64,000 nucleotides of DNA, from the NCBI GenBank assembly GCA_029204225.1, contig CM055107.1, positions 42,654,007 through 42,718,006 of the forward strand. The letters run 5' to 3'. The notes under the pieces were generated by a model. It was given only the letters and a program-made list of their open reading frames with translations, was not told the origin of the DNA and searched no databases. The translations under genes and the position numbers were made by a program. Below, one piece after another: positions 1 to 64,000 of the stretch (positions are counted from its first letter, which is position 1; the number at the start of each line of letters is the position of its first letter). The stretch comes from Diphasiastrum complanatum (lineage: Eukaryota; Streptophyta; Lycopodiopsida; Lycopodiales; Lycopodiaceae).

Positions 1-1977
1 CCTTAGAGTTTTTGGATGCTTATGCTTTGTCCATATTCCCTTGGAAACAAGGAAGAAGGAAGATCCTAGTGCATGCAAAGGGATCATGGTTGGATACTCA
101 TCCACCAAGAAGGCCTATAGAGTCTTTATACTCTCTACTTCTCAAGTTATTGAAAGTAGAGATGTTGTCTTTTATGAAGATCAACGCTCATCATTTGAAG
201 AGTCCGAGATCAAGAAATCTATGGATGCATCATTAATTATTGATTTTGAAGACAATCATGATGTGATGGGGTCGAGATTTGAAGAAGACTCTCCTTGGAT
301 TTTTTCACCAAGAAGATCCATGAGAGATAGATCCGAGCCTAAGAGGCTCTCATATGTTGAAAAAGACAAACAAGTGGATCTTGGTTCCACTAATTATGTT
401 TTTTATGTCTCTCATGAAGAGCCAAAGAATGTACAAGAGGCACTCAATACCAAGGAGTGGTATGATGCCATGAAGCAAGAGTATGATGCATTGATCACCA
501 ACAATACTTGGGAGTTTGTGGATCCTCAATCCAACAAGCATGTGATTGGTTGCAAGTGGGTATTTCGGATCAAGTTCAATCATGATGGCACCATCAACAA
601 GCATAAAGCAAGATCATTTGCCAAAGGATTTGCTCAAATCCATGGTCTTGATTATGAGGAGACCTTTGCACCTGTTGCAAAGATGGTGACAATAAGAATT
701 CTTATTTCTCTTGCTTGTTTTTTCAAGTGGAAGGTGTTCCAATTAGATGTATCCAATGCTTTTCTAAATGGTTATCTTGAGGAGGAGATCTATATGGAAC
801 AACCTCAAGGATTCATCAAGGATGAGTCCAAAGTGTGCTTGCTCTTCAAAAGTCTTTATGGACTCAAGCAAGCACCAAGATCATGGTATCCAAGACTTAA
901 CTCTTTTCTTATTTCACTAGGATTTACTCTTAGTGACTATGATCCTTCCATGTATCTAAAGTTTGTTGATAGCAATATTGTCATTCTTCTAATTTATGTT
1001 GATGACATTATTCTTTGTGGAAGTTGTATCAAGCTAGTTGATGAAACAAGCTAGCACTTGGATGTGAGTTTAAAATGCAAGATCTAGGAGAGATGCATTA
1101 CATCCTAGGCCTAGAAATTGATTTTTATGAAAATCATGTCTTTATATGCCAATCTAGATATGCTCACTCTATGTTGAAAAAATTCCATATGGAAAATTCT
1201 AAGAGCATAGATACTCCAATGGAGCACATTGTAAAAGATCCTAATAAAGGTGATGAAAGATCCTTTGAGGACATCACACTTTTTAGGAGTCTTGTAGGCT
1301 CCTTGATTTGGCTTACCATTACTAGGCCCGATCTAAGTTTTTGTGTGCACAAATTGAGTCAATTTATGCAAGATCCTAAGATCCATCATTGGAAGATGGC
1401 CAAGAGGATTCTAAGATATGTATCTTCATCTTGTGATTATGGTCTACTCTATAAAAGTGAAGATCTATCCATGATTGGCTACTCGGATTCGGACTTTGCA
1501 AGTGACAAGATGGATCGAAAGTCTATTAGTGCATACACTATCTTTCTTGGAGGCAATCTAATATCTTGGCTTTCCAATAAGCAAGATACTATATCTCTCT
1601 CTTCATGTGAGGCCAAGTACAAAGCACTCACTACAACTACCAAAGAAGTGCTTTGGATGAAGAGGTTATTAATGGAGCTAAAGTGCATCAAGGAGGATGA
1701 TCTACCAGTGATCAAGTGTGATAACATCTCAGCCCAAGCTCTTGCCAATAATCCCATATTTGATGCAAGAAGCAAGCACATAGAAGTGGCACACCATTTT
1801 GTGAGAGAAAAGCTTATTGGAGGAGAAATCTATTTGGAGCATGTCAACTCGTCCTCTTGTATTGCCAATCTACTCACCAAGCCTTTGAGCAAAAGTGCTT
1901 TCATCAAGCATAGGTCTAATCTTGGAGTTATATCAAGATCAATGCTCAAATCTTCATAGATAATTTTTTAGGAGGAG
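1..1977 (+). pseudogene. Copia polyprotein, 3' half (integrase end, RT, RNase H), frameshifted
   Basis: This is the C-terminal half of a Ty1/copia polyprotein, cut off by the window start. In order it shows the end of the integrase region, the pre-RT block (NNTWEFVD, GCKWVFRIK), the RT core with QLDVSNAFLNG and YVDD near 990-1005, and RNase H (GYSDSDFASDKMDRKS near 1475; DARSKHIEVAHHFV near 1770). The reading frame shifts between about 1045 and 1075, inside the RT-RNase H link, so the product would be broken. The last frame ends at TAG, 1957-1959, and is followed by a purine-rich polypurine tract (TTAGGAGGAG, about 1968-1977). It belongs to the same lineage as the intact element at 52384-58244: motif spacing, the SDSDFA block and an LTR starting TGTGAA all match. 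Confidence 0.9.
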
Positions 1978-2980
1978 TGTGAAGAATTGAAAAAGATTAT
2001 CTATGTTAGATATAGGGGTCTTATGTTTTTTACATCAAGCATCTAGGTGTAGGATGTTGATAGGAATAAATTTGGCATAGATGGCAAATTATGCATTTCG
2101 ACTTGTAATGCCACTATTGAGCCAAAATAGAGTAAGAGGCTAAACACGTGCCAATTAGAGTGTAGACAAGTGTAAAGCTTTTGTTTGATGAATTCCAAGA
2201 GGTCCAATAGGATTTAGAGGTGGAACCTTGTGAGGTCCAATAGGAAATTGAGGCGTGCTTGAATATAGTCCAATCGAATTAAGAGGAGCATGGATCAATG
2301 ATCCAATAGGATCAAGAGGTGACAAAATATGGTCCAATCATAGCTAAGCATAGTGGTAGCTCGTGGACCTACTAGTATCATTGTACTCCTCATTTTGAAT
2401 CTATTTGATTTGGTGATTTCATGAATTTTGTGAGTTATTGGATTTCTAGCTTTCTCTCTCTACCCGAGAGCTCATGATGCATTTTCTCTCTCTAACCGAG
2501 GAGAGCAGCTTGTTTTTACTTAGATTATTTTTTGAATACTTCCCACACATGTGAGTGAGAGTTGGAAGTGATTGAATGCATGTAGTAGTGTGTTTTTGCC
2601 ATAGGATCTAAGATTGATTTTGAATCTCAATCTAGTCTTGATCTTGGTACATCTACACACCTTAGGAGATCACAAGTACATGTTGTGGACAATCCACACG
2701 TGTGAAATTCAACAATGAGGAGCACAATCAACACCACACCGCGTGCCATTACACTAAATCCATCGGACCTGGAGAGTACCCAAACCCACAGAAGGAGAAG
2801 GATTGCTACATCAAGGTAAGAGAGTGGATCCAACAAGGCAAGCTAAACCTCCTATTGGTGATCGCAATCGGCCAATAGAACCCATGGATGTAGCTAGAAA
2901 CTCTAATCAAGTTGTAAATGCACCTACCACACCCATGGGCCCAGAAGGATTTATCCATCCAGAATTCAACAAGAAATCCT
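1978..2980 (+). repeat. 3' LTR of the Copia element at 1-1977 (outer end uncertain)
   Basis: The LTR begins TGTGAAGAATTG immediately after the polypurine tract. It contains a 33-bp tandem repeat (2201-2340), pyrimidine-rich blocks (TCTCTCTCTACCCGAGAG near 2453) and a perfect CACACGTGTG palindrome at 2695-2704, the same motif as in the intact element's LTR. No clear matching CA end or target duplication was found, so the right end is an estimate from the position of the palindrome. There is no host coding potential. Confidence 0.6.
2201..2340 (+). repeat. 33-bp tandem repeat inside LTR (about 4-5 units)
   Basis: Units with the core GGTCCAATAGGA(N)AGAGG start at 2201, 2234, 2267 and 2300, then an imperfect one at 2331. 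The period is 33, 33, 33 and 31 bp. The core resembles a single CCTATTGGACCCC segment in reverse orientation within the intact element's LTR near 52608, so it may be an amplified LTR upstream element. This is read directly from the sequence. Confidence 0.7.
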
Positions 2981-7653
<4,673 letters not shown>

Positions 7654-7923
7654 TTAGAATTAAAGTAGAATCATTGTGCTACTGTACTGTGGGTCCTATC
7701 ACTTGATAAGAATCAGTTGGCCTCGCCACGAGGCAAGTCGACGGGACACGCGTCCCGCCAACGGCAACCTGGGTCATGCATGGGTTGCCTGAGTGAAAAA
7801 CTATATGTACAGTGTAATTTCATTTTGAGAAATACAGTTGCTATGTGAGCTTGCTGTGGAGAGTGTTTTCTGTCTGTGTTACTGCGTAGCATGATCTGCG
7901 TTTCTGTTTGAAGCAAATTCTAA
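7654..7923 (+). repeat. 3' LTR of second Copia element
   Basis: The 270-bp segment starts TTAGAATT right after a polypurine tract (AAGGGAGAGAG, 7642-7652) and ends AATTCTAA, giving 8-bp terminal inverted repeats. The usual TG and CA outer dinucleotides appear mutated. A high-GC block (7721-7775) precedes the sequence CTATATGTAC near 7801. No second copy was seen, so age cannot be judged. Confidence 0.6.
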
Positions 7924-7948
7924 GTTTGTATGCATCCCTCATCAAAAA

Positions 7949-8935
7949 GTGCATTTTGCAAAAGAAAGAGATTAAATATGGATTACAAAAACTTTTGGAA
8001 AGGAAGAATTTTAGAGTTCAAAGTTTCAAAGGGAGGTCAATCCATTTTAGAAGTCTTGATTCAACATGTGTATATGCACAATGAAGTTATGGTGGTGGAT
8101 GTCAATCTCGTAGATCGACTCAAATGCAATTGTATGTGATGCAGCTTATGGCAAACTAGAAACTCTACCTCTACCACATTTTTTGAGTGAGGAATGGGTT
8201 CCCCCCAATTCTACCATAGCAGAAAGTTTTAGATCAAAGTTTTTTATGGACATTCAAAATTGCATGAAATGTAGCACAGGTTCAAAAACCAATAGACTAT
8301 ACTGGTATATACCATTTGCAATTTTTGTAGATTTTTTTGCTAGATGTAATGTTCGTAAAATAGCTACAATGTTCATTGCTAAGGATTTAACTGATGAAAT
8401 GATATCAGAAGTTCTTGATAATCATTGGGATGTGAAATCTAATGGCAGCATTCAATGTAGAGCTAACAAATCATCCATGATATTTTGATATCATATAGAA
8501 AAACAAATGCTTTCTTTTATGTTTTATTATAGAAGATGGACTAGAGTTAATAATGAATAAAAGCCATTAGATCAAGACTTTACAATGAACCATCATGAGC
8601 AAATGCAAATAGAGGTGAAGCAAAATGGGGTTGTTATTGCGACAATTGAAGTGGAGGAGGACTGGGGTATGAAATATATACGATCGGAACTTACAATGCT
8701 CCAATTTGACATCTCTCAAAACTATGGTTTTCAAGTAAATGGAAGAATGATACGTTTTTGTATTTGAATAGTCTGTTATGTAATTGTTATTCTGTTATTT
8801 ATTAACAATGATTTATTGATAGAGCATTTGCAATGTTAATGCAGATCAGAGCAAGGCAAGAAGATCATATCCCATGCAAAGATTTAATGTCAAGCATAGA
8901 AATTGTCGAAACAGAATAAAGCTTTGATGGATCAG
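7949..8935 (+). pseudogene. Unidentified gene-like stretch, at least one frameshift
   Basis: Three consecutive open stretches read like real protein but match no family I can name. One (about 7949-8125) contains FKVSKGGQSILEVLIQHVYM. A second, in another frame (about 8115-8487), contains NAIVCDAAYGKLETLPLPHF and then SEEWVPPNSTIAESF. The switch near 8110 suggests a single-base indel. A third (8585-8767) contains EVKQNGVVIATIEVEEDWGM and ends near VNGRMIRF. A possible acceptor (TTAATGCAG) near 8843 precedes a short stretch containing ARQEDHIPCKD. It could be a decayed host gene or a transposon-captured fragment. It runs convergently to the Ulp1-like gene at 9256-9917. Confidence 0.35.
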
Positions 8936-9116
8936 TAAATCTACAATATTGGTGAGCTTAACTTTCCTTGTTAAATTTTAGACTGTTAACTTTTGGCTCC
9001 TTTTAGATTAACCCACATTGTTTATTGAAAAATGTAATTCCATTGTTTTCATGTGTAGGTTCAAGGAAAGTGTAATGGAAGATGTACAATATACAATTAC
9101 ATCTTTCTAAAGATGA

Positions 9117-9170
9117 AAATAGCAACAATCGAATATCAAATGATGGAAATAGCAACAATCGAATATCAAA
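9117..9170 (+). repeat. Two-unit 30-bp direct repeat
   Basis: The word AAATAGCAACAATCGAATAT occurs at 9117 and again at 9147, separated by TGATGG. It lies in the gap between the two convergent gene-like stretches and is probably a slippage duplication. Confidence 0.7.
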
Positions 9171-9255
9171 AGACTCAAAAGAGTCATCATTTGTACACAT
9201 TGAATGTAAATATTTGAAGTACATATTTTTGTATTGGCCTTTCAATAAGACCATC

Positions 9256-9917
9256 TTATTTTTCTATATAAATTTTTTTTCCATCAGCTCTTTCAAGTGC
9301 AAGCTCCCCAGTTTCTTGTTCCATTGTCACCGATGTTGCACTAGTGAGGAAAATCTTAATCATCTCTTGTCGAAATTCAAATATGTCATTTTGTGTGAAT
9401 TTTGGACAGGTGAACTGCAAATCATCAACAATAAATAAGTTAGACAAATACACAAAAATAAAAAATCATATAAATAAAATCAGTGTATATCCAAACTCAA
9501 ATTACCTTACGTATATCGACATTTTCACCTTGGCTAATGAACCACTCCATAAAGCACTTTACAGTTTTAATGGCATACCAGCCACAACTGAATGAGTCAA
9601 CTTGCTGAGAGAACTGAGAATCAAAATTGAGAATGTTAGTTTCACATTTTTTATATGGAAATTTGCATCACAAAAAAAGTAATTGAAAAATTGGCTACCT
9701 GTGCGTCTATTATCTCTACGTGCTTTGCCACACACAGGGCCTTCGTTGAAAAATATATAATCATGCTTTTGTACATCTCAATGTTGACATTGAGGTGTGT
9801 TGATCTCAAAGAGTTCATTCTCAGCACTCTTGGATTGCAATGGGGCAAGGTAGATAGAAGAACGTGAATGGAGAAGAGAGCAAGAATATTGCGGAACAAC
9901 TCTTCCGTTCTAATCAG
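9256..9917 (-). CDS. Ulp1/SENP-like (C48) protease C-terminus, three exons, partial
   Basis: Three exons on the minus strand join in phase 0 with GT-AG introns: 9917-9699 (219 bp), 9604-9506 (99 bp) and 9414-9256, ending TAA. Introns are 94 bp (9605-9698) and 91 bp (9415-9505). Donors read CAG|GTAGCC and AAG|GTAATT; acceptors read CTCTCAG|CAA and TTTGCAG|TTC. The middle exon contains VDSFSCGWYAIKTVKCF, resembling the Q-D-x-x-C-G catalytic cysteine block of Ulp1-type deSUMOylating peptidases. The last exon contains DIFEFRQEMIKIFL, like the C-terminal helix of that fold. The catalytic His and Asp regions were not found upstream, where the minus-strand Copia at 10505-15508 begins. It may be a truncated host gene or a Ulp1 domain captured by a DNA transposon. 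The exon structure is seen directly; the family is an inference. Confidence 0.5.
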
Positions 9918-10499
9918 CTGCTAAATGCAAAAACAATCTAATAGATAGCTTATGCTAAATGTAATACTTTAAGTGTTCTAATTGCCCAACAAGATCTTAA
10001 AAATCAATTCATACTCTGAAACAAGAGTACAATCCACCGAAGAGATTAGAGATGGTTTGTATGTGGTACTATTGAAATCAGATTCAACGTGAAGTATAGT
10101 TCTGAAATAAATGGAAGAGCAGTATGATAACGTGAGTTTCTCAGGCGTCAAAGACAGCCATCGTCTGATCAAAAACTGAGGAGTTGTAGACGTCCGTGTT
10201 CTGATCAGAGTGAGTAAACAAGCACGATCAAACAACAATGAAAGTGCATTCAATCATAACAAGCATTCATCTACGTTGTACACTGATAAAAGCAAGCTGT
10301 TGCTATATTACACTGAAGCACAATACAAAATGACAATTACAACAAAAATGACGACATAATTGGGATGCTCAAATAATGTGTCTCATGGACAGAGCAACCC
10401 CTAATCTGTGCTTGGACGATCTATTTATAGATTTCATCTGTGTATTAATTACATTCAATGTTTGTCACCAAATTAGGAAAGCCATTGTACTTGGAAGTA
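9918..10499. other. No supportable gene
   Basis: An acceptor-like TTTAGCAG at about 9918-9925 (minus) ends an intron of the Ulp1-like gene, but the preceding exon was not identified. The minus-strand open frame at 9978-10253 has no recognisable motif. The rest is AT-rich. Confidence 0.4.
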
Positions 10500-10504
10500 T
10501 ATGG

Positions 10505-10870
10505 TGTTGGAGAGAGAGGGGAGATGAATGACGAACACGAACGAGACATGAACTCAAACAAGAAATGAACGAGAAACGAACTCGAACATAAAATTTTCGT
10601 GTGTAGCGGAACGAGCTCTCTCCATAAGCATGACTATGCCTATCAAAATGAAAAAATCAGTAGTGATGGGAATCACAGTCGTTCTTGATTATGTAGCCAA
10701 ACATTAATAAATGAATGAAGCTCCAGAAGAATGGTTTGTCATGAATAGTAAGACAAACTATTCGTCGTGAATGATTCGTGAAGAGCTAGGTGGTGCTCGA
10801 CTAATAATTAGTTGCGAATGATTCGCAAAAAACAAGACCAAATATTAGTCGTCTATTACCAGAAAGAGCT
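10505..10870 (-). repeat. Truncated 3' LTR
   Basis: This stretch aligns with the first 366 bases or so of the 5' LTR at 14407-14770: both start TGTTGGAGAGAG and share the CGAACACGAACGAGAC block and the CGAATGATTCGC palindromes. Similarity ends abruptly after CCAGAAAGAG, where RT coding sequence begins. The two LTRs differ at many sites (for example AAACGAACTCG against AAATGAACTCG), so the insertion is not recent. Confidence 0.8.
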
Positions 10871-13800
10871 GGTTTTGTACAGACCATTGCATACATGAGA
10901 GATCTTAGTATCGATTGATACAGATACTCTCTCATTTGCTCCTCTTCTTGCTTGGTTTGGGGACTTTGGTCCTTTGACAAATGCAGATCTGGATCCATTG
11001 GTGAGTGAGCTAATTTACAATTCATCAAATTGTATCTGTTAAGAACATTATAAAGATACCTTTTTTGAGTGATTTAAATCAGTCGATTTGCTCTATGTTC
11101 GTGGATTTGAATTTCTAGACAGAAGTGAGCTTCGCCCAGATCAGTCATGTCAAATTCTGAGAACAACATCTATTTCGAATCCTTAACCATATTGGTATTG
11201 TTGCTGAAGAGCAACGTATCATCCATGTACAAGGTGATGATAATGAAGGACTGCTACACTGACTTCAAATAAATGTTGCAATTAGCAGTGCTTGGTTTAA
11301 ATCCTTGTTTAATGAGGAATGTATTGATCCTCTGAAACCAAGCCCTGGCAGACTGTTTCAAGCCTTACAGTGCTTTGTGGAGTCTACAGACATGATTCTT
11401 CATGCCTTCCAAAACGTATTCTTTGGGCTGGATCATGTAGATATCTACTTGTATAACTTCATTCAGATAGGTTGTTTGTACATCAAGTTAATGTACTTTG
11501 AGGTCGGCAGCTGCAGCATAAGACAGGAGCATTCGATGAATGTTTGAGGACTGGACTAAAAGTCTCACTGTAGTCGACATTTGAGATCTAGGTGAATCCT
11601 CGTGCTACCAGTCTGGCCTTCCTTCGATCAATTGCTCCGTTGGCATTATATTTGATCTTAAAGATCCATTTGCAATCAATGATATTGCAACCAATGGGAG
11701 CTTCGACTAATAACCATGTCTGATTCTTGATCAGAGAGGAATACTCTCTGTCCATGGCTTCTCTCCAGAGATCAGAGTCTAGTTGGCTAAGTGCCTCTTC
11801 GACTGTTGTCGATTCCTACATCAAGAGACAGACAAACTCAGGAGTATACCTTGTGGGCTGTGTGTGCACTCGGCTTGATCTTCTGGGATGATTCGACTGA
11901 TAAACCGCTCTTGGGAATTGTTACTGGGTAGCAGCAACATCTTTGTCTTATTCGATGTCTCAAAGTGGGTCGACAATAGACATGCCTGAGCCAGAAGCTC
12001 GGACTATTGTGTCAATGGCAGGTGATGAAGGTTCTTCTTGAGCGACATCCTTGTCTTTGAGGTCGACGAACTGATCCTCGATAAAGACTATATCTCGGCT
12101 TTACAAGATTTGCTGGGTATCAGGATCATACAACTTGTAAGTATTATCAGACGAAGTATATTTGATCAGGATGGTCTTGAGACCTTGGAAGTCCAATTTC
12201 TTCCTTGTGTCCTTTAGGATCTGCGCGTAGGCAATGCACCCAAATACTCTTAGGTTCTTCAAAGAAGGCTAGAGCCTGTCCACACCTCATGGGGTCTCTT
12301 GTCTGAGAGGGCCTTGGTCGAACATCTGTTTAGGAGGTAAGCTTCAGTGGAGATAGCTTCAGCCCATAATTTCTTGGAAAACGATGCATGCGATAACATA
12401 CACTTAGCAGATTCGACCAGAGTACGGTTCTTCCTCTCAACTAAGCCATTAGACTGAGGACTGTAAGGAGTGATGAATTGCTGCTCAATGCCTTGGCTTT
12501 GGCAGTACTCCTTAAATTCGACAGAGATATATTCTCCACCGTTGTCTGACCTTAGGGCCTTGATCGTCCTTCCAGTCTCCTTTTCTGCACACTCCTTGAA
12601 GATTCTGAAGTAGTTGAAGGCTTATTATTTCTTCTTTATTAAATACACCATCGTCCTTCTAGAGAATTTGTCAATAAAGGTTATAAAATACTTGGCATCT
12701 TTTAGCGAAGGATTTTTCATCGGGCCACAAATATCTGAACGTACAACATCTAGCAATCCTCTAGCAACATGCTGATGGCTTGACTTAAATGGTTTCCTAG
12801 TCTGTTTACCAACTAGACAGTCTTGAACAGACATGTAACTTGACTTTTTCGCGAGGATAGTCGAGATCAAGAACAATAGATTGTCTAGACATTTGTTGTA
12901 TAGCAGCATGATTTAAATGACCAAGTATATAATGCCAAAGTAAACCTTTATTTGAATGAATTGAAGTACTGAGAGCTTGACTAGAGGCAGAAAAACAATG
13001 ACTCAATTTATACAAGTATCCATGTCTCTTTTCGAGTGCTAGGATCTTGCTTGTCCCATCAACTACTTTACACTGATCACATTCGAATTCTACTCTGTGT
13101 CCTAGATCTGTGATTCTGCTTATAGAGAGCATATTCATAGATAACTTTGGTACATAAAGGACTTTAGAGAGTAGCTTAGACTGATCATTTGCAAAGCATA
13201 ATCTTACAGTGCCTTCACCTTTAATAGCTTGTGTGCTATTGTCACCAAGGTGAACGAATTTTTGGGTATTGTAAGGTGTATAGGACTCGAAACAGCCAAT
13301 GAGGCTAGTCATGTGCTGAGTGGCTTTGGAATCAAGGAACCAAGAACTGTTGCCAGATGCTCCTTGATGGTTGGTCATGAAGGCATCATGATCCACTTCT
13401 TAAATAGGCTGTGAAGCTTCTGCAGCTGCATTCGCCACTTGATTCAGCTGCCCTTTGTTGTTGTTCTTTGCTTGAAGTATGCGTCAGTCTTGTATTTCGT
13501 GGTTGTTTCATTTGCAGTGTCTACAGAACAGCTTCATCTTTGTCTGCGGATTCGACTGTTCCTTTGTGCTGGGATGGTTTCTGGTCTGGCTTTGATTGCT
13601 TCAGGTCTTTCTTCTTCTTCTGCTTTGTCGTGCTCTTGTTGGTGTACAAAGTGTGAGAATCAGCTGAGGAACTCAAGGCTTTGTTCCTTCGCGTGTCTTC
13701 TTGTAAGAACATAGTAATGACTCTCGAAAGAGTCAATTCTGGATGAGTCGTGATGACCATCACCCAGCTGTCATAAGAACTTGGCAAGCTTGTAGGCAGT

Positions 13801-14249
13801 TGCATCACTGCATCTTGATCGTTTATGACAGATCTGACAACGGCCATTTGTCTTAGCAGGTCCTTGAATCGATTAATGTGATTCTGCAGAGAATCACCAT
13901 TCGTCATCTTGAGGGAGTAGAATTTCTTCCTGAGATGTAGCTTGGAAGCTATATCTCGCACTTCGTATAGTGTGTTCAAGATGTCCCAGACTTCTTTCGA
14001 TGTTTGAGCCTCAGATACATGGCCGATCTGGGTATCTGTGATGTTGAGGATGATCAGCGCGAAAGGTTTTCCATCTTTCAACTTCCATCTGGCGATTGCG
14101 TCGTCCGCTTTGGGTTTTCCTTCTGCACCTGTAACAATGTCGTACAATTCTTTTGCCATTAGCACAATTTTCATCTTAAATTTCCTTAGATGGTAATTGG
14201 CTCCATCAAGCTTGTCCATGATAGGACTGGCTTTCCCTTGGAAATCCAT
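10871..14249 (-). pseudogene. Degenerate Copia gag-pol of the 10505-15508 element
   Basis: Gag starts at 14249 (MDFQGKASPIMDKLDGANYH) and stays open to 13521. It is followed by a protease region with DSKATQHM near 13325, where the catalytic DSGA has lost its Gly. GAG-pre-integrase (LWHYILGHLNHAA) lies near 12930. Integrase pieces lie near 12650-12760 (FITFIDKFSRRTMVYL), and the later integrase at 12250-12600 is broken by shifts. RT has YMDD at 11218-11229. The final piece contains SPMDPDLHLSKDQ and a GSLMYA-like block (here RSLMYA) before the deletion junction near 10870. Many stops and shifts make it non-functional. Confidence 0.85.
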
Positions 14250-14406
14250 GTGGAAGAGTTAGTCTAAGTGATAGGAGAAACTATCAGTGACTTAAGTATG
14301 AAAATCTGATATTGAAAAATACAGAACAAGAAAACAATTACTCTATCGGCTAGTAGAGTCTTGTACTGTGGAAGTTTATCAAGCTATGAAAATAGCTTCA
14401 ATACCA

Positions 14407-15508
14407 TGTTGGAGAGAGAGGAGAGATGAATGACGAACACGAACGAGACAAGAACTCGAATAAGAAATGAACTCGAACAGAAAATGTTCGTGCGCAACGG
14501 AACGAGCTATACGACTCTCTCCGTAAGCATGACTGCGCCTATCAGAACGAACAAAATGGTAGTGATGGGAATCACAGTCATTCTTGATTACGTAGCCAAA
14601 CATTAATAAATGAATGAAGCTCCAGTAGAATGGTTTGTCGCGAATAGTAAGACAAACTATTTGTTGCGAATAATTCGCGAAGAGCTAGACGATGCTCGAC
14701 TGATAATTAGTCGCGAATGATTCGCAAAAGACAAGACCAAATATTAGTAGTCTATTACCAGAAAGAACAACTAGAAAGATCAAACAGAATGAATGATAAA
14801 CATAGCAATATTAACATAGATTTGAACATAGAACAAAGAACTGTATCAGATTAAGTATATCATGTATACATGTCAATAATGTCATAGAGCACAATACAGT
14901 ATCAGACGAAATTGCGTGCCCTACGAAGCTTATACAATCTGTAAAGGAATAAAAACTTACTGTTGACAATCAAGAATCAATGCGCAAGGCATCTACTTCA
15001 TCTCATTCACTCATAACTCATTTATCTCGTTAAACCGAATACACAAATGGTATCCAATATATATACATTATATTACAAGTGTGTAGATGTGGAAAGTACA
15101 GTGGATGTGCTGTCTGTAAGAGATAGTGGGTGGCTGCAGTCGTTGTCCAATCTGACAGTGTAGCTGCATGGGGTAAGCGTGAAAAGGGTGCGACGTCAGT
15201 CAGTGCTGAGGTGACCGTTGGTGATGATGATGCAAAAAGTGCGTCACTCTTATGAATAGCCTTAGGTTTAGATTTACAGGGTGCTTTTTCTTTTAGGGCA
15301 CCTTCGGCATTCTATAGGATAGTGTCCCCTTTTCGCCTATTACCATAACCTATGTAAAAACACTGTGTCGCGATTCTTTCGCCTTTTATTCGTCCGTGCA
15401 AATTTGCATGTAAATATGCAGGCTGCGCGACAACGTTAGTAAATATGTAGCATGAATGGAGGCAGATTAAAATGAGATTTAAGGAGAATAGAAGGAATAA
15501 ATCCAACA
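14407..15508 (-). repeat. 5' LTR (1102 bp) with adjacent primer-binding site
   Basis: In element orientation the LTR runs TGTTGGATTT to CTCTCCAACA. The primer-binding site follows at 14395-14406 (minus), reading TGGTATTGAAGC, a variant of the initiator tRNA-Met site. The LTR contains clustered near-palindromes of the type CGCGAATNATTCGCG around 14635-14720 and an AT-rich stretch near 15055-15075. Gag begins 145 bp past the primer site, a short leader compared with about 600 bp in the intact element. Confidence 0.8.
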
Positions 15509-15513
15509 TATGG

Positions 15514-16404
15514 CTTTTGTGATGACTGTACATAGTGTATACGGTCATTAATTTAGCATCGTTTGTCAGAAATGGTGAACTCTCGCAACTTTGTCGCAGC
15601 ACGAACAAGAAACAAAGGTCAAACGAGAACAATTTGCGACAGTCAACATGCCTTGACTCAAAGCACGAACGATTCGTGAATCATTCGAGAATTGTATACA
15701 CACCTCCAGGACAGCAAACCGCAAAGGGACGCAAAACGAAATATTACATAAGAAATGAAAAGAGCGAAAGCAAAAGAAGAAAACGAAACAAACAAAGGGG
15801 AATCTTTTGCGCTGCCAGTTGGCAGCTCAACGGGCTTGGAGTCGTAGACTTCACAGCTCAGGTGAAACGAGTGGCAACGACGGAGAGTGACTGATTAGTT
15901 GATTAGCGTTAACTAGTCTTGTAATTTCTGGTTTAGCCATCTTGTAAACTCCAAATTGTGGAGGTATAAACTATCCTTTCTGGATCATAAAAGAGAGATC
16001 TGAATAGACAAAATTTTCTGTAAGAGACAGACAGAGAGAGAGATAGCGAGTAGAGCAGAAAAGAGAAATACTAGAGTTGTGTATGAAAGTCTGCCAACGA
16101 GCAAAACATAGCAAAAGAGCAGAGTGTCATTCCGCCAACGAACGAGACACTAACGATCTCACTCTAAAAATTAAACTGATAATACAGTCGCTCTATTTTT
16201 GTGCATCTCCCTGTCTTGTGCCGTCTGTCTTGATTGCTAGAAAGAAATGTATTCTGTGATGTGCAGTCGAGTGTCTAGGTTCTTCTAAAAGCTTCCGTGC
16301 AAAAGAAAATTCAAAGACAAAAAATCGTTCGCGAATACGAAGATGAAAACGAAAAGAAACAGTTTCGCCTTTGCGAAACCAAACAGTTTTTCACTTCCGC
16401 AACA
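15514..16404 (+). repeat. Probable 5' LTR of another Copia element
   Basis: The sequence just before a canonical primer-binding site at 16405 should be an LTR ending CGCAACA at 16404. It carries TATAAACTAT near 15965, CATAAAAGAGAG near 15985 and a purine-rich run near 16025. Its left end is uncertain: a TG start near 15593 (TGTCGCAGCACG) is possible, but no target duplication was found. CGAACGATTCGTGAA-type words link it loosely with the LTR at 14407-15508. Confidence 0.5.
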
Positions 16405-16620
16405 TGGTATCAGAGCACACAGGTTTTCACTACTGATATCCCAGCAGTGATTCTTCTAGGCAACACAATATGGCTACAACAATCCAGACAAGAGTAGCAA
16501 TCAGTCTTGATGGCACAAATTACAGAATTTGAAAATTCAAAATCAAAACACTTCTGAAGGGCGAAGGCATTTGGTCGGTGACTGAACTCTCAAAAGTGCA
16601 GCCTCCAGAGGGAGACACAA
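16405..16620 (+). pseudogene. Copia primer-binding site and gag N-terminus
   Basis: TGGTATCAGAGC at 16405-16416 is the classic Copia initiator-tRNA-Met primer site. A gag start at 16470 reads MATTIQTRVAISLDGTNYRI, then a TGA where the family has Trp, then KFKIKTLLKGEGIWSV. Coding similarity ends near 16620, so nearly the whole internal region is lost. Confidence 0.75.
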
Positions 16621-16932
16621 TATTTTTGTCAGAATTTTTAAATTACGTAAAATAAAGCAAATATGGAGTTTTTCGAAAAAAAATCAAAATTTTGGTCATT
16701 TTTTTGTTCTCTATGGAATCAGTCTAGATTAAAGAAATACTGAAATTTTATTGGTGGGATTTCCATTCATGTAATTTCTTTCTATGTTTGGATAGGTTTT
16801 GTCAATATCAACGGAGTAATGCCAAACCAGTCAATAAAAAGAAAAAACAGTCCAACTTTATTGGAAAATTTGTAATAATAGGAATTACATAACTGATTTC
16901 ATTTCCAGTAAAATCCTATGGTGAATTATGTT
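16621..16932. other. No supportable gene
   Basis: AT-rich sequence with no recognisable frame, motif or repeat. It separates the gag remnant from the unidentified minus-strand locus. Confidence 0.5.
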
Positions 16933-19578
16933 TCAGGAAAAACTAAAAGCGAAATAAGATGAGGGGTTAAAAGTGGGAGGGGAAAGGGAAAAAGCTCTGG
17001 AAGTAGCTTCGGCTCTCTGGTTACCCAATCTCGAGCTACCATCTAATGGTCGGGTCTGCCCGTCCTTATTGCCTGCTCCGTCATCTCCATCATCGTCCCG
17101 TGGTTTCTTTGTAAGAGCACTTGCTTGGGCCTTGCACGCCGTAACCCACAATTGGTTCACCTTGTTCAGGATGATCTTTTCCTGCTTGGCCACAATATTT
17201 TCAAAATTTCTTTTCTCGGCTTCTCGTTCCTGGATCAGCCGCACATACTTCTCCATCCGGATGGATGTGGGTCTGTGGGGCCTGGAACTGTATGTCCTCG
17301 GGCTTAATTAGAGGAACACCAACTGTCATTGCACCCGACGATCCATCTCGTACTTGGTTGATCTGGACCATCTGGTGCTTCAGTTGCTGCTGGATCTCTT
17401 CCAAAGTGGTCTTCTGCCCGGCCATCACGGATCTGATTTCTTCTGTCTCTTTTTCTTTTTCTTTGGCCAGCTTTTATTGTTGCGCAATTTCTCGGTCCTG
17501 GTATTGGACTTTATTCTCGCGCACTTGGTGCTGGCTTACCAACCAATGCATGTAGTATCTTGCTTCAGATAGGCCGATCATTGAGTGCTTAGCTGCTTCG
17601 GAGAGCTTCTCAGGGTTAGTGATGGTTGGGTACTGATCAAGGGTGTGAGATGGTGAAGCTAGTCCAAAAAATAGACGTTGTGGAGGGAATGAAGATGGAG
17701 GTGGAGGGAGTGGAGAAATAATATTAGTAGCAATGGTGGTTGTTGTGGTAGTGGTGGTGGTGGTGGTCATGGTGGGGGGTCAGACTTCCTCCTGACTAAT
17801 CTTCTTTTTCTAGTTCATCATCACTTATCTCCATCAGGTCCGCAAAATCAAAATATTGTGAAGTATCCAAGGTGTGGATTTGCTGGGCCTGTGGATGTTG
17901 GGCTTGCGACTGCTGGGCCGCTTTCGTGTCTTGGAGAATGGAACTCCCCACTCCTTCCCCCCCAAAGAAAGTGTCGGTGGTGAAGTCGGCGGCGTTGGCA
18001 TGGTAATTAACATGGGTGGGGTGGTGACTTTGTCTGGTGGCATGACGTGGGTTGTGCCCATGTCTTCGGGTGGCGATGATGTAGCTGCTCCATCACCCCC
18101 GTCGATAGTGTGTAAGGGTGAGGAGTGTATCGGAGAGACTGCATTTGAGCTTCCATCCTCTGAAGCTGAATCTTCTGATGATGTTCCATCAGGTGATTTC
18201 CTCCTGGCTTGAAGCTTCATGCGTATGCATTGTTGCCTTGTGTCTGGCAACTAGGCCTTAAAGGAATCGGCCTGTTGAGCTGCCGATGCTGCTGCTGCTT
18301 GTGGATCCGGTTGTGAGCTTGGCGGCTTGTGTACCAATGGAATAATATTGGTATTCACCCTTTTGGGTGGAAGTCTTGATGGTGACGTGGCCCGTGATCA
18401 TGGAACTTGGACTGTTTGGACCCTATTGGGATGTCCCATGCTTTGTCCGCAAGTTCTAGGTGTTGTTGAAGCCTTGGGCCATTTTGGACTTGGTGGAGTG
18501 TGATATCCGTCATGAGATATTCTAGTACCGTTGTCGACTGCTTGTTCTTTACACAGTCACAAAGGCAGTTCGAAGCAAACTGTGCCCAATCATAAAGGTT
18601 TTGGGCATGCAGTCGTGAATCTACCATCATGTGGAATAGGGACATGGGTGCCCTTAGCACCTTGGGTTTTGGTCGTTGTGTGCAACTAGTTAAGTATGCA
18701 CATGCCACTGCCAGCTGTTGATCATTGATGGCCTCTATGCGGTACCCATCTTTATTCTTCCATTTGTCCACTGAGGGATCTATATATTTGAAATATGTTG
18801 TCTGCTCAATCTTCTGGAGCATCCCGGTGACAACATTTGGTCCTCGAAGGAACCTGAAGGGTTGCAAGTCTACTGCCGCAAAAGATATGTTATAAACATA
18901 GTTCTTGACAGGGGGGACTATGAGTTGGCACGATCTTGTCATAGCATTATAATTTGCATACGCCATGTGTATCATGTACGGACTTTGATACCCCGTCAGG
19001 ACAGGGATTTGGAACTCAATTGCCTTAAAAAATGATTCTGCCTGCTGGTACTAGGTCTGCATCTCTGTAATATCCAATTTGCATAGCTGGATGTCGAGCT
19101 TATTAGCATCGGGGTTGTCGAAACTGGAACTGGGGTTGGGAGACATGATGAAAACAGTGTTCTGGAAAAAGGGTGTCGGTTGAGATTTGAGAGGCTTCGG
19201 TTGAGATTTGAACGGAGGCTTCGGTCGAGAATTGAATGGAGGCTTTGGTTGAGGTTTGAACGGAGGCTTCGGTTGAGGTTTGAATGGAGGCTTCGGTCGA
19301 GGTTGGGACTGGCTGGCACGGATGAGAAGGCAGATGAAAGTGTCGGTTGATAAGGGATTGGAAGATGTGTGAAGCGAGGTATGTTGCGTAATGAAAGGGT
19401 TGTGGTGGAATGAGGTTGGCAAGGAAAAATGGAAGGTATAATGTATGTCGATCAAGAACGGAATGGAAGATGTGTTTAAGGCGAAGTATGTTCCGGAATG
19501 AAAGGGTGGTGATGGATTGGGTAAAGAGAGATGGAAGGTATAATGTCGAAAAGCGGAAGATGTGGAGATGTTGGTCAA
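16933..19578 (-). pseudogene. Unidentified minus-strand coding remnants (coiled-coil / Pro-rich)
   Basis: Several long minus-strand frames in succession look like one decayed protein or element. The 18975-18355 frame (206 codons) is the most protein-like: it contains MIHMAYANYNAMTRSCQLIV, FRFLRGPNVVTGMLQKIEQT and WAQFASNCLCDCVKNKQSTT. Next come Gln-, Pro- and His-rich frames (18250-17834). Then a frame with a run of 11 Thr, followed by KLSEAAKHSMIGLSEARYYM, and Glu/Gln/Lys-rich coiled coil (about 17520-17000) interrupted by one shift near 17230. At the N-terminal side is an 8-residue repeat of the type SQPKPPFK. I cannot assign a family. A gag-like or structural protein of an undescribed transposon, or a broken host gene, are both possible. 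No protease, RT or integrase motif was seen. Confidence 0.4.
19174..19310 (-). repeat. 24-bp minisatellite, cluster 1 (5-6 units)
   Basis: Units starting GCTTCGGTTGAG lie at 19194, 19218, 19242, 19266 and 19290, exactly 24 bp apart, with a partial unit before. Read on the minus strand they encode an 8-residue repeat (SQPKPPFK and variants) inside a longer frame (19578-19051). The same unit is amplified again at 20057-20495. Confidence 0.85.
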
Positions 19579-20056
19579 GGACGGGATGTTGGGAAGGTGG
19601 ATATCTGTGGAAATGGATGTATGGAGGTGGTGAATGAATGGAAGGAAAAAAACAAGTGTTTTATGTTGATGATGTTATTTCCAATAGTGTAACGGGAGTG
19701 TGATGAATGCTCGCGTGACACTACCCCTCAGCATGCAAAAAGTTGCAAATTGATGTGTATTCTGTTGGCGATGTTAGGTTTGGAAATGTTTGGTGATGGT
19801 GCTCTAAATGGTAATCAAATGACGATGGTGGATACTCGCTGGAGGTGGAGTGTAAACGATGACAGAAGCATTGAACAAAAGAGCGCCAGGATCGAGCACA
19901 GGAGCAGGAAGATCGCCAGCAGATTGTCGCAAGAAATGCCAAGATTTGCACTTCGTTGAGGTGTGAATGACATCATTGTGATGGCATTTATGGACACTGT
20001 CGTCTGGTTTTGGGCAAGATGTGACATGCCGGTTCGTTGAGTTTTGAAATTGGAAC

Positions 20057-20495
20057 CTCCGGTTGAGATCTGATAGAGTACTCCGGTTGAGATCCAACAG
20101 AATGCTCCAGTTGAGTTTGAGCAGGATGCTCCGGTCGAGATGGAACAGGATGCTCCGGTCGAGATGGAACATGATGCTCCGGTCGAGATTCAACAGGATG
20201 CTCCGGTCGATATCCAACAGGATGCTCTGGTCGAGATTCAACGGAATGCTCTGGTCGAGATTCAACAGAATGCTCCGGCCAAGTTCCAACAGGATGTTCC
20301 AGTCGAGATTTAACAGGAGTCCTTCGGTCGAGATTTGACAAAAACGCTCCGATTGAAATCTGAGAGAAACGCTTCGGTTGAGATCTGACAGAAATGCTCC
20401 CGTTGAGATTTGACAGAAACGCTCCGATTGAGATCTGATAGAAACCCATTGGTTGAGATTTGACATAACCCATCGGTTGAGATCTGACAGAAACC
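20057..20495 (-). repeat. 24/25-bp minisatellite, cluster 2 (18 units)
   Basis: Units with the core CTCCGGTYGAGAT start at 20057 and repeat every 24 bp for eleven units to 20297. They then repeat every 25 bp (20322, 20347, 20372, 20397, 20422, 20447), with a last unit at 20471. The 24-bp part encodes an in-frame 8-residue repeat on the minus strand; the 25-bp part rotates the frame each unit. A minus-strand frame nevertheless stays open from 20526 to 19804. Stretches 19579-20056 and just outside show no other recognisable content. Confidence 0.9.
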
Positions 20496-21407
20496 CAATA
20501 TGGAGGAAAGGAGCTGTGTGATGCAAGTGAAGAACTTCAGGGGAAAAATATGACTGTGGCTCAAAGTAGAAGTTCTTATGGAAAAGAAGTATCTCAATGA
20601 ATGATTGTATGCTTAATTGGGAATATTGAGATACCAGACAGATAGAAATGAGATGGGGCTAAAGTGGGATAAATGCACAGAAAGTAAATAAGATCAGGTA
20701 TGAATTATAAACAAGAAAAGGGTATAATGGTTTGGGTATGGATCTAAATGTGGTGTCATACTAGTATAATTGAATTCTTCACCTAGACATTTGAGATTTG
20801 TGAATAATTGGCAATTAGCTTGAGTAGTTGATTACTCCACGATGAAGTTAATTGTTGTGGGATTGCTTAACCACATGGGTAGTGTCTGAGAAAAAATAAA
20901 CCTAATTTGTTAAGCCGTTTGTTGAATTTTGTAACAGGCTACCATATCAGAAGTGAAATCAATGAAAGGGACTCCACATTGAATGGTGCCTGAGGTGATT
21001 AGACATACAACCCACACTTGGTACTTGCATGCTAACCACTCTGTTCGTTTGTCACTTCCTTTGTACAATTGGTTTTAAGCTGTGTTTATATCATAGAAAT
21101 CAAAATGTATCATTTGTACGTATGCAATGAATTCTGCTATGTACAAAATGGATCATGATTAAATCTATGTTGATCAAGTTTGTTGCCTATTCTTGTAGCT
21201 CATTACTGCAGGTGGATCTGTGGTTCTGAAATATGAAAATCCGTGCCCAATTTTGAAGCATGATTCTGAAGCATATTGTCTCTTCTAAAAGCTGGTTACC
21301 TCAGATTCATTTGTAGCTCGGCAATATAAAGCCAGTTTCCTCTCTTGAAGTCCAATGACTTGTTCTTGAAGGCCATTGAATCTTTTTAAAACACGTTCTC
21401 TCTTCTT
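20496..21407. other. No supportable gene
   Basis: AT-rich non-coding sequence. A loose inverted repeat (TATCTCAATGAAT near 20590, ATATTGAGATACC near 20622) is visible. A line near 20745-20800 (AAATGTGGTGT, then CACCTAGACATTTGA) resembles wording at 26870-26910 in the duplication, perhaps a shared old repeat. Confidence 0.4.
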
Positions 21408-22900
21408 GAAGCCCAATTTTAGAAGTTGCTAACTATGTATTTGATTTAGATTAGTACGGATTTTAAGGTTGCAGGTCTTTCAATGGATTTTTTGGACGTT
21501 ATTTTAGGGTTTTTGAGCTACAATCAGCCTACATTTAAATTTTTTTTTAAACGATTTTAATGTATTTTTTAAAATATGTATAGAACACATACAGAAGGGC
21601 ATTCCTTACGTGCCTGTTTAGTATACTACGGAACTATTATTTATTATGAAGGGGTAAGAAAATTGAATGTCAACTAGGTTAAACTATGTTTTCATCATCA
21701 TTGCATAATTAGAGTACTAAAGTCACCAACATATGAAACATTGTAATGATGTCACGTATATCTTGCCAGTTATATCATTTTCAAATTGTATTGGATGAAT
21801 TTCCAAGACTAAAATACATGTTTATTGAATTCTAGAACACTGATCAAGCCTTAGTTTAGATATAAATGTCTATGAGGCTGGCCTTCGATTCTAGTTTCCA
21901 AACAATGGATTTTTTCCATTGAATTACTAATGCCATAACTTTTCAATCTTTCACAATAACCCAATAGACCATTGTGTCCTTCACACAAAAAGAGTATGAG
22001 TTGAGTGACTTGGGAGCAATATTGTGTGCAAGTGTTATAGACTCGTAGTAGTCTAGGGCTCATGATGCCCTAATTTGGTGGCCTAGTTTTGCTCCACATG
22101 CTATTCAAGAGAATTCATTTGAAGATCATGTTTTGAGTTCCTTGAATTCTAAGTTGGAGAACTTCTTGCTCTTCCCAATTGGGATTAGTTGGAGTCTACT
22201 ATTTGTTAACCATTAAACATTGTTTTGTGCCTAATGTGATGCTAAATCTATGATTAACATTCATGAGCCCATAGATTCAAAAATAGCCTGGCCTACAATC
22301 TGCATGTACATTGTAAATATTGTACATAATGATGATGCTAGTGCAATGCTATTGCCAAAGAATTGTAAAAAAGGTCAACACAAGCAAGAACCCATAAATT
22401 AACATTGCATCATTTGAGAATTTCTTGAAAGCTGCACATGACTCATCACAATTCCAACTAATGCTTACTTTCTTTTTGGTTGATCCGTCAATTTTTTTTC
22501 CAATAAGACATCACTTAAGAGTTTCCTGATTATCTCACTCAAGAAGAATATAGAAATTTCCAGCAAGTACCAAAATTATCAGCTACCTTCCAGATTGAGC
22601 ACTCAACACTGGTTTATATGCTGACTATGAACTTTTTCATAAACTGTGTACAAAATTCAGCTTGTAGAAAACACAAAGGCACACGCAACTTCCACATAAG
22701 ACTAAGAGCAGACTAGAAAGTGCCTTGTGAAACATGTTGTTCAAAGCCTTTCCATTTCTTTCCAAATTCCACAACAAGGGGTGGTAGAGGAGGAATGAGA
22801 TTATAACAGTCAGTTGAAACAAACCCATTTGCCAGAATGCAGTAGCAAGTTTTCTGTTGCTTCAGGCACGTAATCACAATTAGCAATCAATGCTAGTATT
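21408..22900. other. Non-coding part of duplication copy 1
   Basis: No gene was identified. The region leads into the 3' side of the CRR42-like gene on the minus strand. Its counterpart is 47393-48890, with scattered substitutions and small indels only. Confidence 0.5.
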
Positions 22901-23013
22901 GTCTGAAATTTTATTACAAAAACTGCTGAATTCATATTCTCATGGTAACCCCTGTCCATGAGCAGATGTATTTACAGAATATTCGCATGCTCTAATCGCC
23001 ATTGAAATATGGC

Positions 23014-23594
23014 TCAAGGAACGTCCAATAGTTTGAAGTATTTGCGATCTATAAGATAAGCGCCGATGGCAAACCGTACAGCCCATACATTCTTAGGTCT
23101 TCTGTCAATTATCCTGCAAAACAACGCTCTCCTATACATCAGAATTTCACTTCAACAGCATCATAATCTTTACTGAGATAGTTGAGAACAGCATACCTGC
23201 CTGCATCACCAGGCTTAATAAGACCCACGTTCTGGCGCATCATAGGCATCGGCTCCGCAGTTTTAAGAAGCGGAGGGGCCTCTATTATCACTATGGGGCT
23301 ACCCACCTTCAGATCCTTATCTGAAATCAGCCTCACATTCTCAGAGGATGCCTCCTCATTGGAAGACCCGGCTGCCACGGCATCTGATTCTGCTCTTACC
23401 ACGCCTCGCCATGGCTGCAAAGCATGGGATTCAGCACTCCTCCCGATTGTGCATAGCCACTGGTGCTGTAGGGATACAGAGAAGAGGTGGCCATAATGGC
23501 ATGGCTTGGGAGGGTGGGGCGATGAATGCCGCAGTGGAAAGATCGTAGAGGTGGGAAGAGAGAGGCAGAAAATGGAGCTGCAATAGATACTCAT
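23014..23594 (-). CDS. CRR42: CRR42-like (DUF3148) chloroplast NDH assembly factor, copy 1
   Basis: Two exons: 23594-23197 and 23113-23014, with an 83-bp intron (23114-23196; donor AG|GTATGC, acceptor TTTTGCAG). The product is 165 residues. Residues 1 to about 65 are rich in Ser, Pro and His and read as a chloroplast transit peptide (MSIYCSSIFCLSLPTS). Residues about 97-163 carry the domain: VGSPIVIIEAP, KTAEPMPMMRQNVGLIKPGD, then GR split across the intron to IIDRRPKNVWAVRFAIGAYL and IDRKYFKLLD. In Arabidopsis CRR42 is a stromal factor needed to assemble NDH subcomplex A. The start was chosen because copy 2 breaks the frame upstream (a T run of 9 against 8), while both copies keep this ATG. 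An AATAAA (22910-22915, minus) lies about 100 bp past the stop. Exon 1 has one difference between copies, a synonymous Pro codon. Family call rests on recognised motifs. Confidence 0.82.
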
Positions 23595-23884
23595 GGCTGC
23601 ACAATAAAACACACGAGAGGAACAGGAAGAAATAGTGGGAATACATTTAGATTTGGCTTTGGCTTCTTTTTTTTTGGGGGAGCAGGCCTCATAGTGCTTT
23701 GGCCCCAGCTCATTGTGAGCCACATGTCTTTGGCCTTGCATTGCAAAGGCAACACGAAGGCTGGAACGTTTCTTGAGGGCCCAACTAACATGCATGAGTT
23801 GGCATTCAAAAATTCCTACCAAGGGTGCATGCAAACAATGCACGATAGTTAACGCCCAAAAAGCAGAAGCCCATGACAACTAAT

Positions 23885-24240
23885 CTTGCTTTATACTTGG
23901 TGATAGATCCATCTGCATGATATTTGATCCTATACATTTGCTTTCAATAGGCTTCTTTCCAGCGCGAAGATCTACAAGCTCCTAGGTGTTGTGCTTTTTG
24001 ATGGATTCCATCTCGTCCTCCATTGCTTTTTGCCAAACTTTGCTCTCCCTCACTTCTTCAAACGTAGTGGGCTCATAGAGATTTTTGATTTCCGTCATAA
24101 GAGCACAATTCACCTAGAATCTATTTGGAGGTCTTTGGTTTCTCGTAGATCTTCCGATCTCTCCTACTTGGTTTGTAGATGGAATTTCTTCGGCACCTTC
24201 TTGCACCAGCTTTTCATATCACTTTGGCACTTTATGTTGG
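23885..24240 (-). pseudogene. Copia pre-RT remnant
   Basis: Minus-strand reading gives the region between integrase and RT of a Ty1/copia polyprotein: TFEEVRESKVWQKAMEDEME, then a stop where Trp of NTW is expected, then ELVDLRAGKKPIESK and a truncated RT start. It has several stops and no LTR of its own. It lies upstream of the CRR42-like gene on the same strand, inside both duplication copies. Confidence 0.75.
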
Positions 24241-24332
24241 GGTGACGTGCTTCTTGTGCGTATTTGGTAGCTTTGAGTTGGATCAAAATCGGTTTTCTAG
24301 AACAACTCCGGAAATTCAAGTTACTAACACCC

Positions 24333-24800
24333 TGTTATAGAAATTTCGGTTTCTTGGTGCTTGATTGTCAAATTTAGTCTTGGATTTTGTATTGTTTCTT
24401 ATAACGGGAGAACAAAAGACCTGTCCTGTAACAATATAAATACATGTGCACTACTCGTTGTAACACACTCACTCAATCAAAGACACAACAGTGAGATAAG
24501 ACAACAAGAGATGTATATTGATGAATCAGATTCAGAGTTATAAAAATTTGTTTTTTGATCAATAGTTTCTTATTGTCTAGATTGTCTTAAGTTTTCTCTT
24601 ACTTCCGCATATTATTTCCACACACATATTCAATCAAGACAAACACTGTTCTATTAGTACATAGATTAGATACAGTCCCGATTGAAGACACAGATATTAG
24701 TTTGATTTATTCAAACTTTCATCGTGTTCTCTGTGGAAGAGTGTCAAAGTATATAGATTCAAAGCTGACACAGTGATATCTGAACAAATCAGAGTCGATA
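24333..24800 (+). repeat. Putative 5' LTR of old Copia relic (copy 1)
   Basis: The segment starts TGTTATAGAAATTTC and includes a good TATA box, TATAAATA, at 24435-24442. It ends near CGATACAG|TGGTATC, where TGGTATC resembles a mutated primer-binding site. The right boundary is approximate and no 3' LTR remains. Confidence 0.5.
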
Positions 24801-24883
24801 CAGTGGTATCTTCGCGTCCCTCTCAGCATTCTTCATACATCCACCAGCAAGCCGCTATCTAGAGTGTTTCAGAAAATTAGAAG

Positions 24884-26512
24884 ATGTCGTCCATCATCAA
24901 TATTCAGGCTAAGATCACTACCATCTTGGACCCAGAAGGTTCAAACTACTTGATTTGAAAATTAAAGACTTGACTCTTATTGAAGGGCAAAGGTCTATGG
25001 CAAAGGGTAGAACCAATTGAGGAGAAGCCAGTAGCTAATCCTGGCAAAGAACTTCGAGAATGAAGTTTAAAAAATGGCAAAGCTATAGCAATTATTGCGT
25101 CTTCAGTGCATGACAATATAATGCTAGATCTTACATCAAATTTGAACGCAAAGAATTTATGGGAAGAATTGCAAACCAAGAATGAGACTCGATCTCGTAA
25201 TCAGATCGTGTTCTTGGAAGACCAATTAACTTACCTACAGTGGGACGACAAAGACCTGAACACATTCGTGTGAACGATTAAAGATCTGTTTGTTTTCTTG
25301 CAAAATCCTGGTGCAGAAAATACAATTTCTAAGGAAAAATAGCTTAGTTATTCTCTTCAAGCACTACCCAGGTCATTTCACACAACAAGAATCTTATTGG
25401 CAAAAGATGCGACAATGACACTTCAAAAGGCAATAGACGGAGTTAAGGAGGAAGTAGAAGCTCGTGAACGCTATGACGACAATGGTGATTCTGAAAATGC
25501 TCTATTTACTTAGAAGAATAAATCTTCTAAGAAGTCTAAGTTTAAGAGGGAGTCGTGTAAGAAGAATGAGTCTAAGACTAATGAACAACAATCTGGAAAA
25601 CAACAGAAGAATTCCGGTGATAAAAAGATCTGCAACAGATGCAGAAGATCAGGTCACACTGAAGAAAAGTGTTGATTAAATCCAAAGATTCGATGCATTC
25701 ATTGTCATAAGGGGGTCATGCAGCAGTAGACTGTTATCAGAATCCCAGAAACAAAAAGGAGCAGAATCGAAGCGAACCTTCAGATTCAAACTATGTCGAA
25801 GACAAAGCAGAATGCTCTAGAGCAGTAAAAGACAGGGCAACAAGGAACTCAGCAGCTTATGTTAGTGCTGATCTATGTTGTTCATCTAATTCAATTTGAG
25901 AAGTAGTACTTGATTCGGGAGCCACCTCACATTTTGTTTCCTCAAAACAAATTTTGTCTGAGTACAAGAAGATGAACTATTCAAGATTCATTATACTTGG
26001 AGACGGTTCTAAACACGTGGTTGATGGAACTGGTATATTATGGCTAGACACGAATCAAGGTGACAAGAAACTGGAGGAAGTTCTCTATGTCCCTACTCTT
26101 GATAAAGATCTTCTATCTGTAGCTAAGATAGTCGATACATGCATGTCAGTAACCTTCACGAAGAACTCTTGTAAACTGTTCGAGGAAGATTCTGAAAACC
26201 TGGTTGCTAAAGGCAACAAAGAAGGAAATTTATATCACTTGAACATTTGAGCAAGAATCACAAGTCAATCAAACTCAGGAATTGACAGATGTACTGTGGC
26301 ACAAGAGGCTATGTCACATGAACATGGAAGCCTTGTACCAAGCCAACAAAAGTCAGAGAATTCAAGGAGTTGAAATCAAAAGTAAAGATATTCGAACTAC
26401 CTGCGAATCCTGTCTTAAAGGCAAGATGACTAGAACATCTTCCAGTAAGGATGTTTGTAAAGCAACTAAGGTACTTGAAACTGTGCATTCAGATATTTGT
26501 GTATTCTTTTGA
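24884..26512 (+). pseudogene. Old Copia gag-protease relic, copy 1, with empty insertion site
   Basis: Gag starts at 24884 (MSSIINIQAKITTILDPEGS) and carries numerous stops. The zinc knuckle near 25629 reads CNRCRRSGHTEEKC, followed by TGA in copy 1 but TGG in copy 2. Protease (VLDSGATSHFVSS) lies near 25908, the GAG-pre-integrase LWHKRLCHMNMEAL near 26290 and the integrase start (VHSDIC) near 26484, where the element is cut. The sequence ATATTCGAACTACCTGCG at about 26388-26405 is the uninterrupted target into which the young Copia inserted in copy 2. The call is certain as Copia, and clearly inactive. Confidence 0.88.
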
Positions 26513-27774
26513 GGTAATCTCTGGTTGAGATTCTGAATGTGAAATAGCACTCTTTGAAAAATATTCTCTCTTAGAGGATAACCATGTTATGGGATTCTCG
26601 GTTATGAAAGTGTTGTATACAAATCAGGAGATATATGTAGAGATATGCTATGAAGTGAATCTTTGTGAGATCATTATAATCTTTGTACAAACTTCTAATC
26701 CTATGGATCTACAAAGTATTCCGTGAACTAAGTTTATTTGCATGCATAAACTAATTGTTGGTACATAGGCATATTGATGAGTATTGTGTTTAAGACAATT
26801 TCTCGCTGGGTCATAGTAATTTCTCATTAAGAATTGCTTATTAACCTAGGATTGATCTAGAATCAATTTAAATGTGGTGTTTTGGTACCACACCTAGACA
26901 TTTGAATATTTTCTAAATCCGATACAACTAATCAAGTCAGAAGCGTTACTTCTGAGTTAGTTGTGGAAAATCAACAATATAATTTTACTTATGGATATTG
27001 TTGTTAAGATGTATTGCTTATAAGTCACAACGTCTATGAGTCATTTTGGATTCGTTTAACAGATGTGTGTGCATAGAATACACAAGACTTTTTGGCCTTA
27101 TCCTTTCCCGTTTGGAATCGATAAAATGCTATCCGGAAGACTATTCTAGATTGGGACCCTTACTGGAATGACAATTTGTGCCATGACTAAAGTAAGGGCG
27201 TCTTTTGGATTACAATCCTTATATAGGTACTGTGTGTGAGTTGGAAAAGTCTGGAACTTTCTAGATGGAAAGGAATTTCAGGAACAGTTCATGTGTCTTT
27301 TAAGAATTGTAATGCACTCTCATGATGTACTCTTATGATATGGTATGGTCTCGGGAATTTGCAGAGTTGAGATTGGTGAAATCATAACTCAGATTCTACG
27401 GTATACCTAATGTATAGGAGAGAATTGTGTTCATGGTAAATTACCCCGGATGAATAGACAAGATAGTGGAATTTTGGTAATGAGAGAGCTAGTGGAATGT
27501 CCTTGGAACAGGGCATAATGGGATTATATGTACCTACTATGTCCCTTCTACCTATTCCATGTTACTTATATGTACCTACTCAAAAATGACACAAAATAGT
27601 GGCCCAAGTTCATGTATTATGTCATCTATTATGATAGATATAGCTTCTTTGGAAATCCATATTATTGTCTCTTTTACCTTTTGATCACACCCTATTGGCT
27701 AAGTGATAGATTCTTAAGCCCACATCAACAAACTTGTTCTTGTGGTCAACATATTCGAGACATCGTTGGCTATA
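26513..27774. other. No supportable gene
   Basis: Non-coding sequence shared with 58365-59634. There are no retroelement motifs and no frame longer than about 60 codons with recognisable content. Confidence 0.5.
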
Positions 27775-29194
27775 CCTAGTACACAACTGACCTCTATGAC
27801 ATAAAGCTCTAATTTAGGAGTATAAATTTAAATGACCATAACCAGGCAATGCATCATTGCTACAAACATTACATGAGGTTATTCTAATTAATCTAGTTGT
27901 AAATACTCTACAAAAGCTCTAAGCTCAGTGTTGCTTTGACGAAAATTCATGACATGATGTTTTGATGTAAGGGGATTCCAGCTAGTAAACTTCATGCTCG
28001 AGGCTCAAACCATGTTAAGGGGCTGCTGAAGAACTAGTTGAGGCATGTCTGAGAGGAGCACCTTGTTGAAAAGGTTAAGTATCCCCGGGTTTGCACCACT
28101 GAAGGAGATTATAACCTTCACCTCTTTTTGAGGGTCCAAGTTCACCATAAAGTGAACCATACCACGAGGAACCACAAAGACATCATTTGCTTGCAACGTT
28201 TGATTGAAGAGCTTGTCTTTGGAGTCTATGAAGCCTACAGTAAAAGTTCCTTGGATGACCTAGTACACAACTGACCTCTATGACATAAAGCTCTAATTTA
28301 GGAGTATAAATTTAAATGACCATAAGGTGTCCTTTATCCCAATGAAAGGAAGAAATCAAAGGCTTGCTTTTAAAAATATCGTTTATAAATGATGATGAAC
28401 ACTTATACTAAAATTGTTAAGAATGCTATTTTGCACACTATAGCTTAGTAAAAACTTGCATGATGGTCCCTATAGTGGATTAGGAAAATTCTCAATAGCA
28501 ATTTCTTGAATCAAGTATAGAATAGTATTATCAATTGAATTAAAAGTTTCAACGTTGGATCCACCTAAAATAACCAAACGTCATGTTGTCATTGTCACAT
28601 CACATAATGTGCTAAACATAACAATCAGATCGAGCTATGTTGTTATTGGAGTGAAAGCAATAAAGTCATGAAGTTGTTGACATGGTTATAGCTTTTCAAA
28701 AAAGAGGTGTTGGTATTCAAACTTATATGAGTACAAAACTACTTATTAGCTCAAACTCAAGTGGCTATGTTGTAAAACCAGGCAATGCATCATTGTTACA
28801 AACATTACATGAGCTTATTCTAATTAATCTAGTTGTAAATACTCTACAAAACAAGCTAAGTAGTAGCTCTAAGCTCAGTGTTGCTTTGACGAAAATTCAT
28901 GACATGATGTTTTGATGTAGTAAACTTCATGCTCGAGGCTCAAACCATGTTAAGGGGCTGCTGAAGAACTAGTTGAGGCATGTCTGAGAGGAGCAGCTTG
29001 CTGGAAAGGTTAACTATCCCCGGGTTTGCACTACTAAAGGAGAATATAACCTTCACCTCTTTTTGAGGGTCCAAGTTCACCATAAAGTGAACCATACCAC
29101 GAGGAACCACAAAGACATCATTTGCTTGCAACGTTTGATTGAAGAGCTTGTCTTTGGAGTCTATGAAGCCTACAGTAAGAGTTCCTTGGATGAC
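27775..29194. repeat. Tandem duplication of germin-like 3' region (unit 1: 484 bp; unit 2: 936 bp)
   Basis: CCTAGTACACAACTGACC begins at 27775 and again at 28259. Unit 1 runs through downstream sequence into the C-terminal half of a germin-like frame and stops at CCTTGGATGAC (28258). Unit 2 contains the same elements plus about 450 bp of extra sequence after GACCATAA (about 28325-28776), and leads into the complete germin-like gene. The units differ at many bases, for example CACCTTGTTGAAAAGG against CAGCTTGCTGGAAAGG, so the duplication is older than the large duplication. Copy 2 has only one unit. Confidence 0.88.
28005..28258 (-). pseudogene. Germin-like protein, C-terminal fragment
   Basis: This encodes about the last 84 residues of a germin-like protein, from VIQGTFTVGFIDSKDKLFNQ to the same C-terminus as the neighbouring full gene. 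It retains the second cupin box (VVPRGMVHFMVN). The N-terminal half, including the HxH motif and signal peptide, is absent because the tandem-duplication junction falls at 28258/28259. It differs from the full gene at several residues (for example IISFSGANPGILNLFNKVLL). It is a pseudogene and is missing from duplication copy 2. Confidence 0.85.
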
Positions 29195-29491
29195 GTAAAT
29201 CAGCTTAGAACCTCGAGGATGGAAGTGAAGAGCAAGGATCCCTCCCGGCTGGAAATACATAAGCGCATTAGAGATACCCAGCCCGTGTAATGCTGGAAAA
29301 TCCGACACAAAAGCGGTTTTTGTAGCAGTTTCTCCAGGCCCAGCAGAGAACCTTCCACGAAAACCAGTAAAAGTGAAGAAATTGCCATCCAACGGTACGC
29401 CCATACTTACAAAATCTGTTGTTAGCTCTGGATCTGAGCCTTGGACAATCATAGCTCGGACTAAAAGAGATATCAGCATTGCAAGAAACAT
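28940..29491 (-). CDS. Germin-like protein (cupin), copy 1
   Basis: A 183-residue secreted cupin. The start at 29491 gives a signal peptide (residues 1-18, MFLAMLISLLVRAMIVQG) directly before SDPELTTD, the usual mature start of germin-like proteins; an upstream in-frame ATG at 29545 would add 18 residues before it. Cupin box 1 has LHFHPRGSK with His89 and His91, but the expected Glu ligand is Lys96. Box 2 is VVPRGMVHF with His135. The mature chain has no Cys, so the N-terminal disulfide typical of true germins is absent. A glycosylation sequon NQT lies at 118-120. Germins bind Mn in the apoplast and some act as superoxide dismutase or oxalate oxidase; the Lys substitution makes metal enzyme activity doubtful. 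It lies within the tandem array above. Products of the two copies are identical; one synonymous Phe codon differs. Confidence 0.88.
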   Translation of the reverse strand: MFLAMLISLLVRAMIVQGSDPELTTDFVSMGVPLDGNFFTFTGFRGRFSAGPGETATKTAFVSDFPALHGLGISNALMYFQPGGILALHFHPRGSKLIYVIQGTLTVGFIDSKDKLFNQTLQANDVFVVPRGMVHFMVNLDPQKEVKVIFSFSSANPGIVNLSSKLLLSDMPQLVLQQPLNMV

Positions 29492-29730
29492 ATTTTTGTT
29501 GACGTATGTATATAATCCTTTGCAACTCCAATTATGTGATTCCAAAAAAACGGTATTACAAAATCAGGTTAGCATAAGAAATTGAAAACTCGAGTGTGAT
29601 ATAAAGAAAAGAGTCTACACAATGATATCAGAATGAAAAAGACCGCATTAGTGTAGTGTTTCAACAACCTCTCCTAGCTAACTAGCTATTGTGCTGTGTC
29701 TCAAGGAAGAAAGGTAGAAAGTTGGTTGCA

Positions 29731-29739
29731 GAGAGAGAG

Positions 29740-29785
<46 letters not shown>
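29731..29785. repeat. (AG)n microsatellite upstream of germin-like gene
   Basis: A 55-bp GA run with one GC interruption near 29741, about 240 bp upstream of the germin-like start codon. GAGA tracts can lie in plant promoters, but no function is shown here. Copy 2 has the counterpart at 60647-60702. Confidence 0.95.
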
Positions 29786-33306
<3,521 letters not shown>

Positions 33307-33404
33307 CTCCGCATCCTCCTCCTACTACTGCTACTATTACACTTTGGCAAAGGGCCTCCTTTTTTTTTTTTGTCCTGCGGTACACGACAAAATTCCAACA
33401 TGAG

Positions 33405-33860
33405 GTTCATCTTCTGAATTCTTCAACCTCTTAGCGAATAGCTTCATCCATTGCCTGCTGCAATGTGATGTATTGTTCACGACATTTGAGTTCACGTTTG
33501 ATTCATTTTGGTAATCGGGCCAAAAACACATAACCAGCGCTTCGTCATTCAAAAGATCAGGTTCACATTCAGAACGAAGATGCTTAATACGTTCAATGTA
33601 ATCACTCACCATCTCTTTCTTTCCCATTTTAATTCTACTTAATAATAGGAAAGGGACTTCTAAAAAATTTCTGGATTTAAATCTCGTAATCAGTCCAACT
33701 TTCACTACTTTTCAATCAGAACGTTCAGTCAAGTCTTGATTGTAAAACCAATCCTGAGCAGCACCAGTCAAAGACATAGGAAAAAGCTTAAGCTTGTTTT
33801 TTGAATTAACTTCACTATAGACTTCGCAAGATTCAGTAATGTGGATCTTATGGATATTTA
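33405..33860 (-). pseudogene. Gypsy-type gag fragment
   Basis: Minus-strand reading gives a Retrotrans_gag-like region: LKLFPMSLTGAAQDWFYNQD (about 33730-33795), then after a stop SRIKMGKKEMVSDYIERIKH (about 33580-33650) and NDEALVMCFWPDY. The L-x-G-A-A-x-x-W pattern and the SDYIERIKHLR block are characteristic of Ty3/Gypsy gag. It has stops and no flanking LTR. Confidence 0.7.
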
Positions 33861-33954
33861 GTTTCTTGAACTAAATGAAGTGAATGCTTGTGCTAATGAT
33901 AGTGGCTTCAATGTGATAGCATGATTAAATAGAAACAAAACAAGCATTCATTGT

Positions 33955-34340
33955 TCAAACAATACAACGGCCACTACTACTGCGTCAACTAACATCAATG
34001 CGACGTTGATAATGGACGAGTTTGAAAAACTTGGCCAGAAGTAGCAGTTGCAGTTGGATAAGATGTAAGCGCCGTTTGATGCAAAGTTGAAAGCCTTGGA
34101 GGAACATCATGCCAAGATTGACAAGGTTGATAAGAAGATGGTCAAAATTTTTCCTAGAAAATGTTTGGTGTGCGATCCGTGTTGGTAATCATACCATGAA
34201 CGAGTTATGAAGAGACATATGACCGATAATTATTGTCATTTGTGCAATTCCAATGGTCACGAAACTATTTTTTGCTTTTTGAAAATAGGCTCTCTACATA
34301 AATTGGCTAGGAGTCTGGGTTCGCCTGACTCACTGTTGAA
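33955..34340 (+). pseudogene. Retroelement gag fragment with zinc knuckle
   Basis: On the plus strand a Lys-rich region (LKALEEHHAKIDKVDKKMVK) is followed by CHLCNSNGHETIFC at 34234-34275, a perfect CX2CX4HX4C zinc knuckle. Stops near 34046, 34064 and 34188 break the frame. Family (Gypsy or Copia) is not clear. It is on the opposite strand to the adjacent Gypsy gag, so it is a separate relic. Confidence 0.55.
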
Positions 34341-35008
34341 AGAGCATGTTATGAGGAGTGTAATGTGAAGAGGGCAAACCTAGATCTCAAAAAAGTCAAG
34401 TCTGTAGGATGCTTTAAATGATTTTTACTATTCTGGGCCTTAAGGCTGGAATTTGGGATTCCAAGCTTGCCTGACTCAATTTAGACTCATCATGACGTGC
34501 TTTATCAATGGTCAAACAGGCAAACCTAGATAGTGAAAATTGGGAGAGATATTGAGGTTTTTCTCTCATATAGGGCCTTTTGTTGTTGTACTTGGCTGAA
34601 TAGTGAAGGAACTTGGAAGTATTCAGATCATTGGCAAATGAAATTTCCTTCACTAGCACTAATTTCAAAGTTCCTTGATGAAGATTCACTTCTCTTTGTC
34701 CAACTTTGTTAATTCACTTTGTTGCACAGTAATGTGTTTGGTGGTCTTCAGCTTCTTTACATGTAACCTGTACTAACTCAATGAACAACTTGGACTATTC
34801 TCTCTTTGCCTATAATCACTCTTCTCAGTTCATGGAAAGAAAAGAATATAACTTGTCACTATACATTTTACTCTTTGAAACATGAAATAACCAAAATACT
34901 AATCATGGAGGTAGACACATAAAAAGAGAAAACAATATACAAGTCAAGTTAAAATGAGCCAAAGAAAGCAAAAGAAAAATACCCAAAATAAGAAAGGTGG
35001 AGAGAATT
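34341..35008. other. No supportable gene
   Basis: Non-coding. The text just downstream of the zinc-knuckle relic and upstream of the Gypsy integrase end carries no recognisable motif. Confidence 0.4.
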
Positions 35009-35216
35009 TTATGTAGCAGGTTGGAAGTGGTAGTAACGCCATAAGCGACTACCAATTACCAATGTTGGTAATGGGGTCCCTTCTAAGGTGGCAAGTTGCA
35101 CATCGCCATTTTTATAAATCTTTGTTACCTTGTATGGACACATGCCTGAAATTTTTAGTTTGCCTTTTGTGATCTTGCTCTGATACATTAGAGCTAAGTC
35201 ACCCTTATGTATGTCC
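35009..35216 (-). pseudogene. Gypsy integrase C-terminal fragment
   Basis: Minus-strand reading contains KGDLALMYQSKITKGKLKIS, GMCPYKVTKIYKNGDVQLAT and LPTLVIGSRLWRYY, ending TAA at 35009-35011. This is the GPY/F-type C-terminal end of Ty3/Gypsy integrase (L-x-x-W-x-GPY-V, GAVQLATLDG). With the protease fragment at 35600-35860 on the same strand it outlines a Gypsy element whose RT, RNase H and most of integrase have been deleted. Confidence 0.75.
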
Positions 35217-35599
35217 TTTTGCTTTAGGACATTGTCATCTAGAGTGATTACTGAGCACCATGGGGAGAGCTCGTCTCCACAAGGTTATGCTGGTTCTAAT
35301 GGGAGCCATGGTAGTTCGACCATGTTCACCCTGATTTCAATCTCGTCATCAAGGGTGACAGGTCCTCAGTTTGTGGTTTTGAATTTGGGCTCTCAATTGG
35401 TTTCTCGAAGTAGGGATATCGTTCCTTTTACAAAACTCATACAATCGACTGTAACTAGAGCCTCAATCAAATTGATGATATTAGTATCAAAATCTTGATG
35501 GATTTCCAATGGCTTGTACCGCTTCTTCTAGTCTCGGTCGATTGTGTGGTCAGCAGTAGATGAAGTTGTCTCCTCTAGTGGGCTAGCAGGCTTGACTGT

Positions 35600-35860
35600 C
35601 TATGTGTTTGGATTCTCGAGTGTGATTCGGTCTGTACTCCAGTCATGGCGTACTTTGGCTAACTTTAGCCAGGGCCTTCCTAATAGAAGTCGATAGGAGG
35701 AGGTTGTTTTTGGAAGATCTAAAACAATGAAGTTAATGACAAAGCGAAGATATGTGACCTTCACATGTACATTCTCCACGATTCCCATAGGTTTGATGCA
35801 ACTTTGGTCGACAAGTTTTATGGAAAGACCTGCGAGGTTTAAGGCACTCAGTCCCCACAT
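35600..35860 (-). pseudogene. Gypsy aspartic-protease region fragment
   Basis: Minus-strand frame contains LAGLSIKLVDQSCIKPMGIV, ENVHVKVTYLRFVINFIVLD and YRLLLGRPWLKLAKVRHDWS. The pattern I-x-V-x-N-x-x-V ... D-F-x-V-L-D ... Y-x-x-LLGRPW is typical of the Gypsy protease (RVP) of plant elements. The catalytic DSGS is not preserved in the frame. The region 35217-35599 has traces of coding but no clear motif. Confidence 0.7.
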
Positions 35861-36281
35861 GGTTCTTTTTTCTCATTCTCCCAAGTGGCTCCTATGGTCA
35901 TCACGAATCGGTCATCGTCACTTTCTCCATCCATGAAGGGTTCAGTAGGTGAGTCCTTTGCTCCTAACCATGTGGTTAAGGCTTGGCGTAAAAATATCTA
36001 CGTTAAGATGGATGTGAGGAAAAAAAAACTAGATGGAAGGAGCCTGTTGGAGGAAGTGGTCTTTAGATTTCAAGTGCTTGAAGCCACCACGAAAGCAATA
36101 TTTGAGAGGCTTGAGAAGTCCATTGAAGAGTTGGAGTTTCTAGCAGACATCTATAGTTGTACCATAAAAGTGTTGTGACTAGGGAACATGGCACTTTAGA
36201 TGTTGACACAGATTTCCGAGTATGGTTTGGAACTCTTCAATACATCACCTAAAGGTATGGTGACTTGACTAGAGGGTGCAA

Positions 36282-36487
36282 TTTTTTGGCGAGCATTTTT
36301 CGGCGAACATATGTCGGCGAGCAGATATTGGCGAGCATTTTTTAGAAAATGTGTACAATGGCGAGCAAATTTGAAACTTTGGGAGTATATATTGGCGAGC
36401 ATTTTCTAGAAATGTGTACAATGGCGAGAAAATCTGAAACTTTAGGACCTATTTTGAATAGTATTTTTTTGGGTTTAGGGTTTAGGG
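36282..36487. repeat. GGCGAGCA-rich repeats and a short TTTAGGG pair
   Basis: The words GGCGAGCA and GGCGAACA recur six or seven times between 36282 and 36430, including a near-duplicate pair of TTGGCGAGCATTTT with ATGTGTACAATGGCGAG. Two exact TTTAGGG units lie at 36474-36487. The first block resembles 3040-3145. The TTTAGGG pair is an interstitial telomere-type or telo-box motif, not a telomere. Confidence 0.6.
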
Positions 36488-36489
36488 TG

Positions 36490-36658
36490 CGATGTGCAGT
36501 TTTTTGTCAGGTATCCTCTCATACTGGAGGATCGCTAAGTTTTTGTGATGTGCAGTTTTTTGTTAGGTGAAATTCATACTGGAGGATCGCTAAGTGTGTC
36601 CAATATTTTGTATTCAAAAGACTGGAACATTGCTATAGTTAAATTGCAACCCGTTCAG
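36490..36658 (+). other. Short tandem duplication and an exon-like frame
   Basis: A roughly 58-bp segment (GATGTGCAGTTTTTTGT to CATACTGGAGGATCGCTAAGT) is repeated in tandem. From the second copy an open stretch contains EIHTGGSLSVSNILYSKDW and NIAIVKLQPVQ and runs to CAG|GTATTT, a consensus donor. It reads like an internal exon, but I do not recognise the protein and found no partner exon. Confidence 0.25.
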
Positions 36659-37692
36659 GTATTTTTGATAGAAAAATAATTGTTTTACCTGAAGCAAATT
36701 GCGAATGTCTCAGCTAAATTTGCTTAACAATGATTCTCATTTATGTGGAAAGTATAAGCATGTAGTGGAACCTGTGACACTCAAAGTATAGCTCAAGGTT
36801 TGTTTATTCAATACCATGTGACAAGAATGGGCCAATTTTAGTTAGATCAAAAGTTAGAACTTGCGTAAATTGATTTTCAAGCACGACATTCAATAATGCG
36901 AGAGGTAACTTTATGATGTCTAATGGCAATTTACGATAAAAACAAATGATTCTTTCTACTTTTTTCACATGAATTTTATTCCTTTCATACTTTGCTAGGT
37001 TCAAAACTGTCAAAAACCAATTAAACCTTCATATTCAGGTGCTAATATGCCAATCTTTTTCGAAGTGTTTGGACTATACTTCAAGCGATATGTCTACCAC
37101 ATTAACACTTATATCCAATGTAGTGGAACTTGTAAGAATCTCTACTCAGCAATTTGTGGGTCCCCACAGCATGAAAAAGGGGCATTTAAATTGGGGAGAT
37201 GGGGAGGGAAAAAATGGAGTTTTGAATGGGAGGAGGTGGGGATTTCAGTATTGTCTTATTCGACGAACATAACAGAATCACGTCATTCAAAGAACAATAG
37301 AAACTTACATTTTATGATGAGCAATGGGAATAGTTGGAACAACTAACTGAATTGTACTACTTCTATTGATACCTATACCACATCCAAAAAATTTGGGGCT
37401 TTGGGTTGCCAATTCAATCAAAACCATAATTAATGTGCTCTGTAGTAACATCTGATTCATAGCATGCACAACCATGAAGAAATTGTTGAAAGTTTAATGG
37501 CAACTTAACAAATATAAGTTCATAGAAGACGACGATAAAATACGTAAGTTAAATAAAATCTGGACTTGTTGTTGTTCGCAACTAGACCCTTCAAGAAAAA
37601 CATTTCTCAAAGAATTTGTACCTACTGCAATCTTGGTATGCTTTGACATGTGAGGTAATGTGCACTGCAATCAAGGCATTCATAATGAACTG
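36659..37692. other. No supportable gene
   Basis: Non-coding by inspection on both strands. A minus-strand frame at 36804-37013 (KIHVKKVERIICFYRKLPLD) has no recognised motif. Confidence 0.45.
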
Positions 37693-38052
37693 TCAAGGGT
37701 AAGTTCTACTTCTTGAGAATGCCTGAAAAAGCTCTGTGTGATTAAGCATTGGTTGGTGGATGAACATGTTTGAATTCTGGTCGCGACCCAATACCCTGAG
37801 AAATATGAAATACAAATGTTTGCAGGCCAAGTATGACTTTCCACCCGAAAATCGCTTCTGAAAATCTGGACATGTACACATGGGCTTATGGGATATGTGT
37901 AAATCATAGCAATTCCCACTGACCATAGAATTCGTAGTCTGTACTTTAAAAATTACATGCTTCATTTTGTCCAATGTTGTTTCTGAAATTATGCATGCAC
38001 CCAAAGACAAAGCTGTCTCTATTCGCTCTTGTGCGACAATAGACACCCCAGG
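37693..38052 (-). CDS. SWIM zinc-finger protein, partial exon
   Basis: The minus-strand frame contains NCYDLHISHKPMCTCPDFQK then SYLACKHLYFIFLRVLGRDQ. The CxC...CxH arrangement with a following helical FxFLRVL segment is the SWIM zinc finger, close in pattern to ZSWIM2-type proteins in which SWIM precedes RING domains and mediates protein or DNA contacts. Upstream of the finger is ERIETALSLGACIISETTLD. A possible acceptor (AATATAG|A) lies at 38053. The 3' end of the exon is uncertain, because the frame runs to a stop at 37693 without an obvious donor. It may be one exon of a host gene extending to higher coordinates (see 38363-38726) or a captured fragment. Confidence 0.5.
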   Translation of the reverse strand, partial: PGVSIVAQERIETALSLGACIISETTLDKMKHVIFKVQTTNSMVSGNCYDLHISHKPMCTCPDFQKRFSGGKSYLACKHLYFIFLRVLGRDQNSNMFIHQPMLNHTELFQAFSRSRTYP

Positions 38053-38362
38053 TCTATATTTATGGCTTTGACGTCTTTATTTGTTGCAGAGGTTAAATTG
38101 CATTTACCACTACCTTCGTTGTTGGGAGCTCTTTTGCTGGCAGTTTCATCGGGTCCTCTTTCAGTGACCGGAAGTGAGATTTGTAACTTGCTCCACAGGC
38201 CAAATGCTTGGTATCTTTGTTGAACGGGGGAGATACTCTATTCTGGCTGCCAAGTGTGTGTGCAATTGGTGTTGCAAAACCACATCATTTGTTATGTCCT
38301 GCCATTGGGATGTGTTCTGGAAGACCAAAAACAAGGAGCAGGAACACCTTTGGATGAGTTTG

Positions 38363-38726
38363 CTATTGCACATCCACATTTTCCTTGAGAAATTCAGAAT
38401 TGGCCTCAAGTACTCTGGGTGTCATAGTTTCTAGAAATTCAGAATTGGCTCCTAGACTACTATCTTCGTGAATATTGCAGTTGTTCTGTTGCATCAGTGG
38501 GTATGCTTGGCCTTCTATTGTCATCCTCCGTTTTGGAGGTGTTGACCACAAAATGAGTTGACAATGACTCTTCAAACATGTATTGTTCATTTCCCTCGAT
38601 GTCAACATGGCTTGCCAACGTTACAAGGGAGGATCTTTCATTGTTGAAGTTAATCACTACATCGATGCCTTTGAAGGATAGATCACTTTCTAGTCTTGAT
38701 TCAATGAAACTCTTGCTCACAATCAA
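38363..38726 (-). other. Exon-like minus-strand stretch near SWIM fragment
   Basis: One frame (38726-38460) contains ESRLESDLSFKGIDVVINFN and a second, shifted frame (to 38363) contains two copies of the phrase ANSEFL (SLGANSEFLETMTPRVLEAN). The change of frame near 38480-38500 suggests a 1-bp indel in a former exon. No domain is recognised. Placement upstream of the SWIM exon on the same strand suggests, but does not show, one gene. Confidence 0.3.
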
Positions 38727-39529
38727 CTTCCCTCCGACAAAATGAAATCTTTAAGGAGAAATAGCAGCGCCATTGAAAGAAATCAGGGCTTCCATTCTAT
38801 TTGCCACATTATACCGTTGAATTTATGCCAGTTCGAATTATGGAAAATTTAAACGATGTGGTCGATATAATTGACAAAGGAATATGTTCTTCAACACAAC
38901 AAAATAACATCTATAATATGCTGGGAAATAAAAAAAACCTAGGTATAGTTTTGGATTGACAACTACCATGCTTGTCAGATATTCATCCAGATATTTATAG
39001 TTGGTGGGAATGAATATTATCAATACCTACGATGTAATTAATGTTTTCTTAGTAAAACTGTTCATATCCCTATGGATAAAACCGTTAGGGTTAATTTATT
39101 GCACATTGATTTACCCCTCTGAGAATCTTGAAGAATACATTCTTTGTTGTATTGGTAGCAGAGAAAAGCAGAAAAATCGCAGATAAAGGATAGCATAGAA
39201 AAGCATATCCAATAATCCCACACATTCATACTAATGGTTTAATATATGGCATAACCTTCCAAGCATTTACTTCTATGTATATAAAGATTTTGTGAGCTTC
39301 AATCCATGATCAGTTTTTTTTAACATTACACTTTCGAGAGGTTATTTCTGTTCATCAATTGAAATCACCATCATATTGTTGTTTGCTCTCCAACAGTTAC
39401 ATCTTTCACAAAGAATGACATAGTTGGTAGATGTTGTAGTTCAAGGACCATAAGTACGGATGAAAATTGGCTGAAAATTAAATCGGATCACAAGTAGCTA
39501 TGAAGGAGAAGTCCTTATTATATTTTTTT
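38727..39529. other. No supportable gene
   Basis: AT-rich non-coding sequence ending at the left arm of the inverted repeat. Confidence 0.5.
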
Positions 39530-40054
39530 GATATAAGCAATACAAATTATCACTTTCCAATTTTTGCAAATTGAAAACTTCAAAACGATTGTTTAAGGAC
39601 TAGACTCAGACATTGGGATAATAGTAACTCTAGCATGTTTGGTTTGCCAGCACTATATCCAAGATTGTGCAGCTCTTTCCTAGCACTATGTCCAAGAACA
39701 CGTAGTTGTTGTCTCCCACTTCTCCACAATACAACAATATTCGAATAGCACTATATCTAGAGTACACTAGCACGTTTGGTTTGCCAACACCATATCCAAG
39801 ATTGTGCAGCTCTTTCCCAGCACTACGTCCAAGAACACGTAGTTGTTGTCTCCCACTTCTCCACAATACAACAATATTTGAATAGCACTATATCCAGGAG
39901 GCCAAGCACTACCCCCAATGGGTATCTGGCCCATTCCAACGAGTGGCTATTCCTAGTGCTTGGGCACTACAATAGCCAGCTCGTGCTCATGCCCGGTTTT
40001 GGAATTTACTTATTTTTCAAAATTTTAAGGTTCTTGCCTGCCTGGGTCAGGCTC
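39530..40054 (+). repeat. Left arm of 525-bp inverted repeat
   Basis: From GATATAAGCAATAC to GGGTCAGGCTC this is the reverse complement of 46868-47392, both arms measuring 525 bp with a few substitutions. It contains a 137-bp tandem duplication that is present in both arms, so that duplication came first. No coding function is seen. Confidence 0.92.
39633..39906 (+). repeat. 137-bp tandem duplication within inverted-repeat arm
   Basis: GCATGTTTGGTTTGCCA at 39633 recurs as GCACGTTTGGTTTGCCA at 39770. Each unit contains CCAAGAACACGTAGTTGTTG and TCTCCACAATACAACAATAT. The right arm carries the same two units in reverse. Confidence 0.9.
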
Positions 40055-40240
40055 GGGGTCCAATATTGGTCTCATGTTCTCTATTTTGTTTGGGTCACTC
40101 AATGAATTTAAATAGCATAACTCAAAACAATTCGAATTTCACTTTGCAAATTTCTAAGTTTAGGGTTAAAGGATTCGTCTCTGCCACTCTCACTCTCACA
40201 TATGTGTTTGCTTCCTCTCTCCTGTTCTCTCTTGTTCTCT
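40055..40240 (+). repeat. Direct repeat partner of 45598-45783
   Basis: GTCCAATATTGGTCTCATGT through the CTCTCTCTTGTTCTC pyrimidine run matches 45598-45783 in the same orientation with a few substitutions and a 6-bp CTCACT expansion. It directly abuts the inverted-repeat arm here, whereas at the second site the two pieces are separated by Copia sequence and one is flipped. Confidence 0.88.
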
Positions 40241-40836
40241 TGTTTCTCCCAAGCAATCAAGCTTCCCAACTCGCCTCCTGCAACTTGCCTCCAGCACCGA
40301 ATCAGGCTTTCACCGTGCCTCCTACAACACATCTCCAACAAAAAATTCTGATTGGCACAGGTATTATTCCGCTTTCGTTGGTGCTCAAACAGAAAAGTGC
40401 ACAAAAAAAAAAATTGGCCATTTTCTGTTTCATGGAATTCTAAAGAAACGCATTCTTGGGTCCAGCGCTGGCGCTGGACTCTCAGAGTCCAATTTGCCTC
40501 CTGAAACTATAAGAACAGGCGAGCTTGGCTCACATCCAAAAAGATCAATTGAAAAAACAACTTTGAGCTTTTTTGCGACAAGCAGCAGTGCAAGGCTAAA
40601 TCAACAAATACTTTCAGAGAAATGAGAAGTAGCAGATCAGATGCTCCATTGAAAACAACTCAGAAACGTGTTCAAAATACTCTGATAGGAAAAGTAATTG
40701 GAACAGACATGTTACAAGACGTCGTTGCATCATTTAGAGTTGTAAAAAGTGTGCCACCGCCTCCTCTATTCCTCTATGTCATCTAGTAGTCAACGAGGCT
40801 ATTAGAATAGTTCAAGAAAACATCACAGACCTTGGA
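40241..40836. other. No supportable gene
   Basis: Pyrimidine-rich then mixed sequence resembling an untranslated leader. It includes a short GC-rich palindrome (CCAGCGCTGGCGCTGG near 40463) and no reliable frame. Confidence 0.4.
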
Positions 40837-41061
40837 ATGAAGTTTCGCACAATGGGATATCTTCGAGAGTTGGGAACTTTCTTTGTCTCCATGAAAAGAG
40901 TAGGTGAGTCAGAGCTTGACAAGCTAGATGCCCATGACTATGGCCCGTTTGAAATCTCCAACATTGTCACCCCAGTATTGTACAAGATGAAATTACCTTT
41001 AGTTTTCAAAGTAACAAAGTATCACAAATGTTCCAGGTCAGTCTTCATCATTTTTGGATCT
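40837..41061 (+). pseudogene. Gypsy integrase C-terminal remnant
   Basis: The plus-strand frame contains LGTFFVSMKRVGESELDKLD, AHDYGPFEISNIVTPVLYKM and LPLVFKVTKYHKCS. It follows the pattern of the Ty3/Gypsy integrase tail (EVGDxVxLxL ... KLxPxxxGPFxIxxxVxxxAYxLxLP ... IHxVFHVS), but is divergent. There are no other parts of the element. Confidence 0.5.
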
Positions 41062-42545
41062 CCAACCGGGTGAGTTGTCATGTAGTACGGGCTTCGATCC
41101 GATGGGGAGGGAGTTAAACTACAGATCTAAATGGAAACTAAGTCTACCAAGGGTGTCAATCTTGGCATATGATCTGATGGTGGAATGGCTCAGTTTGGAA
41201 ATAGGGTGCTTGACACTCTCCTTGACTCTTTTTAGAGTTTTGATATGTGAAGATTCTCTTCTTGGATCTTCGCTTTTCTTGGGCTGTTTAGGCTCTTTGA
41301 GCTCTAAACCTTCTCCTCTTGAGGCTTAGCTTCTCAAGGGAGGAGAACAATGGAAGTAGACTAACTAGTAGATCATAGTGATCTCTCAAGAATGTGTTTA
41401 ACTTCTATTTTACTCTTGTGTGTTTTTGTGGATTAGGAGGATGAGAGCTTATGCTAATGATCTTCTTTATTGTGATAGCATGATTAGGAAACACATTCAA
41501 GCGACAAAGAAAGTTGAATAGAAGTAATTTGAGTTTAATACATACTATGTCAATTTTTGCTCAATAAATTGAATTCAATCACTCCTATTGGATTCCACCA
41601 ATTACTCTACCTTTTAAGACTTGGAATGAAATTCAAAATCAAACGTTGTGATTTTTCTCACTAAGATATTGTGCTTCAAAGAGCTAATGCCACTTAGAAA
41701 GATTTGATCACCTAGGAGAATACAAATTTTCCACCAATAACAATACAAAATGAGCTTCTAGATCTTGTCTTCTACAAAGGAAGGAACTCTTAGAAAATTG
41801 GATCTCTCTCTACACATTTGCCATAGACACCTTAATGACTCTTTTCAAACCTCACAAACACTCAAACAAATTGAGTAGGATTGAATAATGTGACTTGGAT
41901 CTCAATCTCTTTTCTAGAACATTGAAGCCAATCTATGTCAAATTCTACAAAAGATTTGCATAGATGCTCTATATGCACTAGAAACTCTCAAAGGTTTCAC
42001 TTGGAGGACAGATCCAAGGATGCTTTCTAGTAAATTGATGCTTCTAAACTTGACCCTATCACTCTTGAACAAATCTATAGTGATGGTACAATGGATTTCA
42101 ACCTCTCACCTTGCATATCACTCAATCTATGATTTTTAGCAAAATCTCTCTCAACTTCAACATGCACTCAAAAAATCAGAGATAATCAGTTAATGCACCT
42201 AATTGAAGCTTAAAATTTAATTTCTTGGCTGATCTAATCCAATAACTAATCAAGGGATTAGATTCTCTATAGAAAATGCTTGAGTTTGCACCAAAAATCT
42301 CTCAAATTTGGGTGTGTGAGTCAAATTGTACAAATTTTTAAATTTTCTTAGCCAAAACCGGATCTGTACGGTCTCACACGTGTGAAAAGAGTTCCTACAG
42401 CCCACAACAAGTTCTGGCCCAAAATTTTTGAGAATATCTATCAAATCCAACTCGCTACCCAAAATTTGACTAGTTTCCAAAAAACTGCTAATTTTGGCTT
42501 TGATTTGGATTAACCCTATCAATTTCAACAAAATCTCTTGTACTA
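41062..42545. other. Non-coding; includes Copia leader of the 42546 element (minus)
   Basis: The part just left of the primer site at 42546-42558 should be the 5' leader of a minus-strand Copia; no gag follows it within 1.4 kb. A CACACGTGTG palindrome occurs at 42375-42384 within this leader. A stretch at 41440-41510 (GCTTATGCTAATGATC, GTGATAGCATGATTA) recurs in altered form near 33885-33930. Confidence 0.45.
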
Positions 42546-43118
42546 GGCTCTGATACCATGTGGAAAAAGAGTACAAAAAGGACCAAGAGTGGATCCTAAT
42601 CTGATCCTCAAGAGGGATTGGTTGTCAGATTACTTAATCTATCAATCTACTTCAGATTAAGATCAATCTAGATCAATTCTAGACACAAAATCCTAACAAG
42701 AACAATCATTAATTGAAGGTAAGTGTACTTTATGATTTCACACGCGTGAAACACTGTTTGAGTACGGACTCCAACCTGAAAATCAAGTACACATTGATAG
42801 AACCTCAAAAAAATCAAAACAAATGTAGACAAATGGGGAGAATCACTCAAAATTGCTTCCAAAACCAAGATTGGTGTCTCACACTGATTATGGCCAAATG
42901 TGGATCTATATATACAATAAGTGGGAGCTTGTGGTACTGATCATCCCTTTGATCCCACATGTGTGAAGGTGCTTTGTCATATGATGATTCATCATGCAAA
43001 ACTGACACTTGGACAAAACCTTCTATTTTGAGCACTTTTGGTCCATTTTCCTTCTATATGGAGATCTACTTGGAAATCTTCTAGAAGTCAAAATTTGCCT
43101 AATTCAGCTTATTCCACA
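42546..43118 (-). repeat. Copia primer-binding site and 5' LTR (minus strand)
   Basis: GGCTCTGATACCA at 42546-42558 is the reverse complement of the primer site TGGTATCAGAGCC. The LTR then begins at 42559 (TGTGGAA on the plus strand); a matching TTCCACA at 43112-43118 would make it about 560 bp, and a TATATATA box lies near 42907-42914. CACACGTGTG-type palindromes occur at 42740 (CACACGCGTG), 42956 (CACATGTGTG) and across the outer end at 43115. The outer end is inferred from the 7-bp inverted termini. Confidence 0.55.
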
Positions 43119-43341
43119 CGTGTGAGCTGTCCTCTACACATGCAATATGACACCTAACCAAAATAGTTGGCTCATGCAATCAATAGATTGATGCCATGTG
43201 TCATATATCTAGAAAACTAGTTTTTGGCCTTTTTAGCCACTAGAACTTGAATTAAATCATATGTACAACCTATATGATTATGGTACATGACAAGTACACT
43301 ATTTTCACACGTGGGAACAGGCTCCAAACATGTGTGTCTAT

Positions 43342-44166
43342 CTATATACAAGATTTGTGGCCTCCACCAAGCTTATTTTTGCATTTTTCACACTTCACTT
43401 TCTTCTTCTTGGTTTTTGAGTTAGAGGGATTAGATGTATCATCCTCTTCACCATCTTGATCTCGATCTTTGGCTTTGTCTTTGTTGTATGGTTGAGAGAA
43501 TTGGTTCTTACTCCTTCCTTTCTGCTTGCCTTTGACAAAGAGGGCTTTGTCACTTCCACCATGTTCAAGTTTGTTCATCCTGGAGAGTTTATAGCTTTGT
43601 TTAGATTCTTCAAAAATAAGAATTCCTTGGAGAGTTTCTAGATTAGGTAACTCCTCCTTAATAGCAAAAGACTGAATAAGATTATTATAGTCATCTCTCA
43701 AGCCATTCAGTATGACTTGAACTAGCTCAACTTGGTTAATGGTAACACCAACACAGGAAAGCTCTCTATGTAAATCTTTAACTCTCAGAACATAGTTAGA
43801 TGCACTCTCTTCACTTCTTTGGAAACTTTGGAAAATCTGATTCCTAAGAGTGAGTATTCTAGAAGTATTCTTTGCTTCATAGATGGTCTTTAGTGCATCC
43901 CAAGCTTCTTTGGCTATAGTGCAAGATCCTATCTCTCTCAAAATTTCATTAAATACATTCATCTTAATGAAATGTAGAGCCATTCTAGCTCTCTTCTTAT
44001 ATTTAGGAATTTCAACCTGTGCTTGAGGCTTCTCCTCAACACCAATCACAATATCCATAACATCCTGGAGAATCAAAACAGACTCCATTCTTAACTTCCA
44101 GATTGAGTAATTAGAAGTGTTTAGTCTTTCGCTGGCTTCTAGAAGATATCCTCCCTGAGATGCCAT
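43342..44166 (-). pseudogene. Copia gag (truncated element, frame open)
   Basis: A 274-codon open gag frame starts at 44166 (MASQGGYLLEASERLNTSNY) and ends with a zinc knuckle of the form CEKCKNKLGGGHKSC, in which spacing is disturbed. It then meets a stop at 43342 where the element is cut off. It belongs to the same lineage as the intact element's gag: both have MDIVxGVEExP, ALHxIKMNV and ELVQVILNGL. No pol region follows, so the element is truncated although the frame is not broken. Confidence 0.85.
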
Positions 44167-44922
44167 TATAATGAAGACTTCTTAGTTATTGGATTGAAAT
44201 ATGTTTGAGCTTGTTCCTATCAGACTTAGAGTTGCTGCTCTCTTTCACTATAGGTATTTTCAAGGTTGAACTACCTTCCTATGTGAAACACTTGCAACTA
44301 TATATGAGATGAATCTCAAATATTCAACAAGACAAGTTATATAGATCAGACACAAAAAGTGGTTTGTGACACTTTGGCTGGTTTGAATCCTACTTTTGGC
44401 ACGTGTGAAATGCTTCAAAAGAAAACACTATTGACACTCAGAAGGCTCAAAGGGTGTTCAAATACTTCCAACTCAATCTTGATCTACAGTTTCTTGTGTT
44501 GGATGCTCAAACAATGAATTCAGAACAAAGTATAATTGAATCAAATCAAAATGCTGTCACTCAGATTATGGACCTATCCCTATCCTCTTTAAGAGCTTAT
44601 AACTCTTGCTAGACACATCGGATTGATTTGATTTCAATTTCTATGGAAAGTACAGATCAAATGCTTTCCATGAAGCTATAACACTGCTATCTTTAAATCT
44701 ATAACTAAGGAGAACAAAGGGACTGAAAAACTCTGATTTTCACACGTGCGGAATTCCAGAATTTCGTACTTCCTCAATTCAGGTCTAAAAATTCAGTTCA
44801 AGTCCGATTTGATCCAAATAAACTTCAGAGAAGGGTTAGAAAAAGTGTAAAACTGCTTTTTTGTTCGATTTAGTTCTCAGTTTCTTGTACAATCAGAGTT
44901 GTTAGCATGCAAAGCTTAATGT

Positions 44923-45380
44923 GGCTCTGATACCATGACAAAATTTCCAGAATTCACACGTGTGGGGAATGTCCACAAGAGTGACAATTCTTAATTAAGC
45001 TTTGTGATTGGCACTATAACCTGATCTAGATTGATCAACAAAATCTAGTTTAGAAGAAATGGCTAATCCACAATCTAGCATGCTAATCAACAGAATATAA
45101 TAGCAATGATCAAAGAATGAAAAAATACAAGATTTCAATGTATGAGCATTAGCCTCAACCTGAGTTAGAGAGAGAGAGAGAGAGAGCTAGAGAGATAACA
45201 AACAATATTTGTTTAGATCCAAAATGACATGAGATAGCTACAAAACTTTGGTTCTTCATTATCAATTGTGCGGAGAGCTACACATATTTATGGAGATTGA
45301 GGTAGCTCGAGGTAGAACCATATCTATCCATTCCAAAATGACATCTAAAGTGACATCTAGAGTCTATGTGACATTTGTCA
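44923..45380 (-). repeat. Primer-binding site and 5' LTR of the 43342-44166 gag element
   Basis: GGCTCTGATACCA at 44923-44935 is the primer site read on the minus strand, about 760 bp before gag. The LTR starts at 44936 (TGACAAA) and probably ends at 45380 (TTTGTCA), giving 7-bp inverted termini and 445 bp. A palindrome CACACGTGTG lies at 44955-44964, with related CACGTG words in the leader at 44400 and 44741. A short (AG)9 run occurs near 45167. Confidence 0.6.
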
Positions 45381-45597
45381 CTTGTCATGCATGAAATTCT
45401 ACCAACTTTTTACAAGTGTACTAGTTCTAACTAGAAATGTCCAAATCATCATGCATGTGTCCAATAAACTTTGTGCATGCCTTGCATGTCGCTATGGATC
45501 ACTTAAAATTAATGCATGTGAGTTGCCACGCGTTTCTACAAGCATAATCATGCTAATTCTATGTTTACAAGCTATATGCAAGTTGCATTTATCCGGA
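45381..45597. other. No supportable gene
   Basis: Non-coding sequence between the LTR and the direct repeat. Confidence 0.5.
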
Positions 45598-45783
45598 GTC
45601 CAATATTGGTCTCATGTTCTCTATTTTGTTTGGGTCACTCAATGAATTTAAATAGCATAATTCAAAACAAGTCAAATTTCACTTTGCAAATTTCTGAGTT
45701 TAGGGTCAAAGGATTCGTCTCTGCCACTCTCACTCTCACTCTCACATATGTGTTTGCTTCCTCTCTCTTGTTCTCTTGTAATC
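45598..45783 (+). repeat. Direct repeat partner of 40055-40240
   Basis: Same-orientation copy of the right half of the 39530-40240 block. It ends at CTCTTGTA, where antisense Copia coding sequence begins. Confidence 0.85.
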
Positions 45784-46867
45784 CACTCGTTGGACTTGAG
45801 TAAATCCTTTAGCCACTAGCCGTGCTTTCCATTTTGCAATGGAACCATCAGAGTTGATCTTCTTCTTGAAGATCCACTTGTTGTCGATAACTCTCTTGTA
45901 AGTGCAGAAGTCGACCAGCGTTCCAGGTCTGATTCGTCAAAAGTGAGTTATACTCGCTTTCCATAGATTCTTGCCACTTCACAACATTCTTGGAGTTAAT
46001 TTCGTTGGCTAGGCTCTCTGGTTCTTCTGATGAAGTCCAGAATGATTGAGGTGCATAGCTCTCAGGAACTGTCCGAGTCCGTGAGAATCTGCAGACGTTG
46101 GGTTGACTAGAATGCGATGATGTTTCTTCTTGAATTTCTTTAGATTTATTCGAGCTAGCTTGGTCTGGTATGATGACATGTATTGTCGGTTGCTTGGCTT
46201 CTGTAGCTGTAGCTGCAGGTTCTGTAGAAGGAACATCAACCTTGGAAGAATCCATGCTACGTAAAATGAAATGACATGACATAGCATCATTTATCGATGG
46301 TTGTTTGAAACCATAGTATGTATGCTCTTGAAATATTACATCCCTAGAGACAAATACTACACTGGTGGATGGATCATAAACTTTATAAGCTTTACGTTCA
46401 TCAGGATAGCCAATGAAAATACATTTATTTGTCCTATGATCCAGCTTCTTCCTAAGCGGTTTAGGAATGTGAACAAAACATATACAACCAAAGATTTTTT
46501 TAATGGTTGCCACTAGGCTTGTGCCCATGCCAAACTTCATGAGGAGTCTTGTTGTTGATGGCTTTGGTGTTGGATCTATTCTGCACGTAACAGGCTGTGG
46601 CAGTAGCTTCCATCCAGAACTTCGCAGGTAGGTGTGCTTGATGTAGCATGGATCTGGCTGAGTTGAGAAGAGTTCGATTCTTCCTTTCTGCAATCTTGTT
46701 CTGTTGAGGTGAATAGGAAGTGGTGAACTGTCTTTTAATACCATTTTTAGCCATGTAGTCAGACATCTCGTTAAACCACCATCAGTTCGGAGTGCCTTAA
46801 CTTTCCTAGACGTTTGTGTCTCAACCATGGCCTTGAATCTCTTGAAGCATTCAAAGGCTTCAGATTT
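45784..46867 (-). pseudogene. Copia integrase to pre-RT fragment
   Basis: Minus-strand pieces: integrase core EAFECFKRFKAMVETQTSRK near 46840, then a frame change, GIKRQFTTSYSPQQNKIAER near 46720 and AKFWMEATATACYVQNRSNT. Next come GCICFVHIPKPLRKKLDHRT near 46460 and KCIFIGYPDERKAYKVYDPS, followed by a linker and NVVKWQESMESEYNSLLTNQ, ending in a broken pre-RT block. At least two frameshifts are present. It is bounded on both sides by the rearranged halves of the 39530-40240 block, without LTRs. Confidence 0.85.
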
Positions 46868-47392
46868 GAGCCTGACCCAGGCAGACAAGGAACTCAAAAT
46901 TTCGAAAAATAAATAAATTCCAAAACCGGGCATGAGCACGAGCTGGCTATTGTAGTGCCCAGGCACTAGGAATAGCCACTCGTTGGAATGGGCGAGAAAC
47001 CCATTGGGGGTAGTGCCTGGCCTCCTGGATATAGTGCTATTCAAATATTGTTGTATTGTGGAGAAGTGGGAGACAACAACTACGTGTTCTTGGACGTATT
47101 GCTGGGAAAGAGCTGCACAATCTTGGATATAGTGTTGGCAAACCAAACGTGCTAGTGTACTCTGGATATAGTGCTATTCGAATATTGTTGTATTGTGGAG
47201 AAGTGGGAGACAACAACTACGTGTTCTTGGACATAGTGCTAGGAAAGAGCTGCACAATCTTGGATATAGTGCTGGCAAACCAAACGTGCTAGAGTTACTA
47301 TTATCCCAATGTCTGAGTCTAGTCCTTAAACAATCGTTTTGAAGTTTTCAATTTGCAAAAATTGGAAAGTGATAATTTGTATTGCTTATATC
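46868..47392 (-). repeat. Right arm of 525-bp inverted repeat
   Basis: Reverse complement of 39530-40054, including the two 137-bp units. Its last base, 47392, is directly followed by the first base of duplication copy 2. Confidence 0.92.
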
Positions 47393-49000
47393 GAAGCCCA
47401 ATTTTAGAAGTTGCTAAGCTATGTATTTGATTTAGGTTAGTACGGATTTTAAGGTTGCAGGTCTTTCAATGGATTTTTCGGGCATTATTTTAGGGTTTTT
47501 GAGCTACAATAAGCCTACATTTAATTTTTTTTTAAAAACGATTTTAATGTATTTTTTAAAATATGTATAGAACACATACAGAATGGCATTCCTTACGTGC
47601 CTGTTTAGTATACTACGGAACTATTATTTATTATGAAGGGGTAAGAAAATTGAATGTCAACTAGGTTAAACTATGTTTTCATCATCATTGCATAATTAGA
47701 ATACTAAAGTCACCAACATATGAAACATTGTATTGATGTCACGTATATCTTGCCAGATATATCATTTTCAAATTGTATTGGATGAATATCCAAGACTAAA
47801 ATACATGTTTATTGAATTCTAGAACACTGATCAAGCCTTAGTTTAGATATAAATGTCTATGAGGCTGGCCTTCGATTCTAGTTTCCAAACAATGGATTTT
47901 TTTCATTAAATTACTAATGCCATAACTTTTCAATCTTTCACAATAACCCAATAGACCATTGTGTCCTTCACACAAAAAGAGTATGAGTTGAGTGACTTGG
48001 GAGCAATATTGTGTGCAAGTGTTATAGACTCGTAGTAGTCTAGGGCTCATGATGCCCTAATTTGGTGGCCTAGTTTTGCTCCACATGCTATTCAAGAGAA
48101 TTCATTTGAAGATCATGTTTTGAGTTCCTTGAATTCTAAGTTGGAGAACTTCTCGCTCTTCCCAATTGGGATTAGTTGGAGTCTACTATTTGTTAACCAT
48201 TAAACATTGTTTTGTGCCTAATGTGATGCTAAATCTATGATTAACATTCATGAGCCCATAGATTCAAAAATAGCCTGGCCTACAATCTGCATGTACATTG
48301 TAAATATTGTACATAATGATGATGCTAGTGCAATGCTGTTGCCAAAGAATTGTAAAAAAGGTCAACACAAGCAAGAACCCATAAATTAACATTGCATCAT
48401 TTGAGAATTTCTTGAAAGCTGCACATGACTCATCACAATTCCAACTAATGCTTACTTTCTTTTTGGTTGATCCGTCAATTTTTTTTCCAATAAGACATCA
48501 CTTAAGAGTTTCCTGATTATCTCACTCAAGAAGAATATAGAAATTTCCAGCAAGTACCAAAATTATCAGCTACCTTCCAGATTGAGCACTAAACACTGGT
48601 TTATATGCTGACTATGAACTTTTTCATAAACTGTGTACAAAATTCAGCTTGTAGAAAACACAAAGGCACATGCAACTTCCACATAAGACTAAGAGCAGAC
48701 TAGAAAGTGCCTTGTGAAACATGTTGTTCAAAGCCTTTCCATTTCTTTCCAAATTCCACAACAAGGGGTGGTAGAGGAGGAATGAGATTATAACAGTCAG
48801 TTGAAACAAACCCATTTGCCAGAATGCAGTAGCAAGTTTTCTGTTGCTTCAGGCACGTAATCACAATTAGCAATCAATGCTAGTATTGTCTGAAATTTTA
48901 TTACAAAAACTGCTGAATTCATATTCTCATGGTAACCCCTGTCCATGAGCAGATGTATTTACAGAATATTCGCATGCTCTAATCGCCATTGAAATATGGC

Positions 49001-49581
49001 TCAAGGAACGTCCAATAGTTTGAAGTATTTGCGATCTATAAGATAAGCGCCGATGGCAAACCGTACAGCCCATACATTCTTAGGTCTTCTGTCAATTATC
49101 CTGCAAAACAACGCTCTCCTATACATCAGAATTTCACTTCAACAGCATCATAATCTTTACTGAGATAGTTGAGAACAGCATACCTGCCTGCATCACCAGG
49201 CTTAATAAGACCCACGTTCTGGCGCATCATAGGCATCGGCTCCGCAGTTTTAAGAAGCGGAGGGGCCTCTATTATCACTATGGGGCTACCCACCTTCAGA
49301 TCCTTATCTGAAATCAGCCTCACATTCTCAGAGGATGCCTCCTCATTGGAAGACCCGGCTGCCACGGCATCTGATTCTGCTCTTACCACGCCTCGCCATG
49401 GCTGCAAAGCATGGGATTCAGCACTCCTCCCGATTGTGCATAGCCACTGGTGCTGTAGGGATACAGAGAAGAGGTGGCCATAATGGCATGGCTTGGGAGG
49501 GTGGGGCGATGAATGCCGCAGCGGAAAGATCGTAGAGGTGGGAAGAGAGAGGCAGAAAATGGAGCTGCAATAGATACTCAT
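49001..49581 (-). CDS. CRR42: CRR42-like (DUF3148) chloroplast NDH assembly factor, copy 2
   Basis: Two exons, 49581-49184 and 49100-49001, with the same 83-bp GT-AG intron as copy 1. The predicted 165-residue protein is identical to copy 1: transit-peptide-like N-terminus, then VGSPIVIIEAP, KTAEPMPMMRQNVGLIKPGD and VWAVRFAIGAYLIDRKYFK. The only coding difference I see is a synonymous Pro codon (CCG here, CCA in copy 1, near 49520). Upstream of the ATG a T run is one base shorter than in copy 1. The copy looks intact and potentially expressed; promoter features were not recognised. Confidence 0.82.
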
Positions 49582-49870
49582 GGCTGCACAATAAAACACA
49601 CGAGAGGAACAGGAAGAAATAGTGGGAATACATTTAGATTTGGCTTTGGCTTCTTTTTTTTGGGGGAGCAGGCCTCATAGTGCTTTGGCCCCAGCTCATT
49701 GTGAGCCACATGTCTTTGGCCTTGCATTGCAAAGGCAACACGAAGGCTGGAACGTTTCTTGAGGGCCCAACTAACATGCATGAGTTGGCATTCAAAAATT
49801 CCTACCAAGGGTGCATGCAAACAATGCACGATAGTTAACGCCCAAAAAGCAGAAGCCCATGACAACTAAT

Positions 49871-50226
49871 CTTGCTTTATACTTGGTGATAGATCCATCT
49901 GCATGATATTTGATCCTATACATTTGCTTTCAATAGGCTTCTTTCCAGCGCGAAGATCTACAAGCTCCTAGGTGTTGTGCTTTTTGATGGATTCCATCTC
50001 GTCCTCCATTGCTTTTTGCCAAACTTTGCTCTCCCTCACTTCTTCAAACGTAGTGGGCTCATAGAGATTTTTGATTTCCGTCATAAGAGCACAATTCACC
50101 TAGAATCTATTTGGAGGTCTTTGGTTTCTCGTAGATCTTCCGATCTCTCCTACTTGGTTTGTAGATGGAATTTCTTCGGCACCTTCTTGCACCAGCTTTT
50201 CATATCACTTTGGCACTTTATGTTGG
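49871..50226 (-). pseudogene. Copia pre-RT remnant, copy 2
   Basis: Duplicate of 23885-24240 with the same stops; it contains the same broken KVWQKAMEDEME and ELVDLRAGKKPI segments. Confidence 0.75.
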
Positions 50227-50318
50227 GGTGACGTGCTTCTTGTGCGTATTTGGTAGCTTTGAGTTGGATCAAAATCGGTTTTCTAGAACAACTCCGGAAA
50301 TTCAAGTTACTAACACCC

Positions 50319-50786
50319 TGTTATAGAAATTTCGGTTTCTTGGTGCTTGATTGTCAAATTTAGTCTTGGATTTTGTATTGTTTCTTATAACGGGAGAACA
50401 AAAGACCTGTCCTGTAACAATATAAATACATGTGCACTACTCGTTGTAACACACTCACTCAATCAAAGACACAACAGTGAGATAAGACAACAAGAGATGT
50501 ATATTGATGAATCAGATTCAGAGTTATAAAAATTTGTTTTTTGATCAATAGTTTCTTATTGTCTAGATTGTCTTAAGTTTTCTCTTACTTCCGCATATTA
50601 TTTCCACACACATATTCAATCAAGACAAACACTGTTCTATTAGTACATAGATTAGATACAGTCCCGATTGAAGACACAGATATTAGTTTGATTTATTCAA
50701 ACTTTCATCGTGTTCTCTGTGGAAGAGTGTCAAAGTATATAGATTCAAAGCTGACACAGTGATATCAGAACAAATCAGAGTCGATA
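50319..50786 (+). repeat. Putative 5' LTR of old Copia relic (copy 2)
   Basis: Duplicate of 24333-24800, with TATAAATA at 50421-50428. Confidence 0.5.
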
Positions 50787-50869
50787 CAGTGGTATCTTCG
50801 CGTCCCTCTCAGCATTCTTCATACATCCACCAGCAAGCCGCTATCTAGAGTGTTTCAGAAAATTAGAAG

Positions 50870-52383
50870 ATGTCGTCCATCATCAATATTCAGGCTAAGA
50901 TCACTACCATCTTGGACCCAGAAGGTTCAAACTACTTGATTTGAAAATTAAAGACTTGACTCTTATTGAAGGGCAAAGGTCTATGGCAAAGGGTAGAACC
51001 AATTGAGGAGAAGCCAGTAGCTAATCCTGGCAAAGAACTTTGAGAATGAAGTTTAAAAAATGGCAAAGCTATAGCAATTATTGCGTCTTCAGTGCATGAC
51101 AATATAATGCTAGATCTTACATCAAATTTGAACGCAAAGAATTTATGGGAAGAATTGCAAACCAAGAATGAGACTCGATCTCGTAATCAGATCGTGTTCT
51201 TGGAAGACCAATTAACTTACCTACAGTGGGACGACAAAGACCTGAACACATTCGTGTGAACGATTAAAGATCTGTTTGTTTTCTTGCAAAATCCTGGTGC
51301 AGAAAATACAATTTCTAAGGAAAAATAGCTTAGTTATTCTCTTCAAGCACTACCCAGGTCATTTCACACAACAAGAATCTTATTGGCAAAAGATGCGACA
51401 ATGACACTTCAAAAGGCAATAGACGGAGTTAAGGAGGAAGTAGAAGCTCGTGAACGCTATGACGACAATGGTGATTCTGAAAATGCTCTATTTACTTAGA
51501 AGAATAAATCTTCTAAGAAGTCTAAGTTTAAGAGGGAGTCGTGTAAGAAGAATGAGTCTAAGACTAATGAACAACAATCTGGAAAACAACAGAAGAATTC
51601 CGGTGATAAAAAGATCTGCAACAGATGCAGAAGATCAGGTCACACTGAAGAAAAGTGTTGGTTAAATCCAAAGATTCGATGCATTCATTGTCATAAGGGG
51701 GTCATGCAGCAGTAGACTGTTATCAGAATCCCAGAAACAAAAAGGAGCAGAATCGAAGCGAACCTTCAGATTCAAACTATGTCGAAGACAAAGCAGAATG
51801 CTCTAGAGCAGTAAAAGATAGGGCAACAAGGAACTCAGCAGCTTATGTTAGTGCTGATCTATGTTGTTCATCTAATTCAATTTGAGAAGTAGTACTTGAT
51901 TCGGGAGCCACCTCACATTTTGTTTCCTCAAAACAAATTTTGTCTGAGTACAAGAAGATGAACTATTCAAGATTCATTATACTTGGAGACGGTTCTAAAC
52001 ACGTGGTTGATGGAACTGGTATATTATGGCTAGACACGAATCAAGGTGACAAGAAACTGGAGGAAGTTCTCTATGTCCCTACTCTTGATAAAGATCTTCT
52101 ATCTGTAGCTAAGATAGTCGATACATGCATGTCAGTAACCTTCACGAAGAACTCTTGTAAACTGTTCGAGGAAGATTCTGAAAACCTGGTTGCTAAAGGC
52201 AACAAAGAAGGAAATTTATATCACCTGAACATTTGAGCAAGAATCACAAGTCAATCAAACTCAGGAATTGACAGATGTACTGTGGCACAAGAGGCTATGT
52301 CACATGAACATGGAAGCCTTGTACCAAGCCAACAAAAGTCAGAGAATTCAAGGAGTTGAAATCAAAAGTAAAGATATTCGAAC
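50870..52383 (+). pseudogene. Old Copia gag-protease relic, copy 2, left part
   Basis: Same gag (start 50870), zinc knuckle CNRCRRSGHTEEKC (near 51615, followed by Trp here rather than a stop) and protease VLDSGATSHFVSS as in copy 1, with the same older stops. It is interrupted after CGAAC (52379-52383) by the young Copia and resumes at 58250. Confidence 0.88.
52379..52383 (+). other. Target-site duplication, left (CGAAC)
   Basis: CGAAC immediately before the LTR start; the second copy is at 58245-58249. Copy 1 has a single CGAAC at the equivalent position (about 26393-26397), the empty site. Confidence 0.97.
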
Positions 52384-52667
52384 TGTGAAAAATTGTCAAC
52401 TAGTAGTATTTTCCTAACTTGAGATTTTGTAGGCCTATGGCCAAATAAAAGTTAGAGATAGGTTCATACATGTATGTAGAGGCCCAAAGTATGTGTACAC
52501 TACTTTTGAGGTCACATTAATTAGAGGAGGTCGAGTGTGGAGCTCTTCTATTGGCTCATAATTTGGTGCATTCCTATTTGACCAAATTTCTAGGTATATG
52601 GGTGAATCCTATTGGACCCCAATTTTAGCCTATCATAAGACAAGTGGCCAAGAGGCACTATGGCTGC

Positions 52668-52675
52668 TATAAATA
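52668..52675 (+). promoter_or_regulatory. LTR TATA box
   Basis: TATAAATA in a GC-flanked context (GCTGC...GCCATC), about 285 bp into the LTR, consistent with a pol II start near 52700. The 3' LTR repeats it at 57876-57883. Confidence 0.75.
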
Positions 52676-52821
52676 GCCATCTCCACGAGTATGTACACAT
52701 CTCATTTTCATTCTATTGAATGAATGTTATGCTCTTTGAAGGTCCATCTTCTTCTCTCTCACTTTTTTGTTCATATCTTGCATTCTAGCCACTAGAATTG
52801 TGATTTCTTTGTTGCTATGGC

Positions 52822-52835
52822 TTCACACGTGTGAA
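52822..52835 (+). promoter_or_regulatory. G-box palindrome TTCACACGTGTGAA
   Basis: A perfect 14-bp palindrome centred on CACGTG, the binding core of plant bHLH and bZIP factors. It lies downstream of the TATA box, likely in the transcribed leader. Related copies occur in other LTRs and leaders of this window. Confidence 0.6.
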
Positions 52836-53036
52836 ATGCAGGTTGTAGGCTCTGAAGTACGGACAGGGACAGCAAGTTTCTGTTTGTGGAAGCTTATGAT
52901 CAGATTTTGATGTTTAGTTGATGTTTAGTATGCTTAACATCACAATTTCTATCATTTTTTCAATCTAGATGTGCATAACTTCCATGGCCAAGATCTTTAT
53001 GAAACTTTAGCATCTTTTGGATCTGAGTTTTTCACA

Positions 53037-53049
53037 TGGTATCAGAGCA
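53037..53049 (+). other. Primer-binding site (tRNA-iMet)
   Basis: TGGTATCAGAGCA directly abuts the 5' LTR; it is complementary to the 3' end of plant initiator methionine tRNA, standard for Copia elements. A 596-bp untranslated leader separates it from gag. Confidence 0.93.
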
Positions 53050-53645
53050 TTAGGCGGCCAAATGTGCAGGTTTTGCCAGATTTAGAAGAGATTTGTGGGC
53101 GAGTTTGCTTTTGTAGCATTCCAATCAAGTTTCTAGCTAAAAATCTTGTTGATTTATGTGTAGAAATTGGATCTTTGTGATCAAAACATCATTTGTATGC
53201 ATTTCAATTGAAGTAGGGCGAATTCCCTCTGTACTTATCAGAATAAGGAGACAAAAATTGTTTTGGAAAGAGGGAGATGCAAGATCCAACAAGATCCTAT
53301 TAGTTTTCCATTCTAGCATATAGTTTTTTGATTCAATTTCTTGCTTCTTCATGTCAAAAACTTCAAAATTGATGTAACCCTCTGATTTTCAGTTTGCTGA
53401 ATGATTCAAGAGTGTATTTCAATCTTAGGAGTGAGGGAAAAGCAAGTATATTGAGGTTTGGTCTTGGTTTGATCAAGAAATCATAAAACTAGTGGCTAAA
53501 ATTAAGGAAAAAGTGAGGAAAAGAGAGAAAAAGTAAGGTTTTAGGTTCCAAATCTTTGTGATTTCTTCTTGTGTTTCATTTGTTGATTCAAGAGAGTGCT
53601 TAGTGCATTGGAACAGGTCAAAGATCAGAGATCAATCATTGCAAC

Positions 53646-56600
53646 ATGGCTACAAATGGAGGCTACATGTTGGAAAGCAATGATAGGCTTACCTCCCTCA
53701 ACTATTCTACTTGGAAAGTAAGGATGGAGTCTTTGCTTGAGATGAATGAGTTGATGGATATTGTTGTAGGTGTGGAGGAGAGACCTTTGGCACCTCAAGA
53801 ACAATTGAGGTATGACAAGAGGGCAAAGAAAGCCCTTCACATGATCAAGATGAATGTGACAAATGAGCTTATCAAAGAGGTTGGTAAGTGCACATCATCT
53901 AGTGAAGCTTGGGAAGCCTTGAAGAAGGTTTATGAATCCAAGTCTACTTCTAGAGTGTTGACTTTAAGAAGGCAAATCTTTTCTTGTATGCAAAAGAAGA
54001 GTGAGAATGGACATGCTTTTGTTTTGAGAGTTAAAGCATTGAATGATGAGTTAGCATGCATTAATGATGGCATAAATAATGAGGAGCTTGTTCAAGTGAT
54101 TCTCAATGGCTTGTTGGATGATCATGCTAATCTTGTTCAAAGTTATGCTATCCAAAAATGTTTACCAAGTGTTGGAGACTTGCAAGAGGTCTTGTTGGCT
54201 GAAGAATTCAGGTTGCAAGCAAGAGTGGGAGCATCTTCTACATCTCAAGGAGGAGAAGAGGAGGCAATGTTCTCTAAAGGCAAGTTCAAGGGCAAAGGTA
54301 AAAGCAATTGGTCTAAAGGGCAAGACCAAGGTGAGCACTCTACTTTTGGCAAAAAGAAGGATAGATCTAAGCTAAAATGTTTCTATTGTGGAGTCAAAGG
54401 GCATTTTGCTAGTGATTGTTTTAAGAAAAAGAGGGATCAAGGGGAAAAGCAAACCAATCTAACTATTGATGAGGGTGGGGATGAGCTTCTTTCAAATGAT
54501 GCTTTTGTTATGTCATCTTGCTTGTTGGCTAATCATGGAGACATTGATCCTTGGTGGATTGATAGTGGAGCCACTTCTCATATGACATATCATAAAGAGT
54601 ATTTTTCATCTTTAATGGCATTTGATGGTGATAGGAAGGTAATCTATACCGCAAATGATGGTGAGTGTGCAATCAAGGGGATTGGCACAATTCCTATTTC
54701 ACTTTCTACAAATAGGAATATAGAATTGAAAGATGTTTTGCTCATTCCATCCATTACCAAGAACTTACTTAGTGTAAGCCAAATGCTTGACAAAGGATTC
54801 AAAGTTGAGTTTGATGGTGATGCTTGCTTGATCAAAAAGGGGTGTAGTATCATTACAAAAGGGAAAAGGCAAGGGAAATTGTTCAAGCTTGATGCATGTG
54901 TTGTTGCTAACCAAGTTGGATGCATGGCAAATGAACAAATGTCAATTCAAGAGGTATGGCATAAAAGGATGGGACATCTCAACTACAAGGCCTTGGAGGT
55001 AATAGCCAAAAAGGAGGTAGTAAGGGGACTTCCCAAGTCTCTTACTTGCTTGAATCATGTTTGTGAAGAATGTGCTTTGTCTAAATCACATAGATTGCCA
55101 TATACTAGATCTATATCTAGATCTAAGATGCCTTTTTCTCTCTTGCATTCGGATATTCATGGTGTTACTACAATTAGCAATGGAGGTGCTAAGATGTATG
55201 TAACTTTCATTGATGATTTTAGTAGATTTTGTTGGGTTTATCTACTAAAGAGCAAGGATGAGGTGTTTGATGTGTTTGTCAAGTTCAAAGTTGCTATTGA
55301 GACTCAATTTACAACCAAAATCAAATGCTTGAGGAGCGACAATGGTGGTGAATACATTTCTAACAAATTCAAAGCCTTTTGCGATGAGCATGGGATCAAG
55401 AGGGAGTACACATGTCCAAGAACACCACAACAAAATGGAGTGGCCGAGAGGAAGAATAGAACCTTGTGTGAGAGTGCAAAGGCAATGAGATTGAATGCTA
55501 ATCTTCCTAAACCTTTTTGGAGTGATGCTTTGTTGTGTGCAAATTTCCTATGCAATAGATGGCCAAGTGTTGTATTGGAAGGAAAAACCCCTTTTGAAGC
55601 TTTGTTTGGTACGAAGCCTAATGTCAAGTTTCTAAGAACTTTTGGATGCATTTGCTACTTCAACATTACTCTTGATGATAGAACTAAGGAGGATCCATCT
55701 TCAAGAAAGGGCATTTTTGTTGGTTATAGTGAAGTAAGCAAAGCATATAGGATTTATGTTCCTTCAATCAAGAAAGTGTTCACAAGTAGGGATGTCATTT
55801 TTGATGAAGGTAACATTCCAAAAGTTGTTTCAAGTGATGATGGTGTTGTTGCAACTAATGTGCTTGATGACAATGGAGTTGATGACACATTGGATGTGGA
55901 TGTTGAAGAAGCCTCTTCAAGTCAAATTCCAAGGAGAACTCCAAGGCATAAAGTGAAACCCTCAAGGCTCACTTATGATGGCAAAGGTAAGCAAGTGGTG
56001 GATGGATCCAACTATGCTTTCCTAACTTCTTTTGATGTACCTTCATGTGTAGATGAAGCAAGGCAAGAAGAGGAATGGATCCAAGCAATGGATCTTGAGT
56101 TTGAAGCACTTATGAAGAACAACACATGGAGATTGGTGGAGCTTCCAAAGGGCAAAAGTGCAATTGGATGCAAATGGATCTTCAAGGTAAAGACAAATCA
56201 AGATGGATCTATCAACAAGTTCAAGGCAAGGTTGGTGGCTAAAGGTTATGCTCAAGAGCATGGCATTGACTATGAGGAAACCTTTGCACCCGTGGCAAAG
56301 ATGGTGAGCATAAGAGTAATCATTTCCCTTGCAACTCTTTATGGATGGGATCTTTGGCAATTAGACATTTCTAATGCTTTCTTGAATGGTGATCTTGAAG
56401 AGGAAGTCTACATGGAGCAACCCGAGAGCTATGTTTCTCATAGCAAGCCTAATCATGTGTGTTTTCTACAAAAAAGTTTGTATGGTCTTAAGCAAGCACC
56501 AAGGAGTTGGTATGCTAGGCTTAACTCTTTTCTACTTTCTCAAAACTTCACTATGAGTGAGTATGATCATTCACTTTACTTTAGAATTAGTGCTAATAAT

Positions 56601-57596
56601 GTTACAATCCTTCTAATTTATGTGGATGACATTATTTTAAGTGGAGGGAACAAGGAAGATATAGAAGATATCAAGAAAGCACTAAAAAAGGAATTTGAAG
56701 TGCATGATCTTGGTCTTTTGAGCTATATCTTAGGAATAGAAGTAATTAGAACTTCTCAAATCACTTTTATTTCACAAGAGAAGTATGCTATTTCTATTCT
56801 CAATAGATTTCATATGGTAGATGCAAATCCTATTGATACACCTATGGAATCACATGTAAAGCTAACTATAAGAGGTAATGAAAGATCCTTCGAGGACATT
56901 ACTCTCTATAGGAAGCTAATAGGTTCTCTTATATATCTAACCATCACAAGACCTGATTTATCTTATTGTGTTGGTAGATTAAGCCAATTCATGCAAGATC
57001 CTAGCATAGAACATTGGAAACTAGGAAAGAGGATCTTGAGATACATCTCGGGAACAAAAGATTTTGGCATTGTTTATAGAGGCTCATCACCTAACTTATT
57101 TGGTTTTTCAGATTCAGATTTTGCAGGAGACCTTATGGATAGAAAATCCATAAATGCACATGCTATTTTCATAGGTGATGGAGCTATCTCATGGATGTCG
57201 AAGAAACAAGCAACTATATCACTTTCTTCTAGTGAGGCCGAGTACAAAGCTTTGACATCATGCACAAAGGAGATGGTGTGGATCAAGAGGATGATTATGG
57301 AGCTTCATTTGCTGGATTTTTCAGAGAGTCCAATCATCTTTTGTGACAACCTTTCAGCCCAAAGTCTAGCAAGCAATCCGGTTTTCCATGCAAGGAGCAA
57401 ACATATCGAGGTGGCTTACCATTTTGTGAGAGAACAAGTGTTGGCAAAAGAGATCAAGCTTGAACATGTCCCATCAAAGGAATGTGTGGCTGATATCTTT
57501 ACCAAAGCATTGGGAAAGGACTTATTTTTCAAGCATAGAACAAGTCTTGGTGTACTTTCTAAATCTATGCTAAAACTAGTTGAAGAGGGAGTGTGA
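53646..57596 (+). CDS. Intact Copia gag-pol polyprotein (1316 aa)
   Basis: One frame encodes gag, protease, integrase, RT and RNase H, needed for reverse transcription and integration in a cytoplasmic particle. The start ATG follows AATCATTGCAAC and opens with MATNGGYMLESNDRLTSLNY, matching the related gag at 44166. Gag UBN2-like region covers residues about 10-200; zinc knuckle CFYCGVKGHFASDC 245-258; protease DSGATSHM 306-313; GAG-pre-integrase WHKRMGHLN from 438. The integrase catalytic triad is Asp503, Asp565 and Glu601 (35 residues between the last two). RT has Asp907 in QLDISNAFLNG and YVDD at 992-995. RNase H has Asp1156 and the SSSEAEY motif near 1196. There is no stop or shift. The TGA at 57594-57596 overlaps the 3' LTR start. 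Confidence 0.97.
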   Translation: MATNGGYMLESNDRLTSLNYSTWKVRMESLLEMNELMDIVVGVEERPLAPQEQLRYDKRAKKALHMIKMNVTNELIKEVGKCTSSSEAWEALKKVYESKSTSRVLTLRRQIFSCMQKKSENGHAFVLRVKALNDELACINDGINNEELVQVILNGLLDDHANLVQSYAIQKCLPSVGDLQEVLLAEEFRLQARVGASSTSQGGEEEAMFSKGKFKGKGKSNWSKGQDQGEHSTFGKKKDRSKLKCFYCGVKGHFASDCFKKKRDQGEKQTNLTIDEGGDELLSNDAFVMSSCLLANHGDIDPWWIDSGATSHMTYHKEYFSSLMAFDGDRKVIYTANDGECAIKGIGTIPISLSTNRNIELKDVLLIPSITKNLLSVSQMLDKGFKVEFDGDACLIKKGCSIITKGKRQGKLFKLDACVVANQVGCMANEQMSIQEVWHKRMGHLNYKALEVIAKKEVVRGLPKSLTCLNHVCEECALSKSHRLPYTRSISRSKMPFSLLHSDIHGVTTISNGGAKMYVTFIDDFSRFCWVYLLKSKDEVFDVFVKFKVAIETQFTTKIKCLRSDNGGEYISNKFKAFCDEHGIKREYTCPRTPQQNGVAERKNRTLCESAKAMRLNANLPKPFWSDALLCANFLCNRWPSVVLEGKTPFEALFGTKPNVKFLRTFGCICYFNITLDDRTKEDPSSRKGIFVGYSEVSKAYRIYVPSIKKVFTSRDVIFDEGNIPKVVSSDDGVVATNVLDDNGVDDTLDVDVEEASSSQIPRRTPRHKVKPSRLTYDGKGKQVVDGSNYAFLTSFDVPSCVDEARQEEEWIQAMDLEFEALMKNNTWRLVELPKGKSAIGCKWIFKVKTNQDGSINKFKARLVAKGYAQEHGIDYEETFAPVAKMVSIRVIISLATLYGWDLWQLDISNAFLNGDLEEEVYMEQPESYVSHSKPNHVCFLQKSLYGLKQAPRSWYARLNSFLLSQNFTMSEYDHSLYFRISANNVTILLIYVDDIILSGGNKEDIEDIKKALKKEFEVHDLGLLSYILGIEVIRTSQITFISQEKYAISILNRFHMVDANPIDTPMESHVKLTIRGNERSFEDITLYRKLIGSLIYLTITRPDLSYCVGRLSQFMQDPSIEHWKLGKRILRYISGTKDFGIVYRGSSPNLFGFSDSDFAGDLMDRKSINAHAIFIGDGAISWMSKKQATISLSSSEAEYKALTSCTKEMVWIKRMIMELHLLDFSESPIIFCDNLSAQSLASNPVFHARSKHIEVAYHFVREQVLAKEIKLEHVPSKECVADIFTKALGKDLFFKHRTSLGVLSKSMLKLVEEGV
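57582..57591 (+). other. Polypurine tract
   Basis: GAAGAGGGAG lies immediately before the 3' LTR and primes plus-strand synthesis. It is contained within the end of the gag-pol frame. Confidence 0.85.
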
Positions 57597-58244
57597 AAAA
57601 TTGTCAACTAGTAGTATTTTCCTAACTTGAGATTTTGTAGGCCTATGGCCAAATAAAAGTTAGAGATAGGTTCATACATGTATGTAGAGGCCCAAAGTAT
57701 GTGTACACTACTTTTGAGGTCACATTAATTAGAGGAGGTCGAGTGTGGAGCTCTTCTATTGGCTCATAATTTGGTGCATTCCTATTTGACCAAATTTCTA
57801 GGTATATGGGTGAATCCTATTGGACCCCAATTTTAGCCTATCATAAGACAAGTGGCCAAGAGGCACTATGGCTGCTATAAATAGCCATCTCCACGAGTAT
57901 GTACACATCTCATTTTCATTCTATTGAATGAATGTTATGCTCTTTGAAGGTCCATCTTCTTCTCTCTCACTTTTTTGTTCATATCTTGCATTCTAGCCAC
58001 TAGAATTGTGATTTCTTTGTTGCTATGGCTTCACACGTGTGAAATGCAGGTTGTAGGCTCTGAAGTACGGACAGGGACAGCAAGTTTCTGTTTGTGGAAG
58101 CTTATGATCAGATTTTGATGTTTAGTTGATGTTTAGTATGCTTAACATCACAATTTCTATCATTTTTTCAATCTAGATGTGCATAACTTCCATGGCCAAG
58201 ATCTTTATGAAACTTTAGCATCTTTTGGATCTGAGTTTTTCACA
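57592..58244 (+). repeat. 3' LTR (653 bp)
   Basis: Same length and, by reading, same sequence as 52384-53036, with TATAAATA at 57876-57883 and the palindrome at 58030-58043. It is followed by the right target duplication CGAAC (58245-58249). Confidence 0.95.
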
Positions 58245-58249
58245 CGAAC

Positions 58250-58364
58250 TACCTGCGAATCCTGTCTTAAAGGCAAGATGACTAGAACATCTTCCAGTAA
58301 GGATGTTTATAAAGCAACTAAGGTACTTGAAACTGTGCATTCAGATATTTGTGTATTCTTTTGA
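58250..58364 (+). pseudogene. Old Copia relic, copy 2, right part
   Basis: Continuation of 50870-52383 after the inserted element: TTCESCLKGKMTRTSSSKDV and VHSDIC, matching 26398-26512 with one Cys-to-Tyr change (near 58308). Confidence 0.85.
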
Positions 58365-59690
58365 GGTAATCTCTGGTTGAGATTCTGAATGTGAAATAGC
58401 ACTCTTTGAAAAATATTCTCTCTTAGAGGATAACCATGTTACGGGATTCTCGGTTATGAAAGTGTTGTATACAAATCAGGAGATATATGTAGAGATATGC
58501 TATGTAGTGAATCTTTGTGGGATCATTATAATCTTTGTACAAACTTCTAATCCTATGGATCTACAAAGTATTCCGTGAACTAAGTTTATTTGCATGCATA
58601 AACTAGTTGTTGGTACATAGGCATATTGATGAGTATTGTGTTTAAGACAATTTCTCGCTGGGTCATAGTAATTTCTCATTGAGAATTGCTTATTAACCTA
58701 GGATTGATCTAGAATCAATTTAAATGTGGTGTTTTGGTACCACACCTAGACATTTGAATATTTTCTAAATCCAATACAACTAATCAAGTCAGAAGCGTTA
58801 CTTCTGAGTTAGTTGTGGAAAATCAACAATATAATTTTACTTATGGATATTGTTGTTAAGATGTATTGCTTATAAGTCACAACGTCTATGAGTCATTTTG
58901 GATTCGTTTAACAGATGTGTGTGCATAGAATACACAAGACTTTTTGGCCTTATCCTTTCCCGTTTGGAATCGATAAAATGCTATCCGGAAGACTATTCTA
59001 GATTGGGACCCTTACTGGAATGACAATTTGTGCCATGACTAAAGTAAGGGCGTCTTTTGGATTACAATCCTTATGTAGGTACTGTGTGTGAGTTGGAAAA
59101 GTCTGGAACTTTCTAGATGGAAAGGACTTTCAGGAACAGTTCATGTGTCTTTTAAGAATTGTAATGCACTCTCATGATGTACTCTTATGATATGGTATGG
59201 TCTCGGGAATTTGCAGAGTTGAGACTGGTGAAATCATAACTCAGATTCTACGGTATACCTAATGCATAGGAGAGAATTATGTTCATGGTAAACTACCCCG
59301 GATGAATAGACAAGATAGTGGAATTTTGGTAATGAGAGAGCTAGTGGAATGTCCTTGGAACAGGGCATAATGGGATTATGTGTACCTACTATGTCCCTTC
59401 TACCTATTCCATGTTACTTATATGTAGCTACTCAAAAATGACACAAAATAGTGGCCCAAGTTCATGTATTATGTCATCTATTATGATAGATATAGCTTCT
59501 TTGGAAATCCATATTATTGTCTCTTTTACCTTTTGATCACACCCTATTGGCTAAGTGATAGATTCTTAAGCCCACATCAACAAACTTGTTCTTGTGGTCA
59601 ACATATTCGAGACATCGTTGGCTATACCTAGTACACAACTGACCTCTATGACATAAAGCTCTAATTTAGGAGTATAAATTTAAATGACCA
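58365..59690. other. No supportable gene
   Basis: Counterpart of 26513-27838, non-coding, with a handful of substitutions. Confidence 0.5.
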
Positions 59691-59856
59691 TAACCAGGCA
59701 ATGCATCATTGCTACAAACATTACATGAGGTTATTCTAATTAATCTAGTTGTAAATACTCTACAAAAGCTCTAAGCTCAGTGTTGCTTTGACGAAAATTC
59801 ATGACATGATGTTTTGATGTAAGGGGATTCCAGCTAGTAAACTTCATGCTCGAGGC

Positions 59857-60408
59857 TCAAACCATGTTAAGGGGCTGCTGAAGAACTAGTTGAGGCATGT
59901 CTGAGAGGAGCAGCTTGCTGGAAAGGTTAACTATCCCCGGGTTTGCACTACTGAAGGAGAATATAACCTTCACCTCTTTTTGAGGGTCCAAGTTCACCAT
60001 AAAGTGAACCATACCACGAGGAACCACAAAGACATCATTTGCTTGCAACGTTTGATTGAAGAGCTTGTCTTTGGAGTCTATGAAGCCTACAGTAAGAGTT
60101 CCTTGGATGACGTAAATCAGCTTAGAACCTCGAGGATGGAAGTGAAGAGCAAGGATCCCTCCCGGCTGGAAATACATAAGCGCATTAGAGATACCCAGCC
60201 CGTGTAATGCTGGAAAATCCGACACAAAAGCGGTTTTTGTAGCAGTTTCTCCAGGCCCAGCAGAGAACCTTCCACGAAAACCAGTAAAAGTGAAGAAATT
60301 GCCATCCAACGGTACGCCCATACTTACAAAATCTGTTGTTAGCTCTGGATCTGAGCCTTGGACAATCATAGCTCGGACTAAAAGAGATATCAGCATTGCA
60401 AGAAACAT
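59857..60408 (-). CDS. Germin-like protein (cupin), copy 2
   Basis: The 183-residue product is identical to copy 1: signal peptide, SDPELTTD mature start, HFHPRGSK box with Lys in place of the Glu ligand, and VVPRGMVHF box with the last metal His. One synonymous Phe codon (TTC here, TTT in copy 1, near 59953) differs. Unlike copy 1 there is no adjacent truncated germin-like fragment; its downstream sequence (59640-59850) matches that of unit 1 in copy 1, while the coding region matches unit 2, showing a recombinant origin. The alternative start at 60462 would add 18 residues before the signal peptide. Confidence 0.88.
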   Translation of the reverse strand: MFLAMLISLLVRAMIVQGSDPELTTDFVSMGVPLDGNFFTFTGFRGRFSAGPGETATKTAFVSDFPALHGLGISNALMYFQPGGILALHFHPRGSKLIYVIQGTLTVGFIDSKDKLFNQTLQANDVFVVPRGMVHFMVNLDPQKEVKVIFSFSSANPGIVNLSSKLLLSDMPQLVLQQPLNMV

Positions 60409-60646
60409 ATTTTTGTTGACGTATGTATATAATCCTTTGCAACTCCAATTATGTGATTCCAAAAAAACGGTATTACAAAATCAGGTTAGCATAAGAAATT
60501 GAAAACTCGAGTGTGATATAAAGAAAAGAGTCTACACAATGATATCAGAATGAAAAAGACCGCATTAGTGTAGTGTTTCAACAACCTCTCCTAGCTAACT
60601 AGCTATTGTGCTGTGTCTCAAGGAAGAAAGGTAGAAAGTTGGTTGC

Positions 60647-60656
60647 AGAGAGAGAG

Positions 60657-60702
<46 letters not shown>
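60647..60702. repeat. (AG)n microsatellite, copy 2
   Basis: Counterpart of 29731-29785, of almost the same length and with the same GC interruption, again upstream of the germin-like gene. Confidence 0.95.
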
Positions 60703-60704
<2 letters not shown>

Positions 60705-61046
60705 CTTGCTTGCTTGTGTATATGCATCCATGAGAAGTTACTTCGTCATAGCACATCATCCGGCCACCATCCAGTTGGCTAGGAAGAGGCACATTCTAAG
60801 TCATAGCATAGATTTTGAAACGTCTTTAATCTGCATTGCAGATTCAAAACTGCTATGTCTAATATTCGTGATCCAACAGAGGGCACTCCGAGCCGCTGGA
60901 TGTCTACAGCCGATAACCCACCTTCGCATCACGAATATGTAGTCCATTTCAATTCCCCAAGTTAGATTCTTTGTGATCTCATGGTTGGATAATGTCAAAA
61001 GGCATTTTCCTAAAGTGCAAGGATTGGCAAACCAACTAAGATTATT

Positions 61047-61101
61047 CCGATTTTGGAGAAAACTCCGTGCTTTTTTTATTCCAATTTGACTAACATCTAC
61101 C
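61047..61101. other. 55-bp segment absent from copy 1
   Basis: Copy 1 reads AAGATTATT|TCTAGGTTATGG near 30121-30139, while copy 2 has 55 extra bases between the same flanks. No target duplication or terminal repeat was seen, so a deletion in copy 1 is as likely as an insertion here. Confidence 0.9.
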
Positions 61102-63599
61102 TCTAGGTTATGGAATGGGCTAGGTCGTTAAGTCAAGTAAGCCATGAAAAGTAGTTGCGACCATATGTGGAGCCTTGTTAGGGGAAACACATGGCTAGAT
61201 ATTTTGCATATTTGTCCACCTCTCGACACAAATACCATATGTAGCTGCAAAATGGAAACTAATTATGTCAAGCATTTTGCATGTCCCAAAGATTCTCAAC
61301 ATTTTCGTGAGAACTATGGAATCCATGCTTTCTATAAAAAAAAGGTTGATGATTGGAAGCTAGAATTTGTTAGTTTGGAAATAGTTTAGGTATTTGTTTA
61401 TTCTATGAGGTATCTCTACGACGTGTTTGGGAAAACATTCATGCGGGTCTTTATCATATTATATGAATTTTTAAAAAGATACCATATTTTGAGAAAAATA
61501 AAAATATGTACAAAGTCTATGGCAAACTATTTATAAAATACCAAACTTTCAATTGCAATCTCCATGATGTCAAAGTACCAAAATTTTAAAATCCATGGGT
61601 ATCGATATATGTTGGTACCTACATAATTCATAGCATTCCCTCTCAATTTTATTATGAGGCTAATCTAGTAAAAAGGACAATATTGAGATGAGTTGGGAGC
61701 ACTCTCTTTCCTGTCCCTCTGGAGCTAGGGAGATGTCTCTCTCTTTCTCAATGTAGCTAAACTTTGTATTTTCTTAGGTTTTTTGTTCTTTCAACGTTCA
61801 GAGCTAGCCGATTTTAAACTCCAGTTTAGAAATGGCAATGCTCACTCCCTTTTATTTTTCGAATATGGGAGGATTTATTCCTCTTTCTCATTGTAGGTGA
61901 TTACTTTTAGACCTCTTTGTTCCTTCAACTTTGAAAGCTAGGCAATATTTTACACAAGTTGAAAAGTGGGCTATAAATTTTCCAATCCAAACTTATCTAA
62001 ACCATCGATTCTTTTACTTTTGAAAGATATAGATGATAAAATCGACTTTGTAACAAGTCCATGGGGAGCATACACTCAATTGTGTCACAAACCCTATGAG
62101 GAATATTTGAAAATGAAGTTATAATCTATGAGTGGTATCTATATATAGTTTGCTAAACCTTTTTGTCGAGTGATTCTTAGCACTTTTTAGAAGTTTGTTA
62201 TCTGAACAATTTGCATCATATTTTTTCACTGAGCAAGTAGCTTTTTTACAGTGGGCCATCGGTCTCATTAACACTTGCTCAATTAAAGGGTATGCGATGC
62301 TCAAACATGTAAAGTCCCCAACTTGGCAACAAGCTAGTAAATTTTTTCAAGGGACATGACATTGTTCGATTCTAACACACACTTTCTTTTTTTGTCTTTC
62401 TATATTGAAAATTTGAGTGGCCTTTCTAAAGGTTGTTACGACTAGCAAGGGTTCAAAATTTGCTACATTTGCCAAATGGCATGACTTTATTTTACGTAAA
62501 GATATCACCAATGAAATTTTCATAAGGATTGGGTCCCATGTTTTTTGTTTGCATGCCCTATAACTTGCCAAGTGGGAATTTTTTCTTGACAATTATCTAA
62601 CTATTAGTCTATGATCTATGTTGTCAATACCTAGGCAATGCACTCAAGGTTAACTCAACGTGAGAAATGGAATATTCAAATGTCATAACTCATACATCAT
62701 CTTTATCACTCCTATGCAAAACATTCTAGTCCCAAAACATGCGGACTAAAATAGATATTCTTTCAAGGATAAAAGTCTCATCCACAAAATTCAATGACTT
62801 AATTTATCTTGAAACTTTATAATCAAGAATTTTTACATGGCCTTTAATTCATTTTAGATTATATTACTATTAAGGGTTGACTATTAAATGGCAATTCCAT
62901 AATTCAATTCAAAATACTTTATAGTAGAGAGAGAAAGTACAACAAAACTTTAAATCTTAATGAGCTCAGTAGTAGTTGAGTTCAGACAATATAGTTGTGA
63001 AAAGTGGCAAAAGCTAGCTATTTATTTTTGTCGCCAAGTGTCATCATGAGGCTGGATCTCAATGATCCTCATCACATACTTTCATGATTATTAGGCTTGA
63101 TTAAGCTTAGATATTGTTGATTAGAACTCGAGCTCCATGGAGAGCCAAAATCAATGCCTAGATTTTAGGAGGTCTAGAGTGCAAATGGTGCACCTCTTAA
63201 TCTCTGCCATACATGGGGACCAATCACATTCAAGGGGTTGCATCTTGCTAGGGCAGGTCTAAACCCTAAGTTTGGCAAGAGTAGTTTATGAGTCTCAAAT
63301 TTAAGCATGTAATTTTGTGAGACTAAAAATCACATTGCGAAGAGAGTTTTTTTTTCAAGGCATCGATAGAATTCCAAGAGCTCAATACCATTCTCTCTCT
63401 ACCCAAGAGTTGAAGATTTTTCTCTCTCTAAAAAGTTTCGTAACACTTAGTATTTTCATTTGTACATCAATGCTTGATCTTATCTTATGTTCATATGCTC
63501 TTGTCTTTATTCAAAGCTTATTGGATTGCTCTTCCAAATTTGAGTTTGAGCATAGTGTACAATCATAAATGCTTGGAGATCCTTTATGATATATTTAGG

Positions 63600-63653
63600 T
63601 GTTAGAAGATTCCTATGACGATTCCTACAAATTCCTACACGAATCTTCTAACA
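63600..63653. repeat. 54-bp inverted repeat, copy 2
   Basis: Same 13-bp arms TGTTAGAAGATTC / GAATCTTCTAACA as at 32628-32681. Confidence 0.85.
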
Positions 63654-64000
63654 GATTCTAGCTACTATAATCGTACGAAGGATATTTGAAAGTGGGATCA
63701 TGGCCACAAGACTACAAAGAGCGTTGAAAAACCACCGACAAAGGAGCTCCAGAATCTAAACCTACTGGAAGTGCCAATACCAAAGAAGTCGACAAGTAGC
63801 GGATTGACCAACGAGGAAAAACAATGCCCAACGCCTCACAACCATACTTTACGGAGATGGGAATAAAAGCATGGCCGAGTCGGCAAAAATATTAGATCTA
63901 CCAGAAATATAAAGTCAGACACCCATAAAAGGTGCATTGTACTTGCAAGCCTATGGCATGAAAATTAGAGGTAGACTAGCTCTCAAATCAGCCCAAATAG

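Follow-up and report, generated by a model that had tools for sequence, protein, structure and literature searches.

Plant Ty1/copia retrotransposons are bounded by LTRs with TG...CA ends, carry a primer binding site and a polypurine tract that adjoin those LTRs, encode their proteins in the order gag, protease, integrase, reverse transcriptase and RNase H, and are flanked by a 5-bp target duplication. Insertion of one LTR retrotransposon into another has been analyzed for 1491 nested pairs in 12 plant genomes, and that report states that coding regions are not commonly targeted and that the LTRs and the integrase domain are the least hit (PMC6911290). Here we describe a Copia element from Diphasiastrum complanatum that shares all of the family features listed above. 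It lies in a stretch of 64,000 nucleotides of contig CM055107.1 (the window, to which all positions refer), for which a preliminary description had reported a young, complete Copia insertion with an empty paralogous site. That description is supported by the LTRs, the open reading frame, the CGAAC duplication and the empty site.

Anatomy and coding capacity of the element

The element and its flanking signals are as follows.

52379..52383, + strand: left target site duplication, CGAAC
52384-58244: whole Copia element, 5861 bp
52384..53036, + strand: 5' LTR, 653 bp, starting TGTGAAAAA and ending TTTTTCACA
52668: TATA-like box in the 5' LTR
53037..53048, + strand: primer binding site, TGGTATCAGAGC, abutting the 5' LTR without a gap
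53646..57596, + strand: gag-pol open reading frame of 1316 residues with its stop codon just inside the start of the 3' LTR; content Retrotran_gag_2, zinc knuckle, protease DSGA motif, Pol_BBD, gag_pre-integrs, rve, SH3-like, RVT_2 and RNase H motifs
57581..57591, + strand: polypurine tract, about TGAAGAGGGAG, running up to the 3' LTR
57592..58244, + strand: 3' LTR, 653 bp, same sequence as the 5' LTR
58245..58249, + strand: right target site duplication, CGAAC

The preliminary description had given a 5861-bp element with equal 653-bp LTRs that looked identical, and had proposed to check them by aligning 52384-53036 with 57592-58244. That alignment showed 0 differences in 653 bases. The CGAAC duplication it had reported was found at both borders, and its open frame of 1316 codons is a single plus-strand ORF. 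The LTRs have the ends TG...CA, and primer binding site, polypurine tract and target duplication are all present. The primer binding site is presumably complementary to the initiator methionine tRNA. Outside the two LTRs, neither strand of the window has any 15-base word in common with the LTR. A 5-bp target duplication would agree at random at a given place about once in 1024 cases; chance as the source of the pattern as a whole is ruled out by the two identical 653-bp LTRs together with the exact empty site described below.

Nine Pfam families matched the gag-pol ORF with E values of 0.001 or lower, and seven of them scored above Pfam's own cut-off: the copia-type gag (PF14223, E 2.8e-21), the zinc knuckle (PF00098, E 2.5e-05), the Pol beta-barrel, GAG-pre-integrase, the integrase core, the SH3-like domain and RVT_2. 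DUF4219 and rve_3 also reached E 0.001 or better, yet fell below the Pfam cut-offs. The domains stand in copia order, with integrase (rve, residues 495-594) before reverse transcriptase (RVT_2, residues 825-1068) in one polyprotein. Nine motif patterns, for zinc knuckle, protease, integrase, reverse transcriptase and RNase H, were tried and all nine matched. The catalytic motifs DSGA, HHCC, DNGGE and YVDD lie at positions 306, 439, 565 and 992 of the ORF, and those on the RNase H side, DSDFAG, SSSEAEY and CDN, at 1156, 1194 and 1233; no RNase H model is among the Pfam families listed for the ORF. A search of solved structures with the reverse transcriptase piece returned no sequence at E 0.001. 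Among viral contigs three stretches fit a pattern for relatives of this piece and none was confirmed, in a search from which records near the window's own genome were possibly excluded. As read from its sequence, the element is an autonomous-looking Ty1/copia LTR retrotransposon, for which any present activity is putative.

The duplicated segment, its empty site and the nested target

The insertion lies in one copy of a duplicated segment, and within that segment in an older Copia element.

21408..33028, + strand: duplicate copy 1, comparable part only, copy 2 being cut by the window end
47393..64000, + strand: duplicate copy 2, with the Copia element, truncated where the window ends
26393..26397, + strand: unoccupied target site at the paralogous position of copy 1, with a single CGAAC
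25900..26500, + strand: decayed older Copia relic in copy 1 (Pol beta-barrel and GAG-pre-integrase), which holds the empty site; right end approximate, placed by eye from the translation
51886..52383, + strand: copy 2 counterpart of the relic, left part, interrupted by the insertion; the segment continues from 58245

The two copies have the same orientation. At 47393 the sequence that begins at 21408 sets in again abruptly as copy 2. The offset between the copies is consistent with a head-to-tail unit of 25,985 bp; the duplication's right end lies beyond the window. The head-to-tail join (47392/47393) shows no seam, and the window contains no N characters. The bases just before 21408 do not match those before 47393, and microhomology is not evident. 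As a separate observation, a 525-bp inverted repeat pairs 46868-47392 with 39530-40054 at 97.3% identity; the inverted copy at 46868-47392 ends at, or a few bases from, the join, and each arm comprises about two tandem copies of a 137-bp unit.

Besides the Copia element, the copies differ by five 1-base indels, by 935 bases found only in copy 1 and by 55 bases found only in copy 2. The 935 bases sit at a direct-repeat pair in copy 1 (27840-28259 and 28776-29194), and their absence from copy 2 looks like a deletion between direct repeats. The direct repeats are a partial repeat of a cupin gene. The cupin ORF, presumably germin-like in both copies, is identical between them over 207 residues. 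Inspected by eye, a CRR42-like ORF agrees between the copies from a point upstream of its Pfam domain as far as the stop; a 1-base indel at 23667/49653, upstream of the CRR42-like domain, splits a longer open frame in copy 2. These genes, together with the type of the element, point to a plant source. Each duplicate also has a short reverse transcriptase match (23830-23943 and 49816-49929).

The preliminary description had copy 1 running uninterrupted through about 26393-26397 with one CGAAC, and this is what we found. When flanks of 150 bases, each including CGAAC, were compared between the copies, the left flank had 0 mismatches and the right flank 1. Neither a solo LTR nor a second CGAAC was found at the copy 1 site, and this argues against a history in which the element was once present in both units and then removed from copy 1 by gene conversion from an empty allele. 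Such a loss would also need an extra event, and we consider it very improbable, although the clustered divergence reported below is compatible with conversion tracts.

The insertion is nested inside the older Copia relic, which the preliminary description had overlooked. Relic domains flank the insertion site on both sides: the relic ORF at 25900-26247 matches Pol_BBD in Pfam (E 2.3e-16), and a GAG-pre-integrase match at 26294-26413 (E 7.4e-05) spans the empty site; in copy 2 it is accordingly the GAG-pre-integrase part that the insertion interrupts. Stops and a frame change occur in the relic, whose protein identity to the young element is 32.5% in the GAG-pre-integrase stretch and 34% in the beta-barrel part. 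Because of the stops, the frame change and the 34% identity, we take the relic to belong to another Copia family than the young element. Insertion of an element into a member of its own family ("autoinsertion") is unlikely at 32.5-34% protein identity.

Other Copia matches in the window lie at about 2-1221, 3574-6874, 10996-14174, 43606-44088 and 45769-46927; the Pfam search of the window covered 20 translations out of 103 stop-to-stop frames. ARAGORN (bacterial code) found no tRNA genes in the window, and no Rfam family reached its gathering score there. Long AG/GA dinucleotide arrays occupy 3321-3547, 29730-29785 and 33195-33304, one of them having 113.5 copies at 100% matches. At 19176-20494, where a series of minus-strand frames is open, there are tandem repeats with a unit of about 24 bases; two overlapping minus-strand frames of that region had no Pfam match.

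Divergence between the copies and the order of events

The copies differ by 52 substitutions in 10684 aligned bases, or 4.87 per kb, a value above the approximately 3 per kb of the preliminary description, which we did not recover. Transitions account for 35 of the 52. By context there were 11 CG, 5 CHG and 19 CHH transitions, together with 17 transversions. The substitutions are clustered: in five blocks drawn along the copies after looking at the data, there were 13.9, 1.6, 12.4, 0.67 and 7.2 per kb. In bins of 250, 500 and 1000 bases the variance/mean ratio was 2.2, 3.3 and 5.0, values that 1, 0 and 0 of 5000 shuffles, respectively, equalled or exceeded. The longest substitution-free stretch is not unusual when taken alone, 335 of the 5000 shuffles having one as long. 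Such clustering is more in line with gene conversion, or with haplotype differences that were already there, than with a single clock. Methylation-driven decay through CG/CHG deamination does not obviously lie behind the dense block at 26393-27600, where CHH transitions make up 9 of the 15 substitutions, context frequencies being uncontrolled in this comparison. We also observed that divergence climbs from 1.6 to 12.4 per kb (in these post hoc blocks) somewhere within 218 bases, 26239-26457, between the substitutions that bracket the insertion site.

At the mean rate about 3.2 differences would be expected between LTRs of 653 bp, and none was seen (one-sided Fisher P 0.045 against the whole copies). 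Against blocks chosen after looking at the data, the Fisher P was 0.38 for the tract left of the site (22701-26392), 0.0015 for the block to its right (26393-27600) and 0.67 for 27601-31500. Substitution rates used for dating are 7e-9 or 1.3e-8 per site per year. At these rates the LTRs would be at most 0.33 or 0.18 million years old (95% upper limit), and the duplication has a point estimate of 0.35 or 0.19 million years. The two dates are not separable with confidence. Of the relative date that the preliminary description had drawn from the LTRs, the absence of LTR differences stands, whereas the separation is weak, both overall and against the left tract. This marks a limit of short-LTR dating: 653 bp without a difference hardly resolves an insertion from a 0.5%-diverged duplication, especially if divergence is clustered.

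The order of events is most probably duplication followed by insertion, because the element is present in one copy and absent from the other. The preliminary description had drawn this order as a consequence. It remains the simplest one for a full and an empty copy, although it does not follow strictly, since the copies could have differed from the start, and the evidence comes from one site. We favor as the probable course that a Ty1/copia element integrated by the ordinary route into the relic in the second tandem unit after the duplication. The structure of the element, its target duplication, the empty site and the nested target can be read directly from the window; the route would be the one known for the family. 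An RNA copy of the element would be reverse transcribed from a primer at the primer binding site, and integrase would then cut with a 5-bp stagger and join the element to the decayed relic. The target lies in the second unit of the probable head-to-tail duplication, and the first unit keeps the empty site.

Haplotype differences are often clustered, and the spread from 0.67 to 13.9 substitutions per kb by block, together with an LTR date not clearly younger than the left tract, is also what one might see had the tandem units been born different. They could have arisen by exchange or end-joining of homologues in a heterozygote, one homologue with the element and one without, and the insertion might then be older than the duplication. 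This would require the extra assumption that the insertion was heterozygous at the moment of duplication, and gene conversion after an ordinary duplication yields the same clustering. We regard such an origin as possible but unlikely. If true, the pair would preserve both ancestral haplotypes next to each other, and the insertion could be dated against the duplication neither by the LTR clock nor by that of the duplicates.

Two haplotypes may also have been placed end to end by the assembly, in which case the duplication would be an artefact and the element a plain heterozygous insertion. Both the 4.87 per kb and the presence/absence differences could be heterozygosity, and erroneous duplication of haplotypes during assembly has been documented for vertebrate genomes (PMC9516828). 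The clustered differences between the copies leave room for this reading as well as for the preceding one. The seamless join and the lack of N characters speak against it, although an assembly-graph artefact would still be compatible with both, and we hold this explanation to be quite improbable.

Relation to known plant insertions

The insertion favored here, an ordinary integration that probably followed the duplication, is ordinary retrotransposon biology in its kind and a clean example of a known sort of event; it raises no new question about how retrotransposons work. Its value is that of a teaching case, in that an intact element, an exact empty site and the target duplication are found in one stretch. 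Among the features tested, the element shows no departure from the plant Ty1/copia family. With the nested plant LTR retrotransposons analyzed earlier (PMC6911290), it has in common a young element inside an older one. It differs from those nests, as described there, in that the uninterrupted older element survives in a nearby duplicate, and in that the site lies in the coding GAG-pre-integrase part of the older element, coding sequence not being commonly targeted there.
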